Shown here one piece after another: positions 1 to 64,000 of a stretch of DNA of 64,000 nt. A program made the position numbers and the translations under genes. This stretch comes from Moorella glycerini (GTDB taxonomy: Bacteria > Bacillota > DSM-521 > Neomoorellales > Neomoorellaceae). The first letter of the stretch is position 1. Every line of letters begins with the position of its first letter. The stretch covers positions 3,236,909-3,300,908 of the forward strand of contig NZ_CP046244.1 in assembly GCF_009735625.1 (NCBI RefSeq), given 5' to 3'. A model generated the notes under the pieces. The model was not told the origin of the DNA. It made no database searches and worked only from the letters and a program-made list of their open reading frames with translations.

Positions 1-500
1 CCGTCTTCTTTTTGGTTCTATTACCTTTTTTAACCGAACCCAAAAAAAGCTTTGCTCCCTTCGCCCGGGCCGTAATCATAGCAACATTGCTCACCACGCT
101 GGTACTGGTGCGTAACATCATCGTCCTGGGCGCATCCGAAACGGCGCGCATTAATTTCCCCAGCCTTATAGCCATCCAGATGATTAATATTGGCGACTTT
201 TTGCAACGCCTGGAACCGGTCATCATTTTCGTCTGGAGTTTTACCATTTTATTGAAACTGACTGTTGTCTACTATACCTTTACCCTGGGCACGGCCCAGC
301 TTTTAGGCCTGCAGGATTACCGCCCCCTTGTGCTGCCGGCAGGCCTTCTGCTAACCTTTTTCACCATGAGCCTCTATGAAAATTTTTCCCAAATGATAAT
401 CTTTGCCGGTCGCGCCTTCCCGTTTTATTTCCTCCCTGCTTACCTGATCTACCCGGCCTCGCTGCTCCTGGTAGCTAAAATACGTAACATTAAAGGGTGA
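1..500 (+). CDS. Spore germination permease, GerAB type (5' partial)
   Basis: The reading frame is open from the first bases of the window, so only the C-terminal part (about 165 residues) is present; the TTG at 12 is not a convincing start. The fragment is very hydrophobic, with four or five membrane segments and short polar loops, and ends in a basic tail (AKIRNIKG), as in the C-terminal half of GerAB / endospore-germination permeases of the APC superfamily. In that family the B subunit sits in the inner spore membrane with GerA and GerC subunits and takes part in germinant sensing. The small acid-soluble spore protein gene just downstream supports a sporulation context. The assignment rests on topology and resemblance of a fragment. 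Confidence 0.72.
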   Translation, partial: VFFLVLLPFLTEPKKSFAPFARAVIIATLLTTLVLVRNIIVLGASETARINFPSLIAIQMINIGDFLQRLEPVIIFVWSFTILLKLTVVYYTFTLGTAQLLGLQDYRPLVLPAGLLLTFFTMSLYENFSQMIIFAGRAFPFYFLPAYLIYPASLLLVAKIRNIKG

Positions 501-564
501 GACCACTGCTAACAGGTACATAATTCCCTGCCTGTACCGGTACAATATTGCGGGGGTGATTAAA

Positions 565-816
565 ATGGGCCACAAAAAGGATAATGACCGGCTGCGGACG
601 GAAAGACAGCTCGACAAATTAAAGTGGGAAACAGCCAAAGAATTGGGCCTGGACGATGACCTGGCCAGCGCAGGAGATGAATTGACCACCAGGGAAGCCG
701 GTAAAATCGGCGGCAATATGGTGCGCAAGCTGGTCAAGGCCGGGGAAAAGGCCCTGGCCGGGGAAGGCGATCGGAAAGCCCGTTTAAACCTGCAGGATAG
801 CTATAGCCGGTCATAA
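565..816 (+). CDS. Alpha/beta-type small acid-soluble spore protein
   Basis: This 83-residue basic protein contains the SASP signature: a block reading KWETAKELGL near residue 22 and a second block TTREAGKIGGNMVRKLV near residue 42, which resembles the GGxMVRRL(I/V) motif. Proteins of this family coat spore DNA and hold it in an A-like form that resists UV damage, then are degraded at germination. I chose ATG 565 because the GGGGGTG at 552-558 makes a ribosome site at good distance; the in-frame GTG at 556 lies inside that site. The C-terminal tail is longer than in classical SspA/B. The gene probably forms a single-gene unit closed by the hairpin that overlaps its stop codon. Confidence 0.85.
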   Translation: MGHKKDNDRLRTERQLDKLKWETAKELGLDDDLASAGDELTTREAGKIGGNMVRKLVKAGEKALAGEGDRKARLNLQDSYSRS

Positions 817-832
817 ACCGGCTTATTTTTTT
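805..832 (+). terminator. Rho-independent terminator after the SASP gene
   Basis: AGCCGGT (805-811) pairs with ACCGGCT (817-823) around a five-base loop and is followed by TATTTTTTT. The left arm includes the last sense codons of the SASP gene. Confidence 0.85.
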
Positions 833-944
833 GGGTTTTGTAGCCGCGGCCAGCTTAGCTGTACCATGGCCTTTTAGTCCGGGCAAAAAACTGTGCCTCC
901 CGGCATAAAGTTTAGCAGGCAAGAAACTTCCGGGAGGGAGAGCC

Positions 945-1418
945 ATGTTAACAGAAAGTATGGAAGATTACCTGGAGATGATCTACAGGCTAATCCAGGA
1001 AAAAGGTTATGTCCGGGCGGTCGACCTGGCCGGAGCCCTGAACGTCCAGCCTTCATCCGTGACCAGGATGATACAAAAGCTCCATGAAGAAGGTTTTATC
1101 CAGTACGAAAAGTACCGGCATATTGCCCTCACCGATAAAGGGAAGCGGCTGGGATATTTCCTCGTCTGGCGCGATGCCATGCTCAAAGAGTTTTTAACCC
1201 TCCTCAACGCCCGGGTAGGGGTGGAAGAACAGGTAGAAGGTATCGAGCATTACATCACGCCGCCTACCATGTGCCTGTTCCGCAACCTGGTCCAGTATTT
1301 TCGCACCCATCCCGAGTGCCTGGAGGAACTCCAGGCCATGAACCGGCTTAACAAGTACCCGGAAGGAGAAAAACTGGAGGACCTCAGGGCCTGGCTGTTC
1401 CGCCACAGCAGCGACTAG
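945..1418 (+). CDS. MntR/DtxR-family metal-dependent transcriptional regulator
   Basis: A 157-residue protein with an N-terminal winged helix (about 5-70) and a metal-binding/dimerisation domain, close in length and sequence to Bacillus MntR. Residues equivalent to the MntR ligands are visible: D8 and E11 in ESMEDYLEMIY, and E98, E101, H102 in VEGIEHY. The position of the MntR ligand H77 is an aspartate here (LVWRDAM), so metal choice may differ from Mn(II), for example toward Fe(II). The start ATG has a strong GGGAGGGAG site at 932-940. The gene converges on the feo operon with only six bases between stop codons, so iron-transport control is the natural guess; this is inference from context. 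Confidence 0.85.
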   Translation: MLTESMEDYLEMIYRLIQEKGYVRAVDLAGALNVQPSSVTRMIQKLHEEGFIQYEKYRHIALTDKGKRLGYFLVWRDAMLKEFLTLLNARVGVEEQVEGIEHYITPPTMCLFRNLVQYFRTHPECLEELQAMNRLNKYPEGEKLEDLRAWLFRHSSD

Positions 1419-1424
1419 GGAGCA

Positions 1425-2825
1425 TTAACCCCCAAGCGCGGCTCCTAATAGACCTGCCAGCAGCTTTGCCAGGAAGCAGGCAGCAAAGCCCAGGGCCGTC
1501 GGGATGACAGCCGCCAGGAGGGGCCACTTCAGGCTTTTTGTTTCTTTATAAATGGTCAGCAGGGTGGTCCCGCAGGGCCAGTGCAACAGGGAAAACAGCA
1601 TGACATTAAGGGCGGTAATCCAGGTCCACCCGTGCCGCACCAGGATTTCTCCCAGCGCGGCCAGGCTATCCACCTCTGTGAGCATACCGGTGGCAAGGTA
1701 ACTCATCAACAGGATGGGGATGACGATCTCATTGGCCGGCAGGCCCAGAATGAAGGCCAGGAGGATGTAGCCATCCAGGCCCACAGTCTTTCCTAAGGGC
1801 TGCAGCCAGCCGGCCAGGTGGTCGATAATACTGGAAGTGCCCAGGTGGACATTGGCCAGGACCCAGGTAAAGGCTCCGGCCGGAGCGGCCACCAGGACAG
1901 CCCTGGCCAGCACATAGAGGGTCCGGTCCAGGACGGAGCGGGCGATTACCCGTAACACCTGGGGCGGCCGGTAGGGGGGCAATTCCAGGGTAAAGGAGGA
2001 GGGTACACCTTTCAGGAGGGTCCGGGAGAGCAACCAGGACGTAAAAAACATCAGTACAATACCCAGCAAGATAATCCCGGCCACAGTGAGGGTTGCTACC
2101 GCCGTCTCGGCCGCCGTGGTGAGCAAACCGCCCATAAAGATAGCGGCCAGGGTAATTAGCGTAGGCAAACGACCGTTGCAGGGGGAAAAATTGTTGGTCA
2201 GGATGGCCAACAGCCGTTCCCGGGGGGAATCAATGATGCGGCAGCCCACGACGCCGGCAGCATTGCAACCGAAGCCCATGCACATGGTTAAGGCCTGCTT
2301 GCCATGAGCGCCAGCCTTTTTAAAGAAATTGTCCAGGTTAAAGGCAATGCGCGGCAGGTAACCCAGGTCCTCCAGGAGGGTAAACAGGGGGAAAAAGATG
2401 GCCATGGGCGGCAGCATGACGGCAACCACCCAGGCCAGGGTGCGGTACATGCCCAGGACCACGATGCCATATAACCAGGCAGGGGCACCCAGCCGTTGGA
2501 ATAAACTGGTAAGTATATCCTGGAAAGCAAAAAGTAAGCTGGCCAGCAGCGCGGAGGGGTAATTGGCCCCTTTAAGGGTCAGCCAGAAGACAAAGGCCAG
2601 CAAAGCCAGCATGATGGGGTATCCCCAGAGCCTGGAGGTTAAAATGGCATCCAGCCGCCAGTCAAGATCCCGCCGCGGCGCAGGTGCCTCCTTGACGGCC
2701 CGGGAAGCAATGGCTTCCGCCCGGGCGTAAAGGGCCGCTACAATCCGGTCGCGGTAAGAATCCTCCAGGTCACCGGTCAGGCGCCGGGCCTCACTAAGTA
2801 CCAGGTCGGTTTTCTCGCCAGTCAT
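1425..2825 (-). CDS. feoB: FeoB membrane-domain protein (split FeoB, C-terminal half)
   Basis: This 466-residue protein matches the membrane part of FeoB, the ferrous iron permease: a leading helical stretch, a DAILTSRLWGYPIML entry into the first helix, about eight to ten membrane segments, the first Gate region with conserved cysteines (MCMGFGCNAAGVVGC) and the second Gate region (GLPANEIVIPILL). It lacks the G domain, which is encoded by the gene immediately upstream. ATG 2825 lies 12 bases after the TGA of the GTPase gene and has GGAGG and GAGGTG upstream, so the split looks genuine rather than a point frameshift. The two proteins add up to about 740 residues, like an intact FeoB. Confidence 0.9.
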   Translation of the reverse strand: MTGEKTDLVLSEARRLTGDLEDSYRDRIVAALYARAEAIASRAVKEAPAPRRDLDWRLDAILTSRLWGYPIMLALLAFVFWLTLKGANYPSALLASLLFAFQDILTSLFQRLGAPAWLYGIVVLGMYRTLAWVVAVMLPPMAIFFPLFTLLEDLGYLPRIAFNLDNFFKKAGAHGKQALTMCMGFGCNAAGVVGCRIIDSPRERLLAILTNNFSPCNGRLPTLITLAAIFMGGLLTTAAETAVATLTVAGIILLGIVLMFFTSWLLSRTLLKGVPSSFTLELPPYRPPQVLRVIARSVLDRTLYVLARAVLVAAPAGAFTWVLANVHLGTSSIIDHLAGWLQPLGKTVGLDGYILLAFILGLPANEIVIPILLMSYLATGMLTEVDSLAALGEILVRHGWTWITALNVMLFSLLHWPCGTTLLTIYKETKSLKWPLLAAVIPTALGFAACFLAKLLAGLLGAALGG

Positions 2826-2837
2826 TATGCCAGCACC

Positions 2838-3656
2838 TCACTTCCTCCCTGCTAGTGCCGCGCAAGCGGCGTGTGTCATAGCGGCATGGGCATCATGTAA
2901 AGCGGGCTCAGTCAATTTTACATCTAAAAAACGTTCTATACTCGGTAATAAAGATCTGTCGCCTTCCAGCAGGCGCAGGGCCACCCACCGGGCATTGAGC
3001 CGGCCCCTTAAAAGCGGCTGCAATTGCCTTGTCAGCTGGCCTGCGGCCGCTTCAATATCGTCATCATAAATTATAGGAGTGGGAACCGGTTGAAGTGCGC
3101 CTGTAGCCACGGCAGCGATGACATCTTTCAACCGGGTAAGCCCCTCACCCTTTCTGGCAGCCGTCGGTATCACAGGTACTCCCAGTTCGCTGGCCAGGAG
3201 GGGTATGTCAATCACAATGCTTTTCCGCCGGGCTTCGTCCATGAGATTCAAGCAGACTACCACCGCGCTAGTTATTTCCGTTACCTGGAGGACCAGGTTG
3301 AGGTTGCGTTCCAGGCAGGTGGCATCGACGACCACCACCGTAACATCGGGCCTGCCGAAGCAAATAAAGTCCCGGGCCACCTGTTCTTCGACGGAATTGG
3401 CCAGTAAGGAGTACGTGCCGGGGAGATCCACTAGGGTAAAGGTATGACCCTGGTGGGTAAACCTGCCCCGGGCCTGTAAAACCGTTTTCCCCGGCCAGTT
3501 ACCGGTGTGCTGCCTTAAACCCGTGAGGGCATTAAAAATCGTACTCTTGCCGGCATTGGGATTCCCGGCCAGCGCTACCACGTAGCCTTCGCTGCCGGCC
3601 GGGAGAAAGTTTTTTCGTAAAGTAGAAAACCCTGTCGCCTGCTTTGTTAGCCCCAT
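2838..3656 (-). CDS. feoB: FeoB GTPase-domain protein (split FeoB, N-terminal half)
   Basis: A cytosolic 272-residue protein with all FeoB G-domain motifs: G1 GNPNAGKST, the FeoB-specific NWPGKTV, G3 DLPGTYSL, G4 NLMD and a G5-like TAARKGEG, followed by the helical GDI-like region. It would power or gate the separate membrane subunit encoded next. I chose ATG 3656, nine bases after GGAGG; the GTG at 3665 abuts that site. The ribosome site for the membrane half lies in its last codons, which suggests coupled translation. It is preceded by feoA 15 bases upstream. Confidence 0.9.
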   Translation of the reverse strand: MGLTKQATGFSTLRKNFLPAGSEGYVVALAGNPNAGKSTIFNALTGLRQHTGNWPGKTVLQARGRFTHQGHTFTLVDLPGTYSLLANSVEEQVARDFICFGRPDVTVVVVDATCLERNLNLVLQVTEITSAVVVCLNLMDEARRKSIVIDIPLLASELGVPVIPTAARKGEGLTRLKDVIAAVATGALQPVPTPIIYDDDIEAAAGQLTRQLQPLLRGRLNARWVALRLLEGDRSLLPSIERFLDVKLTEPALHDAHAAMTHAACAALAGRK

Positions 3657-3671
3657 TCTAGCCACCCTCCT

Positions 3672-3908
3672 TTATACTGGCCGTACCAGGACCTGCCGGC
3701 CTTCTTCCCGCCGCAGGGCAATGGTTGCCCCGCGGATAAAAAAGGCCGTAGGGTCACCACTGGGACTGCGGCGTAAGGCCACCACCCTGGTGCCCGGTAC
3801 CAGCCCGAGATCCAGGAGGCGGCGCCGGGCCAGGCCCCATGCTTGTAAGGAAACTACTTCGCCGGAACTGCCCGGCCTGAGGTTGCTGAGGCTGGTGATC
3901 GCTCTCAT
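3672..3908 (-). CDS. feoA: FeoA-family protein (SH3-like)
   Basis: A 78-residue small SH3-fold protein with the FeoA pattern: LSNLRPGSSGEVVSL at the start, RRRLLDLGLVPGT in the middle and a closing GATIALRREEG segment. FeoA is a cytosolic partner of FeoB in ferrous iron uptake. ATG 3908 has a strong GAGGGGAG site; an upstream in-frame extension to 3989 has no such support. It is the first gene of feoA-feoB(GTPase)-feoB(membrane). Confidence 0.88.
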   Translation of the reverse strand: MRAITSLSNLRPGSSGEVVSLQAWGLARRRLLDLGLVPGTRVVALRRSPSGDPTAFFIRGATIALRREEGRQVLVRPV

Positions 3909-4238
3909 CGGCACTCCCCTCTTCTTAACTGATACCTGATTACCCGGCTTCCTTACCGGGAATGCCCTGGAATTGCTAGAAACCCACATTTTTGCTTGCC
4001 ACGCAATCCCTTGCCGGCCGGCAACTTTCTGATATCAGGCTATGCCGTTTCTCAGGCCGTTGTTACCCCTCCCTTGAAACCGGAAAAAATTTTTGCCTGG
4101 CAAAGCATGGCAACCAGTAGCAGGTTTAAATTAAAAGGCCCTGAGAGCAACCCAGGACCCACTTCCCCGCCGGTTTTCAGCGTTCCTTTCAACAGGAATA
4201 AATAAGCTTATCGCCAATCTATTCCTTCACTAATTTTT
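3909..4238. promoter_or_regulatory. Intergenic region upstream of feoA with TTGCC/GGCAA palindromes
   Basis: No gene is supported in these 330 bases. They contain a perfect 14-base palindrome TTGCCGGCCGGCAA (4011-4024) and a second odd-centred one, TTTGCCTGGCAAA (about 4092-4104). The TTTGCC...GGCAAA arms resemble MntR/DtxR-type half sites, and the regulator at 945-1418 is a candidate binder. I could not fix a -10/-35 pair with confidence. Confidence 0.4.
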
Positions 4239-4508
4239 TCATACCTCAAGTTGTTCTATTACCCGTAAACGACCGCGGTCTTTGACCACCTTCACCTTTT
4301 TTTCCAACCTGACGCCTGCTGCCTGAAGAAGGGCCAGAGCAGGCACGCTTATTTCCGGCTCCAGCTCCAGGGCCAGGCCGCACAAAGAACTCAGCTCCCG
4401 GGGCATAGGTATGAGCCGCCCTTGCAGGCCGGCCCCACGGACGACTTTTTCCGCCTTTAAAGCATAATGGGTGGACGGAAAGGTCAATAATACCAGCTCG
4501 TCAGGCAT
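4239..4508 (-). CDS. DUF3343 protein (putative Se/S carrier-like)
   Basis: An 89-residue protein with the DUF3343 pattern: an early LLTFPSTHYALKAEKV helix that begins the ferredoxin-like fold, then a PMPRELSSLCGLAL segment with a conserved cysteine. Members of this family are usually encoded next to cysteine desulfurase or selenocysteine lyase-like enzymes and are suspected to accept persulfide or selenide on that cysteine. Here the start overlaps the end of the aminotransferase gene by eight bases, so they are translationally linked. Function is inferred from family context. Confidence 0.8.
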   Translation of the reverse strand: MPDELVLLTFPSTHYALKAEKVVRGAGLQGRLIPMPRELSSLCGLALELEPEISVPALALLQAAGVRLEKKVKVVKDRGRLRVIEQLEV

Positions 4509-5652
4509 CCCGCAACACCCCTACCAGTTCCTGCACTGCGGCCAGGGTGGCCTCGATTTCAGCAGCGGTGTTAAAGTACCCCGGGCTCAGGCGCAGGGTA
4601 CCTGTGGCCAGGGTACCGATGGTCTGGTGAGCCAGGGGGGCGCAGTGTAACCCCGAACGGGTTACAATTTCATAATGATCCGCCAGCCAGGCGCCGGCCT
4701 CTCCTGCCGACATGCCCCGGATATTGACTGATACCACCGGCACCTGCCTTGCCGGCTCCCCAGGGCCGTAGACAGTCACTTCCGGTACCTGCCGCAGGCC
4801 CTCTAAAAGCAGGGCCGTCAACTCCATGGTATGCCGGCGGATCTCCGCCAGTCCGGTTTCCTGGATAAAGCTTACCCCCGCTCCCAGGGCGGCGATGGCC
4901 GGGGCATTGATGGTGCCGCTCTCAAATTTGTCCGGCAGTATTTCCGGCTGGGCTAACGACTCCGACCCGCTACCCGTACCGCCGTAAATGAGGGGCCTGA
5001 TGGTATCCGGGTAGCGGATATAGAGGCCGCCGGTCCCGGGAGGGCCCATTAAGCCCTTATGGCCGGTGAAGGCCAGCAGGGTAATCCCGGCCGTTTCTAC
5101 ATCTACGGGAATTTCCCCGGCCGTCTGGGCCGTGTCTACTAAATACTGGAGGTGGTGGCGGCGGGCGATCTCGCCAACTTCATCAACGGGCATGATGGTC
5201 CCGGTAACATTGGAGGCATGGGTGAGGCAGATCAGCCTGGTGCGGGGTGTAATGGCTTCTTCTACTGCCAGGGGATTGATGGTCCCGTCGGCGGCACAGT
5301 TGACGATGGTAAAATCCACGCCCCTGTTTTGCAGGGCATATAAGGGCCTGGTCACAGCATTATGCTCCATGCTGCTGATAACGACATGATCGCCGGGTGC
5401 CAGCAGCCCCTGGAGGGCCAGGTTCAAGGCCGTCGTGGCATTGGGCGTGAAAATTATCTGTTCCGGCTCCCGGATGCCGAAAAATGCCGCCAGCAGTTCC
5501 CGGGTTTCCATTACTGCCAGGCCGGCGTCCAGTGCCGCTTTATTGGCCCCACGGTTGACGCTGCCGCTCAACTGCCGTAACCAGGCGTCAGCCGTCTGGT
5601 AGACGGCCTCCGGCTTGGGCCAGGAAGTGGCGGCATTGTTCAGGTAAATCAT
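4501..5652 (-). CDS. Class V aminotransferase / cysteine desulfurase family protein
   Basis: A 383-residue fold-type I PLP enzyme: N-terminal LNNAATSWPKPEAV, PLP-contact TPNATTALNLAL, SSMEHNAVTRPL, and the internal lysine in FTGHKGLMGPPGTGG that would form the Schiff base. The C-terminal SGLHCAPLAH carries the cysteine expected for desulfurase or selenocysteine lyase chemistry. It resembles the EF2568-type subfamily of cysteine desulfurases that pair with DUF3343 proteins. Likely reaction: removal of S or Se from cysteine or selenocysteine as enzyme-bound persulfide or selenide. The exact substrate is not determined by the sequence. Confidence 0.85.
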   Translation of the reverse strand: MIYLNNAATSWPKPEAVYQTADAWLRQLSGSVNRGANKAALDAGLAVMETRELLAAFFGIREPEQIIFTPNATTALNLALQGLLAPGDHVVISSMEHNAVTRPLYALQNRGVDFTIVNCAADGTINPLAVEEAITPRTRLICLTHASNVTGTIMPVDEVGEIARRHHLQYLVDTAQTAGEIPVDVETAGITLLAFTGHKGLMGPPGTGGLYIRYPDTIRPLIYGGTGSGSESLAQPEILPDKFESGTINAPAIAALGAGVSFIQETGLAEIRRHTMELTALLLEGLRQVPEVTVYGPGEPARQVPVVSVNIRGMSAGEAGAWLADHYEIVTRSGLHCAPLAHQTIGTLATGTLRLSPGYFNTAAEIEATLAAVQELVGVLRDA

Positions 5653-5788
5653 ATGCCAGTCTTTGCGCTCCCTGTTCCGGCTGGATGAGCCAGTGTTTTT
5701 CCAGCAGGTCTCCCCTGCTGTCCATATAATATTCTCTTTTTACCTGCGATACCCTGTATACGTAATATAACTTTTCGTTATAAGTCAT
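5588..5788 (-). CDS. Possible small protein, unrecognised
   Basis: A 66-codon frame begins with MTYNEKLYYVYRV and continues KREYYMDSRGDLLEK, a tyrosine- and charge-rich composition that reads like a real peptide. The last 20 or so residues lie inside the start of the aminotransferase gene in another frame and look like a shadow. The ribosome site is weak. It may be a small gene, a remnant, or chance. Confidence 0.3.
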   Translation of the reverse strand: MTYNEKLYYVYRVSQVKREYYMDSRGDLLEKHWLIQPEQGAQRLAYDLPEQCRHFLAQAGGRLPDG

Positions 5789-5860
5789 GTCCCGATAAAA
5801 AATCCCCCACCCGCATCCAGGCAGAGGACTTCTTCTCCCGCAGCAATAAACCGTTGAAAC

Positions 5861-6406
5861 TTAAAAAACCCGATCTAAATCTAAATCCAATTCGGGTAAA
5901 ACTGTGGAAGTAAAAGGTTGCTTGCCCCGCCGGGTGTAGAGCTCTTTTTTCTCTCCCCCGGGGGTAAAAGTGCAAACTTCGATAGTCTGGGCTACCGGGT
6001 GGACAAACCATATCTCCCGCACATGGTGGGCGGCATATAACTTTTTCTTGATTACCTGATCCCGCTCAGCGGTAGAAGGGGAGAGAATTTCAATTACCAG
6101 GTCCGGCCCGCCTTTGATATTGGCTTCAGTGATGATGGCCCGTCTTTCGTTGCTTATAAAGATTATGTCCGGTTGGACGACGTCTTCCGGTGTTAAATAA
6201 ACATCAATAGGGGAGTGGAGAATTATTCCTATCTTTTGTTCTTCCACATGTTGGCGTAAAATAAACTCCAGGTTCCCGGAAACCATCTGGTGGATGACAC
6301 TCGGTGCCGGTACCATATACAGCTTCCCCCCGATGAGCTCGTACCTTTTATCCTCCGGTAGCTGGCAATAGTCCTCGTAAGTAAATTTAACCTCGTTAAC
6401 GGCCAT
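5861..6406 (-). CDS. Uma2-family putative restriction endonuclease (DUF820)
   Basis: A 181-residue single-domain protein of the Uma2 family: FTYEDYCQLPEDKRYELIGGKLYM at the start (given in parts here: FTYEDYCQLP, then RYELIGGKLY), a PD residue pair in VVQPDIIFI, and the PD-(D/E)xK-type core DLVIEILSPST followed by KKKLYAAHHVREIWFV. Family members are small, often multi-copy proteins whose nuclease activity is predicted from the fold; targets are unknown. ATG 6406 follows GGGAGGG by six bases; ATG 6412 overlaps that site. It appears to be a single-gene unit. Confidence 0.85.
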   Translation of the reverse strand: MAVNEVKFTYEDYCQLPEDKRYELIGGKLYMVPAPSVIHQMVSGNLEFILRQHVEEQKIGIILHSPIDVYLTPEDVVQPDIIFISNERRAIITEANIKGGPDLVIEILSPSTAERDQVIKKKLYAAHHVREIWFVHPVAQTIEVCTFTPGGEKKELYTRRGKQPFTSTVLPELDLDLDRVF

Positions 6407-6457
6407 GTTCATCCCTCCCGGGACATTTCCTTTAGTGGTATTGTACCATTTGTTTAC

Positions 6458-6473
6458 CCGGCTTAAAAGCCGG
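6458..6473 (-). terminator. Hairpin downstream of the ABC-2 exporter operon
   Basis: CCGGCTT and AAGCCGG form a seven-base-pair stem with a two-base loop just after the permease stop. There is no good U-tract, so termination is possible but weakly supported. Confidence 0.35.
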
Positions 6474-6485
6474 CCGATTAAAACC

Positions 6486-7226
6486 TTATCGTACCTTCTG
6501 CACGGCTACCACTGCAGCAATGAACAATAGGGCTGCATAACCAGCCAGCACTGCCAGGGAGACGGGCAGGAGGCCCTGGCCCTGGGCCAGGGCCCGCAAA
6601 GCATAACTGGTATGGGTCAGGGGCAGGGCTTCAATGAGATAAGCCACGCCCTGGGGCAGGCGGTCCGGCAGGAAAAAGGTGCCGCTCAAAAAAGACATGG
6701 GCAAGATAACAAAGGTAGAAAAGTTGGACATGTCCTCATGGGAGTTGATGGTCATGGCCGCCACCACGCCTAAGGCGGCAAAAAGAAAACAGGTCAAAAT
6801 TATAATTATGAAAAACCAGGCGTTCAGGGCCAATTTTGCCCCGAATAAAAAAGCCAGGCCCAGGATAATCAAAGAAGCAATCAGGCCGCGCACCGTACCC
6901 GCCAGGACTTGACCGAAAACAAAGGAGCCGGCGCTTAAGGGAGCAATCAGGTATTCTTCTAAGGTTTTATAGTATAAGCGGCTGATGTTCAGGGAAATGC
7001 CTACGGCGTTAAAGCTGGTGTTCATAGCCGAAAGGGCGATAATGCCGGGTACGACAAATTCCAGGTAATTACCCCCGTCTATGCGAATGCCCCGGCCCAG
7101 GCCCCAGCCGAAAGCCACCAGGTACAGGAAGGGACTCACCAACCGCGAAGCAAAAAATTTATAGAAGGTACGCTTAAGGACAATCATTTCCCGCCAGAAA
7201 ACCGTATAAAACTCCATGTTAATCAT
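6486..7226 (-). CDS. ABC-2 type exporter permease (DrrB-like)
   Basis: A 246-residue membrane protein with about six hydrophobic segments and the ABC-2 family signature near the end (FLSGTFFLPDRLPQGVAYLIEALPLTHTSYALRAL region, about residues 180-215). Together with the ATPase just upstream it forms an exporter of the drug-resistance/ABC-2 type. Its start overlaps the end of the ATPase gene by eight bases. It is the last gene of the riboswitch-led operon that contains cobN, so the cargo may be linked to tetrapyrrole or metal chemistry; that link is inference. Confidence 0.85.
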   Translation of the reverse strand: MINMEFYTVFWREMIVLKRTFYKFFASRLVSPFLYLVAFGWGLGRGIRIDGGNYLEFVVPGIIALSAMNTSFNAVGISLNISRLYYKTLEEYLIAPLSAGSFVFGQVLAGTVRGLIASLIILGLAFLFGAKLALNAWFFIIIILTCFLFAALGVVAAMTINSHEDMSNFSTFVILPMSFLSGTFFLPDRLPQGVAYLIEALPLTHTSYALRALAQGQGLLPVSLAVLAGYAALLFIAAVVAVQKVR

Positions 7227-8058
7227 TCACCTTCCGCCCTGTTAACTCAATAAAAACGTCTTCCAGGTTAGTAGCGCGAATTAAAACATTGCCTGTTACT
7301 TTGCGGGCATAATCCAGGGCCTCCTCCCGGCAGGAGAAGAGTTTATACCCTGTTTCCGTACCCGCAAAGGACTCTACAGCCACTTCCCCTACTTTTTGTT
7401 TCAGCTCGCCGGGCGTACCCAGGGCAATGAGTTGCCCCCGGTCCATAATGCCTACCCGGTGGCAGAGCATCTCGGCTTCTTCAATGTAATGGGTGGTCAA
7501 GAGTACGGTCATCCCCTCAGTATTCATCCGCCGGATTAAATCCCAGATTTTCCGGCGGGTCTGGGGGTCCAGACCCACCGTAGGCTCGTCCAGGAAAAGG
7601 ACGCGCGGCCGGTGCATCAGCGCCCGGGCGATCATCAGCCGTCGCTTCATCCCGCCGGAAAATTTACTCACCAGGTCATCGGCCCGCTCCTCCAGTTCCA
7701 CATAAGCTAAGAGTTCATTAATCCTTTCTTGCCGCTCTTTAGTGGACATCTTATGCAGGCGGCCATGCAGTTCCAGATTTTCCCAGGCAGTAAGTTCCTG
7801 GTCCAGGTTCATCTGCTGGGGCACTACGCCAATTGCTTGTTTCACCTTACCTAAATCCCGCGTTACATCGTAGCCGTTGATCAGTGCCCTGCCGCTGCTG
7901 GGCCTGGTTAGCATAGTCAGCATCCTCACAGTGGTAGTTTTGCCGGCACCATTTGGGCCAAGTAAAGCAAAGATTTCTCCGCTTTTGATCTGGAGGTTCA
8001 GTCCGGCTACGGCCACAATATTACCATAATGCTTGGTAAGCCCCTGGAGTTCAATCAC
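7219..8058 (-). CDS. ABC exporter ATP-binding protein (DrrA-like)
   Basis: A 279-residue nucleotide-binding subunit: Walker A GPNGAGKTTT, Q-loop in VPQQMNLD, signature FSGGMKRRL, Walker B VLFLDEPTVGLDP, and H-switch TTHYIEE. The C-terminal extension (about 220-279) is typical of the ABC-2/daunorubicin-resistance class, as opposed to importers. GTG 8058 overlaps the stop of the ChlI-like gene by four bases, so translation is coupled. Pairs with the permease at 6486-7226. Confidence 0.88.
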   Translation of the reverse strand: MIELQGLTKHYGNIVAVAGLNLQIKSGEIFALLGPNGAGKTTTVRMLTMLTRPSSGRALINGYDVTRDLGKVKQAIGVVPQQMNLDQELTAWENLELHGRLHKMSTKERQERINELLAYVELEERADDLVSKFSGGMKRRLMIARALMHRPRVLFLDEPTVGLDPQTRRKIWDLIRRMNTEGMTVLLTTHYIEEAEMLCHRVGIMDRGQLIALGTPGELKQKVGEVAVESFAGTETGYKLFSCREEALDYARKVTGNVLIRATNLEDVFIELTGRKVND

Positions 8059-9083
8059 TGCGCAAGTACCTCCTGCAGTTTTGCCTGGTCGACATGCATC
8101 TCCTGGAACGGCTGGCGGCGCATGCGGTGGAGCAGGGCGAGGTTTACTATGGCGTAGACATCGTCGGGTATTACCTCGGTACGCCCGTCCAGGGCAGCCA
8201 TAGTTCTGGCCGCCTTCATCATCACCAGGTCGGCCCGGTGGCCGTCTACACCCATTTCAATGGCGATCTTCGCAATGAGATAAAGGATTTCCTCCGGCAT
8301 TTCTACTTGCGGTAAAATCTCTATAGCCGTCAAAATTTGCCGGCGTAGCTTTTCCTGCTCCTCTTCCCACCGGGCAATAAACCCTTCCGGATCTTCTTCA
8401 AAGGCAACCCGGCGTTTAATGATTTCTACCCTTTCCCCGGGATCCAGGATGCCAGTGATATTTACGCAAAGGCCAAAGCGGTCTAAAAGCTGAGGTCTTA
8501 GTTCCCCTTCCTCCGGGTTCATGGTACCGACCAGGATGAAATTGGCCGGGTGGGTGAAAGATACGCCTTCCCGCTCGACAGTATTTACACCCATGGCTGC
8601 GGAATCCAGAAGCACATCCACCACATGGTCATCGAGAAGGTTTACTTCGTCTACATAAAGAATGCCCCGGTTGGCCTGGGCTAGGACACCGGGTTCAAAA
8701 TGCTTTTCACCTTTTTTTATGGCCCGTTCAATGTCCAGGGTACCAACTACCCGATCTTCGGTGGCGGAAACGGGCAAATCTACTACCCGCATTCTCCGCC
8801 GGGTCCGCGGTAGTTCTTCACCGGCCTCTAGCCGCTGGCGACAACTTGAACACATGGTGGTAATATCCGCAGGATCACAGCTAAATGGACAATCAGCCAC
8901 CACCTCTATCTCCGGTAGCAAAGCCGCCAGGGCCCGCACGGCGGTTGACTTGGCCGTTCCTTTTTCCCCGCGAATGAGAATCCCGGAAAGTTTAGGGTTG
9001 ACGGCGTTTAAAAGCAAGCCTTTTTTCATTTCTTCCTGCCCTACCAGGGCAGCAAAGGGGTAAATAATAGTTTCGGGTTGCAC
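8055..9083 (-). CDS. AAA+ chelatase subunit I-like protein (ChlI/BchI family)
   Basis: A 342-residue AAA+ ATPase with YPFAALVGQEEMKKGLLLNA, Walker [10 protein letters not shown], Walker [13 protein letters not shown], and the sensor region [17 protein letters not shown], all as in magnesium-chelatase subunit I. A four-cysteine insert (CPFSC then CSSC) may bind a metal. ChlI-type subunits form hexamers that work with a ChlD-type partner to drive metal insertion by a large H/N subunit. The partners here are the adjacent ChlD-like protein and CobN. I favour GTG 9083, nine bases from AGGAG, over ATG 9092, which touches that site. Confidence 0.85.
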   Translation of the reverse strand: MQPETIIYPFAALVGQEEMKKGLLLNAVNPKLSGILIRGEKGTAKSTAVRALAALLPEIEVVADCPFSCDPADITTMCSSCRQRLEAGEELPRTRRRMRVVDLPVSATEDRVVGTLDIERAIKKGEKHFEPGVLAQANRGILYVDEVNLLDDHVVDVLLDSAAMGVNTVEREGVSFTHPANFILVGTMNPEEGELRPQLLDRFGLCVNITGILDPGERVEIIKRRVAFEEDPEGFIARWEEEQEKLRRQILTAIEILPQVEMPEEILYLIAKIAIEMGVDGHRADLVMMKAARTMAALDGRTEVIPDDVYAIVNLALLHRMRRQPFQEMHVDQAKLQEVLAQ

Positions 9084-9130
9084 GCACTTCATCTCCTATC
9101 ATGAAAAATGTTGGTTTAAGGATCCCCTGG

Positions 9131-11197
9131 CTAGCAGATTTCTTTTAATTTTGCCACAGCACCGGAACCTTGCATCTCCCGCACTACCTGGACCAGGGTG
9201 CCGGCTTTTAGCTCGTCTATCCGGTAATATTCTGCTCCTAAAGCAGCGGCCAGTTCCCGGGCCAGGCCAAAGGTAAGCAGGCCGTCCTTTTCTACATCTA
9301 CCACCAGAGTTTTGATTCTGGCATCGTTACGGATTATCTCCGCCACCCGTCGTGCCTCCAGGAGGGGCTTATCCTCCCCCATGCTCACATTGGCGCGGCC
9401 ATCGGAAATAAGGATTAAAAGAGGATCAAGGTTAGGATCTTTATAAAAATGAGTTTTGATGATGTCATATGCCTTAAGTAAGCCTGCCGACAGAGGGGTC
9501 CGCCCGCCGGTAGGTAGTTCCTGGAGCAGTTTGTATCCCATTTCCACGCTGTTGGTAGGCGGCAGCAGTACTTCGGCTGTCTTTCCTTTGAAGGCTACCA
9601 GGCCGATTTTATCCCGTTTCTGATAGGCATCCAGCAAGAGGGAAAGAATCGCCCCTTTAGTCTCTACCATCCGCTGCTGGACCCCCATGGAACCGCTGGC
9701 ATCCACCACAAAAAGCAGGAAATTACCGATGCGTTTTTCCCGTACTTTGGAACGAAAATCTCCTTTTTCGATGGCTATGGCCATACCATTCTTTTCCCGG
9801 TAAACCTGATGAGGGGCCGCCGCCCTTAAGGTAGCGTCAAAGGCCAGGTCGTTATTTTGTAGCCAGGCAGTCGCCCGGACATATCTGCCTGCCCTGGTAG
9901 CCGTCCTGGTGCGCGAGCGACGGCCGGAACCTTTGCGCAAAATGCGGTCCCGCCCGTGGGTAATACGCCGGACGGCAAAAGGCTGGCCCACAGCGAAAAC
10001 CACGTCCTGGCCTTGAGGGGGCGCAGGAGTATTCTCTCCTTCTTCAGGCTCCCCGTTATGTTCCTCACCATGAGGTTCTTCCCCTGATTCCTGGCCGTCG
10101 TTTTCCCGGGGCTGTTCAGGTGGGGCTTCCGCCTGCTCCGGCGTTGCTTCGGGATTTTCTTCTTGCTGTGGCGGTTCCTCCCGGGTTTCAGGCGGCTGGG
10201 ATTGTTCTGGAGGCGGCGCCGGGGCTTCCCGCACCCGGTGGGGCAGGACCAGTTCCGCTGCCTCCTGTACGTCAGCCTCGGTCACTTCTTCCCGCCCTGC
10301 GAGGGCGGCGATGGTGCGCGCTGTTGCCGTCATTATGATGTCAGCCCGGTGGCCGGCGGTGCAGGATTCTACGCATAACCGGGCTATTAATGCCAACAAT
10401 TCTTCCCTGATAGTTACCCGGGGTAAGATTTGCCGGGCGGTAAGGATTTTTTCGCGTAAACGCTCTTCTTCTCCTGCCCACTGGGTGAGAAATCTTAAGG
10501 GGTCGGCTTCAAAGGCTCCCCGGCGTTTAATTATTTCTACCCGCTGCCCGGGGTCGTGTACACCTTCAATCTGCACGCAGAGGCCAAAACGGTCTAAAAG
10601 CTGGGGCCTTAACTCCCCTTCTTCCGGGTTCATAGTACCGACGAGGATGAATTCTGCCGGGTGGATATAGGAAATTCCTTCCCTTTCGACGATGTTTACC
10701 CCCATGGCGGCTGCATCTAGAAGGACATCCACCAGGTGATCGTCCAGCAGGTTTACTTCGTCGACATAGATGATGCCCCGGTTGGCGCGGGCCAGTATCC
10801 CAGGTTCAAAACGGGGACGTCCGTGTTTGATGGCATATTCGAAGTCCAGGCTCCCTACCAGGCGGTCTTCGGTGGCTGATATGGGCAGATCAATGACCGG
10901 GACCCTGCGCCTGACCCGGGGTAGCTTTTCTCCCCGGGCCAGTCTTTCCCTGCAGTTAAGACATAGGCGGTTATAATCTTCAGGATCACAATTATAAGGA
11001 CAACCGGCGACAACCTCTATTTCCGGTAACAGGGCCGCTAGAGCGCGTACGGCCGTAGATTTGGCCGTGCCCTTTTCTCCCCGGATGAGGATCCCGCCCA
11101 GGCGAGGGTTAATGGCATTCAAGATTAACCCTTTCTGCATTTTCTCCTGGCCGATAATGGCGGTAAAGGGATATATAAATCTTTTATCAGTAAGCAC
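9131..11197 (-). CDS. AAA+/VWA chelatase subunit D-like protein (ChlD/BchD family)
   Basis: 688 residues in three parts. Residues 1-330 are a ChlI-like AAA+ domain with an intact Walker A (GEKGTAKST) and a four-cysteine insert (CPYNC, CLNC). About 330-400 is a Pro/Glu-rich linker. About 480-688 is a von Willebrand A domain with the MIDAS residues [17 protein letters not shown] and ISDGRAN. This is the architecture of magnesium-chelatase subunit D, and in cobaltochelatase systems lacking CobS/CobT such proteins are thought to serve CobN. GTG 11197 follows GAGGAGGTG. It lies between the radical-SAM gene and the ChlI-like gene. Confidence 0.87.
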
Positions 11198-11228
11198 TCA
11201 AACACCTCCTCAATTACTTTGCGTTTTC

Positions 11229-12329
11229 TTAAAGAGGAGACAAAGGAGGTAAGGACCCCTCCTCCTTCACCCATAACATGAATATTTTTCTCAACTCGCA
11301 GTCCCCCGGAAAGGCTATATCCACCCGGCCGCTATAAGCATAGGCACGGGCTAGACATCCCCCGCCGCAGAGGAGCCTCTCCGGGCAGTCCCGGCAGCCC
11401 TGCATCTTCTCAACATTGCGCCTCCACCACGCTCTCCTCACCATGGCCTCCTGGTGAGAAAAATCAGGGTCCAGGATGGAACCCAGATAAAAATCCGGCA
11501 CCCCCCCCAGGGAGGCACAGGGGTAAACAGAGCCGTCGGGTAGCACCGCCAGGGACTGGCCGGTGGTGGCGTAACAGTAATACCGCCGTTCCCCGCTATG
11601 GGTCAACAGGTATTTCAGCCTCTCCACCTCCCGGAATCTAATCAGCGGCCCACCCTGGCGGGCTATTTCCCGCGCCCGTTCCAGGGCCGCCCTGACCTGA
11701 CGGCGGAGCAAGTCCGGATCCGGACCTGTGCACTCACCTTCCGCACCCCTGCCCAGGGGACGAAACAAGTCCAGGGACAGGCCGTGAACGCTACCTAAAT
11801 AAGCAGCCAGCTCAACCAGCCTGGGAAGCTGTTCTGTACTCGCGGCCGTTAAAACTACCGTCAGGCCTGCTTTGACCCGCTCTGCCGCCAGGTTTTGTAA
11901 TCCCTGGATAGTCGCCAGGGTCGATCCCTTGCCGTCAGGAAAAGGACGCAAGGCATCGTTAACTTCAGGCATACCGTCAAGACTTACACCCAGGGCCAGG
12001 CCCAGTTTTTTTATCTCCCGAACCATAGCTGGAGTAAGCAAAGTACCATTGGTTTGCAACTGGAAGGTCGCAGCCAGGTTACGTTCCTGCATATAGGCGA
12101 CTACTTTTTTGATCAGGGGTAGGTTTAATAGCGGTTCACCGCCGGAGAACTGGATTTTAAAATGGCCGCTGCGGGCGGCTACATAGTCCACTGCCCGCCG
12201 GGCCACCTCCCAGGGCATATCTCCCTTGCTTTCGCCACCGCGGGCATAACAGTAACGGCAATAAAGGTTACAGGCATCAGTTATGCGTAAAACAAGCAAT
12301 TTAAGAGAATTTTCTTTATGTGCCGTCAT
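11229..12329 (-). CDS. Radical SAM / SPASM-domain protein, substrate unknown
   Basis: A 366-residue enzyme. The radical-SAM cluster motif is CNLYCRYC (about residues 17-24); FSGGEPLL follows as the SAM-binding motif. The C-terminal third has a SPASM-like cysteine set: YPCASLGG, then CRDCPERLLCGGGC, and a late DCEL, which would hold auxiliary 4Fe-4S clusters. SPASM enzymes modify peptides, or act in cofactor routes such as heme d1 and related tetrapyrrole side-chain chemistry. Its place between cobN and the ChlD-like gene, behind a B12 riboswitch, makes a tetrapyrrole or metallophore substrate plausible. No precursor peptide gene was seen next to it. Confidence 0.85.
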   Translation of the reverse strand: MTAHKENSLKLLVLRITDACNLYCRYCYARGGESKGDMPWEVARRAVDYVAARSGHFKIQFSGGEPLLNLPLIKKVVAYMQERNLAATFQLQTNGTLLTPAMVREIKKLGLALGVSLDGMPEVNDALRPFPDGKGSTLATIQGLQNLAAERVKAGLTVVLTAASTEQLPRLVELAAYLGSVHGLSLDLFRPLGRGAEGECTGPDPDLLRRQVRAALERAREIARQGGPLIRFREVERLKYLLTHSGERRYYCYATTGQSLAVLPDGSVYPCASLGGVPDFYLGSILDPDFSHQEAMVRRAWWRRNVEKMQGCRDCPERLLCGGGCLARAYAYSGRVDIAFPGDCELRKIFMLWVKEEGSLPPLSPL

Positions 12330-12342
12330 GTTAAGACAACCT

Positions 12343-15300
12343 TCACTCCGTCCGGGCCTCTAATTCCCCTTCAATATCCAGGTACAGTTCCTTTAAGGCA
12401 GCAGCAGTTTCCGGCCGGGCCTGCCACATTCCCCTTTCGATGGCTTCTAAAAGCTGGGCCGTGATAGTCTGCAATGCCCAGGGGTTGACCTCCTTAAACC
12501 ATTCCTGCATCCCCGGATCCAGAGCATACTTTTGCGCCAGGGCTTCATAGAGCCAGTCTTCCAGCACTTCCGCCGTAGCGTCCCAGCCAAAAGAATGCTC
12601 CACCAAAGCCGCCAGGTCTCCTGCGCCCTTGTACCCATGGCGCTTCATGCTTTCAATCCACCTGGGGTTAAGCACCCGCGCCCGGAAGATATGCCGGGTC
12701 TCCTCCTCCAGGGTACGTACCCGTACCCGCCTGGGGTCGCTGCTGTCGCCGCTGAAGGAGAGGGGTAGTTCTCCTTTAATGGCCTTAACGGCCGCCACCA
12801 TGCCGCCATGGTAGGAGTAAAAGTCATCACTGTCAAACATGTCTACTTCCCGGCTGTCCTCGTTCTTTACCGTTGCGGCCACCGTAGCGAGGCGGCGCCG
12901 GAAGGTATCCTGGGCCTCCCGGCCATAAGTACGGCGGCTGTAGGCATAGCCGCCCCAGGTAACGTAGACTTCCCCCAGGTCCTTAGCATCCTGCCAGTTC
13001 CTGGCCGTGATTAAATTGCTTACCCCGGCGCCGTAGGTACCAGGCCGGTCGCTAAAAATACGCCACCTGGCTTCCTCCCGGGCCTGTTCCTCCTCTACGC
13101 CGGCGGCTATCAGCGCAGCTACTTCGGCTTTTACATGGGCAGCCACAAAATTCATTGTCTCCGGTTCGTCCAGCCCGGCTACCATTTCCACCGCCCGGTC
13201 AAGCAGGTGGATGACATTCAGGAAGGCATCGCGAAACATCCCGGAAGCCCGGATAGTTACATCAACCCGCGGCCGCCCCAGCTCCTCAAGGGGAATCACC
13301 GCCAGTCCTTTAACGCGCCCGCTTTTTTCTTCCCAAACCGGGCGTACTCCCAGCAGGTACAGGGCCTGGGCGATATCCTCGCCCCCGGTACGCATATTGG
13401 TAGTAGCCCAGATCACCATGCCGACGTTTTCCGGGTAGTCACCTTTTTCCTGCTGGTAGCGCTCCAGGAGGGCCTCCGTCAGCTTTTTCCCTACTTCCCA
13501 GGCAGCGCGGGTGGGCACGGCCTGGGGGTCAAGGGAATAGAAGTTGCGGCCCGTCGGCAGGATATCAGCCATACCCCGGGTAGGCGCACCCGAAGGACCG
13601 GGCGGAATGAAACCACCCGTCAGGGCCTTAATAGAGTTTTCGATTTCTTTTACCGTGGCTTCCAGGGCCGGTACCAGGTTGCCGGTAATATATTTACCCA
13701 GCCGGATAATTTCTTCATCCCGGCACCCCAGGATCTCTCCTGCAACTACGGGTATGGCTTCCTCGCTGAAGCCAGAGGCCGCCAGGGCTTTGATAAACTC
13801 CCTGCTTAATTGTTCGATTTCGTCCATGATTTCAGCGTTAGTACGCCCCTGCACCGGGTCGAAGAACCCCGGCTCAGCCAGCAACTGGTCGTAATTGTAT
13901 CCCTTCACCAGGGCCAGTCGTTCCCGTAAGGCAGGGAAATCGTTGTTGGGCAGGCGGGTTAAAGCCAGGAGCATTTCTACCAGGGCTTCATCTCGAGGTG
14001 CCTGGCCAAGGATGTGGAGGCCATCCCGGATGAGGGTATCTTTTACCTCATACAGGTAAGAATGCAGCCGTTCCAGGAAGCCTTCCCAGTCTTGCTCAGC
14101 CTCCTCTTTCTCCAGGCCCAGGTCACGGTCCAGCTGGCTGGCCGCTGTTTTTTCCCAGATCAACTCGCGCAAAGCCGGCAGTTTCGTCTCATCCAGGGTC
14201 TTTGCCATGTGGTACTCTTTGACCAGGACTTCTATCCCGGCCAGCTCATCATAAGTATCGGCCCTGGTCATAACCGGAGGCAGGTGGGCAATGATCCCGG
14301 CATGGGTCCGCCTCTTGGCCTGGGTACCTTCCCCGGGATTGTTAATGATGTAAGGGTAAAGGTGGGGCAGGTCATTAATGGCCAGGTCCGGGAAGCAGGC
14401 CCCGGACAACCCTACCCCCTTGCCCGGAAGCCACTCCAGGGAACCGTGCTTGCCGATATGGAAAACCATATCCGCCTGGAAAACGTCCCGCAGCCAGCGG
14501 TAATAGGCGAGGTAGTGGTGGGGCGGGGCCAGGTCAGGGCTGTGGTAAATTGTGGCCGGGTCCTCAAGAAAGCCCCGGGGCGGCTGGATGCCGATAAAAA
14601 CGTTTCCCAGGAAGATGCCCGGGATGAGGAGCTGGCCCTGGTAATTAAATACTTCTCCCGGCGGCTCACCCCAATTGCATGTTAAATGCTCCCGGGCCTG
14701 GGGAGGAAAGGCCTCAAACCAGGCCCGGTAGGTATCCCCGTCCACCCGAGCGGCCGCCCGGCGATCCAGCTCCCGCGGGTCGAGCCAGCCGCGCTCGTTG
14801 GTCAGCCCGGACAGGATCCTCTCCATCAGAGCCGCCCCATCCGGCGGCAAATCCTCTACCCGGTAGCCGGCGGCCTGCATGGCCACCAGCAGGCGGTGGA
14901 CGCTGGCCGGGGTATCCAGGCCGAAGGCACAGCCGATGCGGTCGTTGCGTGGCGGGTAATTATGGAGGATAATGGCCACCCTTTTCTCCTGGTTGGGTTT
15001 GTGCCTTAGCCGGGCCCAGCGCAGGGCCAGGGAGGCAACCTTGCTTACCCGTTCAGGTATAGGTACATACTGGCTTAAAACAGCACCGGTCGATGGATCC
15101 TCCCCGGTCTCTTCCCGGGTGGCCACAGGTACGCTGATTAGATCCCCGTCAAATTCGGGTAAGGCCACACTCATAACTACATCCAGGGGTCCCAGACCCT
15201 GGGGGCTTTTTTGCCACTCGTCAAAGGGAGTCAGGGACACGATGGCTTTAATTAGGGGTACGCCCAGCCGCTGGTAAAGCCCTTTTTCTTCCACCCGGCT

Positions 15301-16098
15301 GAAGGTGGGCGTGGCCATGGTCTGGGAGAACATCAGGGTATTAACCACCACATCTACCATCGGCCGGCCGTCCCGGCTAAAATAATTTTCCAGCACCCAG
15401 GCCAGACCCCGGCTGCCCAGTTCGTCGTTCCTGGTGGCGTAAAGGAACACCGGCAAGGCTATGCCGCCTTGTTTTTCTATCTGCCGGACAAGTTCATCAA
15501 TGAACGCTGTATTGCCTGCCACCCAGGCACTCTGGTAGAAAAGTATCCCCACTACCGGGCGACTTTCTTTGAGCTTCTTCTGTAAATAAAGTGCCGCCGC
15601 TTCCGGTGCCGGGCAGTCCGGGTGGTAGAAACCTTCCCAGGGTAACGGGCGGGGCTCGGCTGCCGCCACCTCTATACCACCATAACGACCGGCAGCCCAG
15701 AGAAGAAGATTTTTCAGGTTATCTTCGCCGCCATAGGCAACGTACAGGCGCAGCCGGTGGTAATCTTGCGGCATCATATTGCTAAGGGACAAAAGCTGCT
15801 GGTTATCATCTCCCATCGAGGGCAACACAGCCAGGGGGATATTCTTTTTCCTGGCCAGCTCTACCAGGTCCTGGAGCCCCGGCAGGGAATCCGGCCCACC
15901 CATGAGGTGCACGATAATCAGATCAGCGCCACCGGCAAGTTGAGAAATTTCTCCCGCCGTTCGCCCGCCTTCTCCCCGCTTCGAGGAGGCCGCAACTTCA
16001 ACCAGCCGGCCATAATCCTCCTGCACCCTCCGGGCAGCCCGGCTTAAACTACCCAGCTCACCTTCAATGGCCGTATAAAAGCAAATTTTTAAAGCCAT
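12343..16098 (-). CDS. cobN: CobN-type cobaltochelatase large subunit
   Basis: A 1251-residue protein of the CobN/magnesium-chelatase H family. An N-terminal alpha/beta domain (about 1-200) is followed by the large catalytic region with conserved stretches such as HIGKHGSLEWLPGKGVGLS, PYIINNPGEGTQAKRR and, later, ATTNMRTGGEDIAQALYLLGV. CobN binds the corrin substrate and inserts cobalt with ATP-driven help from partner AAA+ proteins; the ChlI- and ChlD-like proteins downstream can fill that role in place of CobS/CobT. Many anaerobes insert cobalt early with CbiK/CbiX and still carry CobN relatives of unclear substrate, so hydrogenobyrinate diamide is not assured. ATG 16098 follows GGAGGGGAG. 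Confidence 0.9.
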   Translation of the reverse strand: MALKICFYTAIEGELGSLSRAARRVQEDYGRLVEVAASSKRGEGGRTAGEISQLAGGADLIIVHLMGGPDSLPGLQDLVELARKKNIPLAVLPSMGDDNQQLLSLSNMMPQDYHRLRLYVAYGGEDNLKNLLLWAAGRYGGIEVAAAEPRPLPWEGFYHPDCPAPEAAALYLQKKLKESRPVVGILFYQSAWVAGNTAFIDELVRQIEKQGGIALPVFLYATRNDELGSRGLAWVLENYFSRDGRPMVDVVVNTLMFSQTMATPTFSRVEEKGLYQRLGVPLIKAIVSLTPFDEWQKSPQGLGPLDVVMSVALPEFDGDLISVPVATREETGEDPSTGAVLSQYVPIPERVSKVASLALRWARLRHKPNQEKRVAIILHNYPPRNDRIGCAFGLDTPASVHRLLVAMQAAGYRVEDLPPDGAALMERILSGLTNERGWLDPRELDRRAAARVDGDTYRAWFEAFPPQAREHLTCNWGEPPGEVFNYQGQLLIPGIFLGNVFIGIQPPRGFLEDPATIYHSPDLAPPHHYLAYYRWLRDVFQADMVFHIGKHGSLEWLPGKGVGLSGACFPDLAINDLPHLYPYIINNPGEGTQAKRRTHAGIIAHLPPVMTRADTYDELAGIEVLVKEYHMAKTLDETKLPALRELIWEKTAASQLDRDLGLEKEEAEQDWEGFLERLHSYLYEVKDTLIRDGLHILGQAPRDEALVEMLLALTRLPNNDFPALRERLALVKGYNYDQLLAEPGFFDPVQGRTNAEIMDEIEQLSREFIKALAASGFSEEAIPVVAGEILGCRDEEIIRLGKYITGNLVPALEATVKEIENSIKALTGGFIPPGPSGAPTRGMADILPTGRNFYSLDPQAVPTRAAWEVGKKLTEALLERYQQEKGDYPENVGMVIWATTNMRTGGEDIAQALYLLGVRPVWEEKSGRVKGLAVIPLEELGRPRVDVTIRASGMFRDAFLNVIHLLDRAVEMVAGLDEPETMNFVAAHVKAEVAALIAAGVEEEQAREEARWRIFSDRPGTYGAGVSNLITARNWQDAKDLGEVYVTWGGYAYSRRTYGREAQDTFRRRLATVAATVKNEDSREVDMFDSDDFYSYHGGMVAAVKAIKGELPLSFSGDSSDPRRVRVRTLEEETRHIFRARVLNPRWIESMKRHGYKGAGDLAALVEHSFGWDATAEVLEDWLYEALAQKYALDPGMQEWFKEVNPWALQTITAQLLEAIERGMWQARPETAAALKELYLDIEGELEARTE

Positions 16099-16116
16099 AA
16101 CCCTCTCCCCTCCAGC

Positions 16117-16902
16117 TTAAAGCTTTGCTCTCCCGTTAGCCGGACAAATGGGCAAAACCTGGACGCCCAGGTCGTCTTCGCGCACCCGGGCTTCGACATC
16201 ATAGACAGCGCGGATATTTTCCGGGGTGAGCACCGCCTGCGGGCTGCCGGAAGCAAAGATGCGCCCCTGATGCAAGAGCACCAGCTTTTGGGAAAAACGG
16301 GCCGCCAGGTTTAAATCATGCAGTACCATGAGTACGGTCATTCTCTTTTTCCAGGCCAGAAATTCAAGGATGCCCAGCACCTCCAACTGGTGGCGAATAT
16401 CCAGGTTGGAGGTAGGTTCATCCAGCAAGATAACCCTGGGCTCCTGGGCCAGGGCGCGGGCGATCATTACTCTCTGTTTTTCGCCCCCGCTTAAATTGCC
16501 CAGGGTTTTGCCAGCCAGGGGTTCCAGTTGGAGGAACCGCAGAATTTCTTCTACCACCTGCCGGTCTCTTTGCCCAACAGCCCAGGTTATATAAGGCCTG
16601 CGACCCAGTAACACAGCTTCATACACAGTTAGGGGAAATACCTTCGTCCCTTCCTGGGGAACATAGCCCAGAAGCATAGCCAGGGCCCGGCCCGACAGGT
16701 TGGTTATATTGCGGCCATCCAGGTAGATTACGCCCCGGGCCGGCAGCAATATCCTGGCCAGGCACCGCAGGAAGGTGCTTTTTCCTGAACCGTTTGGTCC
16801 TATAATGGTAACTATTTCCCCCGGATCTATGGTCAGCGTTACCTCGTTGAGGACTGGTTGACTATCGTAATTAAATGACAAACCATCCACGGCCAGTTTC
16901 AT
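16117..16902 (-). CDS. ABC importer ATP-binding protein, FecE/BtuD type
   Basis: A 261-residue importer ATPase: Walker A GPNGSGKST, signature LSGGEKQRV, Walker B VILLDEPTSNLD and switch VLHDLNLA, with the VPQEGTKVFP Q-loop typical of iron-chelate/cobalamin importers. It serves the permease upstream (overlapping start) and the lipoprotein at 18098. Substrate is likely a corrinoid or related metal chelate because the operon is led by a cobalamin riboswitch. GTG 16908 is an alternative start. Confidence 0.88.
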   Translation of the reverse strand: MKLAVDGLSFNYDSQPVLNEVTLTIDPGEIVTIIGPNGSGKSTFLRCLARILLPARGVIYLDGRNITNLSGRALAMLLGYVPQEGTKVFPLTVYEAVLLGRRPYITWAVGQRDRQVVEEILRFLQLEPLAGKTLGNLSGGEKQRVMIARALAQEPRVILLDEPTSNLDIRHQLEVLGILEFLAWKKRMTVLMVLHDLNLAARFSQKLVLLHQGRIFASGSPQAVLTPENIRAVYDVEARVREDDLGVQVLPICPANGRAKL

Positions 16903-18011
16903 GACCACCAGCGCCTCCTTTCCCGGAAGAGAAGAGAGAGGAAAAAGGGTACCCCGATTAGCGAAGTAATCACTCCCACGGGGATTTCGATGGGGCTGGC
17001 CACCGTCCGGGCCAGGGTGTCGGCCGCCAGCAAAAGGAGAGCCCCCAGCAAACAGGAAGCCGGGATCAGGTAACGATAGTCGCTGCCGACCAGGAAGCGG
17101 CCCAGGTGGGGGGCCACCAGGCCAATGAAACCAATAATCCCGGTAAAGGCCACCGTAGCGCTGGCCAGCATTGAGGCGCCGACAGCACCCTTACGCCGCA
17201 GCCGGTCAAGATTGACGCCCAGGTTGGCGGCCACTTCCTCCCCGGCTCCCAGGGCATTGAGGTCCCAGGAAGAGCGCCAGAGAAAACCCAGGGCAGCAAG
17301 GCAAACAGGAAAAAGCAAAATTAAAGGTTGCCATTTAGCCCCGGCCAGTCCTCCCATGAGCCAGAGAGTGAGTTCACGCAGTTCTTCATGGGACGACAGG
17401 TACTTCAGTAAAGAAACGCCAGCGGAAAAGAGATAACCCAGGGCCACGCCGGCCAGGATGAGGGTCTCCGGGGCCAGGCCCCGGAGACTGGCTACCCCGT
17501 AGATGACAAACGTCGTTAACAGGCCAAAGGTAAAAGCACTGGCCACGATGATATAACCTTTCGCCAGGGTGAAACCGGCGAGCTTCCCCAGGCCCAGGAC
17601 CACCGCCAGGGCCGCCCCGAAGGAAGCGCCGGCGGAGATGCCCAGGATATAAGGATCGGCCAGGGGATTGCGCAAAATCCCCTGCATCACCACCCCTGCC
17701 CCGGCCAGGCTGCAGCCAGCCAGGGTGGCCAGCAGCACCCGGGGCAGGCGGAGATTCAAAATAACTGTCCGAGCCAGCTTGTTTCCTATCTCCAAGCCGG
17801 CGGGGGCGGTGGTAACCGCCTCCTTGATAACCAGCCAGAGCTCCTGCAGGCTGATATTGGCGCTGCCCAGGCCGAGGGAAATTACCAACGCAGCCAGCAA
17901 AGCGAGGCTTAAAAGAATGATTGTCAATATTTTATGGCTAGCCAGCCGGGCATAAAAATCTCCCCTGGCATCACCGGTAGCTTTTTCCCCGACCATATTA
18001 CTACGCATCAT
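16899..18011 (-). CDS. ABC importer permease, FecCD/BtuC type
   Basis: A 370-residue protein with about ten membrane segments and FecCD landmarks: LPRVLLATLAGCSLAGAGVV, then QGILRNPLADPYILGISAGA, the coupling-helix region AANLGVNLDRLRR, and the C-terminal GIIGFIGLVAPHLGRFLVG (listed in parts). It would form a homodimeric channel with the ATPase encoded next. ATG 18011 is preceded by GGGGGC. The N-terminal 35 residues are polar and longer than usual. Confidence 0.9.
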   Translation of the reverse strand: MMRSNMVGEKATGDARGDFYARLASHKILTIILLSLALLAALVISLGLGSANISLQELWLVIKEAVTTAPAGLEIGNKLARTVILNLRLPRVLLATLAGCSLAGAGVVMQGILRNPLADPYILGISAGASFGAALAVVLGLGKLAGFTLAKGYIIVASAFTFGLLTTFVIYGVASLRGLAPETLILAGVALGYLFSAGVSLLKYLSSHEELRELTLWLMGGLAGAKWQPLILLFPVCLAALGFLWRSSWDLNALGAGEEVAANLGVNLDRLRRKGAVGASMLASATVAFTGIIGFIGLVAPHLGRFLVGSDYRYLIPASCLLGALLLLAADTLARTVASPIEIPVGVITSLIGVPFFLSLLFRERRRWWS

Positions 18012-18097
18012 TAATGCCCCCTTAAGTGGGTAGACACTTATACCCGGACTTAACCCCCGCGTCTTCCAAAGGATAAAAAAGGGATTGGCAGGTTAGC

Positions 18098-19144
18098 TTA
18101 TTTAGCCGCCGGGTAAACCCAGGTACCCTTTAATTCCATGCGGTAGAACTCCTGCAGTAACTGGCGGTGAACAGCTTCGGGGTTGACATCGGCAAATATG
18201 TCGGGGTGGAACCACTTGGCCCAGTATAGAGAACCGATTACCGAGCGGATCCCGGTGCCCAGGCCCCAGCTCATGATATAGACCTTTTTCTGGCTGACCG
18301 CGGTTGTCTGCTGCAGTGCCGGCCTGGCCAGGATTTCCTCGTAGAGGGCTTTCATTTTATCCGCGGCGTCCCGGCTGGCCATGCAGATAATGATCTGGGG
18401 GTCTTGCCCGGCCAGCCATTCAGGAGTCAGCTCGGGATATTTAACCTTCTGGCCGGCGGCAATATTCTTCCCTCCGGATAAGGCAATACGATCGGCAGCA
18501 GGGGTTTTATCACCGGCACTGTAGTAGGGTTTTTGCCACTCGTAGTAAACCCGGGGCTTTTTGTCTTCTGGCAACCTGGCTACCCTGTCCTTAATAAGCT
18601 GGTAGTATTTATCGCTAAAGGCAATTAACTTGGCCGCTGTTTCCTCCTTCCCCGTCAGTTCACCCATTTGCTTAGTTACTAAGGCAGTTTCGTGGGGATA
18701 AGAAGTCGTATAGACCAGAACCGGCAGGCCGGCTTCTTCCAGTTTGGCCCGCAGGTCGTCCTTTAACATGGTATCGGCAATGACTACATCCGGCGCGCTC
18801 TGGATGATGGCTTCCAGGTTGGGAGCAAAAGAAGATTTAGCCATCACCGGGATTTTCTCCAGGTCTGCCGGGAAAATGGAGTAACTATCACGTCCGATGA
18901 TCTTATCAGCGCTGCCTAAAGCATAAAGGATTTCTGATACACCCGAAGTAATACAAACGATTTTATCCACCGGGCAGGAAATTTTTACTTCTTTGCCGGT
19001 GCCGTCAACAAACGTTTTGACTGTTTTCCTGGTATTACTATTTTGAGTGCCAGTTTTTTCGCTACTACACCCGGTTACAAAGATCATTACCAGCATTAGC
19101 AGGCATATTACCCTGACGGCAAAACCATATTTTTTGCTCAACAC
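18098..19144 (-). CDS. Corrinoid/metal-chelate-binding lipoprotein, BtuF/FecB type
   Basis: A 348-residue lipoprotein: signal peptide with lipobox VTGC near residue 26, then the two-lobed helical-backbone binding fold (TroA/BtuF superfamily) with IVCITSGVSEILYALGSADKI at the start of lobe one and conserved acidic salt-bridge sites for docking on the permease. First gene behind the cobalamin riboswitch, so cobalamin or cobinamide is the most likely ligand. The GTG start has AAGGAGG upstream. A near-identical C-terminal motif (ELKGTWVYP) is seen in the paralogue at 34333. Confidence 0.88.
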   Translation of the reverse strand: MLSKKYGFAVRVICLLMLVMIFVTGCSSEKTGTQNSNTRKTVKTFVDGTGKEVKISCPVDKIVCITSGVSEILYALGSADKIIGRDSYSIFPADLEKIPVMAKSSFAPNLEAIIQSAPDVVIADTMLKDDLRAKLEEAGLPVLVYTTSYPHETALVTKQMGELTGKEETAAKLIAFSDKYYQLIKDRVARLPEDKKPRVYYEWQKPYYSAGDKTPAADRIALSGGKNIAAGQKVKYPELTPEWLAGQDPQIIICMASRDAADKMKALYEEILARPALQQTTAVSQKKVYIMSWGLGTGIRSVIGSLYWAKWFHPDIFADVNPEAVHRQLLQEFYRMELKGTWVYPAAK

Positions 19145-19202
19145 TTTTTGATAGCCTCCTCCTTGAGTTTTTTATGGTCAAAAAAATCTTTATTAGTCCA
19201 GT

Positions 19203-19246
19203 TCAACGAGCAGGACTCCTGGCTCAGGTTCACCGGCACCACATTA
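19203..19246 (-). promoter_or_regulatory. Remnant of a cobalamin riboswitch 3' half
   Basis: Read on the minus strand this stretch runs GGTGCCGGTGAACCTGAGCC and then AGGAGTCCTGCTCGTTG. It closely matches the 3' end of the intact riboswitch at 25095-25275, but the conserved core (GCCACTG box) is absent upstream of it. It sits just before the btuF-like gene and probably pairs with the diverged element at 19318-19433. Confidence 0.55.
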
Positions 19247-19256
19247 TTACCACCAT

Positions 19257-19317
19257 CAAAAAACGGCCTGAACTAACACCTCCCTGCGAACTCCCCGGGT
19301 GGGTTAGAATAGGCCGT
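19257..19317 (-). terminator. Second leader terminator
   Basis: ACGGCCT and AGGCCGT (19311-19317 and 19263-19269) enclose an inner CTAAC/GTTAG stem; the minus-strand product ends in a run of six U. It lies between the riboswitch-like element and the btuF-like gene. The same hairpin occurs at 47189-47243. Confidence 0.75.
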
Positions 19318-19433
19318 CCTTCTACCGCTCCCGGCGCATCGTGAACCCCCAGTCGTTTTCCCTTATTGGAAGTTCCTTGCCGGACCGGCTGGCTGCATTT
19401 AAGCTGGCCCCTCGGGGCCAGACACCTACCCTT
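19318..19433 (-). promoter_or_regulatory. Diverged riboswitch-like leader element, copy 1
   Basis: A structured stretch between two terminators. On the minus strand it opens with a TGGCC/GGCCA hairpin followed by CTTAAATGC, which resembles the 5' part of a cobalamin riboswitch (hairpin, then UUAAAAGGGAA), but the downstream core is not recognisable. An internal AACTTCCA pairs with TGGGGGTT through two G-U wobbles. The element recurs at 47244-47356, where the same stem is all Watson-Crick. That pattern supports a conserved RNA fold. Ligand or role unknown. Confidence 0.55.
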
Positions 19434-19469
19434 ATAAAATTAAAACCCCTGCTCCAAAGAAAACAGGGG
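19434..19469 (-). terminator. First leader terminator, expression platform of riboswitch 1
   Basis: CCCCTG pairs with CAGGGG and is followed on the minus strand by TTTTAATTTT. It lies directly downstream of the intact cobalamin riboswitch, so ligand-dependent transcription termination is the likely mode. Confidence 0.8.
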
Positions 19470-19509
19470 ACATGCCGTTTCCCCATCCTGCGTAGGGAGC
19501 ACCAGCTGC

Positions 19510-19668
19510 TACGGCAAGCACCAGGTCTCCTGGCTCGGATTCACCGTTCCCCCACGCCTTCCCAGGTCAAAACCCAGTGGCCTGATGTGGGGTCACTCCC
19601 CCTTACAGTGGCGCGACCGCGCCGGCTTTGCACCGGCTTCCCTTGATGCTAGCCAGAGACACCATTTT
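19510..19668 (-). promoter_or_regulatory. Cobalamin riboswitch 1 (leader of the btuFCD-cobN operon)
   Basis: Minus-strand features of the adenosylcobalamin class are all present in order: AAGGGAAGCCGGTGCAAAGC, the box GCCACTGTAAGGGGGAG, a second CCACTGG, CTGGGAAGGCG, and the closing AGCCAGGAGACCTGG. It lies about 370 bases upstream of the btuF-like gene, with two terminators and a second diverged element in between. Established for this class: ligand binding lowers expression of B12 uptake and synthesis genes. Confidence 0.95.
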
Positions 19669-19743
19669 TTATAATACATTCTACAAAAATAATCCAAAAT
19701 CCTCCCTGACCTCGTTAATTTTATACCTTCTGCTTTAAAAGGA

Positions 19744-20673
19744 TCATATTTGCAAGCAGGCTACTGAATGACCAGGTGCAACTTCTTTCAATTCAGGTGG
19801 ATTCTTGCAAATATTTCCGGCTTGCGGACAGGAAGGATAAAACCTGCAGCCACCGAAAAAAGTTTTAATAAATCGTCTGGTGCCAGGCTCCAAAATGCTT
19901 GCACCTATATCAGAAAAAGCCCGGATCAGTAGCTGTGTATAAGGATGGAGCGGGTTTTTATATACGCTGTCCGCAGGACCGATTTCCACGATCTTTCCAC
20001 CATACATGACGGCTATCCTATTACTCATGCAATGGACCACCTCAATGTCATGGGAGATAAATAAATAGGTCAGATTATAAAGGCCCTGAACATGTTTTAG
20101 CAAATTAAGCACCTGGGCCTGGACCGAAACATCTAGCATAGAGGTAGGTTCATCAGCAACGATAAAACTGGGATGCAATGATAGAGCCCGGGCCAATACG
20201 ACTCTTTGAAGCTGTCCCCCGCTCAGTTCATGGGGAAATCGGTTAAGGTGTTCTTTGCTTAGCCCCACCAGTTCCACCAGCTCTGCCACCCGCTCCTTTT
20301 CTTCTAGCGAGCCTTTAATAACAATACGGTGAAGGCGCAAAGGTTCCGCCAGACAATCAAAAATACGCATACGGGGATTAAGAGCTGATTCCGGATGTTG
20401 GAAAATAATCTGCATTTTTTTCCTTATTGCCAGTATCTCTCTGGGTCCAATTGCAGTGAGATCCAGGTCATCAAAAAACACCTTGCCTGAGGTAGGCGGG
20501 ATTAACCCTAATATTAATCGTGCCAATGTAGATTTGCCGCAACCGCTTTCTCCCACTAAGCCCAAAGTCTCACCCGGGCGAATAAAAAAAGTAACATTGT
20601 CCACTGCCTGCAATGGCTTCTTTTTAAAGGTCCCTACCCAATAAGTTCTAGTCAGGTTCTCAACCCTGATCAA
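19744..20673 (-). CDS. Oligopeptide/nickel-type ABC importer ATPase (OppF/DppF/NikE-like)
   Basis: A 309-residue ATPase: Walker A GESGCGKST, signature LSGGQLQRV, Walker B FIVADEPTSMLDV, switch FISHDIEV, and the C-terminal oligopeptide-transporter extension with a cysteine cluster (FGGCRFYPSCPQAGNIC) that in this class can hold an iron-sulfur cluster. Last gene of the five-gene importer. TTG start with GAGGTG upstream, overlapping the end of the OppD-like gene. Confidence 0.88.
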   Translation of the reverse strand: MIRVENLTRTYWVGTFKKKPLQAVDNVTFFIRPGETLGLVGESGCGKSTLARLILGLIPPTSGKVFFDDLDLTAIGPREILAIRKKMQIIFQHPESALNPRMRIFDCLAEPLRLHRIVIKGSLEEKERVAELVELVGLSKEHLNRFPHELSGGQLQRVVLARALSLHPSFIVADEPTSMLDVSVQAQVLNLLKHVQGLYNLTYLFISHDIEVVHCMSNRIAVMYGGKIVEIGPADSVYKNPLHPYTQLLIRAFSDIGASILEPGTRRFIKTFFGGCRFYPSCPQAGNICKNPPELKEVAPGHSVACLQI

Positions 20674-21610
20674 AAAACATACACCTCACCAGATTTCCTG
20701 CTATGGTTTCCATTAAAGGGGGATGTTCCTGCCTGCATACTTCTCTGGCATAACCACACCGCGGATGAAATTTGCAACCCGGAGGTAAATTAATCAAGCT
20801 GGGACTAAAACCGTCCAGAGGTTTTAAGCCATTGACAGGCTGAGCCGCTAGAAGAGCCCGGGTGTATGGATGCCGGGGTGAATTAAAGATTTGTTCCGCA
20901 GTTCCCAGTTCAACTATTTCTCCGGCGTACATGACTGCCACTTGCTGGCATAAACGGGTAGCCACTTTCAAATCATGGGTAATAACTAATAAGGTCGCCT
21001 TTGTCTGGGAAACCATTTGGCTTAAAACAGCCACCACTTGAGAGCGTATCACAGCGTCCAGACCCTTGGTAGGTTCATCGGCTATAAGCAAATCGGGTGC
21101 TCCGGTCATGCCGATGGCAGCCAGGACTCTTTGTTTCATCCCCCCGCTCAGCTGGTGCGGGTAAACCCTCATAGTATTTTCAGGGGCTGGAAGTTTAAGC
21201 CAGGATAGAATTTCTCTTCCCTTCGCCCAAGCCTGTTCTCGCGGCAAACGGTGGTGTAATTGGAGGGCCTCTGCGATCTGGATGCCTATCTTTAGAACAG
21301 GGTTAAGGGAAGATCCAGGATTTTGGGGAATCAGGGCGATTTTCTTTCCCCTTAAACGTTGCATTTGACCTTCTGAGAACTGCAGCAAATCCTGCCCGCG
21401 GTAAAAAATCTTCCCCTCAACCCGGGCATTCCGGGGCAGGAGGCGCATAACGGAAAGGCCGAGAACCGACTTGCCACAACCCGTTTCCCCGATGAGGCCA
21501 AAGGTCTTACCTTCTTCTAAATGTAAATCTACGCCCTCGACGGCCTTGACAACTCCATTCCGCGTATAAAAACTTGTTTTCAGGTCCTGTATGCTGAGGA
21601 TGCAGCCCAA
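20660..21610 (-). CDS. Oligopeptide/nickel-type ABC importer ATPase (OppD/DppD/NikD-like)
   Basis: A 316-residue ATPase: Walker A GETGCGKSV, signature LSGGMKQRV, Walker B LLIADEPTKGLD, switch VITHDLKV, and the C-terminal oligo_HPY segment LPPGCKFHPRCGYAREVC. I chose TTG 21610 because GGGAGG lies seven bases upstream and the family usually begins close to LSIQDL; the frame stays open to 21691 and overlaps the permease gene. Works with the OppF-like ATPase and the two permeases. Confidence 0.86.
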   Translation of the reverse strand: MGCILSIQDLKTSFYTRNGVVKAVEGVDLHLEEGKTFGLIGETGCGKSVLGLSVMRLLPRNARVEGKIFYRGQDLLQFSEGQMQRLRGKKIALIPQNPGSSLNPVLKIGIQIAEALQLHHRLPREQAWAKGREILSWLKLPAPENTMRVYPHQLSGGMKQRVLAAIGMTGAPDLLIADEPTKGLDAVIRSQVVAVLSQMVSQTKATLLVITHDLKVATRLCQQVAVMYAGEIVELGTAEQIFNSPRHPYTRALLAAQPVNGLKPLDGFSPSLINLPPGCKFHPRCGYAREVCRQEHPPLMETIAGNLVRCMFFDQG

Positions 21611-21623
21611 TGCTCGTCCTCCC

Positions 21624-22457
21624 TTATCCCAAGCTCCTCCAGTTACCATGCTGTTCATTTCTGGCATCCAGCAAATCTCGTAAGGCGTCACCTAAAAGAT
21701 TGGCGCCAAGGGCCGCCGCCACTATGCACATGCCAGGGGCAATCACAAGGAGAGGACGGCTACGGCAGTAAGCCCGCCCGTCGTTTAACATAACCGCCCA
21801 ATCGGGCGCGGGGGGCTGGATGCCTAATCCGAGAAAACTCAATGAGGCTACGGCCAGCAGGAACCCGCCAACGCGCAGGGTGGCCAGGACCACCACCGGG
21901 CCTAAAATGTTTGGTAAAATATGACGAAGAATGATGTGCGTGCTGCTTGCTCCAAGAGCCCGGGCCGCTTCTACATATCCTTCTTCACGCACGCGTAAGA
22001 CCTCGCCGCGGACAACCCTGGCAAAACCGGCCCATGAGGTTGTAACCATGGCAATGAACAAACTGTTTATGCCCGGGCCAAGTACGCCAGCAATTGCGAG
22101 CATCAAACTCAACCCTGGGAGAGCCAGCAGAATATTAATAACTACAGTCAATATATCGTCAATTATGCCCCCATAATAACCGGTCACCAGGCCCACGCTC
22201 ATCCCTATCAGCATAGTGCAGGTGACTGCCACCAATGACATGATCAGGGCAATACGTCCACCATAAAGCAGGCGACTCAAGACATCACGCCCCAGAGTAT
22301 CGGTTCCCAGGAGATGTTCCCTGCTCACTGGTGCGAGGCGGTGAGCAGGGTCTATGGCTACTGGATCATAGGGGGCCAGCAAGGGCGCCAGCAAAGAGAC
22401 GAGTATCATTGTTAGCAAAAGCCCCGCACCCAGTAAAGCCGCAGGATTGCGTTTCAT
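21624..22457 (-). CDS. ABC importer permease (OppC/DppC/NikC-like)
   Basis: A 277-residue inner-membrane permease with about five or six helices. The N-terminal segment APYDPVAIDPAHRLAPVS and HLLGTDTLGRDVLSRLLYGG are hallmarks of the DppC/NikC class, and the EAA coupling loop is EAARALGASSTHIILRHILP. It overlaps the preceding permease gene by four bases (ATGA-type), which implies tight stoichiometry. Confidence 0.88.
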   Translation of the reverse strand: MKRNPAALLGAGLLLTMILVSLLAPLLAPYDPVAIDPAHRLAPVSREHLLGTDTLGRDVLSRLLYGGRIALIMSLVAVTCTMLIGMSVGLVTGYYGGIIDDILTVVINILLALPGLSLMLAIAGVLGPGINSLFIAMVTTSWAGFARVVRGEVLRVREEGYVEAARALGASSTHIILRHILPNILGPVVVLATLRVGGFLLAVASLSFLGLGIQPPAPDWAVMLNDGRAYCRSRPLLVIAPGMCIVAAALGANLLGDALRDLLDARNEQHGNWRSLG

Positions 22458-23392
22458 TCAGCGCTCTCTCCCAGGCGGACCTGAGGATTAAGCAGGCGAT
22501 ACAAGAGATCTACTATCAAATTGAGTGAAAGAAAAACTAGCCCCGTAAACACAACATAACCCTGGATTACTGGATAATCGCGGCGAAAGATGGCATCGAC
22601 AGCCAGGCGGCCAATACCGGGCCAGGCAAAGATTACCTCAACCACCACCGAACCCCCCAGGATATGGCCGAGGTTTAAACCAATTACTGTCAATAGAGGA
22701 ATAAACGCGTTGGGAAGAGCGTGCCTTAGAACTACAACACCTGATGATAAACCCTTTGCCCTCGCGGCCCTGATATAGTCCTGCCCCAACACGTCCAGCA
22801 AAGTAGCCCGGGTCAAGCGCATTAAAGTTGCGCTGGTGCCGGCACCGAGGACTATAGCGGGTAAAAGTAAGTGCTGCCAGGTGCCGAAACCGCTGGTAGG
22901 GAGTAGATGCAGTCGTTCGGCCGTCAAGCCAATCAATAAAATAGCGAGCCAGAAACCTGGCATAGAAGTTAGCGTAAGGGCGCCCGCCCTTCCCAGATGG
23001 TCCATGAAGGTGTCGCTCTTAATCGCCATCAAGACACCCAGCGGGATGCCAAACAAAACGGCAAAAGTAACTGCGGCAAGGGCAAGCAAAGCAGTAGCCG
23101 GCAGCCGGCTCAAAAGCTCGCCAGCCACCGGCCTTCCGGTCATATATGAAGTTCCCAGATCTCCCTGCAAAGCCCTGCCTACCCAATTCATATACTGTAC
23201 CGGCAAGGGTTTATCCAGGCCCATTTGCTGCCGCATGGCCTGGATCTCCTCCTGGGTAGGTTCAGTCATCCCGCCCAGCCGCAGGACTTCTGCCGCCGGG
23301 TCCCCGGGGGCGATTACCCCCAGCAGAAAAGCAATAAGTGTTATTCCTAGAAGGGTTGGGATACCGGCCCCCAGGCGTCGCAAAATATACAT
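22454..23392 (-). CDS. ABC importer permease (OppB/DppB/NikB-like)
   Basis: A 312-residue permease starting MYILRRLGAGIPTLLGITL, the characteristic DppB/NikB N-terminal helix, with the GLDKPLPVQYMNWVGRALQG loop and an EAA region RAARAKGLSSGVVVLRHALP. ATG 23392 overlaps the stop of the binding-protein gene (TGATG), so I prefer it to GTG 23395. It forms the heterodimeric channel with the OppC-like protein. Confidence 0.88.
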   Translation of the reverse strand: MYILRRLGAGIPTLLGITLIAFLLGVIAPGDPAAEVLRLGGMTEPTQEEIQAMRQQMGLDKPLPVQYMNWVGRALQGDLGTSYMTGRPVAGELLSRLPATALLALAAVTFAVLFGIPLGVLMAIKSDTFMDHLGRAGALTLTSMPGFWLAILLIGLTAERLHLLPTSGFGTWQHLLLPAIVLGAGTSATLMRLTRATLLDVLGQDYIRAARAKGLSSGVVVLRHALPNAFIPLLTVIGLNLGHILGGSVVVEVIFAWPGIGRLAVDAIFRRDYPVIQGYVVFTGLVFLSLNLIVDLLYRLLNPQVRLGESAE

Positions 23393-24984
23393 CACCTTGA
23401 TGCCAGCTCCATTTCCGGCAAGGTAGTGCCGTAAATAGCGGCTTCATAGCCGCGCAAGCGCTTATTGTAAGCGATCAGGTTAACATCATAGAAAAGGGGT
23501 ATAATCGGTAGTTCCCTGGCTGTTATTTCCTGGATACGATTATAAATCTCTTTACGTCGTTTAATATCCAGTTCCTGTTCAGCCTTTGCTATCAAATTGT
23601 CAACCTCGGGATTGTTATATCCCAAGCTATAGTTTACGTTGGAAGCCCCTTTGCTCGTCGCAAACCAGCGGAAAAGGGTATCAGGTTCACCATTGGGGAG
23701 CCCTTGAATACGTAAGGCAATATGATAATCTCCCTTTTTCATAGCTTCGTTAAAGGCTGCCCCATCCAGCACCCGGATTTCGGCATCCAGGCCAAGCTGT
23801 TTTAAGTAAGATTGGACTAGCTCTGCCTGGGCTTTATAAGGATACCGGTCCAGGGCATAGGTGGGAATTATCACTACTACTTTCTCTTTCTTATTCCCCA
23901 GGGTTTCCCGGGCGAGCCGCTTCGCTTCTTCCGGGTTGTACTCGGGTTTAAGGTCCGAATGGAAAGGAGAAGCGTTGCTGAGCATGCTGCCTGCCGGCGT
24001 GCCGTAACCATAATATAACTCTTTTACAATAAAGTCCCGGTCAACCAGCAGGCTTAAAGCCTTGCGCATACGGACATCGTTAAAAGGCGGCTTGGTGCCG
24101 TTGGTCATTATATAATGGGTAATAGTTGAAGGGGCGGAAGACACGGCAAAACGGTTGTCCTTGAGCAAATCCCTGGCCTGGGCAGGCTGGATGGCTCCCA
24201 GATCCATTACCCCCATAATTTCTTCCGCTCTAAGCGCCGCCAGCCGCGTTTCGGGTTCCGGTATCACTCTCACCCGGATGCGTTTTGTCTTGGCCGCCTT
24301 GCCCCAGTAATTCTCATATGCTTCCAGCAAAGCATACTGGTCTTTTTTATGTTCTACCAGTTTAAACGGACCTGTACCCATCGGCAGGCTATTAAAGTCG
24401 CCGTTATCATTAAAATTACGTGGGCTGAAAATGGCACTATAAAAGTTAACCATCCTGAAAGGCAAAGTGGGCTGGGGTTTTTCGAAAGTGAGGCGCACGG
24501 TGTAAGTATCAATTTTAACAACCTGCTTCAACCCCGGATAAGCTTCTTTGATGTTAAATGAATAAAAGGGCGATGTCCGCGGGCTGATCTTCTGGTAACG
24601 ATTAAAATTAGCAATAACGGCATCGGCATCAAAAGCAACGCCATCATGGAACTTTACGCCCTGGCGGAGCTTAAACGTCCATTCCCGGCCATCGCGGGAC
24701 ATCTCCCAGGCCTCGGCCAGGCACGGCGCCGGTTGCCCGTGATTATCCAAGGTAATAAGTGGCTCCCAAACATGAAGAATAGAGCTAGTATAATAAGGGT
24801 CTTTAGCTCCGGGCGCAAGGTCACGTGGAGCGGCCAGAACAACTTCTGCAGTAACTTCTTTGCTTTCCCGTGTACAACCAGAGATAAACAAGGGAAGGCT
24901 TATAATTAAAAAAAGAATCATCAATACAACTAAACTACTGCTTTTAGCAGGTCTATAAAAAATTGATTTAGACCACTTATGCAT
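23392..24984 (-). CDS. Family-5 solute-binding lipoprotein (OppA/NikA-like), B12-controlled
   Basis: About 530 residues: a basic N-terminus, a signal helix and lipobox FISGC near residue 38, then the family-5 (SBP_bac_5) fold with HVWEPLITLD, the FKLRQGVKFHDG motif, and a C-terminal lobe containing RRKEIYNRIQEI. The ligand class of this family is broad (peptides, nickel, opines). A cobalamin riboswitch directly upstream argues for cobalt, a cobalt chelate or a corrinoid precursor; this is inference. ATG 24984 has GGAGG ten bases upstream. Confidence 0.87.
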   Translation of the reverse strand: MHKWSKSIFYRPAKSSSLVVLMILFLIISLPLFISGCTRESKEVTAEVVLAAPRDLAPGAKDPYYTSSILHVWEPLITLDNHGQPAPCLAEAWEMSRDGREWTFKLRQGVKFHDGVAFDADAVIANFNRYQKISPRTSPFYSFNIKEAYPGLKQVVKIDTYTVRLTFEKPQPTLPFRMVNFYSAIFSPRNFNDNGDFNSLPMGTGPFKLVEHKKDQYALLEAYENYWGKAAKTKRIRVRVIPEPETRLAALRAEEIMGVMDLGAIQPAQARDLLKDNRFAVSSAPSTITHYIMTNGTKPPFNDVRMRKALSLLVDRDFIVKELYYGYGTPAGSMLSNASPFHSDLKPEYNPEEAKRLARETLGNKKEKVVVIIPTYALDRYPYKAQAELVQSYLKQLGLDAEIRVLDGAAFNEAMKKGDYHIALRIQGLPNGEPDTLFRWFATSKGASNVNYSLGYNNPEVDNLIAKAEQELDIKRRKEIYNRIQEITARELPIIPLFYDVNLIAYNKRLRGYEAAIYGTTLPEMELASR

Positions 24985-25094
24985 AAATAGCAATCCTCCT
25001 TTTTAAGGTTCTTTAAAGCAACATAAAATCCATGTTTTCCTGCCGGCAAAAATGCAAAATAAAAACTCACCTCCCTATCCGCGCAGGTTGGTCA

Positions 25095-25275
25095 GGCAAA
25101 GGGCAACAGGCAGGTTTCCTGGCTCAGGTTCATTGGCACCCCACGTCTTCCCAGGCTATAAAAGCCCAGTGACCCATGGGTGGGGCTCCTCACCTTTACA
25201 GTGGCGGGACCGCGCCGGATTCGCACCGGCTTCCCTTTTAACTTTTACCCCTCGAGGTAAAAGCACCCGTTCCTC
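25095..25275 (-). promoter_or_regulatory. Cobalamin riboswitch 2 (leader of the Opp/Nik-type operon)
   Basis: The minus strand shows AAAAGGGAAGCCGGTGCGAA, CCGGCGCGGTCCCGCCACTG, TCACTGGG, CTGGGAAGACG and the closing GAGCCAGGAAACCTGCC, all landmarks of the adenosylcobalamin class. It ends about 110 bases before the binding-protein start, with no separate terminator as clear as in the other two leaders, so translational control or a compact switch is possible. Confidence 0.95.
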
Positions 25276-25310
25276 AGCTGATATACATAAATTTAATAAA
25301 TTTAATATTA

Positions 25311-25339
25311 AGTTTAGCATGATTGATGACGTTTGTCTA
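25311..25339 (-). promoter_or_regulatory. Candidate sigma-A promoter for riboswitch 2
   Basis: TAGACA (25334-25339) and TAAACT (25311-25316) on the minus strand are separated by exactly 17 bases and lie about 35-40 bases before the riboswitch. The insertion sequence ends only 17 bases further upstream, so the promoter survived the insertion. Confidence 0.55.
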
Positions 25340-25347
25340 CGGTCAGG

Positions 25348-25356
25348 GTTTTGATA
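25348..25356. repeat. GTTTTGATA target-site copy 1
   Basis: Nine-base repeat at the left edge of ISLre2 copy A; identical copies lie at 27078-27086 and 31530-31538. Confidence 0.85.
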
Positions 25357-25419
25357 GTACGTGTCAAGATGTAGTAGGCAAAAAGAGACCTCACATAAAA
25401 ATCCCATATATATCCAACA

Positions 25420-25545
25420 CCTTTTCCGGCTCCGGAGTATTGTGCAGTAATTCTCTGCGCCTGTCAAGGTTAAAGCCTGCGGCCGCCTACGGCGACCTTG
25501 ACAGGCTTCGCGAATTACTGCCTGCTCTAATTAAGCCGGAAAAGG
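25420..25545 (-). repeat. Long imperfect hairpin inside ISLre2 copy A
   Basis: Just after the transposase stop, CCTTTTCCGGCT pairs with AGCCGGAAAAGG at the outer edges, and CCTGTCAAGGT pairs with ACCTTGACAGG inside, around a GC-rich centre. The fold spans about 125 bases and is repeated in copy B at about 29769-29894. It could block read-through transcription into or out of the element. Confidence 0.75.
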
Positions 25546-25547
25546 GG

Positions 25548-26978
25548 TTAGAATATAGCTCCACTAATTCTTGTTAGTTGCCTCAAGGTATATTTAACCC
25601 AATCTGTTCCCGCCTCAGGGCCAACAAGGGCTGGTACTCTCTTCCTTAACCATGCTTCTACGTCTTCTTTAACTATCTTCTTTTCTTTTATTACTTTAAC
25701 GGGATTCTTTTCTACTTGTGGCATCTTCTTTTCTAGCCATGCGGCTAATTCTCCATTGGCTTTGAGCATAAGTAATGCTACCATGGCCGTTGCTCCTGCT
25801 TCGCTCCAGCTCATTCCCCTCTTTTTCATGCGAATGGCTATTTTTTTGTCTACTGTTGTTTCGGCTACGCCCATCCCGTATAACTTTAGCCCTTCCAGTT
25901 GTCGTGGTAACCGCAAGCGGTAATCTAACAGGTTATCGCGATATCTTTGACAGTAGTCATATACTTTTTGGCGTTGTTGCTTGTTTTTGCGGTTCGGTGC
26001 TTCTTCTATGAGTGCTTCCATGGTGTCCAAAAAGACCTGCTCTTGACCTTTGGCTAAAATCTCCATTAATCCTCGCGCTGTTTCGTTCCCATAAGCCTGC
26101 CTTATATCCCGGTGGAGGTGGTAGCGGTCCAATTGTACAATGGCTCCTGGTAACTGTTCTTTGGCTGTCTTCTGGATCCAGCTGGCTCCGTCGCCATTGA
26201 CCACATATATTGTTTTTTCGTCTATCTCGTAGTACCTGGCTATTTCCGTGGTGAGGGCTTCCCAAAATTGTTCTCCATCTTCATAGATGCCCATTACTAC
26301 CCGCGGGTTCTTGAGATGCCGGGCATTCCCTTTTTCTATCCACCCTTCGTATACTATTCCTACTTTTACTTCTATCCGCTCTTGCTTGCTCCTTTGCAGG
26401 GGAATCATTATGCCATCGGCTTCGATAAATAGTGCCGGTACTTTTTTCTTTTTGCCTTGGGGCTCTTCCCCGCTCACGAATAGCTTGTTGCGCAGGGCTT
26501 CTTGCAGTCCTTTTTGTTCCAGTCCATTTCGTTTTACTTCGCTATGGATGGTCATATGGCTTAATTGGCCCATCCCTGCTTCGGCCATTATTTCCGCTGC
26601 CTGCCTGAAGGGTAACCGGGTTGCCAGCGATACGGCTAATTTGAGCAGTCTTCCTGTCAGGCGCTTTCCTTGGCGTAAGTTCAGGGCTTCGTCTAACAGA
26701 AACCTTCCCTCGCCTCTTTTCTTTTTGCGCGTCGCTTTGACATATAGTCGGCGCTTAAAGGTTATATCCCCGTACAGGCAGGTGATTGTGCGGTAGCGGA
26801 AGCCAGCTATCCTATATCTCTTGGGTTTTGCTGGCATAAGGGCATCATCCAGGGCTTCCAGTACGGCTACCAATAATCGCCTGGCTATTTGCAGGATAAC
26901 TTCTTCTAGAGTGTTGAAATTCTCGATACCATCTAATAAACTAAAGATGGTAGCGGTACTGGTATTACCGTTTACCAT
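25548..26978 (-). CDS. ISLre2-family transposase (copy A)
   Basis: A 476-residue transposase of the ISLre2/UPF0236 type. It has an N-terminal region rich in basic residues (RKKKRGEGRFLLDE), a central catalytic core with the acidic stretches FIEADGIMIPLQ and YVVNGDGASWIQ, then QLDRYHLHRDI, and a C-terminal basic region. The first two DDE-type carboxylates are probably in EADG and NGDGA. The gene is full length and shows no stops, so the element may be active. The start ATG follows an 18-base stretch containing GGAG (AAAAGGAGTG). Confidence 0.93.
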   Translation of the reverse strand: MVNGNTSTATIFSLLDGIENFNTLEEVILQIARRLLVAVLEALDDALMPAKPKRYRIAGFRYRTITCLYGDITFKRRLYVKATRKKKRGEGRFLLDEALNLRQGKRLTGRLLKLAVSLATRLPFRQAAEIMAEAGMGQLSHMTIHSEVKRNGLEQKGLQEALRNKLFVSGEEPQGKKKKVPALFIEADGIMIPLQRSKQERIEVKVGIVYEGWIEKGNARHLKNPRVVMGIYEDGEQFWEALTTEIARYYEIDEKTIYVVNGDGASWIQKTAKEQLPGAIVQLDRYHLHRDIRQAYGNETARGLMEILAKGQEQVFLDTMEALIEEAPNRKNKQQRQKVYDYCQRYRDNLLDYRLRLPRQLEGLKLYGMGVAETTVDKKIAIRMKKRGMSWSEAGATAMVALLMLKANGELAAWLEKKMPQVEKNPVKVIKEKKIVKEDVEAWLRKRVPALVGPEAGTDWVKYTLRQLTRISGAIF

Positions 26979-27077
26979 AAAGAGACCTCACTCCTTTTAC
27001 GGTGTTTTTCTTCTTGTGAGGTCTCTTTTCTCTTTTTTGCTCCTTTTTCCTCCTGCCTACTGTAATTTTACACTAAC

Positions 27078-27086
27078 GTTTTGATA
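27078..27086. repeat. GTTTTGATA target-site copy 2
   Basis: Shared boundary between ISLre2 copy A and the larger element that starts at 27087; it can be counted as a target duplication of either. Confidence 0.85.
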
Positions 27087-27320
27087 CAGTGCTGACGCAT
27101 GAAAATATATAAAGACAAAGTTCAGGGACCAAAATCAGGCGAACGAACAGTGAGAACTCAAAAAGGGGAGGTAGGTACCCTCTATAAACGATAAAAAAGC
27201 TCCGAACAGGAAAAAAGAGGGGTAAAATTGAGTACAGCAAAGCAAGCCATCTTTATGTAAGCGGCTATAAGCTACTTGAAGGTAAAGAATTAAGTTGTCG
27301 CTGACGCAGAGATTAAAGTT

Positions 27321-28227
27321 TCAAAAGGCCAAGCGTATTCTGGGCGGCTTAGTGCAGAGAGCCAACAATTGGTCGCGATCAATCCAGGGGTTGCTCCAAG
27401 TCTCCCGGAGGAACTTAAGGGTTCCCCTGAAGCCCAATTGTCGAACTTTCTCCACCAGGGCTTCCGTATGTAGTGTCAAGATATTTAACAGATGTCCCAG
27501 GTGCATAAGCAAATGCCAGTTTTTCATTGCCGTCCAGTTCAGAGAGAAAGCATGTTCATACTGATAACCTTGATGTTTTTCTACCAGGATATTTTCTTCA
27601 ATGTTCCAGCGGTGGCGGGCCCCATGATTGCAGCGGGCGATGATATTCTTTTTGGTGAAAGGTCGCGAGGATACCCAGGCCCAATGGGCTTCCTTTTTTT
27701 CGCCTTTCTCTTCCCACGTCTCTGTACATCCCGCTACATGAATTTTGAACCGCCGCCAGGCTCCGGAAGCCTCCTGGAACTCATAGTCGATATCGTTGGC
27801 CCACCAGAAGTTTTGCTCTCTGTTCCCCCAATGATACTTGAGTTTCTGGTCCTTTTCCAGTTTTCTAAGGCCTCCCGCCTCTTCCCAGACACTTTTCAGG
27901 CGGTCCTGGGGTAGGATAAACATAAAGTCCAGATGTAATTGGCGGCACAGGGCCATCATGGGTCCATTGGCGTACAGGCCATCGGCTACTACCATGATAC
28001 GTAGCTTGGGAAAGGCTTTGCGCAGGCGTGTCAGCAGCCTTTTGCCGGCTTTTAGTTCGCAATCCTGCTTGGTGAAGGCCTCTTTTTCCCCTATAGGGTT
28101 CTCGCAGAACTCGGTGAGCAGGGGGATGGTTACCCCCTGGGGACCGACCAGAACTGCTTCTACCGTATAGGCAATATATGATACCTCTTCCCCATGTTGC
28201 CGGTGGAGGGCTTCTTCAGCAAAAGGT
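27321..28227 (-). pseudogene. DDE transposase, C-terminal part (interrupted by ISLre2)
   Basis: This piece continues the frame of 29958-30469 when ISLre2 copy B and one copy of its nine-base target are removed: ...VDGTQKLVRS joins LPFAEEALHR exactly in frame. The rebuilt protein is about 472 residues. This part holds the second catalytic aspartate (VVADGLYANG) and an IS4-like tail with the last glutamate in RWNIEENILVEKHQGY. The apparent longer reading frame reaching 28493 is only a chance join with ISLre2 antisense sequence. Confidence 0.88.
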
Positions 28228-28236
28228 AAACTGCGC

Positions 28237-29957
28237 GTTAGTGTAAAATTACAGTAGGCAGGAGGAAAAAGGAGCAAAAAAGAGAAAAGAGACCTCACAA
28301 GAAGAAAAACACCGTAAAAGGAGTGAGGTCTCTTTATGGTAAACGGTAATACCAGTACCGCTACCATCTTTAGTTTATTAGATGGTATCGAGAATTTCAA
28401 CACTCTAGAAGAAGTTATCCTGCAAATAGCCAGGCGATTATTGGTAGCCGTACTGGAAGCCCTGGATGATGCCCTTATGCCAGCAAAACCCAAGAGATAT
28501 AGGATAGCTGGCTTCCGCTACCGCACAATCACCTGCCTGTACGGGGATATAACCTTTAAGCGCCGACTATATGTCAAAGCGACGCGCAAAAAGAAAAGAG
28601 GCGAGGGAAGGTTTCTGTTAGACGAAGCCCTGAACTTACGCCAAGGAAAGCGCCTGACAGGAAGACTGCTCAAATTAGCCGTATCGCTGGCAACCCGGTT
28701 ACCCTTCAGGCAGGCAGCGGAAATAATGGCCGAAGCAGGGATGGGCCAATTAAGCCATATGACCATCCATAGCGAAGTAAAACGAAATGGACTGGAACAA
28801 AAAGGACTGCAAGAAGCCCTGCGCAACAAGCTATTCGTGAGCGGGGAAGAGCCCCAAGGCAAAAAGAAAAAAGTACCGGCACTATTTATCGAAGCCGATG
28901 GCATAATGATTCCCCTGCAAAGGAGCAAGCAAGAGCGGATAGAAGTAAAAGTAGGAATAGTATACGAAGGGTGGATAGAAAAAGGGAATGCCCGGCATCT
29001 CAAGAACCCGCGGGTAGTAATGGGCATCTATGAAGATGGAGAACAATTTTGGGAAGCCCTCACCACGGAAATAGCCAGGTACTACGAGATAGACGAAAAA
29101 ACAATATATGTGGTCAATGGCGACGGAGCCAGCTGGATCCAGAAGACAGCCAAAGAACAGTTACCAGGAGCCATTGTACAATTGGACCGCTACCACCTCC
29201 ACCGGGATATAAGGCAGGCTTATGGGAACGAAACAGCGCGAGGATTAATGGAGATTTTAGCCAAAGGTCAAGAGCAGGTCTTTTTGGACACCATGGAAGC
29301 ACTCATAGAAGAAGCACCGAACCGCAAAAACAAGCAACAACGCCAAAAAGTATATGACTACTGTCAAAGATATCGCGATAACCTGTTAGATTACCGCTTG
29401 CGGTTACCACGACAACTGGAAGGGCTAAAGTTATACGGGATGGGCGTAGCCGAAACAACAGTAGACAAAAAAATAGCCATTCGCATGAAAAAGAGGGGAA
29501 TGAGCTGGAGCGAAGCAGGAGCAACGGCCATGGTAGCATTACTTATGCTCAAAGCCAATGGAGAATTAGCCGCATGGCTAGAAAAGAAGATGCCACAAGT
29601 AGAAAAGAATCCCGTTAAAGTAATAAAAGAAAAGAAGATAGTTAAAGAAGACGTAGAAGCATGGTTAAGGAAGAGAGTACCAGCCCTTGTTGGCCCTGAG
29701 GCGGGAACAGATTGGGTTAAATATACCTTGAGGCAACTAACAAGAATTAGTGGAGCTATATTCTAACCCCTTTTCCGGCTTAATTAGAGCAGGCAGTAAT
29801 TCGCGAAGCCTGTCAAGGTCGCCGTAGGCGGCCGCAGGCTTTAACCTTGACAGGCGCAGAGAATTACTGCACAATACTCCGGAGCCGGAAAAGGTGTTGG
29901 ATATATATGGGATTTTTATGTGAGGTCTCTTTTTGCCTACTACATCTTGACACGTAC
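28237..29957 (+). mobile_element. ISLre2-family insertion sequence, copy B
   Basis: Same length (1721 bases) and ends as copy A, opposite orientation. It is bounded by the nine-base duplication AAACTGCGC at 28228-28236 and 29958-29966 and sits inside the transposase gene of the larger element. Confidence 0.93.
28336..29766 (+). CDS. ISLre2-family transposase (copy B)
   Basis: Full-length 476-residue protein identical to copy A (25548-26978), with the same predicted catalytic acidic stretches. Identity of both copies points to recent transposition within this genome. Confidence 0.93.
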   Translation: MVNGNTSTATIFSLLDGIENFNTLEEVILQIARRLLVAVLEALDDALMPAKPKRYRIAGFRYRTITCLYGDITFKRRLYVKATRKKKRGEGRFLLDEALNLRQGKRLTGRLLKLAVSLATRLPFRQAAEIMAEAGMGQLSHMTIHSEVKRNGLEQKGLQEALRNKLFVSGEEPQGKKKKVPALFIEADGIMIPLQRSKQERIEVKVGIVYEGWIEKGNARHLKNPRVVMGIYEDGEQFWEALTTEIARYYEIDEKTIYVVNGDGASWIQKTAKEQLPGAIVQLDRYHLHRDIRQAYGNETARGLMEILAKGQEQVFLDTMEALIEEAPNRKNKQQRQKVYDYCQRYRDNLLDYRLRLPRQLEGLKLYGMGVAETTVDKKIAIRMKKRGMSWSEAGATAMVALLMLKANGELAAWLEKKMPQVEKNPVKVIKEKKIVKEDVEAWLRKRVPALVGPEAGTDWVKYTLRQLTRISGAIF

Positions 29958-30469
29958 AAACTGCGCACCAACTTCTGGGTCCCATCAACGGCTATGATAT
30001 AATGCTTTTCTACCAGTAAGGCCTGCAGCCGGCGGTTGCGCAGCAGTCGTTTGATAGTTTGTATCAGCACTTCTTCTAACTGCTCCGGATTGATCTTTGC
30101 CAGCAGACGATTAACGGTGTCCATATGAGGGATAGTGTCAATCTCCGGAAAAACCTCCCGCAATAGCTCCCAAAAGACGGGCCGGGTCAGTTCCCGGTTG
30201 GCTTCCCTCCTGGAGTTATAGGCGAAGACGAAGAGAAATAGCCCAAAGGTCAACAGGACAGTCAGTTTATGCTTAATACTCTGGGGACGGCGGGGGTCGG
30301 GTATGCGCGCGAATTTCTCGAGCAATACTGGTAGATACGCCCGCCATACTGGTAGCTGCGCTGCTAAAGCCCCTTGCCGGTCGTCTTTCTCTTCTTGGCT
30401 GGTGGCATAGGCGCTTTTACAAGTGGGCAGGGTAGACGGGTGGATGGACCCGGGATGCCGTAAGGCCAT
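29958..30469 (-). pseudogene. DDE transposase, N-terminal part (interrupted by ISLre2)
   Basis: About 170 residues: PVWRAYLPVLLEKFARIPDPR, then TVLLTFGLFLFVFAYNSRRE and YIIAVDGTQKLVRS, which carries the first DDE aspartate. The reading frame then runs into ISLre2 copy B and stops. ATG 30469 lies two bases after the stop of the DruA-like gene, with GGAGGGG upstream, so the two proteins were translationally coupled. Confidence 0.88.
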
Positions 30470-30471
30470 GC

Positions 30472-31398
30472 TTATTCCCCTCCCTCGTCCAGGGTTTCTT
30501 CAACAGGCTCCGGGAAGGGTTCCACCAGCCGCCGGCGCCAGTCCCGTACCAGGGGATATACCCAGATTGTTTTAACCGTGACGGCATATTGCTTAAAGGC
30601 GTCCTGGCGGCCTCGACCTGCGGTTTCGCCAATTTTAATCCAGTTGGCCGCCCGGTAACAGGTGCCCTGATACTCGGGTTCAACAAAGGTTTCTAATAAA
30701 ACCGGTTCATAACCATAGCGTTCCCGCCAGTCCGCCCGAATGCGCCGCGCTACCAGGGAAAGGGAGTGGCTGGCTAGATGGGGAATGTGCACCTCCGGCA
30801 GAATCAAAAAGCGGTTGTTGTTGACTATACGCGGGCGATAGCGCCGGCGTTCCTCAGCTGTCCAGCCAATCCACTTATCCCGCGCCGCCACCGCCTTGGC
30901 AGCAGCTCCAAACAACATCGCCCCTACTATCTCCCGGCCTCTCACTCCCTTTACCCTAATCCAATACCGCTGTTGCGCCCCGATGGCCCGCAGATACCCT
31001 AAAGGATGGTAAGCCGCCATGGTGGCGTTCCAGTCCGCCCTCTCTAAAGGGGTGACCGGATCTATGGTAACCGGCGCCACTTCTTGAAGTTTAGCCTTAA
31101 GCCGGGTCTGTATCACAGTTCCCAGTCGCTCCCCGCCGACTTGGCGTACCTTATTCTTTTGCAGCGGTGGTAAGGTAATGACCCCTTTTTGTTCTAATTC
31201 CAGCAGCAGCTTTCTGCAGGCTTCCATCTTTAATCGTCCGTTCGGGGCCTTCCAAGGCAAATTCTCGCATATGGTCGCCGCGATCTCTTCACGGCTTACA
31301 TGGAAAAATTCCTTTACTGTAATACGTATTAAGTTGATATCCGCCTGGGTAAACTCTCGGTCGCCAATCGAAAAAGGCACGTCCATCTGAAATTTCAC
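30472..31398 (-). CDS. DUF4338 (DruA-like) protein of the insertion element
   Basis: A 308-residue protein of the DUF4338 family, the domain named DruA in the Druantia anti-phage system. Recognisable stretches are WNATMAAYHPLGYLRAIGAQ, then IVGAMLFGAAAKAVAARDKW, NNRFLILPEVHIPHLASH and ETFVEPEYQGTCYRAANW. Here it is carried inside the terminal repeats of a transposable element and coupled to the transposase, so a transposition-related role is as likely as defence. The N-terminal 90 residues look like a helical DNA-contact region. The frame is intact. Confidence 0.82.
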   Translation of the reverse strand: MKFQMDVPFSIGDREFTQADINLIRITVKEFFHVSREEIAATICENLPWKAPNGRLKMEACRKLLLELEQKGVITLPPLQKNKVRQVGGERLGTVIQTRLKAKLQEVAPVTIDPVTPLERADWNATMAAYHPLGYLRAIGAQQRYWIRVKGVRGREIVGAMLFGAAAKAVAARDKWIGWTAEERRRYRPRIVNNNRFLILPEVHIPHLASHSLSLVARRIRADWRERYGYEPVLLETFVEPEYQGTCYRAANWIKIGETAGRGRQDAFKQYAVTVKTIWVYPLVRDWRRRLVEPFPEPVEETLDEGGE

Positions 31399-31529
31399 CT
31401 CGCTACTTTCCCAAGGCTATTATCTCAGATCGGCTCGTGCCTGTCCAGTCCTATTTGCGATAAATTTTTTTCGAAACCTGTTATTTATTCAGGCGTCGCA
31501 AAGCCTTCTTTGTTGATGCGTCAGCACTG

Positions 31530-31538
31530 GTTTTGATA
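31530..31538. repeat. GTTTTGATA target-site copy 3
   Basis: Right flank of the two-gene element; matches 25348-25356 and 27078-27086. Confidence 0.85.
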
Positions 31539-31630
31539 AGATTTTTTTGCCAACACGTCTGCAGGATTTTCAAAAATAAAAGCGAATAGATTATGATATG
31601 ACATAGTTACCACGGAGGCATTTATTTTAG

Positions 31631-31644
31631 TTAACTCCAGTTAA
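31631..31644 (+). promoter_or_regulatory. Operator-like palindrome TTAACT-CC-AGTTAA
   Basis: A perfect 6-2-6 inverted repeat about 165 bases upstream of the methyltransferase/importer operon and 50 bases before the leader hairpin. It has the spacing of a small dimeric repressor site; the regulator is unknown. Confidence 0.4.
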
Positions 31645-31691
31645 GTTTGGAACCCCCACACTGTAAAAATCTTAAATCAACGGATAGGACC

Positions 31692-31736
31692 AAGGAGGTC
31701 TAGCTTGCAAGAAGCAAGCCGACCTCCTTATTTTTT
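31692..31736 (+). terminator. Strong hairpin plus U-tract in the leader of the methyltransferase operon
   Basis: AAGGAGGTC pairs with GACCTCCTT, with an inner GCTTGC/GCAAGC stem, followed by ATTTTTT. No plus-strand gene lies upstream before the insertion sequences, so this is either an attenuator of the downstream operon or the orphan terminator of a gene lost to the insertions. The 150 bases before it show no riboswitch class I recognise. Confidence 0.8.
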
Positions 31737-31808
31737 CCGGGGGTGTTAAGGTGCCAGGTTAGAAGCAAAACTTCTATCAAGGGATGCTAAAATTTGGGGG
31801 GTAAGAGA

Positions 31809-32477
31809 ATGAACAATTTACGGCAAGCGATGCGGGAACGATGGAATACAAAAGGTTATCATTATGACCATAGGGGCAATCACGGTACCAAAAGTCCCGC
31901 TGAAAAGGAACGATGGACGAAAATCCTTGAACAACTGGGACCCGGACCGCTGGCCGTGCTGGACGTAGGTACCGGCACAGGATTTGTAGCGTTGCTCCTG
32001 GCAGAAATTGGCCATCGCGTAACGGGGATTGACTGGTCGACCACCATGCTTGACCAAGCCAGAATGAAGGCCCGTGAGGCAGGGCTGGAGATTGCTTTTA
32101 TCGAAGCAGAAACAGAATCGCTTCCTTTTGCCGCCGCGTGCTTTGATGCGGTGGTAGCCCGGCACGTGCTCTGGACCCTAACGGATCCCCGCCAGACCCT
32201 TACTGAGTGGTACCGGGTACTGAAGCCACATGGAAGGGTTCTCGCCGATTTCTCTCCCCGCCGAAGCGGCACGGCGGGCCACCACTATCCCCTTGAAATT
32301 GAAAAAAAGTTGCCGCTGAACAAGGCGCTTCATCCGGCAGAGGTGGTTGCGCTTTTTGAGGATGCCGGGTTTACTAATGTTCAGGCTGAAGCCCTCCCTC
32401 TCCATCCCGACAGCAATGCAGTAACCTACCTAATTAGCGGTTTTAAGCGCGGGGGGTGTGGACATGGCTCCGCATAA
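31809..32477 (+). CDS. Class I SAM-dependent methyltransferase
   Basis: A 222-residue Methyltransf_11-type enzyme: motif I VLDVGTGTGFVALLLAE, the acidic residue in VTGIDWSTTM, then FDAVVARHVLWTLTDP and EWYRVLKPHGRVLADF. Substrate unknown. It is the first gene of a unit with a DUF4198 protein and a FecBCD-type importer, and related methyltransferases are found in such metal or metallophore transport loci. ATG 31809 follows GGGGGG; the TTG at 31794 is an alternative. Confidence 0.83.
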   Translation: MNNLRQAMRERWNTKGYHYDHRGNHGTKSPAEKERWTKILEQLGPGPLAVLDVGTGTGFVALLLAEIGHRVTGIDWSTTMLDQARMKAREAGLEIAFIEAETESLPFAAACFDAVVARHVLWTLTDPRQTLTEWYRVLKPHGRVLADFSPRRSGTAGHHYPLEIEKKLPLNKALHPAEVVALFEDAGFTNVQAEALPLHPDSNAVTYLISGFKRGGCGHGSA

Positions 32478-33144
32478 CATCTGGATCGAATGCCCGCACC
32501 GGGCAAGGGCCGGTGAGGAGTTAACTGCCCGGATTGGGTTTGGCCATAACTTTATTGTCCAGGGGAAGGCCGATCCGTTGCGAACGGGTGCCTGGCTGTT
32601 TACCCCTGGAGGCAAAAAAGTTCCCCTGGCTGTAGATGCAGGCGAAAAAGAGCTTACTGTCGCCTTTGTACCCGGCGAAGGGGGTGTATATACCCTTTTA
32701 TGTGAGTATGACGGAAAAATATGGAGCATTGGCCGGGATGGCCGCCACCTGCGCGGCCCACACACTGACCACCCGGGCATAGACATTACAAGATCGTTTT
32801 ATGCTTACCAGTTTGCCAAGACCTTTATAAACGTTGAAACAGATTACCCCTGGCCGGGTCCGTTGGGCTTGGAGCTAGAAATTGTACCTCAACCCCCGGC
32901 CCGTGGGCAATTAGAGGTAGCGGTGCTTTACGAAGGCCGACCCTTAAAAGGCATATCAGTGCAGGCCTTCCGTACCGGTGATCCCTCTCCCTATACGACC
33001 TGTACAGGCGCACAAGGTATGGCGCGTTTCCCATTTACAAAGGGTAGCTGGATGATCCTGACCAATTATGCCAATCCGCAAAAGGGTGTACCCGGCCAGT
33101 ATAATGAACGCTACCTGACCGCCATTTTTACTCTAAAAACTTAG
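32464..33144 (+). CDS. DUF4198 protein (possible nickel/cobalt-binding accessory)
   Basis: A 226-residue protein with the DUF4198 arrangement: an N-terminal beta domain (MAPHNIWIECPHRARAGEEL, FGHNF), a central loop, and a C-terminal peptidase-regulatory-like beta sandwich (VAVLYEGRPLKGISVQAF). Histidines in the first residues (APH) and GFGHNF may bind metal. DUF4198 proteins often accompany nickel or cobalt importers. No clear signal peptide is seen, which is unusual for an extracytoplasmic binder. ATG 32464 overlaps the methyltransferase gene by 14 bases. Confidence 0.75.
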   Translation: MAPHNIWIECPHRARAGEELTARIGFGHNFIVQGKADPLRTGAWLFTPGGKKVPLAVDAGEKELTVAFVPGEGGVYTLLCEYDGKIWSIGRDGRHLRGPHTDHPGIDITRSFYAYQFAKTFINVETDYPWPGPLGLELEIVPQPPARGQLEVAVLYEGRPLKGISVQAFRTGDPSPYTTCTGAQGMARFPFTKGSWMILTNYANPQKGVPGQYNERYLTAIFTLKT

Positions 33145-33158
33145 AGGTAACAAATCAA

Positions 33159-34292
33159 ATGCTTTTATCGGATATAAAAACCAATACCGCTGGCGTAGCG
33201 GATAACTTTTTAGACATACAAAAGATATACACCCAGCATGTTATAAAAAAGATAACCTTCCTGGGTTGCCTGGCCTTTCTTTTGGTGGCAATGATATTAG
33301 TTTCCGTTTGTGTCGGGACGGCTTTTTTAACAATTGGCGAGGTAGGGCAGGTTATTGCCAACAAACTAATTCTGTCCTCACCTGCTTCATTTAATAGTTT
33401 AGCGGATACAGTAGTCATGCAGTTAAGGCTACCACGCATTTTACTGGCCATAGTTACCGGGATAAGCCTTGCTGGCGCGGGAGCGGTGATGCAAGGCATT
33501 TTACGTAATCCCCTGGTTGACCCCTATACTCTAGGGCTATCCGGCGGCGCTGCCTTTGGTGCAGCTCTGGCTATCGTCCTGGGGACGAGTATTTTAGGCC
33601 CGGCTTTTAGTGTTGCAGGAAAGTATGTAATCGCTGCTAATGCTTTTATTTTTGGCACGATCACCATGATTCTCGTATATGGTATCGCCCAGATAAAAGG
33701 GATAGCCCCCGAAACGCTAGTTCTGGGAGGGGTAGCCCTGGGTTATCTTTTTGCGGCTGGGGTTTCTGCTTTAAAATACCTGGCCGCGCCTGAGGTTTTA
33801 AAAGATCTGGTAGTCTGGCTAATGGGTGGTATGTGGGGGGCCAGTTGGGACCAGGTGAGGTTGCTATTTCCCCTGGTACTGCTATGTTTGGCTGTTTTAT
33901 TGCGTTACTCCTGGGATATAAATACCCTTGTCGCCGGGGAAGAGATAGCCGTCAGCCTGGGAGTAAAGGTAAACCGTTTACGCTTGATCTGTCTGACGGC
34001 ATCCACCCTGGCAGCATCGGCCACCGTGGCTTTTACCGGAATTATTGGTTTTATCGGCCTGGTAGCGCCGCATATCTGCCGTATGCTCATCGGCAACGAC
34101 CACCGCTTTTTAATTCCCTCTTCCTGTTTACTGGGGGCAGTACTACTTCTAGTTGCTGATACTCTGGCTCGTACCATCATGGCCCCTATAGAAATCCCGG
34201 TAGGGATTATTACCTCATTAATTGGCGCTCCCTTTTTTATGTACCTGCTGGTAAAGAGAAAAAGGGGGTGGTGGACTTCCAGTTCGCGCTAA
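33159..34292 (+). CDS. ABC importer permease, FecCD/BtuC type (second set)
   Basis: A 377-residue permease with the same landmarks as the copy at 16899: LPRILLAIVTGISLAGAGAV, QGILRNPLVDPYTLGLSGGA, GVKVNRLR and GIIGFIGLVAPHICRMLIG (listed in parts). The first 45 residues are polar. It is clearly a close paralogue of the 16899 gene. Forms an importer with the lipoprotein and ATPase that follow. Confidence 0.9.
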   Translation: MLLSDIKTNTAGVADNFLDIQKIYTQHVIKKITFLGCLAFLLVAMILVSVCVGTAFLTIGEVGQVIANKLILSSPASFNSLADTVVMQLRLPRILLAIVTGISLAGAGAVMQGILRNPLVDPYTLGLSGGAAFGAALAIVLGTSILGPAFSVAGKYVIAANAFIFGTITMILVYGIAQIKGIAPETLVLGGVALGYLFAAGVSALKYLAAPEVLKDLVVWLMGGMWGASWDQVRLLFPLVLLCLAVLLRYSWDINTLVAGEEIAVSLGVKVNRLRLICLTASTLAASATVAFTGIIGFIGLVAPHICRMLIGNDHRFLIPSSCLLGAVLLLVADTLARTIMAPIEIPVGIITSLIGAPFFMYLLVKRKRGWWTSSSR

Positions 34293-34332
34293 ATTAGGTA
34301 AAAAGTAAAAAAAACAGAAAGGGGATTTTTTA

Positions 34333-35412
34333 ATGAAGAGAAGTATCTGTATCTTAGTCATCTTAATCGCCACAGTAATGCTATTATCAATACTTGCCGG
34401 CTGTGGGCAAAAGAATAACCAGGTTGCGACACCAGAGAAGACGCCGGCGAAAAAGATAATTACAGTTAACGATTTAAAAGGACGCCAGGTTGAGGTAAAG
34501 GCCCCCCCGGAAAGGGTGATAGTCCTGCAAACTTCTAACGGTGTGCTTACAGAAATAATCAAAGCTTTAGGTGTAGAAAAAACCGTTGTTGGTGTTAATG
34601 ATAAGACAAAAACCGAAACGAAATGGCCTTCATATGTATTATCGGTCCCTTCCGTAGGAGAAACCGGTACACCTGACCTGGAAAAAATCATTTCGCTTAA
34701 ACCAGATCTAATAATTGCGTGGGATTTTAAGCCAGAAGTGTTAACCAAGTTTGAGCAAGCGGATATTCCTGTAGTTTTGGGTTATGGGATGGGAGCTAAG
34801 AAATTGCTGCCCTCAATAACTAGCCTCGGCCAGATCTTCAATCAGGAAAAACGGGCGAATGAACTCCTCGGGTATATTGAGAAGCAATACCAGGCGGTAA
34901 ACGAGCGAATAAAAGGGTTGTCGCCGGGACAAAAGCCAAAGGTATACCTGGAAGGTCCGGGTGAATGGATGACCTATGGTCAAGATAGGGAAGAAACCAG
35001 GTTGATTGAAATGGCAGGTGGCACCAGTATAATCAAAGAAAACACGTCCGGCCACCCGGTAATCAATTCCGAATGGGTTTTAAAAGAAAATCCCGATGTT
35101 ATTATCAAGTTTGTCTGGAAAAGCGACCAGATGGGCTTCGATGTCACCAATACGGCTAGCTTAAAGGCCATTTATGAAGAAATCTGCTCGCGTCCCGGGC
35201 TTAAAGATACCAAGGCAGTAAAAAATAACCGGGTATATATCATGGGAAACTTTATGACCACGCCGAGAAATGCAGCTGGGATTTGGTATCTAGCCAGGTG
35301 GCTACACCCCGACCTTTTTAAAGATATCAACCCGGAAGCAATCCACCGGGAGATACTTAAAAAGTTCTGTAACGAAGAGTTGCGTGGTACCTGGGTTTAC
35401 CCTGAAAAATAA
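34333..35412 (+). CDS. Metal-chelate/corrinoid-binding lipoprotein, FecB/BtuF type (second set)
   Basis: A 359-residue lipoprotein with signal helix and lipobox LAGC at about residue 24, then VNDLKGRQVEVKAPPERV, the usual entry to the TroA/BtuF fold, and YLEGPGEWMTYG in the hinge region. The tail RGTWVYP matches the ELKGTWVYP tail of the btuF-like gene at 18098, so the sets share ancestry. The ligand may be a metal chelate rather than cobalamin, since no cobalamin riboswitch precedes this unit. Confidence 0.88.
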   Translation: MKRSICILVILIATVMLLSILAGCGQKNNQVATPEKTPAKKIITVNDLKGRQVEVKAPPERVIVLQTSNGVLTEIIKALGVEKTVVGVNDKTKTETKWPSYVLSVPSVGETGTPDLEKIISLKPDLIIAWDFKPEVLTKFEQADIPVVLGYGMGAKKLLPSITSLGQIFNQEKRANELLGYIEKQYQAVNERIKGLSPGQKPKVYLEGPGEWMTYGQDREETRLIEMAGGTSIIKENTSGHPVINSEWVLKENPDVIIKFVWKSDQMGFDVTNTASLKAIYEEICSRPGLKDTKAVKNNRVYIMGNFMTTPRNAAGIWYLARWLHPDLFKDINPEAIHREILKKFCNEELRGTWVYPEK

Positions 35413-35478
35413 AGATACCGGCGGCGACAGGTTCCCATTAAGTGAACCTGTCGCCGCCCTAAACATGAGGTGATTTTA

Positions 35479-36282
35479 ATGAAAATACTTATTCAAGACA
35501 TAAATTTTTCTTACGGCAGCCATGACGTACTGCAGGGTGTGAATATGGAGATATCTCCCGGACAAGTGGTATGTATCGCCGGACCTAACGGTTCCGGGAA
35601 AAGCACCTTGCTCAAGTGCTTAGCCCGGGTGCTTATCCCTAAAAGCGGGGTCGTTTATTTAGACGGCAGGGAAATATCACGCCTCGGGTCCCGGGAGCTG
35701 GCCCGGCTGGCAGGTTATGTCCCCCAAAACGGCGGGGAAATTTTCCCTTTTACAGTCCTGGAAATAGTACTTATGGGACGCAAACCTCATCTTACCTGGG
35801 GAGTTACCCGGCATGATCTAGAAGTAGTTGCTAATGTGTTGAAATTTATGGGCATTGGAGAGATGGCCCAGCGATCACTGGCAGAATTAAGCGGCGGCCA
35901 AAAGCAAAAAGTTTTTATTGCCCGGGCGCTGGCTCAGGAACCACAAGTGTTTCTCCTTGACGAGCCCACCAGCAGCCTGGACATCAAGCATCAGTTGGAG
36001 GTCCTGGAAGTGGTAAAAGCTTTAGCGCGCCGGCAAAGTTACGTAGTGATCATGGTGCTTCACGATTTAAACCTGGCCGCCAGGTTTTCGGATCATATAG
36101 TGATGCTGAAAGATGGTCGGATCTATGCGGCAGGGAAACCGCGGGCAGTAGTCACGCGGGAGAATATCGGTGCAGTTTACGGGGTGGAAGCATTAATTAT
36201 GGAGAGCAGCTTTGGCCCCTATGTGATTCCTGTAGGACCCGTACAGGGAAGCGATATATGTCTGCAGGCAGCGGCTTTTTAG
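35479..36282 (+). CDS. ABC importer ATP-binding protein, FecE/BtuD type (second set)
   Basis: A 267-residue ATPase: Walker A GPNGSGKST, signature LSGGQKQKV, Walker B VFLLDEPTSSLD, switch VLHDLNLAARF. It is closest in this window to the ATPase at 16117. ATG 35479 lies six bases after GAGGTG. The unit ends here, converging with the CbiZ gene; the 134 bases between hold no gene I can support. Confidence 0.88.
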   Translation: MKILIQDINFSYGSHDVLQGVNMEISPGQVVCIAGPNGSGKSTLLKCLARVLIPKSGVVYLDGREISRLGSRELARLAGYVPQNGGEIFPFTVLEIVLMGRKPHLTWGVTRHDLEVVANVLKFMGIGEMAQRSLAELSGGQKQKVFIARALAQEPQVFLLDEPTSSLDIKHQLEVLEVVKALARRQSYVVIMVLHDLNLAARFSDHIVMLKDGRIYAAGKPRAVVTRENIGAVYGVEALIMESSFGPYVIPVGPVQGSDICLQAAAF

Positions 36283-36416
36283 CTAGGCGTTCACTGGGCC
36301 TGACGCCGTACAGACAGTGAGGATCAGGGGGAGGGAGCTGACTTATGCCATCCTGAGCATGCTGCCGACCAACCTGGCACTGGAATGGGCTTTTCCCAGC
36401 GCCTGTATCCGCATGT

Positions 36417-37526
36417 CTACCTGCAAAGGCCAGACTCCGGACCATCATACACCCTGTCAGCTATAACCCGGTTTATCAGCCGGATAAACAACCTGCTCAA
36501 GCTACGCACCGGGTCCTCTCCGGTCGCCGCAGCAAGGCAGATTTCTCCTTCGTTATATCCCTGCAGCAACCTTAGCCCGGCCGCGATAACTGCTTCACCC
36601 GGGAGCAATCCCCATTCATATTCGTCCCACAGGTGGATGAGGCTGGCGGCCAGGGCCACCAGGCCCGGCTCGCCCTGGATGTGTTGCAGTCGCGCTAGAT
36701 AGCTGTCCCGGTCCAGTCCCAGGCCTTCCTCCCCGGCCTGACGCCAGAAGTCTTCCGCACTGACGCCGTACCTCTCCAGGCGTGCCAGGAAACTGCACTG
36801 GCGCCGGGCATTCAGGCCGGTCTGCTTTTCTAAAGCTACTTTTACTGCTTCCTTCACTGTCACACCGATTAATTCCCCCAGTTTTGCGTGCTTGCCGGCA
36901 TCAGTAAAATAATGGTGGCTCTGGGTATTGGCAACGGTAATGATCTGGTCGGTCCCCGAACCGGTGGCAATTCCCCGGGAATAACGGCTGGGCGCCATGA
37001 GCTCCTGCAGGGCGGCAGCTTTGGCTTCCGTAGCCGTAACTATGGAGCGCACCAGGGCGTGGGGAGGCAAGTTCCCGTTTATCAGAAGGATAATATTAAT
37101 AGTGCCGGGGACAAGGACCCATTGCCCGTCCCTCTCGTAATAATCGGCCCTGTCCCCGGCCCGCCCGCCGTTAACGTCGATCCCGCCGGTGACGATAGCC
37201 GTCACTGTTAGTTCCCGGAAACCATTCGTTTTTATAGCGGCGTTTTCCATCCTGGCGGCGGTAAGCAACCCGGCGGTGTGACGGTAGGGCAGGCCGAGCT
37301 TGCCGGCCAGATACTCCAGGTAGCCTTCCGCACTGCCTCCCGGGAGGCTGGCGGGATCGTGCTGATGGGGCGCCAGGTGATGGTTAAATACCGCCTGCAG
37401 GTCTTCCCGGCAGCCGCCGTTGACCCAGGCCGTGCTTACCACCCGCCGCGGCCCGGGGAAGTAGACGATAAGGGTCTCCTCCCGCCGGTGGATTTTTTCC
37501 CCGCTGTTTAACTCACAAATTAGCAT
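36417..37526 (-). CDS. cbiZ: Adenosylcobinamide amidohydrolase CbiZ
   Basis: A 369-residue protein with the CbiZ core: VVSTAWVNGGCREDLQAVFN, GLLTAARMENAAI, VTAIVTGGIDVNGGRAGD, GTINIILLINGNLPP and GIATGSGTDQIITVANTQ. CbiZ cleaves the aminopropanol linkage of adenosylcobinamide or pseudocobalamins to adenosylcobyric acid, letting the cell rebuild salvaged corrinoids with its own lower ligand. The C-terminal 130 residues extend beyond the minimal domain. Last gene of the ECF operon; ATG 37526 overlaps the S-component gene by 14 bases, which fits salvage of what that importer brings in. Confidence 0.9.
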   Translation of the reverse strand: MLICELNSGEKIHRREETLIVYFPGPRRVVSTAWVNGGCREDLQAVFNHHLAPHQHDPASLPGGSAEGYLEYLAGKLGLPYRHTAGLLTAARMENAAIKTNGFRELTVTAIVTGGIDVNGGRAGDRADYYERDGQWVLVPGTINIILLINGNLPPHALVRSIVTATEAKAAALQELMAPSRYSRGIATGSGTDQIITVANTQSHHYFTDAGKHAKLGELIGVTVKEAVKVALEKQTGLNARRQCSFLARLERYGVSAEDFWRQAGEEGLGLDRDSYLARLQHIQGEPGLVALAASLIHLWDEYEWGLLPGEAVIAAGLRLLQGYNEGEICLAAATGEDPVRSLSRLFIRLINRVIADRVYDGPESGLCR

Positions 37527-38289
37527 CCTCTTCTCCTTCTACTAGCGGTAGTAAAGTCACTTCCAGTTTACGGCGAAAACGCTCCAGGATTTTTACGAAG
37601 CCGGGGCCAAAAAGTAAATAAAAGGCAGCGTTGCCCAGGGCATGAAAGGTGTCAAACCAGAAGCTGGCTGCATAGGCGGCTGCAAAGGACTGCCAGTTCA
37701 AGGGGTGAACAAAGGCCGTCCAAAACCACAGGTTCATTATCCAGCCAAAAAAATAACCCCAGAGAAAACTAAAGACAGTCATAAACTTTTTCCCGGCCCG
37801 GGGAAAAAGGATTTTAACGACCCCTGCCGAGCTGCCGGCCAGCCCCCAGGCAAACATCTGCCAGGGCGTCCAGGGTCCCTGCCCCAGGAAAAAGTTGGAC
37901 ACCAGGGCCGCCGTAGAACCGACCATAAATCCGGCGCCGGGCCCGAAGACAAATCCGGAATTAATTACCAAAAAGGTAACCGGTTGAATACTGGGCAAAG
38001 CAGCAAAAGGAACCCGGCCCACGGCGGCAAGGGTACCCAGCATGGCGACTACGGCCACCTCCCGGGAAGAAACCCGCCCTTGCTCAAAGCCCCAGTACAG
38101 GAGGAGCAGGGCCAGGATGATTATAGCCGATGCCAGCAGTCCCCACCCCTGGCCCAGCAGGAGGACTTTGAGCTTGATGCTGGCCAGCAACAAGGCCAGG
38201 ATTGCCAGCCAGGCAAGGGGAAACAGTATTTTACGCCCATAAACCACCACCAAAGCCTCCCATCTCCCGCCCGGACCCACGCCATCCAC
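37513..38289 (-). CDS. ECF transporter S component, predicted corrinoid specificity
   Basis: A 258-residue membrane protein with about seven or eight hydrophobic segments: two N-terminal helices, then a region like other ECF S components (VAMLGTLAAVGRVPFAALPSIQ, FVFGPGAGFMVGSTAALVSN, GPWTPWQMFAWGLAG). S components confer substrate choice. Placement between the ECF ATPase and CbiZ in a B12-riboswitch operon that also encodes transcobalamin-like proteins points to cobalamin, cobinamide or another corrinoid; the sequence alone does not prove it. Confidence 0.85.
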   Translation of the reverse strand: MDGVGPGGRWEALVVVYGRKILFPLAWLAILALLLASIKLKVLLLGQGWGLLASAIIILALLLLYWGFEQGRVSSREVAVVAMLGTLAAVGRVPFAALPSIQPVTFLVINSGFVFGPGAGFMVGSTAALVSNFFLGQGPWTPWQMFAWGLAGSSAGVVKILFPRAGKKFMTVFSFLWGYFFGWIMNLWFWTAFVHPLNWQSFAAAYAASFWFDTFHALGNAAFYLLFGPGFVKILERFRRKLEVTLLPLVEGEEDANL

Positions 38290-38310
38290 CAGGAAAGCAG
38301 GGCCCGCCGG

Positions 38311-40038
38311 CTAGCCCGCCGGTACGGTCCGGGCGGCGGGCCTTCCGGGTGCGTCAGCCGGCGGGCTCAGGGAACTGCAACCCGGTCCAAACCAAGCCGG
38401 CACCAGCCGCTCCAGGGCGTCCGGCACGGTCAGAACGCCGTCAACATAGCCGCGGCACATTTTCCCCATCTGGGTGGAGTAAAAAACCGACTGGCCCAGG
38501 ACCTGGTGCTTGGGGCCATCGGCAACGACGCGCCCGGCAAACAGCAGCAGCACCCGCGTGGCGTAGGCGGCAGCAAATTCTACATCGTGGGTGACCAGCA
38601 CCACACTAACGCCTTCCCTGCTTAAACCTGTCAGCATCTCTCCCAGTTCGTCCTTCAACCAGTAGTCCATGCCCCGGGTCGGCTCGTCCAGGACCAGCAG
38701 GCGGGGCCGGGTTACCAAAACGGAAGCCAGGGCTACCCGCTGGCGTTCGCCGCTGCTCAAATCGCGGGGATTTACTCGCCGGCAGCGCTGGAGAGCCAGT
38801 TTTTCCAGCAGGTCGTCTACTACGCCGTCATCGGGAAGACCGCAATTTTTCAGGGTGAATAATAATTCCTCTTCCACGGTATCCTGGAAGAGATAATCGT
38901 TGGGATTCTGGGAGAGATAGGCCACCCTGCCGGCCGCCGGCCGGCCCCTGCCGCTGAGGTCGCGGCCCATTAGCTGCACCCGTCCCCGCCCCGGCTTTAA
39001 CAGGCCGGCCATGGTCTTCAGGAGGGTGGATTTCCCGGCGCCGTTATTGCCCAGGACAGCCACCACTTCACCGGCATTAACCTGCCAGCTGATGTCCTGC
39101 AAGGCTTCTCTACCGTTGGGATAGGTAAACCATACCTTATCCATGGTCAAAAGCGGCCCTCCCGGATTTTCGCCGGCCACCGGCTGGAGGGGAACAGGAG
39201 TTCTCACCTTAAAGCTGCTGCGCAGCAACCGGCGCCCTTCCTTGACGGTAATCGGTATCGACGGGCTCCCTGCCCGGGCGAAAAAACGGGCCACCGGGGG
39301 GACAAAGGGGATATCCCGCTGCACCGCCCAGCGGGCCAGTTCTTCCGGCGCACCTTCATATTTGATCTGGCCGTCTTCCATGAACACTACCCGGTCAGCC
39401 AGGTGGAAACACCTTTCCAGCCGCTGCTCAATTAAAATGATGGTCAGGCCCATTTCCTCATTTAACCGCTTTATGAGATTAAGAAATTCCTCGGCCGCCA
39501 CTGGGTCCAGCTGGGAGGTAGGCTCGTCTAAAACCAGCACCTGCGGCTGCATGGCCAGGACGGCCGCCAGGGCCAGCTTCTGCTTCTGTCCCCCGGAAAG
39601 GTGGTTCGTAAATTCCCCTCGCGCTTCCGCCAGGTCCAGGAAACTCAAAACCTCAGCCACCCGCCGGGACATCTCCGCCTGGGGCAGGCCCAGGTTTTCC
39701 AGGCCGAAGGCGACCTCGGCTTCGACGCTGGTCATAACCAGCTGCTTTTCCGGGTCCTGGAAGACCATGCCCACTTCCCGGGCCAGTTGGCGCCGGGCCA
39801 TCTGGCCCATATCCCGCCCTTGAAAATAAACCTTACCGCCAATCCTGCCGCCGTAAAAATCCGGGATCAACCCGGCCAGGGCCCGCGCCAGCGTGGATTT
39901 GCCCGATCCCGAACCGCCGGTTACCAGCAAAAACTCCCCTTCTTCGATGCTCAAATTCATCCTTTGCAGGGCCGGGCGTTCCCTGTCCGGGTAATAGTAG
40001 GTCAAATTTTCGCTTTGAAATAAGGGCACCGCTGCCAC
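38311..40038 (-). CDS. ECF transporter energising ATPase, two fused ABC domains
   Basis: 575 residues with two complete ABC modules. Module 1 (about 5-240): Walker A GGSGSGKST, signature LSGGQKQKL, Walker B VLVLDEPTSQLD. Module 2 (about 296-530): Walker A GNNGAGKST, signature LSSGERQRV, Walker B LLVLDEPTRGMD. It replaces the EcfA1/EcfA2 pair. The last 40 residues are a proline-rich tail. GTG 40038 overlaps the end of the T-component gene by 37 bases. Confidence 0.92.
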   Translation of the reverse strand: MAAVPLFQSENLTYYYPDRERPALQRMNLSIEEGEFLLVTGGSGSGKSTLARALAGLIPDFYGGRIGGKVYFQGRDMGQMARRQLAREVGMVFQDPEKQLVMTSVEAEVAFGLENLGLPQAEMSRRVAEVLSFLDLAEARGEFTNHLSGGQKQKLALAAVLAMQPQVLVLDEPTSQLDPVAAEEFLNLIKRLNEEMGLTIILIEQRLERCFHLADRVVFMEDGQIKYEGAPEELARWAVQRDIPFVPPVARFFARAGSPSIPITVKEGRRLLRSSFKVRTPVPLQPVAGENPGGPLLTMDKVWFTYPNGREALQDISWQVNAGEVVAVLGNNGAGKSTLLKTMAGLLKPGRGRVQLMGRDLSGRGRPAAGRVAYLSQNPNDYLFQDTVEEELLFTLKNCGLPDDGVVDDLLEKLALQRCRRVNPRDLSSGERQRVALASVLVTRPRLLVLDEPTRGMDYWLKDELGEMLTGLSREGVSVVLVTHDVEFAAAYATRVLLLFAGRVVADGPKHQVLGQSVFYSTQMGKMCRGYVDGVLTVPDALERLVPAWFGPGCSSLSPPADAPGRPAARTVPAG

Positions 40039-40931
40039 CCCCAGCTCAATACCACCGGCACGGATAAAGCAAGAAGGATAATAAGTAAAAGGATAACGGT
40101 CATGGGGCCCTTGATTAAGTAGTCCAGCTGCGGGTAAAAACTAAAAGTGCTGCACCCCCGGACCTGGCCGTAAACTGCCGCTGCCAGGGCCAGGAGGGTG
40201 CTGCCCAGGCAAAGGCTGTCCCGGGGCCGCCAGGCATCCTGCCGGTAGGAGGAACGCCGGCCGCTGCCGAAGGCCCGCGCCTGCATGGCTTCGGCTATTT
40301 CCAGGGAATCTTCCAGGGAGGACAGGAGGAGGATATTCATCAGGGCCGCATAGCGAGAGAACCTTTCGGTTAACGTTCCGGCGTGAAAGTCGACGCCCCT
40401 CAGAATCTGTACTTCCCGGATGTTATCAAGCTGCCGCACCATGGCCGGGAACATCCGGGTGGCCAGGGAGAGCACCAGCGCCGACCGCGAAGCAAAACGC
40501 GCCAGCAAGCCTAAAACCTTATCGGGGTGAACGATAAGATTATAAAGGCAAAAAACGCTCATGATGGTCAACAGGCGCACGCCCATGGCCGCGCCGTAGC
40601 AAACGGCCTCCAGGGAGACGGTTAAACGGCCGATAACCGGCAGGCGCGGCCCCCACCAGATAATAGTTTCACCGGCGCGGGCCACCAGGGAGTTGAGAAT
40701 GATCACCAGTACCGCCATACCCAGGCTGATCCTTAAATAAATCTCCCAGGCAGCCAGGCCCTGGGCGGCGCCAATGGCCAGGATAACGACTAAGAGCAGC
40801 CCCAGGAGGTAAAGGGGGTTGGTAAACAGCAGGGCCAGCACAAGTAAAAGGCCCAGGTAAGTCAGGGCTGCCGCCGGGTGCAGGCGCTGTAAAAAGAGGC
40901 CTTTGTCCTGGTAAAAAAATTGCTCAAACAT
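40002..40931 (-). CDS. ECF transporter T component (EcfT)
   Basis: A 309-residue membrane protein with five or six helices and an EcfT-like second coupling helix (QILRGVDFHAGTLTERFSRY) and the AMQARAFGSGRR motif, which contacts the ATPases. It has an N-terminal LQRLHPAAALTYLGLLLVLA entry. Forms the scaffold that joins the S component to the fused ATPase. Confidence 0.9.
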   Translation of the reverse strand: MFEQFFYQDKGLFLQRLHPAAALTYLGLLLVLALLFTNPLYLLGLLLVVILAIGAAQGLAAWEIYLRISLGMAVLVIILNSLVARAGETIIWWGPRLPVIGRLTVSLEAVCYGAAMGVRLLTIMSVFCLYNLIVHPDKVLGLLARFASRSALVLSLATRMFPAMVRQLDNIREVQILRGVDFHAGTLTERFSRYAALMNILLLSSLEDSLEIAEAMQARAFGSGRRSSYRQDAWRPRDSLCLGSTLLALAAAVYGQVRGCSTFSFYPQLDYLIKGPMTVILLLIILLALSVPVVLSWGWQRCPYFKAKI

Positions 40932-40960
40932 CTTCCGGGCAGCCCTCCAAAATGCACTCC

Positions 40961-42358
40961 TTAGTTTGCATTTTTTATGCTCACCGCCTGGGAAGCTGCC
41001 TCCCAGTCTACCTGGTAACCAAAGGCTTCCGCCACAAACCGGGCCGGCAGATAGGTGCGGCCCTCCCTCAGCAGGGGGGCGACGCCGAGGCTCCTGGCCC
41101 GGCCATTGACGAAGCCGGTATCCTCGCCAATAACCAGGGTTACCGTAACGCCATCTTTGCTCAGGGTAACAGTCCTGGTCTTCTCATCCCATCTGATGCC
41201 GTCCTCCCCCACCCCCAGGGCATAGGCCAAATAACGCACCGGGACATAGGTCCGGCCTTCTTCAATAAAAGGCGGCGCTTCCATGGCCCTGACGTCTTTT
41301 TTCCCGCCGGCCACAACCAGGTAGCTCCTGTCGCCAACAATAAAGCGCGCTTCATACCGGGCTGGGGCAGGCCGCGGGGAGGCCAGGGCCGTCCCCTTTT
41401 CCTCTTTTAATCGTTCGAAAAAGGGCTGGCCAAAATAAATGCCGGCCAGGGCCATTAAGGCCTGGTTGGTTGCCATTTCATTGCTGCCCGCCCCGGCAAG
41501 GTGTTCAAAGGAGCCGTCAGGCAACTGGAAGCGGAGCAGGGCTGTTAAAACATCTCCCCCGGCTCTGTTAAAATCGCCTTGAAGTGGGTCGAGGCCAACC
41601 GCTGTCAATCCTTCAATGACCATGTGGCAGCTCTCCGGGTTTTCCGCCCCCCAGGACTCAAAACTGCCATTTGCTTTTTGGGCCTTTGCCAGGTAAGCCA
41701 CTGCCCGCTGGACAACCGGGCTGTCGCTTTTTTCGCCCAGAGCCCCCAGGGCCATTAATGCCATGCCGGTAGAGTCCACATCGGCAGTTTCCTGGTCCCT
41801 CACGTCCCAGTAAAAGGAGCCGTCGGCGTGCTGCCTGGCCGCTAACCAGTTGAGGGCCTTATTTTTATCGGGAATATCGGCGCCGGCGGCGTGCAAGGCC
41901 AGAATGGCCCAGATGTGGGTGTTAAGTAAAACCTCACCACCCTGGCTTAGATTGTCGGCAAACTTACCGCTGGGCAGCTGGGCCTCCTGGATCTTTTTTA
42001 TCAGATCCTGCCCGTGATAATTATAAGGGTTCCCCCCGGCAGCCAGGACGGCCAGGACCAGGGTGGCATAATCATTCATTTCCCCCGACTGGACAGCCTG
42101 GGCCAGCACTTTTTCACCGGCCAGCCCGGCCCGGGTGCCCTTTAAATCCCTTCCCGCAGCTGCCAGGGCTATATAGCTCCAGGGCTGCAGCATCCCCCTG
42201 CTTTTCTCCCTGTTTAACAAGTAATCGGCAGCCCTGTTCAACGGCGTGCCGGCCCTCTCTTTAGCTCTGAGGGCTGCGGCGGGCTTGGCAGCGCCGGCCA
42301 TAAGCAAAAAGAAAAGCAGAAGCGCCGCTGCCAGGGGGGATATCCTGCCCTTGTCCAT
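40961..42358 (-). CDS. Secreted transcobalamin alpha-domain-like protein with copper-amine-oxidase-type stalk domain
   Basis: A 465-residue exported protein. After a signal peptide (about 1-30), residues 30-320 hold repeated helices of the prenyltransferase/squalene-cyclase toroid type (repeats such as LNWLAARQHADGSFYWDVRD and AKAQKANGSFESWG), the fold of the alpha domain of transcobalamin and intrinsic factor. Residues 337-465 are two short beta repeats of the copper-amine-oxidase N-terminal 'stalk' type (GRTYVPVRYLAYALG, GRTYLPARFVAEAFG). No DUF4430 domain: that half is on the next gene upstream. Likely on the cell surface, contributing to corrinoid capture. Confidence 0.83.
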   Translation of the reverse strand: MDKGRISPLAAALLLFFLLMAGAAKPAAALRAKERAGTPLNRAADYLLNREKSRGMLQPWSYIALAAAGRDLKGTRAGLAGEKVLAQAVQSGEMNDYATLVLAVLAAGGNPYNYHGQDLIKKIQEAQLPSGKFADNLSQGGEVLLNTHIWAILALHAAGADIPDKNKALNWLAARQHADGSFYWDVRDQETADVDSTGMALMALGALGEKSDSPVVQRAVAYLAKAQKANGSFESWGAENPESCHMVIEGLTAVGLDPLQGDFNRAGGDVLTALLRFQLPDGSFEHLAGAGSNEMATNQALMALAGIYFGQPFFERLKEEKGTALASPRPAPARYEARFIVGDRSYLVVAGGKKDVRAMEAPPFIEEGRTYVPVRYLAYALGVGEDGIRWDEKTRTVTLSKDGVTVTLVIGEDTGFVNGRARSLGVAPLLREGRTYLPARFVAEAFGYQVDWEAASQAVSIKNAN

Positions 42359-42382
42359 GCCTTCCCAACCTTTCCAGGTAAA

Positions 42383-43150
42383 TTAGGGTGAAACCGCCTT
42401 TAAGTCCTGCCAGGCAGGCCCGGGGTTATCTATGCTTTCGCTGTACCACCAGATAATCTTGTCGCCAGGGTTAACGACCTTCTCGCTGGCTGCCACCATA
42501 GGGGTTTCGCCGTTTACTTTATACATCCAGCCGCGCATGCCTTTGTTGGCCTGGCCGGCTATGCTCTGGACCAAATTGCCGTACACGGGGCTCAGGCTGT
42601 ATTGCACGCCGGTGGCGTCCAGGGCACCCAGGGCTGTTAACCCCCATTTGTTGTCTTTATCAACCGTCACCGGGGCAGGACCATACAGGATCTGGCCTTT
42701 CATGCCCACTATTGCTATCTCCACCAGGCAGCCCCCGGCGGCAGGACAGGCCCCTTCCCCACTGCTGCTGCTTTTACTAACTGCCGCCTGGAGAGCAGCG
42801 CCCTTGCCGGCATCATTCTGGCCGCCCGCCTCCTTTGCGGGCGGTGCCGGGCGGGGAACGCCGCCAGGCGCGGCGGCTTTCACACCGCCGCTTATAGTGC
42901 CGGTACCCGCCTTTCCCCCCGCCGTTTTTTCTATCCTATCAGGGGTTGCAGTTCCCTGGGGGTTTCCGGCACCATCTGGAACGCCGGCGGCAGCAGCCCT
43001 GCCCGCCGGTAAAGAGACCCCGGCGGGTGTGGGGGCAGCGCCACCCTCGCGTGGCCCGGTGTTGGCGGTTTGCTGCTGGTAGACCAGCGGCCCGATTAAA
43101 GCCAGCAGGATTACCAGGACCGCCAGGGGGTAAAGAAATTTCTTCTGCAC
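42383..43150 (-). CDS. Membrane-anchored DUF4430 (transcobalamin beta-domain-like) protein
   Basis: A 255-residue protein: an N-terminal membrane anchor or signal helix (PLAVLVILLALIGPLVY), a Pro/Gly/Ala-rich linker (about 27-135), and one DUF4430 domain (about 140-250) with VEIAIVGMKGQILYGPAPV, WGLTALGALDATGV, GMRGWMYKVNGETPM and DKIIWWYSES. DUF4430 is classed as related to the C-terminal domain of transcobalamin, which covers the upper face of bound cobalamin. GTG start with GAGG eight bases upstream. The domain strongly resembles the one inside the large S-layer protein encoded upstream. Confidence 0.87.
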   Translation of the reverse strand: MQKKFLYPLAVLVILLALIGPLVYQQQTANTGPREGGAAPTPAGVSLPAGRAAAAGVPDGAGNPQGTATPDRIEKTAGGKAGTGTISGGVKAAAPGGVPRPAPPAKEAGGQNDAGKGAALQAAVSKSSSSGEGACPAAGGCLVEIAIVGMKGQILYGPAPVTVDKDNKWGLTALGALDATGVQYSLSPVYGNLVQSIAGQANKGMRGWMYKVNGETPMVAASEKVVNPGDKIIWWYSESIDNPGPAWQDLKAVSP

Positions 43151-43282
43151 CTAACAATTCCTCGCTTTGCCGGTAATCTCAGGTCCTTTAAGTACCTCCG
43201 GCCGGCATGAACTACAGCAGCGGTGAGGAGTACCGCAAGGCACACCGGCGCTCCTCACCGTTTTAAGCCTACCTCATTTCCT

Positions 43283-46200
43283 TTACTCAGTCACCAGCAT
43301 CCGGTAGACCATCACCGCGCATTCCGCCCGGCTGGCCGCAGCTCCCGGCCGGAAGGTGCCGTCTTCGAAGCCTTTCACTAACCCGCTGGCGGCGGCGGCA
43401 GCCACGCTGTTTCTTGCCCAGGCAGAAATTTTATCTTTATCCTTAAAGGCCGGCTTTACTTCGCCGGTGGGCAGGTTCATGGCCCGGACCAGCATGGCCG
43501 CCACTTCCTCGCGGGTTATGGTTCTATCGGGGCGGAAGGTGCCGTCTTCATAACCTTTGACCAGGCCGTTGGCGGCGGCGGCAGTTACCGCCCCTGCGTA
43601 CCAGGCGTCACCTTTGATGTCCTTAAATGGGTTCTTATTATCTTCCTGCGCCTCCAGGCCCAGAGCCTTGACCAGAAGGCTGGCAAATTCCGCCCTGGTC
43701 ACCGCCCGGCCCGGCTCGAAGTGGCTGCCGTCTACCCCGGCCACGACGCCGGCGCCGGCCAGCTCTTCAATGGTATCTTTCGCCCAGCCGTAGCTGGCAG
43801 GGGTCACATCGGCAAAGGACTTCCGGGCTTCCCTGACAAATACGGCAAAGTCGGAGAAGTGGTTTACCCGGGCCACAATCAGGCCCTTGGAGACATCGAC
43901 CACCGCCGGGATAGCCACCCACTCGCCTTTGACCTTATCATACCAGGCCAGGGCCAGGTTTTCCGCCCTGGCCAGGGGCGGAAGGGCAAACTTCAGGGTT
44001 ATGGTCACCGGGACAGCAAAGGTCGTGCCCTCGGGGCCGAAATTGTAAACTGCCGTGATCGGCCGGTATCCTGCCGGCGGCGGGGCTGGGGCATTGCTAC
44101 CGCCGTTGCTGCCGGGAGTTTCGCTAAAGGCAGCCTTCTTAACGGTTATTTCTACATCCTTCGTCAACGCTCCAGCCGGTATAGCCAGGGCTATTTCCTC
44201 CTGGCTATCCGTTATGGTAGCTCCCGCTGCAGCCGCGACCTTGCGGGCCAGGTCAATTGTGTTTTGCGCCAGTTCCTTTTTCAGTTTAGCCATTTCAGCC
44301 CGGTTCATGGCCTTATCGCTGCCGACTACTACCACTGCCTTTGCAACTTCCCCTAAGGGCCCCACTTGAGCTGCACTTTCTTTCAGCTCCAGCAGCCGGT
44401 CGATCTTTTCCAGGGCCTCCAGGGCGGCGTCAGAGGCCTGCAAAGTACCGGGCAGTCTTTTATTCTGCTCCTGGAGGCTGGCCGGTGTAGCCTCTGCCGG
44501 CGTAACGGACGTACTGCCTTTAACCAGGCTCTCCCAGGTCGGTCCAGGGGAGCTCCAATCCGTGCTGTACCACCAGATAATCTCGTCGCCGTCCTGGATG
44601 GTTTTCTGGGAAGCACCCACCATGGGCACGCTGCCGTTTACCTTGTACATCCAGCCGTTCAAGCCGCTGTTGGCCTGGCCGGCGATGCTTTTGACAAAGC
44701 CGTTATCATCGACATAAGGGAGGCCGGTGGCGTCCAGGGCCCCCAGGGCCGTCAGGCCCCACCTGTTGTTTTTGCTCACCATAACAGAACCGGGCCCGTA
44801 GAGGAGCTCGCCGTTCATGCCCACCACGGCAATATTGACGGTACAGTAGTTGCGCTCCGGCGCCGAAGTTGCAGGTGCAGCAACATTGAGCGTGGCCGTC
44901 GCCGTCAGGCCGTTGTAAGTGGCCGTGACTACCGTCTGCCCGGCCTGAAGGGCGGTGACCAGGCCGTAGACGCTGCCAGAAACACTGGCGATACCGGCAT
45001 CGACCACCGACCAGGCGGCATCGTTGGTCACGTCGCTGCCGGCGCCGTTAAAATAAACCTGCACCGCCTTAAACTGCTGCTGGCCGCCAGGGTTGAGGCT
45101 GGCAGCAGCCGGCCGGACGAGGAGGCCCAGGGAAGTCCCGGGGTCGATTGTTCCAGCCAGGATAAGATAGGTATAAAGGGCTTCGCTGGCGTCTAAAACA
45201 TTTCTATAGGCGCCAAAGCTGCCGTCTTCGTTCAAGGCCTTGAGAATCATATAGGACACCGGCGATAACCCCGCGGTGCTGCGCCAGCTCAGAGGATCCT
45301 GTCCCAGTCTTTTGAGAGTGATGATCGCTTCGGCGCTATCCACTACCGGATCGTCGGCCCAAAAATCAGTAGTATAACAAACGCTACCGTCAGGTTGCAG
45401 CCACTTCTTTAGATAGGCCAGGCCCTTATCGATGGCGCCCAGGATTTGCGGGTCTTTTTGTTGATAGCCTGGCAGGTAAGTCAAGGCCCGGATGGCCTGG
45501 GCGGTAGACATGAAGTCGGGACCCCAGCTTTCCCCCCAGGCGCCGTAAGTGGCCTCGGCCACGCTTTGCTTGCCCAGGATGTAATCGCGGGCATAAACCT
45601 CATTGATTACGCTAATCTGCCCCGCTTCGCCCAGGGCGATATAGGCCCACATGTCGCTGTAAACGCTGTTGTCAAAACCGCGAGGCGAGTGCCGGTCCTT
45701 TAAAAGATTTACCAGCTTACTTGCTCGGCTTGTATCATTCCAGCTATTTAGGGCCAGCAGGCACTGGGCTATGGTTTTCGTCCGGGAGCTTTTCACCCAG
45801 GGAGAGCCGCCGCCGGCATAGTCGGCATACGTTTTACCTAAAGATTTCAGGGCAATCAGGGTTTCGGCCGTAGCAAAGGTGCTGTCCCACCGGGCCGGGA
45901 TGGCTCCGGTATCTACGTCCTGGATATCTTCGAGGTAAGCCAGGCCCTCCTGGATGGCTTTATAAACTTCGCTACCTTCTATCTTCGCCCCGTCGAAGTA
46001 GCTTAGAGCCGTAAGCACCTGGGCCGTTAAATCCGGCTCTTCCGGGTAATAACCACCCCAGGCCGCCCCGGCTGCCTGCCCCCAGGCGTTTTTATGTTCA
46101 TGTTTAAAACCATTAAGGTAGTTTAAAGCCGATGCCTGGTTAATTCCATTGAGCTTGCCCGCTTTACCCAGGGCGGTTAGAACCATGACATCGTCATAGA

Positions 46201-47056
46201 TGCTGTTACCAAAGTAGATTGCGCCGTTGCTGCTTGTATTTTGCTTGCTAATAATAGCGTTTGCAAGGGTTGTAAGGGTGTCAATGTAACTTGAATCCGA
46301 ATCTACAGCATGAAGGGCTGTTAGTTCCTTCGCCAGGTAAACAGCGTCCAGTCCTGAAGGATTGCTGGCAGCAGCCCGGGCCGAGTTAATAATGGCATCC
46401 TTCAAAGATTTACCATTATAAACCCAGCCGCCTACCGAAAGGTTTTCACCGGCGTTGACCAGAGCTTCGACGCAGCGGTAATCAAAGTTCCAGCCGTTAA
46501 CTTCATAGGGCAAGCTGCCGTTCTGGTAACGGTTCTGGAAAAAATAAACCGCCCTGCTGATGCTGTCTTGAACCTGGCTATAAATAGCATCATTAACGGG
46601 CAAATCCGGTTTTACCAGGGCCAGGGCCTGCAGCGGCGCCTTGGTGCCATAATCATTGCCCAAAGGGCCAAAGCTGCCATCGGCATTCTGGGTGGCCAAG
46701 ATGTAGGTAAGTAAATTATTATTACCCAGCATGTCGGCCAATTTTTCGAGGCTACCCTTTAGGGTTTTATCATCCTTGGTCCATTGCTTGCCGCCTGTCC
46801 ATTTCTGCTCATCGCCCAGATTTTCGCCCGCCCGGGTAAGAACGTAAGCCGCATAGCCGTCAATCTTTTCTCCGGCCTGGTAGCGGTCGGATATAAATTT
46901 TACGGCCTTAGTGGCCAGATCCTGGGCACTATAGATCGTAGCCGCATCGGCGGCCATAGCCTTGCCCGGGACCAAGAGGGGGACCAGAAAGCTAAAAAGA
47001 AAGCATATCGTTACTGCCAGGGCTAGAAAGCGCCTGTTACACCTTTTATAAAACAC
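43283..47056 (-). CDS. S-layer-anchored transcobalamin-like protein (prenyltransferase toroid, Big2, DUF4430, ZU5-like, 3x SLH)
   Basis: A 1257-residue surface protein, first gene behind riboswitch 3. Signal peptide ends near AMA-ADA (about 36). Residues 40-640 hold many helical repeats of the alpha/alpha toroid type (LTYILATQNADGSFG, IALGEAGQISVI, LKKWLQPDGSVCY), about twice the length of one toroid, so two may be present. About 643-735 is a Big2-like Ig domain, 742-850 a DUF4430 domain (GWMYKVNGSVPM), 940-1075 a ZU5-like stretch (IPAGAL, FGPEGTTFAVPVTITL), and 1085-1257 three SLH repeats for cell-wall polymer binding. Alpha plus beta domains reproduce the layout of vertebrate B12 carriers. 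Role inferred: corrinoid capture at the cell surface. Confidence 0.88.
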   Translation of the reverse strand: MFYKRCNRRFLALAVTICFLFSFLVPLLVPGKAMAADAATIYSAQDLATKAVKFISDRYQAGEKIDGYAAYVLTRAGENLGDEQKWTGGKQWTKDDKTLKGSLEKLADMLGNNNLLTYILATQNADGSFGPLGNDYGTKAPLQALALVKPDLPVNDAIYSQVQDSISRAVYFFQNRYQNGSLPYEVNGWNFDYRCVEALVNAGENLSVGGWVYNGKSLKDAIINSARAAASNPSGLDAVYLAKELTALHAVDSDSSYIDTLTTLANAIISKQNTSSNGAIYFGNSIYDDVMVLTALGKAGKLNGINQASALNYLNGFKHEHKNAWGQAAGAAWGGYYPEEPDLTAQVLTALSYFDGAKIEGSEVYKAIQEGLAYLEDIQDVDTGAIPARWDSTFATAETLIALKSLGKTYADYAGGGSPWVKSSRTKTIAQCLLALNSWNDTSRASKLVNLLKDRHSPRGFDNSVYSDMWAYIALGEAGQISVINEVYARDYILGKQSVAEATYGAWGESWGPDFMSTAQAIRALTYLPGYQQKDPQILGAIDKGLAYLKKWLQPDGSVCYTTDFWADDPVVDSAEAIITLKRLGQDPLSWRSTAGLSPVSYMILKALNEDGSFGAYRNVLDASEALYTYLILAGTIDPGTSLGLLVRPAAASLNPGGQQQFKAVQVYFNGAGSDVTNDAAWSVVDAGIASVSGSVYGLVTALQAGQTVVTATYNGLTATATLNVAAPATSAPERNYCTVNIAVVGMNGELLYGPGSVMVSKNNRWGLTALGALDATGLPYVDDNGFVKSIAGQANSGLNGWMYKVNGSVPMVGASQKTIQDGDEIIWWYSTDWSSPGPTWESLVKGSTSVTPAEATPASLQEQNKRLPGTLQASDAALEALEKIDRLLELKESAAQVGPLGEVAKAVVVVGSDKAMNRAEMAKLKKELAQNTIDLARKVAAAAGATITDSQEEIALAIPAGALTKDVEITVKKAAFSETPGSNGGSNAPAPPPAGYRPITAVYNFGPEGTTFAVPVTITLKFALPPLARAENLALAWYDKVKGEWVAIPAVVDVSKGLIVARVNHFSDFAVFVREARKSFADVTPASYGWAKDTIEELAGAGVVAGVDGSHFEPGRAVTRAEFASLLVKALGLEAQEDNKNPFKDIKGDAWYAGAVTAAAANGLVKGYEDGTFRPDRTITREEVAAMLVRAMNLPTGEVKPAFKDKDKISAWARNSVAAAAASGLVKGFEDGTFRPGAAASRAECAVMVYRMLVTE

Positions 47057-47188
47057 GCTGTTCCCTGCCTTTCCGAAAATTTAGCCCCTTAAATTTAACG
47101 GTTTAACGAGCACCACCCCTGGACAACGGCGCCATCAAACATCACCGCTGCCTTCAATCATCGCCCTGCGGCCACCAAAAACGAATAA

Positions 47189-47243
47189 ACGGCCTCAACT
47201 AACACCTCCCTGCGAACTCCCCGGGTGGGTTAGAATAGGCCGT
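47189..47243 (-). terminator. Second leader hairpin of riboswitch 3 leader
   Basis: ACGGCCT/AGGCCGT outer stem and CTAAC/GTTAG inner stem, almost base-for-base the hairpin at 19263-19317. The U-tract is interrupted (TTTATTCGTTTTT), so termination may be weaker. Between it and the coding start, 47057-47188 holds only a faint riboswitch 3'-end remnant (GTGCTCGTTAAAC). Confidence 0.6.
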
Positions 47244-47356
47244 CCATAACAGTCCGGGCGCATCGTAAACTTCCAGTATTCCCTTTTTGGAAGTTCCTTG
47301 CCGAACCGGCTGGCAGCATTTAAGCCGGCCCCTCGGGGCCAGGCGCCTACCCTGCT
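47244..47356 (-). promoter_or_regulatory. Diverged riboswitch-like leader element, copy 2
   Basis: Counterpart of 19318-19433. The TGGCC...GGCC(A/G) hairpin, CTTAAATGC, GCCAGCCGGT and GATGCGCC blocks are all kept. Here AACTTCCA pairs perfectly with TGGAAGTT, whereas copy 1 has two G-U pairs at the same place. The canonical cobalamin core is missing. Confidence 0.55.
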
Positions 47357-47390
47357 AAAAATAAAACCCCTGCTCCAACTAGAACAGGGG
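47357..47390 (-). terminator. First leader terminator, expression platform of riboswitch 3
   Basis: CCCCTG/CAGGGG stem followed on the minus strand by TTTTATTTTT, directly downstream of the riboswitch, matching 19434-19469. Confidence 0.78.
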
Positions 47391-47429
47391 ACATGCCGTT
47401 TCCCCATCTTGCGTAGGGAGCACCAGCAA

Positions 47430-47668
47430 TTCCGGCAAGCACCAGGTTTCCTGGCTCGGGTTCACCGTTCCCCCACGCCTTCCCAGCCTGCCCTCAGCCC
47501 CGTTAACTGCCCCGTCCGGGACACTTTTTAAAAAAGTTAACCCGTTAGGCGGTTAAAACCTGCTGAGGGCCGGACCAGTGGCCTGATGCGGGGTCACTCC
47601 CCCTTACAGTGGCGCGACCGCGCCGGCTTTGTACCGGCTTCCCTTGATGCCTGCGTGGATATTTAAAT
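47430..47668 (-). promoter_or_regulatory. Cobalamin riboswitch 3 with enlarged variable arm
   Basis: All adenosylcobalamin-class landmarks are present on the minus strand: AAGGGAAGCCGGTACAAAGC, GCCACTGTAAGGGGGAG, GGCCACTGG, CTGGGAAGGCG and GAGCCAGGAAACCTGG. Between the second CCACTGG and CTGGGAAGG, where riboswitch 1 has about eight bases, there is an extra arm of roughly 90 bases (about 47488-47577) closed by CCCTCAGC/GCTGAGGG. Leads the S-layer protein, ECF and CbiZ operon. Confidence 0.94.
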
Positions 47669-47692
47669 TCCTTAATAGTTAACATCATTCTA

Positions 47693-47718
47693 CAAATAAA
47701 GCCGGAATCCTCCCGGCC
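47693..47718 (-). terminator. Hairpin after the MinD-like ATPase operon
   Basis: GCCGG and CCGGC around GAGGATT, then TTTATTT on the minus strand, about 55 bases past the stop of the 47773 gene. It likely separates that operon from the riboswitch 3 transcript. Confidence 0.55.
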
Positions 47719-47772
47719 AATGTTTTTTTAAATTGCATCTTGGAGTTTATTTTTTTGCAAATCGCGCCCGCC

Positions 47773-48699
47773 TTACTGCATTTTTATTTTTTCCATTCGT
47801 ACCAGCAGGCTATCCCACATGGCCTTGACGGCATTGGCTGCCGCCCCGCGGGAACAGGCCGTAAGCGGCACGGCATTGACCAGGGCCCTGGCCACGTCGG
47901 CATCAAAGGGTATTTTACCGGCTATGGTAAGGCCCTCATCATAACAGTAAGCCTCGATCTCCCGGCTTTTCTCCGGGGCCAGATCATATTTGTTAATACA
48001 AACGGTAACCGGCACTTTGAAGTGGCCGGCCAGCTTCACCACCCGCTCCAGGTCGTGCCAGCCGGCCACCGTCGGTTCCGTCACCACCAGGGCCAGGGTA
48101 ACCCCCGTCAGGGAGGATATGACCGGGCAGCCGATGCCCGGCGGGCCGTCGGTAATGATCAGCCGCGCCTTATTTTCCTCCGCCAGCCGCCGCGCTTCCT
48201 GGCGTACCTTCGTCACCAGCTTGCCGGAATTATCCTCGGCCAGGCCCAGCTGGGCGTGCACCAGGGGGCCGTAAGGTGTTTCCGAAATATACCAGTACCC
48301 GGCCAGGTTGGGTTTCATGGTAATGGCCCCGGCCGGGCACATCATGGTGCAGACCCCGCACCCTTCACATGATAGAGAATCCACCTGAACAATGGAGCCC
48401 CTGGACCCGGAGGCGCTGTTTTCTCCCCCTGCTACCGGCGCTGCCTTCGTGATAGCGCCAAACCGGCAAACTTCAATACAGCGGCCGCAACCGGTGCAGC
48501 GCCCGGCCTCGATAACTGCTTTGCTGGAGCCGTAAAATTCATTAACGCTCTCCACCTCCGGCCGCAGCAGCAGGTGCAGGTCGGCGGCGTCAACGTCGCA
48601 GTCGGCCAGGACTTTATCCTCCGCCAGGGCTGCCAGGGCAGCGACGATAGAAGTTTTCCCCGTCCCGCCCTTACCACTAATTACCAGTAGCTCTTGCAC
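47773..48699 (-). CDS. MinD-superfamily P-loop ATPase with inserted ferredoxin domain (1)
   Basis: A 308-residue protein with a deviant Walker A SGKGGTGKTS, a MinD/NifH-like core, and between about residues 55 and 115 a two-cluster 4Fe-4S ferredoxin insert (CTGCGRCIEVC, then CEGCGVCTMMCPAGAI). Switch II is DGPPGIGCPVIS. Such proteins occur in pairs in anaerobes next to NifX-like and DUF5320 proteins; they are thought to be Fe-S or cofactor-assembly ATPases, but no precise reaction is known. GTG 48699 overlaps the upstream paralogue by 23 bases. Confidence 0.87.
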   Translation of the reverse strand: MQELLVISGKGGTGKTSIVAALAALAEDKVLADCDVDAADLHLLLRPEVESVNEFYGSSKAVIEAGRCTGCGRCIEVCRFGAITKAAPVAGGENSASGSRGSIVQVDSLSCEGCGVCTMMCPAGAITMKPNLAGYWYISETPYGPLVHAQLGLAEDNSGKLVTKVRQEARRLAEENKARLIITDGPPGIGCPVISSLTGVTLALVVTEPTVAGWHDLERVVKLAGHFKVPVTVCINKYDLAPEKSREIEAYCYDEGLTIAGKIPFDADVARALVNAVPLTACSRGAAANAVKAMWDSLLVRMEKIKMQ

Positions 48700-49555
48700 G
48701 CTGTGACACCAGCCTCTCTATCTCCTGCCAGAGGCCGATAAAAGGCGGCACCCAGTCGGGATACTCTTCCACCAGGCACTTGCCCCTGGCATAGGTGGCG
48801 GCATATCTTTTGTCAAAGGGGATTTTCAGCAGGATGGGGATTCTCTCCTGGCGGCAATAACGCTCCACCCGCAGGTCCCCCAGGGTGGAACGATTGATGA
48901 CCACCGCAAAAGGAACACCCACTTCCCGGACCATGCCGACGGCGAGCTTCAGATCGTTAAGGCCGAAAGGGGTGGGCTCCGTTACCAGCAGGCAGAAATC
49001 GCTGTCCTTCACGGCGGCTACCACCGGGCAGGAAGTGCCCGGCGGCGCGTCGATAAGGGTGAGCCCTTCTTTGCGGGCAAGCCTTTTCACGGCCCTGATC
49101 ACCGGGGGTGCCAGGGGTACGCCCACATCGATCTTGCCGTGAGCAAAATCAATCCTGCCGGCCTGCCCCCGGGCCACTATCCCGATGCGGTGCGGCTTTT
49201 CGCTAATTGCCCCCGTTGGGCATGCAATAGCGCAGCCGCCGCAGCCGTGGCACATTTCCGGAAAAGTAATGACCTTACCCCCGGCTACGGCCAGGGCGTG
49301 AAAGGCGCAAACTTCGCTGCACTTGCCACAGCCGTTGCATTTAGTATTGTCCACTTCCGGGACCGGCAGAGTCACTTCCTCTTCTTCCTGGAATACCGGC
49401 TCCAGGAAGAGATGGGCATTGGGCTCTTCTACATCGCAGTCCAGGACCTGGACCGGCATTTTCCTGGCCAGGGCCAGGGCCAGGTTGGTCACAATGGTCG
49501 TTTTCCCCGTGCCCCCCTTGCCGCTGGCCACCGTGACAAGCATCCCCTTCACCAC
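48677..49555 (-). CDS. MinD-superfamily P-loop ATPase with inserted ferredoxin domain (2)
   Basis: A 292-residue paralogue of the preceding entry: Walker A SGKGGTGKTT, ferredoxin insert with CNGCGKCSEVC and CHGCGGCAIACPTGAI, switch II DAPPGTSCPVVA. The two probably form a heterodimer. The start is uncertain among GTG 49555, GTG 49552 and ATG 49543; GTG 49555 is three bases from the stop of the ferredoxin gene, suggesting coupling. Confidence 0.87.
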   Translation of the reverse strand: MVKGMLVTVASGKGGTGKTTIVTNLALALARKMPVQVLDCDVEEPNAHLFLEPVFQEEEEVTLPVPEVDNTKCNGCGKCSEVCAFHALAVAGGKVITFPEMCHGCGGCAIACPTGAISEKPHRIGIVARGQAGRIDFAHGKIDVGVPLAPPVIRAVKRLARKEGLTLIDAPPGTSCPVVAAVKDSDFCLLVTEPTPFGLNDLKLAVGMVREVGVPFAVVINRSTLGDLRVERYCRQERIPILLKIPFDKRYAATYARGKCLVEEYPDWVPPFIGLWQEIERLVSQRARATGN

Positions 49556-49558
49556 GCT

Positions 49559-49729
49559 TTAATCAAGACTGATTGCTTCATTAGGGCACTCCTCAACGCA
49601 GGCGCTGCACTCCAGGCACTCATCGGCATTAATAACAGCTACTTCTTCCACGGTAATGGCTTCTACCGGGCAAACCTCGACGCAGCTACCACAACCGGTA
49701 CACTTTTCCTCGTCAACCCTAGCTGCCAT
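49559..49729 (-). CDS. Small 2x[4Fe-4S] ferredoxin
   Basis: A 56-residue protein too short for most gene tracks: M-A-A-R-V-D, then CTGCGSCVEVCPVEAI and CLECSACVEECPNEAI, two complete CxxCxxCxxxCP motifs. It would pass electrons within the adjacent ATPase/NifX-like set. ATG 49729 follows GGAGG (CGGAGGAGTTTAAC). Confidence 0.93.
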   Translation of the reverse strand: MAARVDEEKCTGCGSCVEVCPVEAITVEEVAVINADECLECSACVEECPNEAISLD

Positions 49730-49749
49730 GTTAAACTCCTCCGTTTATT

Positions 49750-50112
49750 TTAATGTTCGCAGCCTTCGTGGCCGCCATGGTCATGGCTGCAGGTACTGCC
49801 GCTACTCTTGAGATTACCGCTCAGGTAAGCATTCACTGCCGCCTCTACCGGGCCAGCAACACCGCTTATGACCTCAATGCCCCGCTCACCAAACAATTCC
49901 ACGGCGCGCGCGCCGATGCCGCCGACAATAACGCAGTGAACACCTAAATTTGCCAGATAACCAGGTAAAAAGCCAGGCTGATGCCCGGGATTGGCAATAA
50001 CTTCTTTACTTATTACTTTCCCGTCTTCAACGGTAAACAGGCTGTACTGGGAACAATGGCCAAAATGCTCGGCTACCATTGTTCCCTCAGTTGCTACGGC
50101 GATCTTCACCAT
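49750..50112 (-). CDS. NifX/NifB-C-terminal-like cofactor-binding protein (1)
   Basis: A 120-residue protein of the dinitrogenase iron-molybdenum cofactor family: VAEHFGHCSQYSLF near the start, GYLANLGVHCVIVGGIGARAV and IEVISGVAGPVEAAVNAYL. It ends in a His/Cys-rich tail (CSHDHGGHEGCEH) that could bind metal. Family members carry Fe-S or Mo-Fe clusters in assembly pathways. Overlaps the next upstream gene by seven bases; GGAGGTAACAG precedes its ATG. Confidence 0.88.
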   Translation of the reverse strand: MVKIAVATEGTMVAEHFGHCSQYSLFTVEDGKVISKEVIANPGHQPGFLPGYLANLGVHCVIVGGIGARAVELFGERGIEVISGVAGPVEAAVNAYLSGNLKSSGSTCSHDHGGHEGCEH

Positions 50113-50489
50113 CTGTTACCTCCCCGACCCATACCAAAATGGGATCCTACGTTAGCCTGGGATAATAGCGTGGCCTCTCCGGTCTGCCACTGTTGCAGCG
50201 CCTTCTCAACCGTCGGTGCTGTAGTTGCGTAAACCTTGACCCCGGCACCCTGCAAAACCCGCAGGGCATTGGGCCCAACATTGCCGGTAAGGACAACCTC
50301 CACACCCCGGTTGACCAAGGCCTGGGCTGTAGCCACTCCCGCCCCGCCGCCGGCGGCCAGGTTATCGTTGGCTACGGCCTCAAAGTTATTTTTTTCGGTA
50401 TCGGCTATAACAAAATACTGGCAGCGCCCGAAACGGGGATCCACCGCTGCCGAGGCATCTTTACCCTGGGCCGTAATAGCCACTTTCAT
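50106..50489 (-). CDS. NifX/NifB-C-terminal-like cofactor-binding protein (2)
   Basis: A 127-residue member of the same family: VDPRFGRCQYFVIADTEKN, GGGAGVATAQALVNRGVEVV and NVGPNALRVLQGAGVKVY. ATG 50489 has GGGGGG seven bases upstream, while the frame extends to 50516 without support. First gene of the unit behind the promoter at 50529-50557. Confidence 0.88.
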   Translation of the reverse strand: MKVAITAQGKDASAAVDPRFGRCQYFVIADTEKNNFEAVANDNLAAGGGAGVATAQALVNRGVEVVLTGNVGPNALRVLQGAGVKVYATTAPTVEKALQQWQTGEATLLSQANVGSHFGMGRGGNRW

Positions 50490-50528
50490 TAATTTCCCCC
50501 CTTCTATAACGGTCATTTGTCCAATAAC

Positions 50529-50557
50529 ATTATATAGTTATTTTGACCTTATGTCAA
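50529..50557 (-). promoter_or_regulatory. Sigma-A promoter of the NifX/ferredoxin/ATPase operon
   Basis: Consensus TTGACA (50552-50557) and TATAAT (50529-50534) with exactly 17 bases between. TTGAC-ATAAG-GTCAA, which includes the -35, is an inverted repeat that could be an operator. Confidence 0.85.
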
Positions 50558-50621
50558 TAAAATATTAAACAAAAAGAGCCGGGAGGTAAATTTATGACCC
50601 GGCCCCGCATTTTGGGTTTAC

Positions 50622-51023
50622 CTACAGGTCCTCATTTTCCGCATCGTCGGCCTTATCTTGCCGCTCTTCCTGCTGTAAAGCCTTCAGCTGTTCTTTGACC
50701 GCTTTGAGCTGGCCTTCCAGCACGGCCGCCTGCTGCTTTAAAAATTCCACTTCAGGCGCCGCGCCCTGGGGCGGTACGGCACCGGGAAAGGGTGCGCCCC
50801 ACCAGCCCCCGGGAAACCAGCCATAAGACGGCGGGAAAAAACCCCAGGCCCACCTGCGGCCCAAGCCCAGCCCCCGGCCGCGACCCAGACCCAGACCCAG
50901 GCCCCGTCCAAAGCCGAAAGCAGGATTCATAAAGCCCGGTACGGGGAAACCGTTACAATATCCGGCGCCGCGACCGGTGCGTGGCCCGAGGCCCCACGGG
51001 CCGGTCCTATCTCCACGTGGCAT
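50622..51023 (-). CDS. DUF5320 protein
   Basis: A 133-residue protein: N-terminal MPRGDRTGPWGLGPRTGRGA typical of DUF5320, a long Gly/Arg/Leu-rich middle (GLGLGRGRGLGLGRR), and a C-terminal coiled coil (about 95-125) with LKQQAAVLEGQLKAVKEQL. Family members sit beside NifX-like and ferredoxin-ATPase genes; function unknown. ATG 51023 follows GGGGGTG; the frame extends to 51146 but passes the promoter. Confidence 0.85.
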   Translation of the reverse strand: MPRGDRTGPWGLGPRTGRGAGYCNGFPVPGFMNPAFGFGRGLGLGLGRGRGLGLGRRWAWGFFPPSYGWFPGGWWGAPFPGAVPPQGAAPEVEFLKQQAAVLEGQLKAVKEQLKALQQEERQDKADDAENEDL

Positions 51024-51057
51024 TTTTACACCCCCTTTCGGTCTTATGTTCATTATT

Positions 51058-51086
51058 AGTATAAACCTATTATGGCCATTTGTCAA
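51058..51086 (-). promoter_or_regulatory. Sigma-A promoter of the DUF5320 gene
   Basis: TTGACA (51081-51086) and TATACT (51058-51063), 17-base spacer. The stretch TTATTGACAAATGGCC around the -35 resembles TTATTGGACAAATGACC just downstream of the -10 at 50529, so both may share a regulator. Confidence 0.82.
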
Positions 51087-51121
51087 TAATAAAATACAAA
51101 GATACGACAGGTTTAGCAACC

Positions 51122-51154
51122 AAAATTTTAAAAACCCGGAGGGCATCCCCCGGG
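51122..51154 (-). terminator. Terminator of the FmdE/FecBCD operon
   Basis: CCCGGGGG and CCCTCCGGG pair around ATG on the minus strand, followed by TTTTTAAAATTTT, about 50 bases past the ATPase stop. Confidence 0.75.
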
Positions 51155-51207
51155 ATAGACGGCATCAACCTGTGGCTGGCGGAACATTAACATTTACCCC
51201 AGAGCAT

Positions 51208-51963
51208 TTACCCCAGCGGCACAACTACCGGTATGTTCCTCATTCTCTCAAGCGCCACCGGCACGCCGTAGACGCTGGCGATATTTTCCGGAGTCATGAT
51301 TTCCTCTCCCCCACAGGCAAATACGGTGTGATTTTTCAGGAGCAAAAATTTATCGGCAAAACGTAAAGCCAGGTTCAGGTCATGCATGACCACCACCGCC
51401 GCTAAGTTTTGTTCCCTTACTGCTTTTTTTACTGTTCGCAAAACCTCAAGCTGGTTTTTCAAATCCAAATTGCTGGTAGGTTCATCCAGGAGCAGGACCC
51501 GCGGTTCCTGGGCCAAGGCGCGGGCCATGACCACCTTTTGCAGTTCGCCGCCGCTTAGTTCGTCAAGGTAGCGTAAAGAGAGCTCTCCCAGATCCAGAAG
51601 CCTTAAAACCCGGTGCACAACTTCCAGGTCTTGGGAGGAAACGTCCCACTTGATGTGGGGTTTCCGGCCTAAAAGAACGGCATCAAAAACGGTAACCCGG
51701 CTGCTTTCACCTCTCTGGGCCACATACCCTATTTTACGAGCCACATCCAGCCGGCTGAGCTGGCAAAGGTTGTCTTTTTCAATTAAAATCGTCCCACGTT
51801 CAGCCTTTAGTATTTTATTCAGGCACTTGAGCAGGGTGGATTTCCCGGCGCCGTTGTTGCCTAATATCGCCAAAAATTCTCCCCTGGCCACGGTAAAGCT
51901 GATCTCTCTTAAAACAGGGCGGCTGCTGTAGCTGAATTGCACCCCGTCTACCACCAGAATCAT
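51208..51963 (-). CDS. ABC importer ATP-binding protein, FecE type (third set)
   Basis: A 251-residue ATPase: Walker A GNNGAGKST, Q-loop VAQRGESSRV, signature LSGGELQKV, Walker B VLLLDEPTSNLD, switch VMHDLNLALRF. The true start is ATG 51963, which overlaps the stop of the permease gene (ATGA); a longer open frame to 52323 is antisense noise over the permease. Third FecE paralogue in the window and the most diverged. Confidence 0.9.
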   Translation of the reverse strand: MILVVDGVQFSYSSRPVLREISFTVARGEFLAILGNNGAGKSTLLKCLNKILKAERGTILIEKDNLCQLSRLDVARKIGYVAQRGESSRVTVFDAVLLGRKPHIKWDVSSQDLEVVHRVLRLLDLGELSLRYLDELSGGELQKVVMARALAQEPRVLLLDEPTSNLDLKNQLEVLRTVKKAVREQNLAAVVVMHDLNLALRFADKFLLLKNHTVFACGGEEIMTPENIASVYGVPVALERMRNIPVVVPLG

Positions 51964-53033
51964 CTTTTGCTGTACCCCCTGGCGAGAAGATAAAGAAACA
52001 AAGGGGCACCCATAAAAGATGTTATGGCCCCTACCGGCAAAACAACCGGCGCCATGACGGTCCTGCCCAGGGTGTCGGCGGCCAGCAGTAAAAACCCGCC
52101 CATAACGCTGGCGGCCGGGATTAAAAAGCGGTGGTCGCCGCCGATCAAACGCCGCATCAAGTGCGGCCCTACCAGGCCGATAAAGCCGATGATCCCCAGA
52201 AAAGAAACCACCGTGGCCGTTATCAGGGAGGCTAAAAACATTCCCGCCAGCCTTATTTTTTCTACACTCACGCCCAGCCCTTTGGCCGTTTCCTCGCCGC
52301 TGTCCAGGGCGTTGTAGTTCCATCTATTGGCCATAAAGTAAAGAAAGGCAACCCCAACCACCGCCGCCATGATTTCCAGATCCCGCCAGGAAGCCCTGCC
52401 AATATCGCCAAAGGTCCAGAAAACTATGGCCGCCACCTGCACGTCGCTGGCAAAATACTGCAGGATGATCGTCCCGGCGGAAAAAAGAGAACCCAGGGCG
52501 ACCCCGGCCAGGACCATGGCTTCGGGAGAAAATCCTTTGTACCCGGCCAGGAAAATGATCACCAGGGTCGCCGCCATAGCACCCAGGAAAGCAGTCAAAG
52601 TTACCAGATAAGGGCTATTAATCAGCACTGCATCGGCACCGCTGCTGTGCGTGCTACCCGCCCCCATGGCGATGATAGCCAGGGCGGCGCCAAAGGCTGC
52701 CCCCTGGGAAACACCCAGGGTGAAAGGGGAAGCCAGGGGGTTGCGCAAGATGTTTTGCATCACGCAACCCGCCACGGAAAGGCCCACCCCGGCAGTGAAC
52801 GCCGCCAGCACCCGGGGCAGGCGGATATTCCAGATTATGATCCGGGTCCGTCCTTCAACCTTGCCCAGCAGCGTCATAATTACCTGGGCCGGCGTAAGCT
52901 CTGCCGACCCGGCGTTGATGGCGTAAATACCCAACAAAACGCTTAAAACGATAAGAAAGCCAATGACCAGGACTTTTCTCCGGGTGTACTTTAGATAACT
53001 TACCGGGATGTTTGTTACTGCCGCGTGGCGCAC
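51960..53033 (-). CDS. ABC importer permease, FecCD type (third set)
   Basis: A 357-residue permease with ten or so helices: LPRVLAAFTAGVGLSVAGCV, QNILRNPLASPFTLGVSQGA, GVSVEKIRLAG and GIIGFIGLVGPHLMRRLIGG (listed in parts). Pairs with the ATPase encoded next. The GTG start has GGGGAG thirteen bases upstream. Confidence 0.9.
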   Translation of the reverse strand: MRHAAVTNIPVSYLKYTRRKVLVIGFLIVLSVLLGIYAINAGSAELTPAQVIMTLLGKVEGRTRIIIWNIRLPRVLAAFTAGVGLSVAGCVMQNILRNPLASPFTLGVSQGAAFGAALAIIAMGAGSTHSSGADAVLINSPYLVTLTAFLGAMAATLVIIFLAGYKGFSPEAMVLAGVALGSLFSAGTIILQYFASDVQVAAIVFWTFGDIGRASWRDLEIMAAVVGVAFLYFMANRWNYNALDSGEETAKGLGVSVEKIRLAGMFLASLITATVVSFLGIIGFIGLVGPHLMRRLIGGDHRFLIPAASVMGGFLLLAADTLGRTVMAPVVLPVGAITSFMGAPLFLYLLARGYSKR

Positions 53034-53073
53034 AATTTTCTATCTCCCCGCGTCGTGAAATTGCCAAACTATT

Positions 53074-54180
53074 CTACGGCGTGGTCAGGTTAAGCTGTTT
53101 AAAGCCGCCGAAATCCTTGGCCATTTGTTCATATAAGGGCTTCCCCAGAAGAAACTGGTAAATCTCGTCGGCTTTCCCGGCCGGGTCTATATCCTTAAAC
53201 TGGTCGGGAAAAATCACTTTACCAGCGAAGTAGGCGTCGGCAATGGCGGTATCGATGTTCGTAGTGTAGTGATTGTAGGGAATCTGGCCGTAAACCCGGC
53301 CTGTTTTCACAGCCTTCAGGGACTGGTAAAACTGCGGGTTTTTCCGGTAATCTTCCTGCACCAGGCTCAAGCCGCCTTCATCGATAAAGATGATATCCGG
53401 GTCCCAACTTAACAATTTTTCCTTATCAATCATTATGCTCCCGGTTTTGGCCGTTTCGTCCGCCACATTGCGCGCGTTAATGGCCGCAAAAGGCTGGTAC
53501 CGGGCCTGGGTGCTTTCGATGCCGTGGGCACCCTTCATACCCAGGGCGCCTACATAGACCCTGGGCTTCTTGTCTTCCGGTATATCTTTTGTCCGCGCTT
53601 TTAAATCCTGCTGGCAATTTTTCAGGTAAGCGACCACTTCCCCGGCCCTTTTTTCATTGCCAATAATCTTACCAATCAACTGCAGCGATTTATAAACGTC
53701 CTCGTCAAAGGTGGCCACTTTGCCGTAGCTCAGCACCACCACCGGGATGTTCGTTTTGGCCTGGAGTTCATCTGCCCGCGACCTGTCCACCAGTGAGGCC
53801 ACAAAAATAACATCGGGTTGGACGCTGGCCAGTTTCTCCGCGTCCGGGGTGGAATCAGGCCCCCCCGGTCCGATTACAGGTTTACTTGTTAATTCGGGAT
53901 GGGCCAGCATGTAAGGCTTACCGGCAGGCTTTTGCTTTTCCACGTTTTCGATACCTGCCACCTTATCCGTCCCGTTTACGTAACAAACCAACCTTAAAGC
54001 ACCCGGTCCAATGGCTACAATTTTATGCGCCGGGACAGGAACTTCCACTTCCCGGCCCACGAGGTCAACGATTTTGGTTTTGGGGACCCCTGCTCCGGGG
54101 GCCGTGGCTTTCGACCCGCAGCCGGCGAGGACTATTAATATCAACAAAGCTGTAACCAGGCCTGGTATCCTCTTAAACAT
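53074..54180 (-). CDS. Metal-chelate-binding lipoprotein, FecB type (third set)
   Basis: A 368-residue lipoprotein with lipobox VLAGC near residue 21, then IVDLVGREVEVPVPAHKIVA, the entry to the TroA-like fold, and LSWDPDIIFIDEGGL in the second lobe. ATG 54180 has GGAGGAAGG upstream; the frame to 54270 runs over the FmdE end and is not supported. Co-occurrence with FmdE suggests a molybdenum- or tungsten-related substrate, but other chelates are possible. Confidence 0.88.
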   Translation of the reverse strand: MFKRIPGLVTALLILIVLAGCGSKATAPGAGVPKTKIVDLVGREVEVPVPAHKIVAIGPGALRLVCYVNGTDKVAGIENVEKQKPAGKPYMLAHPELTSKPVIGPGGPDSTPDAEKLASVQPDVIFVASLVDRSRADELQAKTNIPVVVLSYGKVATFDEDVYKSLQLIGKIIGNEKRAGEVVAYLKNCQQDLKARTKDIPEDKKPRVYVGALGMKGAHGIESTQARYQPFAAINARNVADETAKTGSIMIDKEKLLSWDPDIIFIDEGGLSLVQEDYRKNPQFYQSLKAVKTGRVYGQIPYNHYTTNIDTAIADAYFAGKVIFPDQFKDIDPAGKADEIYQFLLGKPLYEQMAKDFGGFKQLNLTTP

Positions 54181-54229
54181 TTCCCTTCCTCCCACGGTTA
54201 AAATTTGGGATAGCATACCGGGGCAAAAA

Positions 54230-54850
54230 TCATACGGTCGCACCCCAGCCGCGGCTGTAGCTTTCAGCACAGGGGATGCAGGCGTATCGCCCCTCCTTTA
54301 CCCTGGCCCGGACTTCTGCTACCGGCTCCCCGCAATAAGCGCAGGTCACGGAATTAAAAAGGCGGGCTTTCTCCGGCAGCTCCAGTTTTACATGTTCCGT
54401 TTTAAATATTTCCTCCTCCGGCGCTTCCAGGATATGTTGTAAACGCTGTTGCTGGTAACGGCCGTAAAGCTCCTTTTCCACAGTTGTGGCCTGGCCGCTG
54501 AAAATGCGCGCCCGCAGGTCCCTGTAGGCCTCGTCTTCCTTACGGCCGCCACTTTTTAAAGCGACCCTGACGGCAGCGCCCGTCTTCCTATCGCCTATAG
54601 TAAATACATGCTTGCCGTAGTCCCGGTAAAGGAGATTGCCTTTCCCCAGGGTGCAGCCGGTAAGGACCTGGATGGCATCCACGCCGCAGGCATCGGTTTC
54701 TACGATGGCCACCAGTTCTTCATCGCCCGCCCGCCCGGCAGCCAGCTCCCGCAGGGCGATTTTGGCTGCCCGGTAGCCAATGGCCAGGCCCGGGCAGCTG
54801 TGCCCATGAAAGGCCACGGCCCTTTCCCATTCGCTTGAGGAAAAATCCAT
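54230..54850 (-). CDS. FmdE-like protein with C-terminal zinc finger
   Basis: A 206-residue protein of the FmdE family (formylmethanofuran dehydrogenase subunit E-like): FHGHSCPGLAIGYRAAKIAL at 14-33, then ETDACGVDAIQVLTGCTLGK with conserved cysteines, and a C-terminal treble-clef-like finger CAYCGEPV...CIPC. Such proteins occur in bacteria that lack the methanogen enzyme, often with molybdate/tungstate or metal-chelate importers. First gene of the third FecBCD set. ATG 54850 has AAGGAGC upstream. Confidence 0.87.
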   Translation of the reverse strand: MDFSSSEWERAVAFHGHSCPGLAIGYRAAKIALRELAAGRAGDEELVAIVETDACGVDAIQVLTGCTLGKGNLLYRDYGKHVFTIGDRKTGAAVRVALKSGGRKEDEAYRDLRARIFSGQATTVEKELYGRYQQQRLQHILEAPEEEIFKTEHVKLELPEKARLFNSVTCAYCGEPVAEVRARVKEGRYACIPCAESYSRGWGATV

Positions 54851-54879
54851 TATTATCGGCTCCTTCCTGTTTGAAATAA

Positions 54880-54960
54880 AAAATAACCACTTTAGGCACC
54901 CCTCCAGGGGCTCGCGTACCCTCCGTGGTTACAGCAGCAACCTTCATGGTTGCTTTTACT
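54880..54960 (-). promoter_or_regulatory. Structured leader, possible Mo/W-cofactor-type riboswitch
   Basis: On the minus strand AACCAC and GTGGTT close a domain that contains GGAGGGTACGCGAGCCCC and GGGGTGCCTAAA; a separate AGCAACC/GGTTGCT hairpin precedes it, and TTTTTTATTT follows. The layout and the GGGTAC/GGTGCCTAAAG blocks recall Moco/Tuco motif leaders, and an FmdE gene downstream suits that class. I cannot confirm the class without a covariance-model search. The remaining bases to 55130 hold nothing I recognise. Confidence 0.4.
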
Positions 54961-55130
54961 TTTTTCGCTATGCAACCCTGGATTCCTGCTGATTAATTAT
55001 AAAAGTCCTGGAACATAAGTTCAGTTCGCGGCTGTTACAATGAAATATAAGGTAAAATTACCATGCAGAACCCTTAAATAAAAATGGCCCCGGAGTTTAC
55101 CTGCAGGACCAAGGCGGTATTTGCCGTCGG

Positions 55131-56165
55131 CTAGCTGAAATTTTCCGCTTTCCTGAGCCGCAATAGCTTTATTGCCAGTCCTCTGCAATCCAGGTTATTA
55201 ACACTTTCTACCTGGGAAACCATAGCAACATCAAAAGCCCGCGTGCCCTTTAAAGCCCCACAGATGGCCCCGGCGATGGCCGCTATCGTATCCGTATCGC
55301 CACCCATATTGACGGCTTCTATAATGGCCGGCATTGGTTCACCGTCAGTAATTGCCACCAGGGCCAGGGCGGTAATCACGCTTTCGGTGACTGTCATATC
55401 CACACCAATGAACTCATAAAGTGCCCGTATCCGGTCCGCCCTTTCGGTATAACGCGCAATAATTTCCAGGGCCAGATCCAGGCGCCTTTCCAGCAACGGA
55501 GTCCAACACCGGCAACCATAATCGCGGCCGGCTACAGCGCCCAGGCGTGCGGCCTTCAGGACACTCTCCACACTGGCTCCAGGTGCTAGCGCCGCGGCTA
55601 TAGCCGCACTAACAGCTGCGGCTCCCGAAATAGCCAGGCTAGTGCCGTGGGTGGGCAAACAGGCAATAGCAGTTTGTTCCATCAGCAACTGCCAGTTTTT
55701 GCGAAAGACAAGGGCCACTGGAGCTACACGCATCGCCCCGCCATTTGTTCTCCCTTGGCAACCCGCCTCGGTTGGTGTTGCACCCCTTTGCAATGCCCTT
55801 AGCGCGTTAGCCGTTGAAGGGCTGATAAACCCTTTGGCAAAAGCATCTGCTTCCACCGCCCATTGCAATAAAGTATTAGCAACTAGCTCTGGAGTCAAGC
55901 GACGATGGTTAATAAGGGCCCTGGCCAGGGCAACGGCCTGACCTGTGTCATCCGTCACTGCGCCAGGCGGCCAACCTGCCCGAGGATGGGAGGCTAAGGG
56001 CACCCGCAATTCCCGCACCCTGCCCCCAAAGCTGCTAGCAATCTCTTCTGGAGTCAAAAATTCCGTCGGCATACCCATGGCATCGCCTAGAGCTAACCCC
56101 CACAGGCAGCCAATGGTTTTATCCAGCTCAACCGTAAAATCCTGCTCAACCACCAGCCATGCCAC
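55131..56165 (-). CDS. ADP-ribosylglycohydrolase-family protein
   Basis: A 344-residue ARH-fold protein: GCLWGLALGDAMGMPTEFL at the start, GAVTDDTGQAVALARAL with the first Mg-binding acidic pair, TNGGAMRVAPVAL, and the C-terminal NMGGDTDTIAAIAGAICGAL with the second acidic pair. The family removes ADP-ribose from proteins or small molecules with two magnesium ions. In this operon, with a PfkB kinase, it may act on a nucleoside or ADP-ribose-like compound. Overlaps the kinase gene by 20 bases. The start region holds several GTGs; I kept the longest. Confidence 0.87.
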   Translation of the reverse strand: MAWLVVEQDFTVELDKTIGCLWGLALGDAMGMPTEFLTPEEIASSFGGRVRELRVPLASHPRAGWPPGAVTDDTGQAVALARALINHRRLTPELVANTLLQWAVEADAFAKGFISPSTANALRALQRGATPTEAGCQGRTNGGAMRVAPVALVFRKNWQLLMEQTAIACLPTHGTSLAISGAAAVSAAIAAALAPGASVESVLKAARLGAVAGRDYGCRCWTPLLERRLDLALEIIARYTERADRIRALYEFIGVDMTVTESVITALALVAITDGEPMPAIIEAVNMGGDTDTIAAIAGAICGALKGTRAFDVAMVSQVESVNNLDCRGLAIKLLRLRKAENFS

Positions 56166-57180
56166 CCTCCAATTGTAACCTGGTTGTTACTCTCTCCAAC
56201 GTAAGCTGCCCTGAACGCGGCCCCTGACCCTCAATGGCCAGAGAAGCGCAGGCAGTGGCAAATTTTAACCGCGTTTGCACCGGCCACCCTTTTAAATAAG
56301 CCGCCAGGTAACCCGCCGTAAAAGCATCGCCGGCTCCAGTAGTATCGACTACCCTGCCTGGCATCGCCGGTTGCCAGGACAAATCATCCGGAGCTAGCCA
56401 GATACAGCCTCGGGCGCCAAGGGTTACAACTATCTCCTCCAGCGCTCCCTGCCACCAACCCGCTTCTTTAATCACCAAGGCCAACCACTCGGCTAGTGCG
56501 GGTAGTTGAGAGGGCACCCTTGCTTCCTGGCCCAGTAAGAGCATACATTCTTCCCAGTTAAGGAAAAGGCCCTTAATTCCCCGGCTGGCCTCAGCCAGGG
56601 CGGCCCAGCCCTCCCGCACAAAAATGCCACCTGGCCCGTAGAATACCTGCTGGTCCCGGGAGCAGGCTCCGTTTACCAATTGGCGGACCAGCGGTAAATA
56701 GGCCTCGCCAATATACAGTAGCTTGCTTTCCCATACCCCGGCCGGAACCTGGGCTATTTCGCTATACAAAGCGGTCCCTCCCAAAGAAAGGATGGCTCGC
56801 TGCCCCTCCGGGTTGACCATCACCACAGCACTCGCTGTGTTACCATTCGTCACGGTAGTGATCAGTTCGGTAGCCACCCCTTCACTGGCAAAGGCTTGCT
56901 TCAGGTATTGCCCGCTCGCATCGTCGCCTACTAAACCAGCAAAAGCCACCCGTTCCCCTAACTGGGCCAGGCGGACAGCTATATTAGCTGTCGATCCCCC
57001 CGGTTCCCGTCGCACTTCCCTGGCCAGGACCAGCTGATCGGCCCCGGGAAAAGTGTCCACCTGGGCTACCAAGTCAACAGCAGCAGCCCCAACTGTAACC
57101 ACACTATAAGGGAGGGTTGGCTCTCCCGGTTGATTATTATACCGAGTTCCTTCCAGCTGTTGACTCTCTGCCCCTATCAT
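56146..57180 (-). CDS. PfkB-family carbohydrate/nucleoside kinase
   Basis: A 344-residue ribokinase-fold kinase: VVTVGAAAVDLVAQV, then GGSTANIAVRLAQLG (substrate lid region) and the catalytic DTTGAGDAFTAGYLAAYL with the anion hole and base aspartate. Substrate not determined; sugar, nucleoside or similar. I favour ATG 57180, nine bases after AAGGGG; the frame extends to ATG 57252, four bases after the dehydrogenase stop, which is also possible. Confidence 0.86.
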   Translation of the reverse strand: MIGAESQQLEGTRYNNQPGEPTLPYSVVTVGAAAVDLVAQVDTFPGADQLVLAREVRREPGGSTANIAVRLAQLGERVAFAGLVGDDASGQYLKQAFASEGVATELITTVTNGNTASAVVMVNPEGQRAILSLGGTALYSEIAQVPAGVWESKLLYIGEAYLPLVRQLVNGACSRDQQVFYGPGGIFVREGWAALAEASRGIKGLFLNWEECMLLLGQEARVPSQLPALAEWLALVIKEAGWWQGALEEIVVTLGARGCIWLAPDDLSWQPAMPGRVVDTTGAGDAFTAGYLAAYLKGWPVQTRLKFATACASLAIEGQGPRSGQLTLERVTTRLQLEGGMAGG

Positions 57181-57256
57181 TTTAGATTTCCCCTTAGAAA
57201 AGTTCGGGAATAATCCGAAATCATACCGTTGTAACCTCAGGGTAACAGCCATACCC

Positions 57257-58303
57257 CTATACCTTATCTCCCCAAGGAAGTATCACGCTCTTAAGACCTT
57301 TACCGGCCAGCGCGTCCTTCAGGGCCTGCTCTGTGTCTGACAAAAGGTAGTATCCTGTAATGAGGTCATCCACGTATATCCGTCTGGATGCGATAAATTC
57401 AAGTGCTCGCGCAAATTGTCCAGGGCTGAAACCAAAAGTACCTATAAAAGTAACTTCGCCATAATGAACCTGCTCCAGTTCCAGCGGAAAGCTCATACCC
57501 TGAGGGAGCCCGGCAAAAAAGTTAACTATCCCACCCCGGCGCACATTCCGTACACCCTGGCTGATCGCTTCCTGTACGCCTACGGCAATTAGTACAACGT
57601 CGGCCCCGCGCCCCCCGGTATAAGGGCGCAGGTCAACTTCTTCCCGGCTGGCGTCGAAAATGCCATCCAGGCCTTGAGCGGCAATTTTCAGACGATGGGG
57701 CAGCATCCCGCTTAAAAAAACGCGGGCGCCAAAGGCTTTAGCCAGGCGGGCCAGGAGGATGCCCATCGGTCCATCGCCAATAACAAACACCGTTTGCCCG
57801 GCCTTGATGCGAGAGGCCTCGATGCCATGTAAAGCACAGGCCACCGGTTCGGTCAAACTGGCCTCAGCATAATCTAGTTCGCCCGGCAGGCGATAAAGAC
57901 CTCGCCCCCCGGTAGCTGCTGGTACACGTACATATTCAGCAAAACCGCCAGGTTCAATGCTAACAGCAAAAAGGTTGGTACACTGGGTCGGCTGGTCATT
58001 GCTGCACCAGTAACAGTGGCCGCAAGGGATATAAGGCGCCACCGCCACCCGTTCCCCTTCCCGAGGCCCGTCTTTGTTATTAATCGCCCCCGGGGCAGCC
58101 ACAACTACTCCCGCTACTTCATGACCGAGAACCGCCGGCGGCTTTTTAAACGGATGGCCCCGCAAGTAAGTCTTGGAGTCAGTAGCACATACTGCACTCG
58201 CCATTACTTTGATTAGCCAATCTCCTTTTTCCAAGCGAGGCAAAGGCTCTTCCCGTATTTCCAGTTGCTCCGCTCCCACATAAAATGCTGCCTTCAATGT
58301 CAT
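57257..58303 (-). CDS. Zinc-dependent MDR-family alcohol dehydrogenase
   Basis: A 348-residue medium-chain dehydrogenase: catalytic zinc region VCATDSKTYLRGHPF and GHEVAGVV, structural zinc set CGHCYWCSNDQPTQC, and the nucleotide fold VFVIGDGPMGILLARLAKAF. Related to sorbitol, threonine and other polyol dehydrogenases. ATG 58303 overlaps the end of the restored aldolase frame (ATGA), which confirms coupling of these two genes. Confidence 0.88.
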   Translation of the reverse strand: MTLKAAFYVGAEQLEIREEPLPRLEKGDWLIKVMASAVCATDSKTYLRGHPFKKPPAVLGHEVAGVVVAAPGAINNKDGPREGERVAVAPYIPCGHCYWCSNDQPTQCTNLFAVSIEPGGFAEYVRVPAATGGRGLYRLPGELDYAEASLTEPVACALHGIEASRIKAGQTVFVIGDGPMGILLARLAKAFGARVFLSGMLPHRLKIAAQGLDGIFDASREEVDLRPYTGGRGADVVLIAVGVQEAISQGVRNVRRGGIVNFFAGLPQGMSFPLELEQVHYGEVTFIGTFGFSPGQFARALEFIASRRIYVDDLITGYYLLSDTEQALKDALAGKGLKSVILPWGDKV

Positions 58304-59086
58304 ACATCCTCGCTTTCCATAGCTAAGTATTGTTCATAAGCTTCACCAGGAGTTAAATTCCCTTGCCAAACAGCATTGATCGCTCTAATAATTGCCCGGG
58401 GTCGGGAATGGGCCCAGATATTACGGCCAAAAATCAGACCGGCCGCCCGCGTCGCAGATTCCACGTACTAACTCCAGGAGTTTTAATTCTGCGGCCAAAG
58501 GTTCACCTCCGGCAACGGCAATGGGAATGGGGCTATCTGCAATTAAGCTGCTAAAACCGGCAAAGTCATCTTGAACCGGCGGATAGAAAATTTTGGCGGC
58601 ATCAAAGCCCAGTTCAGCACTAATTCGCAAGGCATCCGGCATGGGTAAGCTATCACGACCTGGCATCAATTCCACTATAGCCGGCAGGCCGTTGGCATGG
58701 GCCTCCTCCGTCAGTAACCCCAGATACCGCAAAAGGTTATTGTTTTCTCCCTGCCGAAACAAACCCATCGTTAAGATGCCATCTGCCCCCAGGCGCAGGG
58801 CGCAGGCCGCGCTGGTAACCTGCACCGTGTCTGGCACTGCAGGAAATGACGTAGCGGCATCCACTCGTAATAAAAGGGCTTTAGGATAACAGTCCGGCGG
58901 TAACAGTTCCCATAGCCCCCGGCTCACCAGCAAACCGGTCACCGGCTCTGACACAAGCTTCCTGATTATCCTCTGGGGGTCTGCCGGTCCTCCTTGCTGG
59001 CCTTGAAAAAGGCCATGATCCAGCGCCACAATCAGGCCGCCTCCTGGCGGCAACAAGCGGCGCAAACGTAATTGCCTGCCTGTCAA
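58300..59086 (-). pseudogene. DeoC/LacD-type class I aldolase, frameshifted near its 3' end
   Basis: About 260 residues when restored. The N-terminal part has GGGLIVALDHGLFQGQQGG, KALLLRVDAATSFP, RLGADGILTMGLF and DAAKIFYPPV (with the probable Schiff-base lysine), then VAGGEPL, as in DeoC/LacD/FbaB-type aldolases. At about 58451 the frame breaks: the sequence reads DAGGRSDFWP-stop, but two bases later another frame gives AAGLIFGRNIWAHSRP and runs to a TGA overlapping the dehydrogenase ATG. This points to loss of two bases in a GC-rich tract, or an assembly error. TTG 59086 with GGAGG ten bases upstream is my start. Confidence 0.83.
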
Positions 59087-59118
59087 AACGTCCCCTCCTC
59101 CTTTATGGACTGCGGCCA

Positions 59119-60192
59119 TCAATGTTTGTTAACTGGCTTGAGACAGGTTACCAGGCCAGTATCTACTGCCACCGTCACTTCTTGCTCCATACTTACTTTG
59201 CTTAAGGGATTGCCATCGACGCAGATTACAGTATTATTGAGTAAACCTTTTACTGCTACCCTGTCGCCGGTAAACAAACTGAAGCAGCGGGTTGTTACCG
59301 GTTCTAAAGCCTCCATTTTGCCGGCGTCAAGGTTAATCCGCGTTAAGGGTTTATCGGCCACCACCAGCGCTGCTGGCGCCCTTGCCAGGGCTGTTAGACA
59401 GACACCCCCGGCTACTGCCTTGCCGATATAACGCTCATCAACTGTGCCAATAATTATTTGGCCTGCTTCGCAACCTCTAGCTACCAGCAACGATTGCTGA
59501 TTGCGCCTCAGCCAGACTTCCGTTTCCGGCCCGCCAACCGGCCTGACTGTACCCTGCTCATGTCGGCCTACCATCATGGCCGCTGCATCGACATCCAGCC
59601 GTTGGCCCTGCACCGTGGCTGGAACGGTAAAGCCAAAGGTACAATCATTAAATCCTACCCCTAAAATTTCGTCAGTAACTCCAGCCACCAGCGCCGGAGG
59701 ATTAAAGGGCTGCAAAGACTGGAACCACTGGTCGAGCTGCGCCGCAGTAGCGCCAGCTAATTCCTCACCTTTAAAGGCGACAAGCGCCCCGACGTTGGTC
59801 GTCCCAATCCCCACACCCAAAAGCCGAATCTTAGTTTTCAGGCCACCAGCCGGTAACATCTTTTGAGCTAATAGAATGCCCAGCGCAGCATCAGCCAGGG
59901 TACCATCTCCCCCCATAACCACTAAAACTTCTGCTCCCGCCTGATAGGCCAACCGCACGGCTGTGACAGTTTCGTCGCGATTACCCCTTGGCGTTATAGC
60001 CAGGGTTACAAGCGGTAAATTATTTTCCCGGGCGATAATCGCTGCCAGCGATTCCTCTGGAACTAGCACCGCCGTTACGGGCATGAGAGCCCTTAAACCT
60101 GAAAATAGCCGCGGTAAAAGGGTAGCAACAAACGAGCGATTATATGCCGGGCCACGGCCAGCTTGCAGATTGAGTATTAGGCCAATTTTCAC
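59119..60192 (-). CDS. ATP-NAD/diacylglycerol-kinase-like protein
   Basis: A 357-residue protein with the NAD-kinase nucleotide motif VVMGGDGTLADAALG, an N-terminal GLILNLQAGRGP, and a C-terminal beta-rich domain (GTVDERYIGKAVAGGVCLTA). It is longer than housekeeping NAD kinases and belongs to the ATP-NAD kinase-like group often found in catabolic operons. Substrate is uncertain. GTG start overlaps the stop of the SorC gene by four bases, and its stop is 33 bases before the chosen aldolase start. Confidence 0.8.
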   Translation of the reverse strand: MKIGLILNLQAGRGPAYNRSFVATLLPRLFSGLRALMPVTAVLVPEESLAAIIARENNLPLVTLAITPRGNRDETVTAVRLAYQAGAEVLVVMGGDGTLADAALGILLAQKMLPAGGLKTKIRLLGVGIGTTNVGALVAFKGEELAGATAAQLDQWFQSLQPFNPPALVAGVTDEILGVGFNDCTFGFTVPATVQGQRLDVDAAAMMVGRHEQGTVRPVGGPETEVWLRRNQQSLLVARGCEAGQIIIGTVDERYIGKAVAGGVCLTALARAPAALVVADKPLTRINLDAGKMEALEPVTTRCFSLFTGDRVAVKGLLNNTVICVDGNPLSKVSMEQEVTVAVDTGLVTCLKPVNKH

Positions 60193-61145
60193 TCTGTTCT
60201 ATCCTCCCTGGCACTGCGCATTAACTCCTCGGCCGTGCTGAGGTCTGTAACCAGGATATTGATCCACCGGCCGCGCAGGGCTCCCAGGATGCTTCGTACT
60301 TTTTCAGGCCCACCTGCCACTCCGATTACAGTAGGCACTTGTTGCAGCATCTCTAAATCCACAGCGATAATGCGTTCGTTTACCGGTGCCTGGCATAGAC
60401 GACCGTATCCATTGAAGAAGCGGGCACAAATATCCCCCACTGCCCCCTGGTGCATCAAAGCAAGAACGTCGTTGTCGCCAAAGTAATTAGTCGATAACAT
60501 GGGGGACACGGATATGGGCGGCCCAATACCCACTACCGCTACTGTAACCTGGGACCACAAACCTATTTCTGTGCTTAAACTGGAATCGTTAATTAACGCT
60601 TTTTTAACTTCAGCAGAGCCTACCAGGGCCGGAGCATGAAGGGCGTAGGCCGTACCACCAAAAGCCTGGGCAATCATATGGGCCAATTCATTAACCTGGA
60701 AATGACGCGGCAATTGGCCCATTCCACCTAACAACGGAACCACCTGGACTGCCCTTGGGGTTACGCCGTTGAGATTTATTGCCAGCTCATAAAGGGTAGC
60801 ACCCCAGGAAATACCAAGTACATCGCCTCCCTTGAGAATTTCATTGAGCAGGCCTGCCGCCGCTAAACCGATTGCCCGCCTGGAAGTACGCTCGGAAACC
60901 CCGCTCGGTGTTATGACACAAGCCTTAAGATTAAAGCGCCGCTGTAAAGCCCTGGCAAGATCTTGGTCATGGTCATAAGGATTAATCACACGAATTTCCA
61001 CAAAACCTTCTTTACGGGCCCTTTCAAGCAAGCGGGAAACAGTAGATCGCGAAAGTTGCATTTCAGTGGCAATTTCTTGTTGATTTAGACCTTCTTCATA
61101 ATATAACCGGGCTACCCGGATGATGTTTTTCGCCTCGCTATTCAT
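60189..61145 (-). CDS. SorC/DeoR-family sugar-binding transcriptional regulator
   Basis: A 318-residue regulator: N-terminal helix-turn-helix LNQQEIATEMQLSRSTVSRL, then a SorC sugar-phosphate-binding domain with GGDVLGISWGATLYELA, VQVVPLLGGMGQ and VIGVAGGPEKVRSILGAL. Family members sense phosphorylated sugars and govern the operon they lead. ATG 61145 has GGAG eight bases upstream. It heads the run through the kinase-like, aldolase, dehydrogenase, PfkB and glycohydrolase genes. Confidence 0.88.
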   Translation of the reverse strand: MNSEAKNIIRVARLYYEEGLNQQEIATEMQLSRSTVSRLLERARKEGFVEIRVINPYDHDQDLARALQRRFNLKACVITPSGVSERTSRRAIGLAAAGLLNEILKGGDVLGISWGATLYELAINLNGVTPRAVQVVPLLGGMGQLPRHFQVNELAHMIAQAFGGTAYALHAPALVGSAEVKKALINDSSLSTEIGLWSQVTVAVVGIGPPISVSPMLSTNYFGDNDVLALMHQGAVGDICARFFNGYGRLCQAPVNERIIAVDLEMLQQVPTVIGVAGGPEKVRSILGALRGRWINILVTDLSTAEELMRSAREDRTE

Positions 61146-61163
61146 ATTATATCTCCTCAATTT

Positions 61164-61175
61164 GCACATTTGTGC
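61164..61175. promoter_or_regulatory. Palindrome GCACA-TT-TGTGC upstream of sorC
   Basis: A perfect 5-2-5 inverted repeat immediately before the sorC ribosome site, next to a looser partner (CACATT...AATGTG). It is well placed to be the operator for autoregulation. The remaining bases to 61420 contain no gene I can support. Confidence 0.45.
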
Positions 61176-61420
61176 TGGTAATGTGTTCACGTTAAAAGTA
61201 TATTCGCTATGTTTTGCTTAATTCCTGCTAATATTAAATAAAAAATTGACTCCTCGTCCTGGGCAACTTTTACCCATGAAAGGAGTCCACCTTGATCGAC
61301 CATGCCATTAAGCCTTAATGCAGCACACTGATACTGGGCTTTAAACTCTAAAACGTCTCTAAACCGTACAGTAAGCGCTACTGAACTGGCTTGTACTGGG
61401 ATGAACTGTTATTTTTATTT

Positions 61421-62677
61421 TTACAGATTTATAATCTCGCCTATATGGGGAACGATGGCTTTAACCCCTTTCTGACGGAGCAGACGAGCCAGTTCCATCC
61501 CTTTTTCGCGTGCCACATGGGTTATAATTACCGCTGGATCGCCTTTTATCCTCCCTAACATATCCTCGATGTCTTTCCGATCTGGGTGGACTTTCCACGT
61601 GAGCATAATTACTCTGGCCTTGATCCCATCTAGTGTACCCTTTAGGACCTGCTCGCCCTTCGTTCCCTCGTATAAGAAGCCCGTAAAAATTATGGTATTT
61701 TTTTCTGAGGTTCCTAAGTAGTCTATCAGTTCCTTTGTCGCGTCGGAGCTACCCATGGCATCGGTAGCCAATATTATAGCCCGTTCCTTCTGGCCCATTT
61801 CTAAAGGGCGGTGAAATTCTTTAACTTTTTCGTTGTAAACGATATTTATTATTTCCCCCGGACATTTCATTCCGCTGCTTTCCTGGTCCCGCAGGAGATT
61901 TCTTAATGACTCAAGAATAGGAGCCTCCACATATATAGGCACCTCAGCCACCAGTTCGCGGTTTAATAACACCAGGATCTCTTGGGAACGTCCAACACGG
62001 GGAACGGGTAGAAGGACGCTTCCCCCGTTACTAACCGTAGCTGTAATTGTTCCCAAGAGCTGTTCATAAATATTATTCTGCCTTACAACAGCAACTCCAT
62101 AGGCTGCGTCCAATACTATGGCGTCAGTATGGCCGCTGAACTGAACATGAGGAAATAGAAGGCTCGATGGACACCAATCACCTGTGTATATTATTCTTTT
62201 TCCCTTTACCGCAATATCAAACCAGGCCGAACCCGGTACATGGCCACTGGAATTAAGGTAAATCTCACTTTCTTTAATTTCCACTTTCTCGCCAAAGCCA
62301 ACTGCGCATAGGGGTAAAGAGAGTATATCCTCTGTTTGGTAAGGCTTTTTGTGCCCTGCATTATCAATTGCCTGCAACCAAGCAGTACAGCTTTTGGCAA
62401 CCTCCGGTACGACCCAATGGTGCGTGTATATCGGCCTTCGAATTCCCAGTTTACTCAGTAGAGGCAGGGCACCACAGTGATCTTCATGAGCGTGGCTCAA
62501 CAAAGTGGCTTCAATACCATTTAAAAGATTAACTTCCCAGTGAGGATATTCTCCCGCTTCAGAAGCAGTAAATGTACGTTTAACGCCGCAATCTAGTAGT
62601 ATAAGGCAATTTCCTTCTTGCAACAAAAAACAGGAACGTCCTTGCTCGGATACTCCACCCCAGCAGTGTAATTTCAA
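61421..62677 (-). CDS. Metallo-beta-lactamase/beta-CASP-type hydrolase
   Basis: A 418-residue MBL-fold protein: metal motif LLSHAHEDHCGALPLL (HxHxDH), the later SGHVPGSAWFDI histidine, YTGDWCPSSLLFPH (aspartate ligand), and a C-terminal ITHVARE (third-region histidine). An inserted domain from about 190 to 340 fits a beta-CASP cap, as in RNA-processing hydrolases such as CPSF73 relatives. Start is TTG 62677 with AGGAGG upstream. Exact nucleic-acid target unknown. Confidence 0.82.
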   Translation of the reverse strand: MKLHCWGGVSEQGRSCFLLQEGNCLILLDCGVKRTFTASEAGEYPHWEVNLLNGIEATLLSHAHEDHCGALPLLSKLGIRRPIYTHHWVVPEVAKSCTAWLQAIDNAGHKKPYQTEDILSLPLCAVGFGEKVEIKESEIYLNSSGHVPGSAWFDIAVKGKRIIYTGDWCPSSLLFPHVQFSGHTDAIVLDAAYGVAVVRQNNIYEQLLGTITATVSNGGSVLLPVPRVGRSQEILVLLNRELVAEVPIYVEAPILESLRNLLRDQESSGMKCPGEIINIVYNEKVKEFHRPLEMGQKERAIILATDAMGSSDATKELIDYLGTSEKNTIIFTGFLYEGTKGEQVLKGTLDGIKARVIMLTWKVHPDRKDIEDMLGRIKGDPAVIITHVAREKGMELARLLRQKGVKAIVPHIGEIINL

Positions 62678-62714
62678 CGTACGTTTACCTCCTGTTACCG
62701 CAAAGGTTTAGCAA

Positions 62715-62839
62715 GAAAATAGCCCTAATCAAGTGCTATTTTCATGATTGATTGTGCCCCTCTGGGCATGGCCGGTTAGTACGAAAATAGCCCTATTTTC
62801 ATGTTTGGTTGTGCCTCCCGGGCATGGCCGGGTAGAACA
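62715..62839. repeat. Two-unit direct repeat
   Basis: GAAAATAGCCCT...ATTTTCATG followed by GGTTGTGCC/GATTGTGCC and GGGCATGGCCGG appears twice in a row, at 62715-62782 and 62783-62839. The first unit has an 11-base insert after GAAAATAGCCCT. Each unit contains GAAAATAG/CTATTTTC, a small inverted repeat. No gene is supported between 62678 and 62932. Confidence 0.7.
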
Positions 62840-62932
62840 AAATCTCGCTTCATCCTACTTATTTGAGTGTTCTTTTGTTTATTATTCTTTTGGCAGCATG
62901 CCGGTGAGTAACATTAAGGGCAAAACTCTATT

Positions 62933-64000
62933 TTATGCCCCCAATTTAGATGTAAAGCCTAGCAAATCCATAAGAACATTGAAAAAGGCCGAACCGGTAA
63001 TTCTACCTAGTCCACCCCCAGCGCAACTTCTCTCTCCGAAATAGGTCTGAAAGTCGCTGCGTACAGCAGGGCCCCATATAGCCGTTGGCACCGGGTCCCC
63101 TGAATGATCACGTACGCTACATGGAGTGGAGTGATCGCAGGTTATAGCTACGTGAACCCCTGCCGGCAAACCTTCCATCAAGGCCCCCACCAGCAAGTCT
63201 AATTTTTCTACGACCTTTATCTTGAGGTCCCATCTTCCATCATGGCCTGCTAAATCTGCGGCCTTAACATGAATTATTACTAGATCGACTTTATTTACTA
63301 AATCGAGAGCTAGTCGGGCTTTGGCGACAGGATCAAAATCATAGGAGCCGGTTATACCTTCACCTGAAAAAATATCTAACCCAACCATTTTTCCTATTGC
63401 AAGCACTGTCTTTTCACCGGCTACAAGAGCCCCTTTAATCCCTTTATAACGCTTGGCGAGAGGAGGGATAGTATTGATAATCCCCGCGCCGCGCGTCAGG
63501 ATGGCATTGGCTGGCGGCAATCCTGCCGCCTCTCTGGCGAGGTTGACCGGGTGCCTTCTTAATTTTTCTTGCGCTATATCGAGGAACTCTTGGAGTAATC
63601 GAGCAGTTTTGGCGGCTTCAGGCGTGTTGTCCAACGGGTAAATCTTACGCATTGGCCGTCCTTCACAAGCAGTACCGGGATCCGAATCGGAGACAGCCGG
63701 GCTTAATCCGGACCCGCGGAGTGCCAGTACAGCTCTATGTTCCGTCCCGGGAGCGAAAAAGGCGACCGTATCTTCACCCAAGCATATGTTGTTAAGGGAG
63801 GAGGCTAGCTCACTTGTTCCTTCCCTTATGCGGCCAGCCCTCCTGTCAACTACCAGACCCTGCTCATCGATGGTAGCAAAATTGCACCTAAAAGCCACGT
63901 CGCCCGCCTCAAGCTGTAACCCGGCCCCCAAGGCCTCAATAGGCCCACGACCTTTATAGTATTTAAAGGGATCGTACCCTAAAGCACACAGCGTTCCTAC
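62933..64000 (-). CDS. apgM: Archaeal-type cofactor-independent phosphoglycerate mutase, ApgM-like (5' partial)
   Basis: The frame is open to the window edge; the first visible residues are VGTLCALGYDPFKYYKGRGP, so the real start lies beyond 64000. Further landmarks: DVAFRCNFATID, LREGTSEL-like region, KAADLAGHDGRWDLKIKVVE and ITCDHSTPCSVRDHSGDPVP with metal-binding histidines of the alkaline-phosphatase superfamily. It converts 3- to 2-phosphoglycerate in glycolysis/gluconeogenesis. About 355 residues are present of a usual 400. Confidence 0.9.
   Translation of the reverse strand, partial: VGTLCALGYDPFKYYKGRGPIEALGAGLQLEAGDVAFRCNFATIDEQGLVVDRRAGRIREGTSELASSLNNICLGEDTVAFFAPGTEHRAVLALRGSGLSPAVSDSDPGTACEGRPMRKIYPLDNTPEAAKTARLLQEFLDIAQEKLRRHPVNLAREAAGLPPANAILTRGAGIINTIPPLAKRYKGIKGALVAGEKTVLAIGKMVGLDIFSGEGITGSYDFDPVAKARLALDLVNKVDLVIIHVKAADLAGHDGRWDLKIKVVEKLDLLVGALMEGLPAGVHVAITCDHSTPCSVRDHSGDPVPTAIWGPAVRSDFQTYFGERSCAGGGLGRITGSAFFNVLMDLLGFTSKLGA

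Follow-up and report, generated by a model that had tools for sequence, protein, structure and literature searches.

Transcobalamin-like surface proteins and a CbrT-type ECF importer in a probable corrinoid salvage operon of Moorella glycerini

The window analysed here is a 64,000-nucleotide stretch of the Moorella glycerini genome. On its minus strand a cobalamin riboswitch precedes seven open reading frames (ORFs), which in operon order encode a large S-layer protein (1257 aa; 43283..47056; ORF, Pfam and structure prediction), a DUF4430-only protein whose N-terminus holds a membrane segment (255 aa; 42383..43150; ORF and Pfam), a secreted alpha/alpha-toroid protein (465 aa; 40961..42358; Pfam Prenyltrans/SQHop), the CbiQ-like transmembrane component EcfT (40002..40931; PF02361, E 8e-13), a fused EcfA-EcfA' ATPase (38311..40038; two ABC_tran domains, TIGR04520 above cut-off), an S component of the CbrT family (37513..38289; Pfam ECF_trnsprt) and a CbiZ-like adenosylcobinamide amidohydrolase (36417..37526; PF01955, 204 bits versus 27). 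The gaps between successive ORFs are 132, 24, 29, -37, 21 and -14 bases. The original prediction had named these parts, in this order and on this strand, and ORF coordinates, the RF00174 match and Pfam found all of them present. The riboswitch aptamer (RF00174; 47444..47644, minus strand) scores 79.4 bits (E 6e-18), well over the gathering threshold of 31.5; the covariance-model match runs from model position 45 to 169, one arm being lengthened by an 82-nt insert. Between the aptamer and the first gene, a consensus scan alone picks out a terminator-like hairpin followed by a T run (47367..47390, minus strand; 10 pairs, 6 of them G-C).

The window holds other genes of related interest. A second riboswitch (19684-19503, within 9131-19684 of the window) stands ahead of BtuF-, BtuC- and BtuD-like genes and then CobN, with a ChlID-type cobaltochelatase further downstream. 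A third (25285-25092, within 19744-25285) stands ahead of a five-gene Opp/Nik-type nickel/cobalt ABC transporter. On the plus strand, 31794-36282 encodes a methyltransferase, a DUF4198 protein and a second FecCD/BtuCDF-like importer, convergent to the ECF operon; the riboswitch search gave no match for these plus-strand genes. The genome as a whole (3.56 Mb, 99.97% complete) possesses exactly two DUF4430 domains, both in the operon. It also carries a CbiD gene and thus at least part of the pathway of corrin-ring synthesis, so that import would probably add to synthesis and not substitute for it.

The large protein consists of a signal peptide, an alpha/alpha-toroid region (aa ~44-637; 45146..46927), a Big_2 domain, a DUF4430 domain resembling the transcobalamin beta domain (44564..44752; PF14478, 56.6 bits), a ZU5-like stretch and three SLH domains (43286..43822; Pfam, and PDB entries 6bt4/3pyw of the S-layer protein Sap, E 3e-18). 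The SLH anchor, toroid and DUF4430 first read from the sequence thus stand, but that reading left out the Big_2 domain between the latter two and the weak ZU5-like stretch after DUF4430. Pfam did not detect the toroid of this protein, which was revealed by structure prediction alone. The smaller partner described as toroid-only does have a toroid by Pfam but also carries a C-terminal Cu_amine_oxidN1 domain. A phmmer search with the whole large protein retrieves mainly SLH and Big_2 relatives, and among the matches listed from plasmid records only the SLH region is matched. In Moorella mulderi (locus L027, 8288-9468; also L115) the large protein is split in two, with 182 aa in the toroid fragment and 206 aa in the SLH fragment; its DUF4430 is lost and the remaining operon is intact.

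Kinship of the toroid and DUF4430 with the vertebrate B12 carriers had been claimed, and the fold matches are real (Foldseek, VIA). Given 57 sequences, AlphaFold modelled the large protein from residue 37 to 852 at pLDDT 93.5 and pTM 0.82 (me0dc041a5e9f). The model's best two-domain matches in the PDB are transcobalamins (7qbf, 4zrp, 8ixt, 2bb6); Foldseek lists haptocorrin and intrinsic factor as well. The toroid itself matches transcobalamin 7qbf/4zrp/2bb6 with E-values of about 1e-5 to 1e-6. The alignment with intrinsic factor 2pmv takes in 326 residues and both domains (Z 18.2, rmsd 6.3 A), with Big_2 lying in between. Across both domains the superpositions of transcobalamin and intrinsic factor have an rmsd of 6-14 A (Foldseek, VIA), a high value since the domains are placed differently and Big_2 separates them. 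Matches of the toroid to terpene cyclases are as good as, or better than, those to B12 carriers, and a toroid fold on its own therefore does not identify such a carrier. The VIA alignments of the toroid fall into two sets, at model positions 77-371 and 5-602, each matching some 260 residues; they suggest that the modelled region apparently comprises two alpha/alpha toroids, one nested within the other.

The beta-grasp half of the comparison draws on a natural DUF4430-toroid fusion (locus L166), modelled over 411 residues at pLDDT 92.9 (AlphaFold). The DUF4430 part of this model has fold matches to the beta domain of human transcobalamin, 5no0/5np4 (for 5no0, TMt 0.71 and rmsd 2.8), and to 3u7z of Ruminococcus gnavus (TMt 0.85). 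Searched against PDB sequences, the DUF4430 profile found no transcobalamin. The link between the two families therefore comes from the fold and from a C-terminal fragment of intrinsic factor whose match to PF14478 (E 2.8e-4) falls slightly short of the gathering threshold. When bacterial and human DUF4430-type domains are aligned, no residues but one Ser-Ile pair and one Trp stay invariant. The human transcobalamin beta domain by itself binds cobalamin and cobinamide, and in human transcobalamin the apo domains stay apart and assemble only with ligand (PMC5599065). Such ligand-dependent assembly fits the occurrence of DUF4430 and toroid as separate proteins; it also means that an apo model cannot probe a corrin cleft.

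Single-chain versions occur in either domain order. At L166 (4293-5750), L165 (6519-7988) and L167 (1-1335) DUF4430 precedes the toroid, a permutation of the transcobalamin order, and each of the three fusions bears an LPxT-like motif together with a membrane segment at its C-terminus. A lipoprotein-like protein at L044 (8157-9728) has the toroid followed by a DUF4430-like domain, as in animal transcobalamin; this domain matches PF14478 weakly (E 0.0076).

The operon encodes a complete ECF set: EcfT, both ABC ATPase domains and the S component. CbrT reportedly owes its name to Rodionov et al. in 2009. A profile built from 14 S components and searched against the PDB matches CbrT of Lactobacillus delbrueckii (6fnp_A) at E 1.1e-32 over 174 residues, the next best solved S component scoring E 0.32. 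By sequence the operon's S component is a CbrT homologue; since ECF-CbrT of L. delbrueckii transports cobalamin and cobinamide (PMC5997447), corrinoid uptake is predicted. A CbiMNQO-type cobalt importer was set aside, the S component being CbrT-like. At L053, L085, L172 and L174 the ATPase frames are unusually long (781-896 aa), and the L085 frame has matches to the S component as well as to the fused ATPase, which suggests further fusions of ECF genes.

The arrangement recurs well beyond M. glycerini. The closest named locus, in M. stamsii DSM 26217, shows 92% identity across the DUF4430 query. The 12 loci from genomes of this family have the riboswitch where upstream sequence extends, then the large protein, DUF4430, an optional toroid protein, EcfT, EcfAA and EcfS; RF00174 lies in the same place in orthologous loci as in M. 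glycerini. A scan of named genomes with a DUF4430 alignment gave 79 loci, among them Thermosediminibacter, Desulfofundulus, Pelotomaculum, Syntrophomonas, a Sporosarcina MAG and Sharpea porci. An ECF gene is present in 71 of the 79 and all three ECF genes in 60, and nhmmer finds a cobalamin riboswitch upstream in 51 of the 59 whose upstream sequence is long enough. Recurrence of the order in the family and in these named loci indicates that it is not a product of chance.

Association with B12 genes, put forward as something that a genome survey could check, proved strong. In a first draw from the phylum DUF4430 was found in 62 of 199 genomes. The riboswitch count covered 58 DUF4430 genomes outside the genus with 73 DUF4430 clusters, at least 45 of which are on the same strand as, and downstream of, an RF00174 match; about 0.5 would be expected from riboswitch density. 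A second draw of 159 genomes, spread over many families, was centred on a Sporosarcina genome of the same phylum and overlaps the first, and so is not independent of it. It contained 47 genomes with both DUF4430 and a CbrT-like gene, two with DUF4430 only, one with CbrT only and 109 with neither (Fisher p ~1e-36, a value that overstates independence as the genomes are related by descent). A same-strand DUF4430 lies within 12 kb of 43 of the 50 CbrT-like genes. CbiD occurs in 21 of the 49 genomes that have DUF4430 and in 48 of the 110 that lack it, so in this sample DUF4430 carriage has no link to loss of corrin synthesis. The expected place of CbiZ in the unit holds for M. glycerini, where a PF01955 gene is present, but not for most relatives: it is found at 3 of the 12 family loci and 11 of 135 in a wider set, and is an optional part of the cassette.

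Taken together, these data indicate that the minus-strand unit is probably a riboswitch-controlled corrinoid salvage operon in which surface capture is followed by hand-over to an ECF importer. We propose that when cellular cobalamin is low, transcription would read past the riboswitch terminator, as the anatomy of the leader suggests. The S-layer-anchored protein, with its toroid and DUF4430, would then act like transcobalamin and capture cobamides or cobinamide outside the membrane, and the separate toroid protein and the membrane-anchored DUF4430 protein would probably join in this capture. The corrinoid is predicted to be held between the alpha/alpha toroid and the beta-grasp domain, folds that are themselves predicted. 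The short DUF4430 protein would hand the ligand on to the dedicated ECF importer by way of its CbrT-type S component; near-perfect co-occurrence and adjacency point to these two as partners. Inside the cell CbiZ, a family whose clipping of corrinoids has been established elsewhere, would clip unsuitable corrinoids and allow the cell to rebuild its own cobamide. Capture and hand-over by the surface proteins are well supported as a prediction; binding, delivery and regulation we infer.

It is conceivable that ECF-CbrT imports alone and that the DUF4430 and toroid proteins serve corrinoids in another way, as a store in the S-layer or as a means of denying them to competitors. The L. delbrueckii ECF-CbrT, purified with the ECF module only, transports cobalamin (PMC5997447), and the S-layer anchors of the large protein would be expected to place it far from the membrane. 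Import by CbrT alone does not readily account, however, for the presence of DUF4430 in 47 of the 48 genomes with a CbrT-like gene. In most loci the short DUF4430 gene immediately precedes EcfT or EcfS: the gene right after it (n=89) is EcfT in 55 cases, a toroid gene in 21 and EcfS in 7. The smallest cassettes, at L082, L084, L088 and L091, consist of exactly DUF4430 and CbrT, and at L173 of Sharpea porci toroid, DUF4430 and CbrT occur together. We regard import by CbrT alone as unlikely.

Another possibility is that the surface proteins bind, and the importer takes up, cobalt or a precursor of the lower ligand such as dimethylbenzimidazole. Cobalamin riboswitches control cobalt transporters too, the nickel/cobalt-type ABC transporter behind the riboswitch at 25285 being an instance, and the EcfT of the operon is of the CbiQ family. 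We know of no solved structure of a CblT-type S component. Set against this, the S component is CbrT-like and not CbiM, the surface proteins have a predicted transcobalamin fold and CbiZ works on corrinoids, which together make such a substrate very improbable. A generic S-layer, adhesive or polysaccharide-binding role for the surface proteins, which would share domains with transcobalamin but bind no corrinoid, is less probable still: toroids are common to glycosidases and terpene cyclases, and the beta-grasp SLBB superfamily, as delineated in the relevant part of one survey, also contains polysaccharide export proteins and ComEA (PMC1796856), but riboswitch control and pairing with CbrT across dozens of genomes, and natural DUF4430-toroid fusions in either order (L165-L167, L044), all speak against it.

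Corrinoid capture and delivery thus being the preferred reading, a bolder claim can be framed: that the CbrT-type ECF importer of this phylum has a near-obligate extracellular delivery subunit of the transcobalamin beta-domain type, and that the DUF4430 and toroid machine is a living bacterial relative of the animal B12 carriers. We judge the case for this claim to be evenly balanced. To our knowledge, descriptions of ECF transporters usually have them operate with no soluble substrate-binding protein. If binding is real, bacteria of this phylum feed an ECF importer through a transcobalamin-type surface capture machine, DUF4430 gains a function, and a transporter class thought to need no extracellular partner acquires one. 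A Gram-positive origin of the animal carriers, as proposed in 2007 in the treatment of the transcobalamin clade considered below, would then become testable. Moorella species are acetogens whose carbon fixation requires corrinoid proteins, and their corrinoid supply is therefore of practical interest.

Several known systems invite comparison. BtuG/BtuB of Bacteroides has an unrelated fold, belongs to the outer membrane, is TonB-dependent and is only functionally analogous. The shared feature is surface capture of B12 that feeds an importer, in Bacteroides by an exposed lipoprotein (PMC6143338), in M. glycerini by prediction only. Vertebrate transcobalamin, haptocorrin and intrinsic factor share with the large protein the alpha/alpha toroid, in the latter a predicted fold, and the DUF4430-type beta-grasp domain. 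In transcobalamin-type carriers a short linker joins the toroid to the beta domain and both close on one corrinoid. The M. glycerini protein, in contrast, has Big_2 between the domains, an apparently double toroid part and an SLH anchor, and in bacteria DUF4430 and toroid also exist as separate proteins.

ECF-CbrT of L. delbrueckii (6fnp) has a homologous S component and the ECF module in common with our system. Its gene lies in a cluster nrdJ-cbrS-cbrT-pduO (PMC5997447), and in L. rhamnosus a DUF4430 gene adjoins rtpR (PMC9963975); from these neighbourhoods CbrS is probably a DUF4430 protein. Unlike that cluster, the M. glycerini operon itself encodes the ECF module, with its fused ATPase, as well as the large S-layer protein and the toroid protein.

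Burroughs, Balaji, Iyer and Aravind described in 2007 a transcobalamin clade of secreted or anchored proteins with SLBB and toroid domains (PMC1796856). In the sections devoted to this clade, the toroid may precede or follow the beta-grasp domain, the operon contains a second paralogue and CbiO and CbiQ are neighbours; a role in B12 scavenging is proposed, examples include Moorella, Desulfotomaculum and Syntrophomonas, and animals are suggested to have acquired their B12 carriers by transfer from Gram-positive bacteria (PMC1796856). The same sections state that the carriers are usually found without key B12 biosynthesis enzymes (PMC1796856), which is not borne out in our sample, CbiD being equally frequent with and without DUF4430. 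The domain pair, the surface location, the often two SLBB proteins, the CbiO-like ATPase and the CbiQ-like gene are all shared. The M. glycerini operon is of the kind predicted in 2007, and the idea of B12 scavenging is not new. To that account, as given in those sections, we add the identity of CbrT, statistics on riboswitches and co-occurrence, the near-obligate pairing, structure models, the CbiZ link, the fused and permuted forms and the lack of a link to loss of corrin synthesis.
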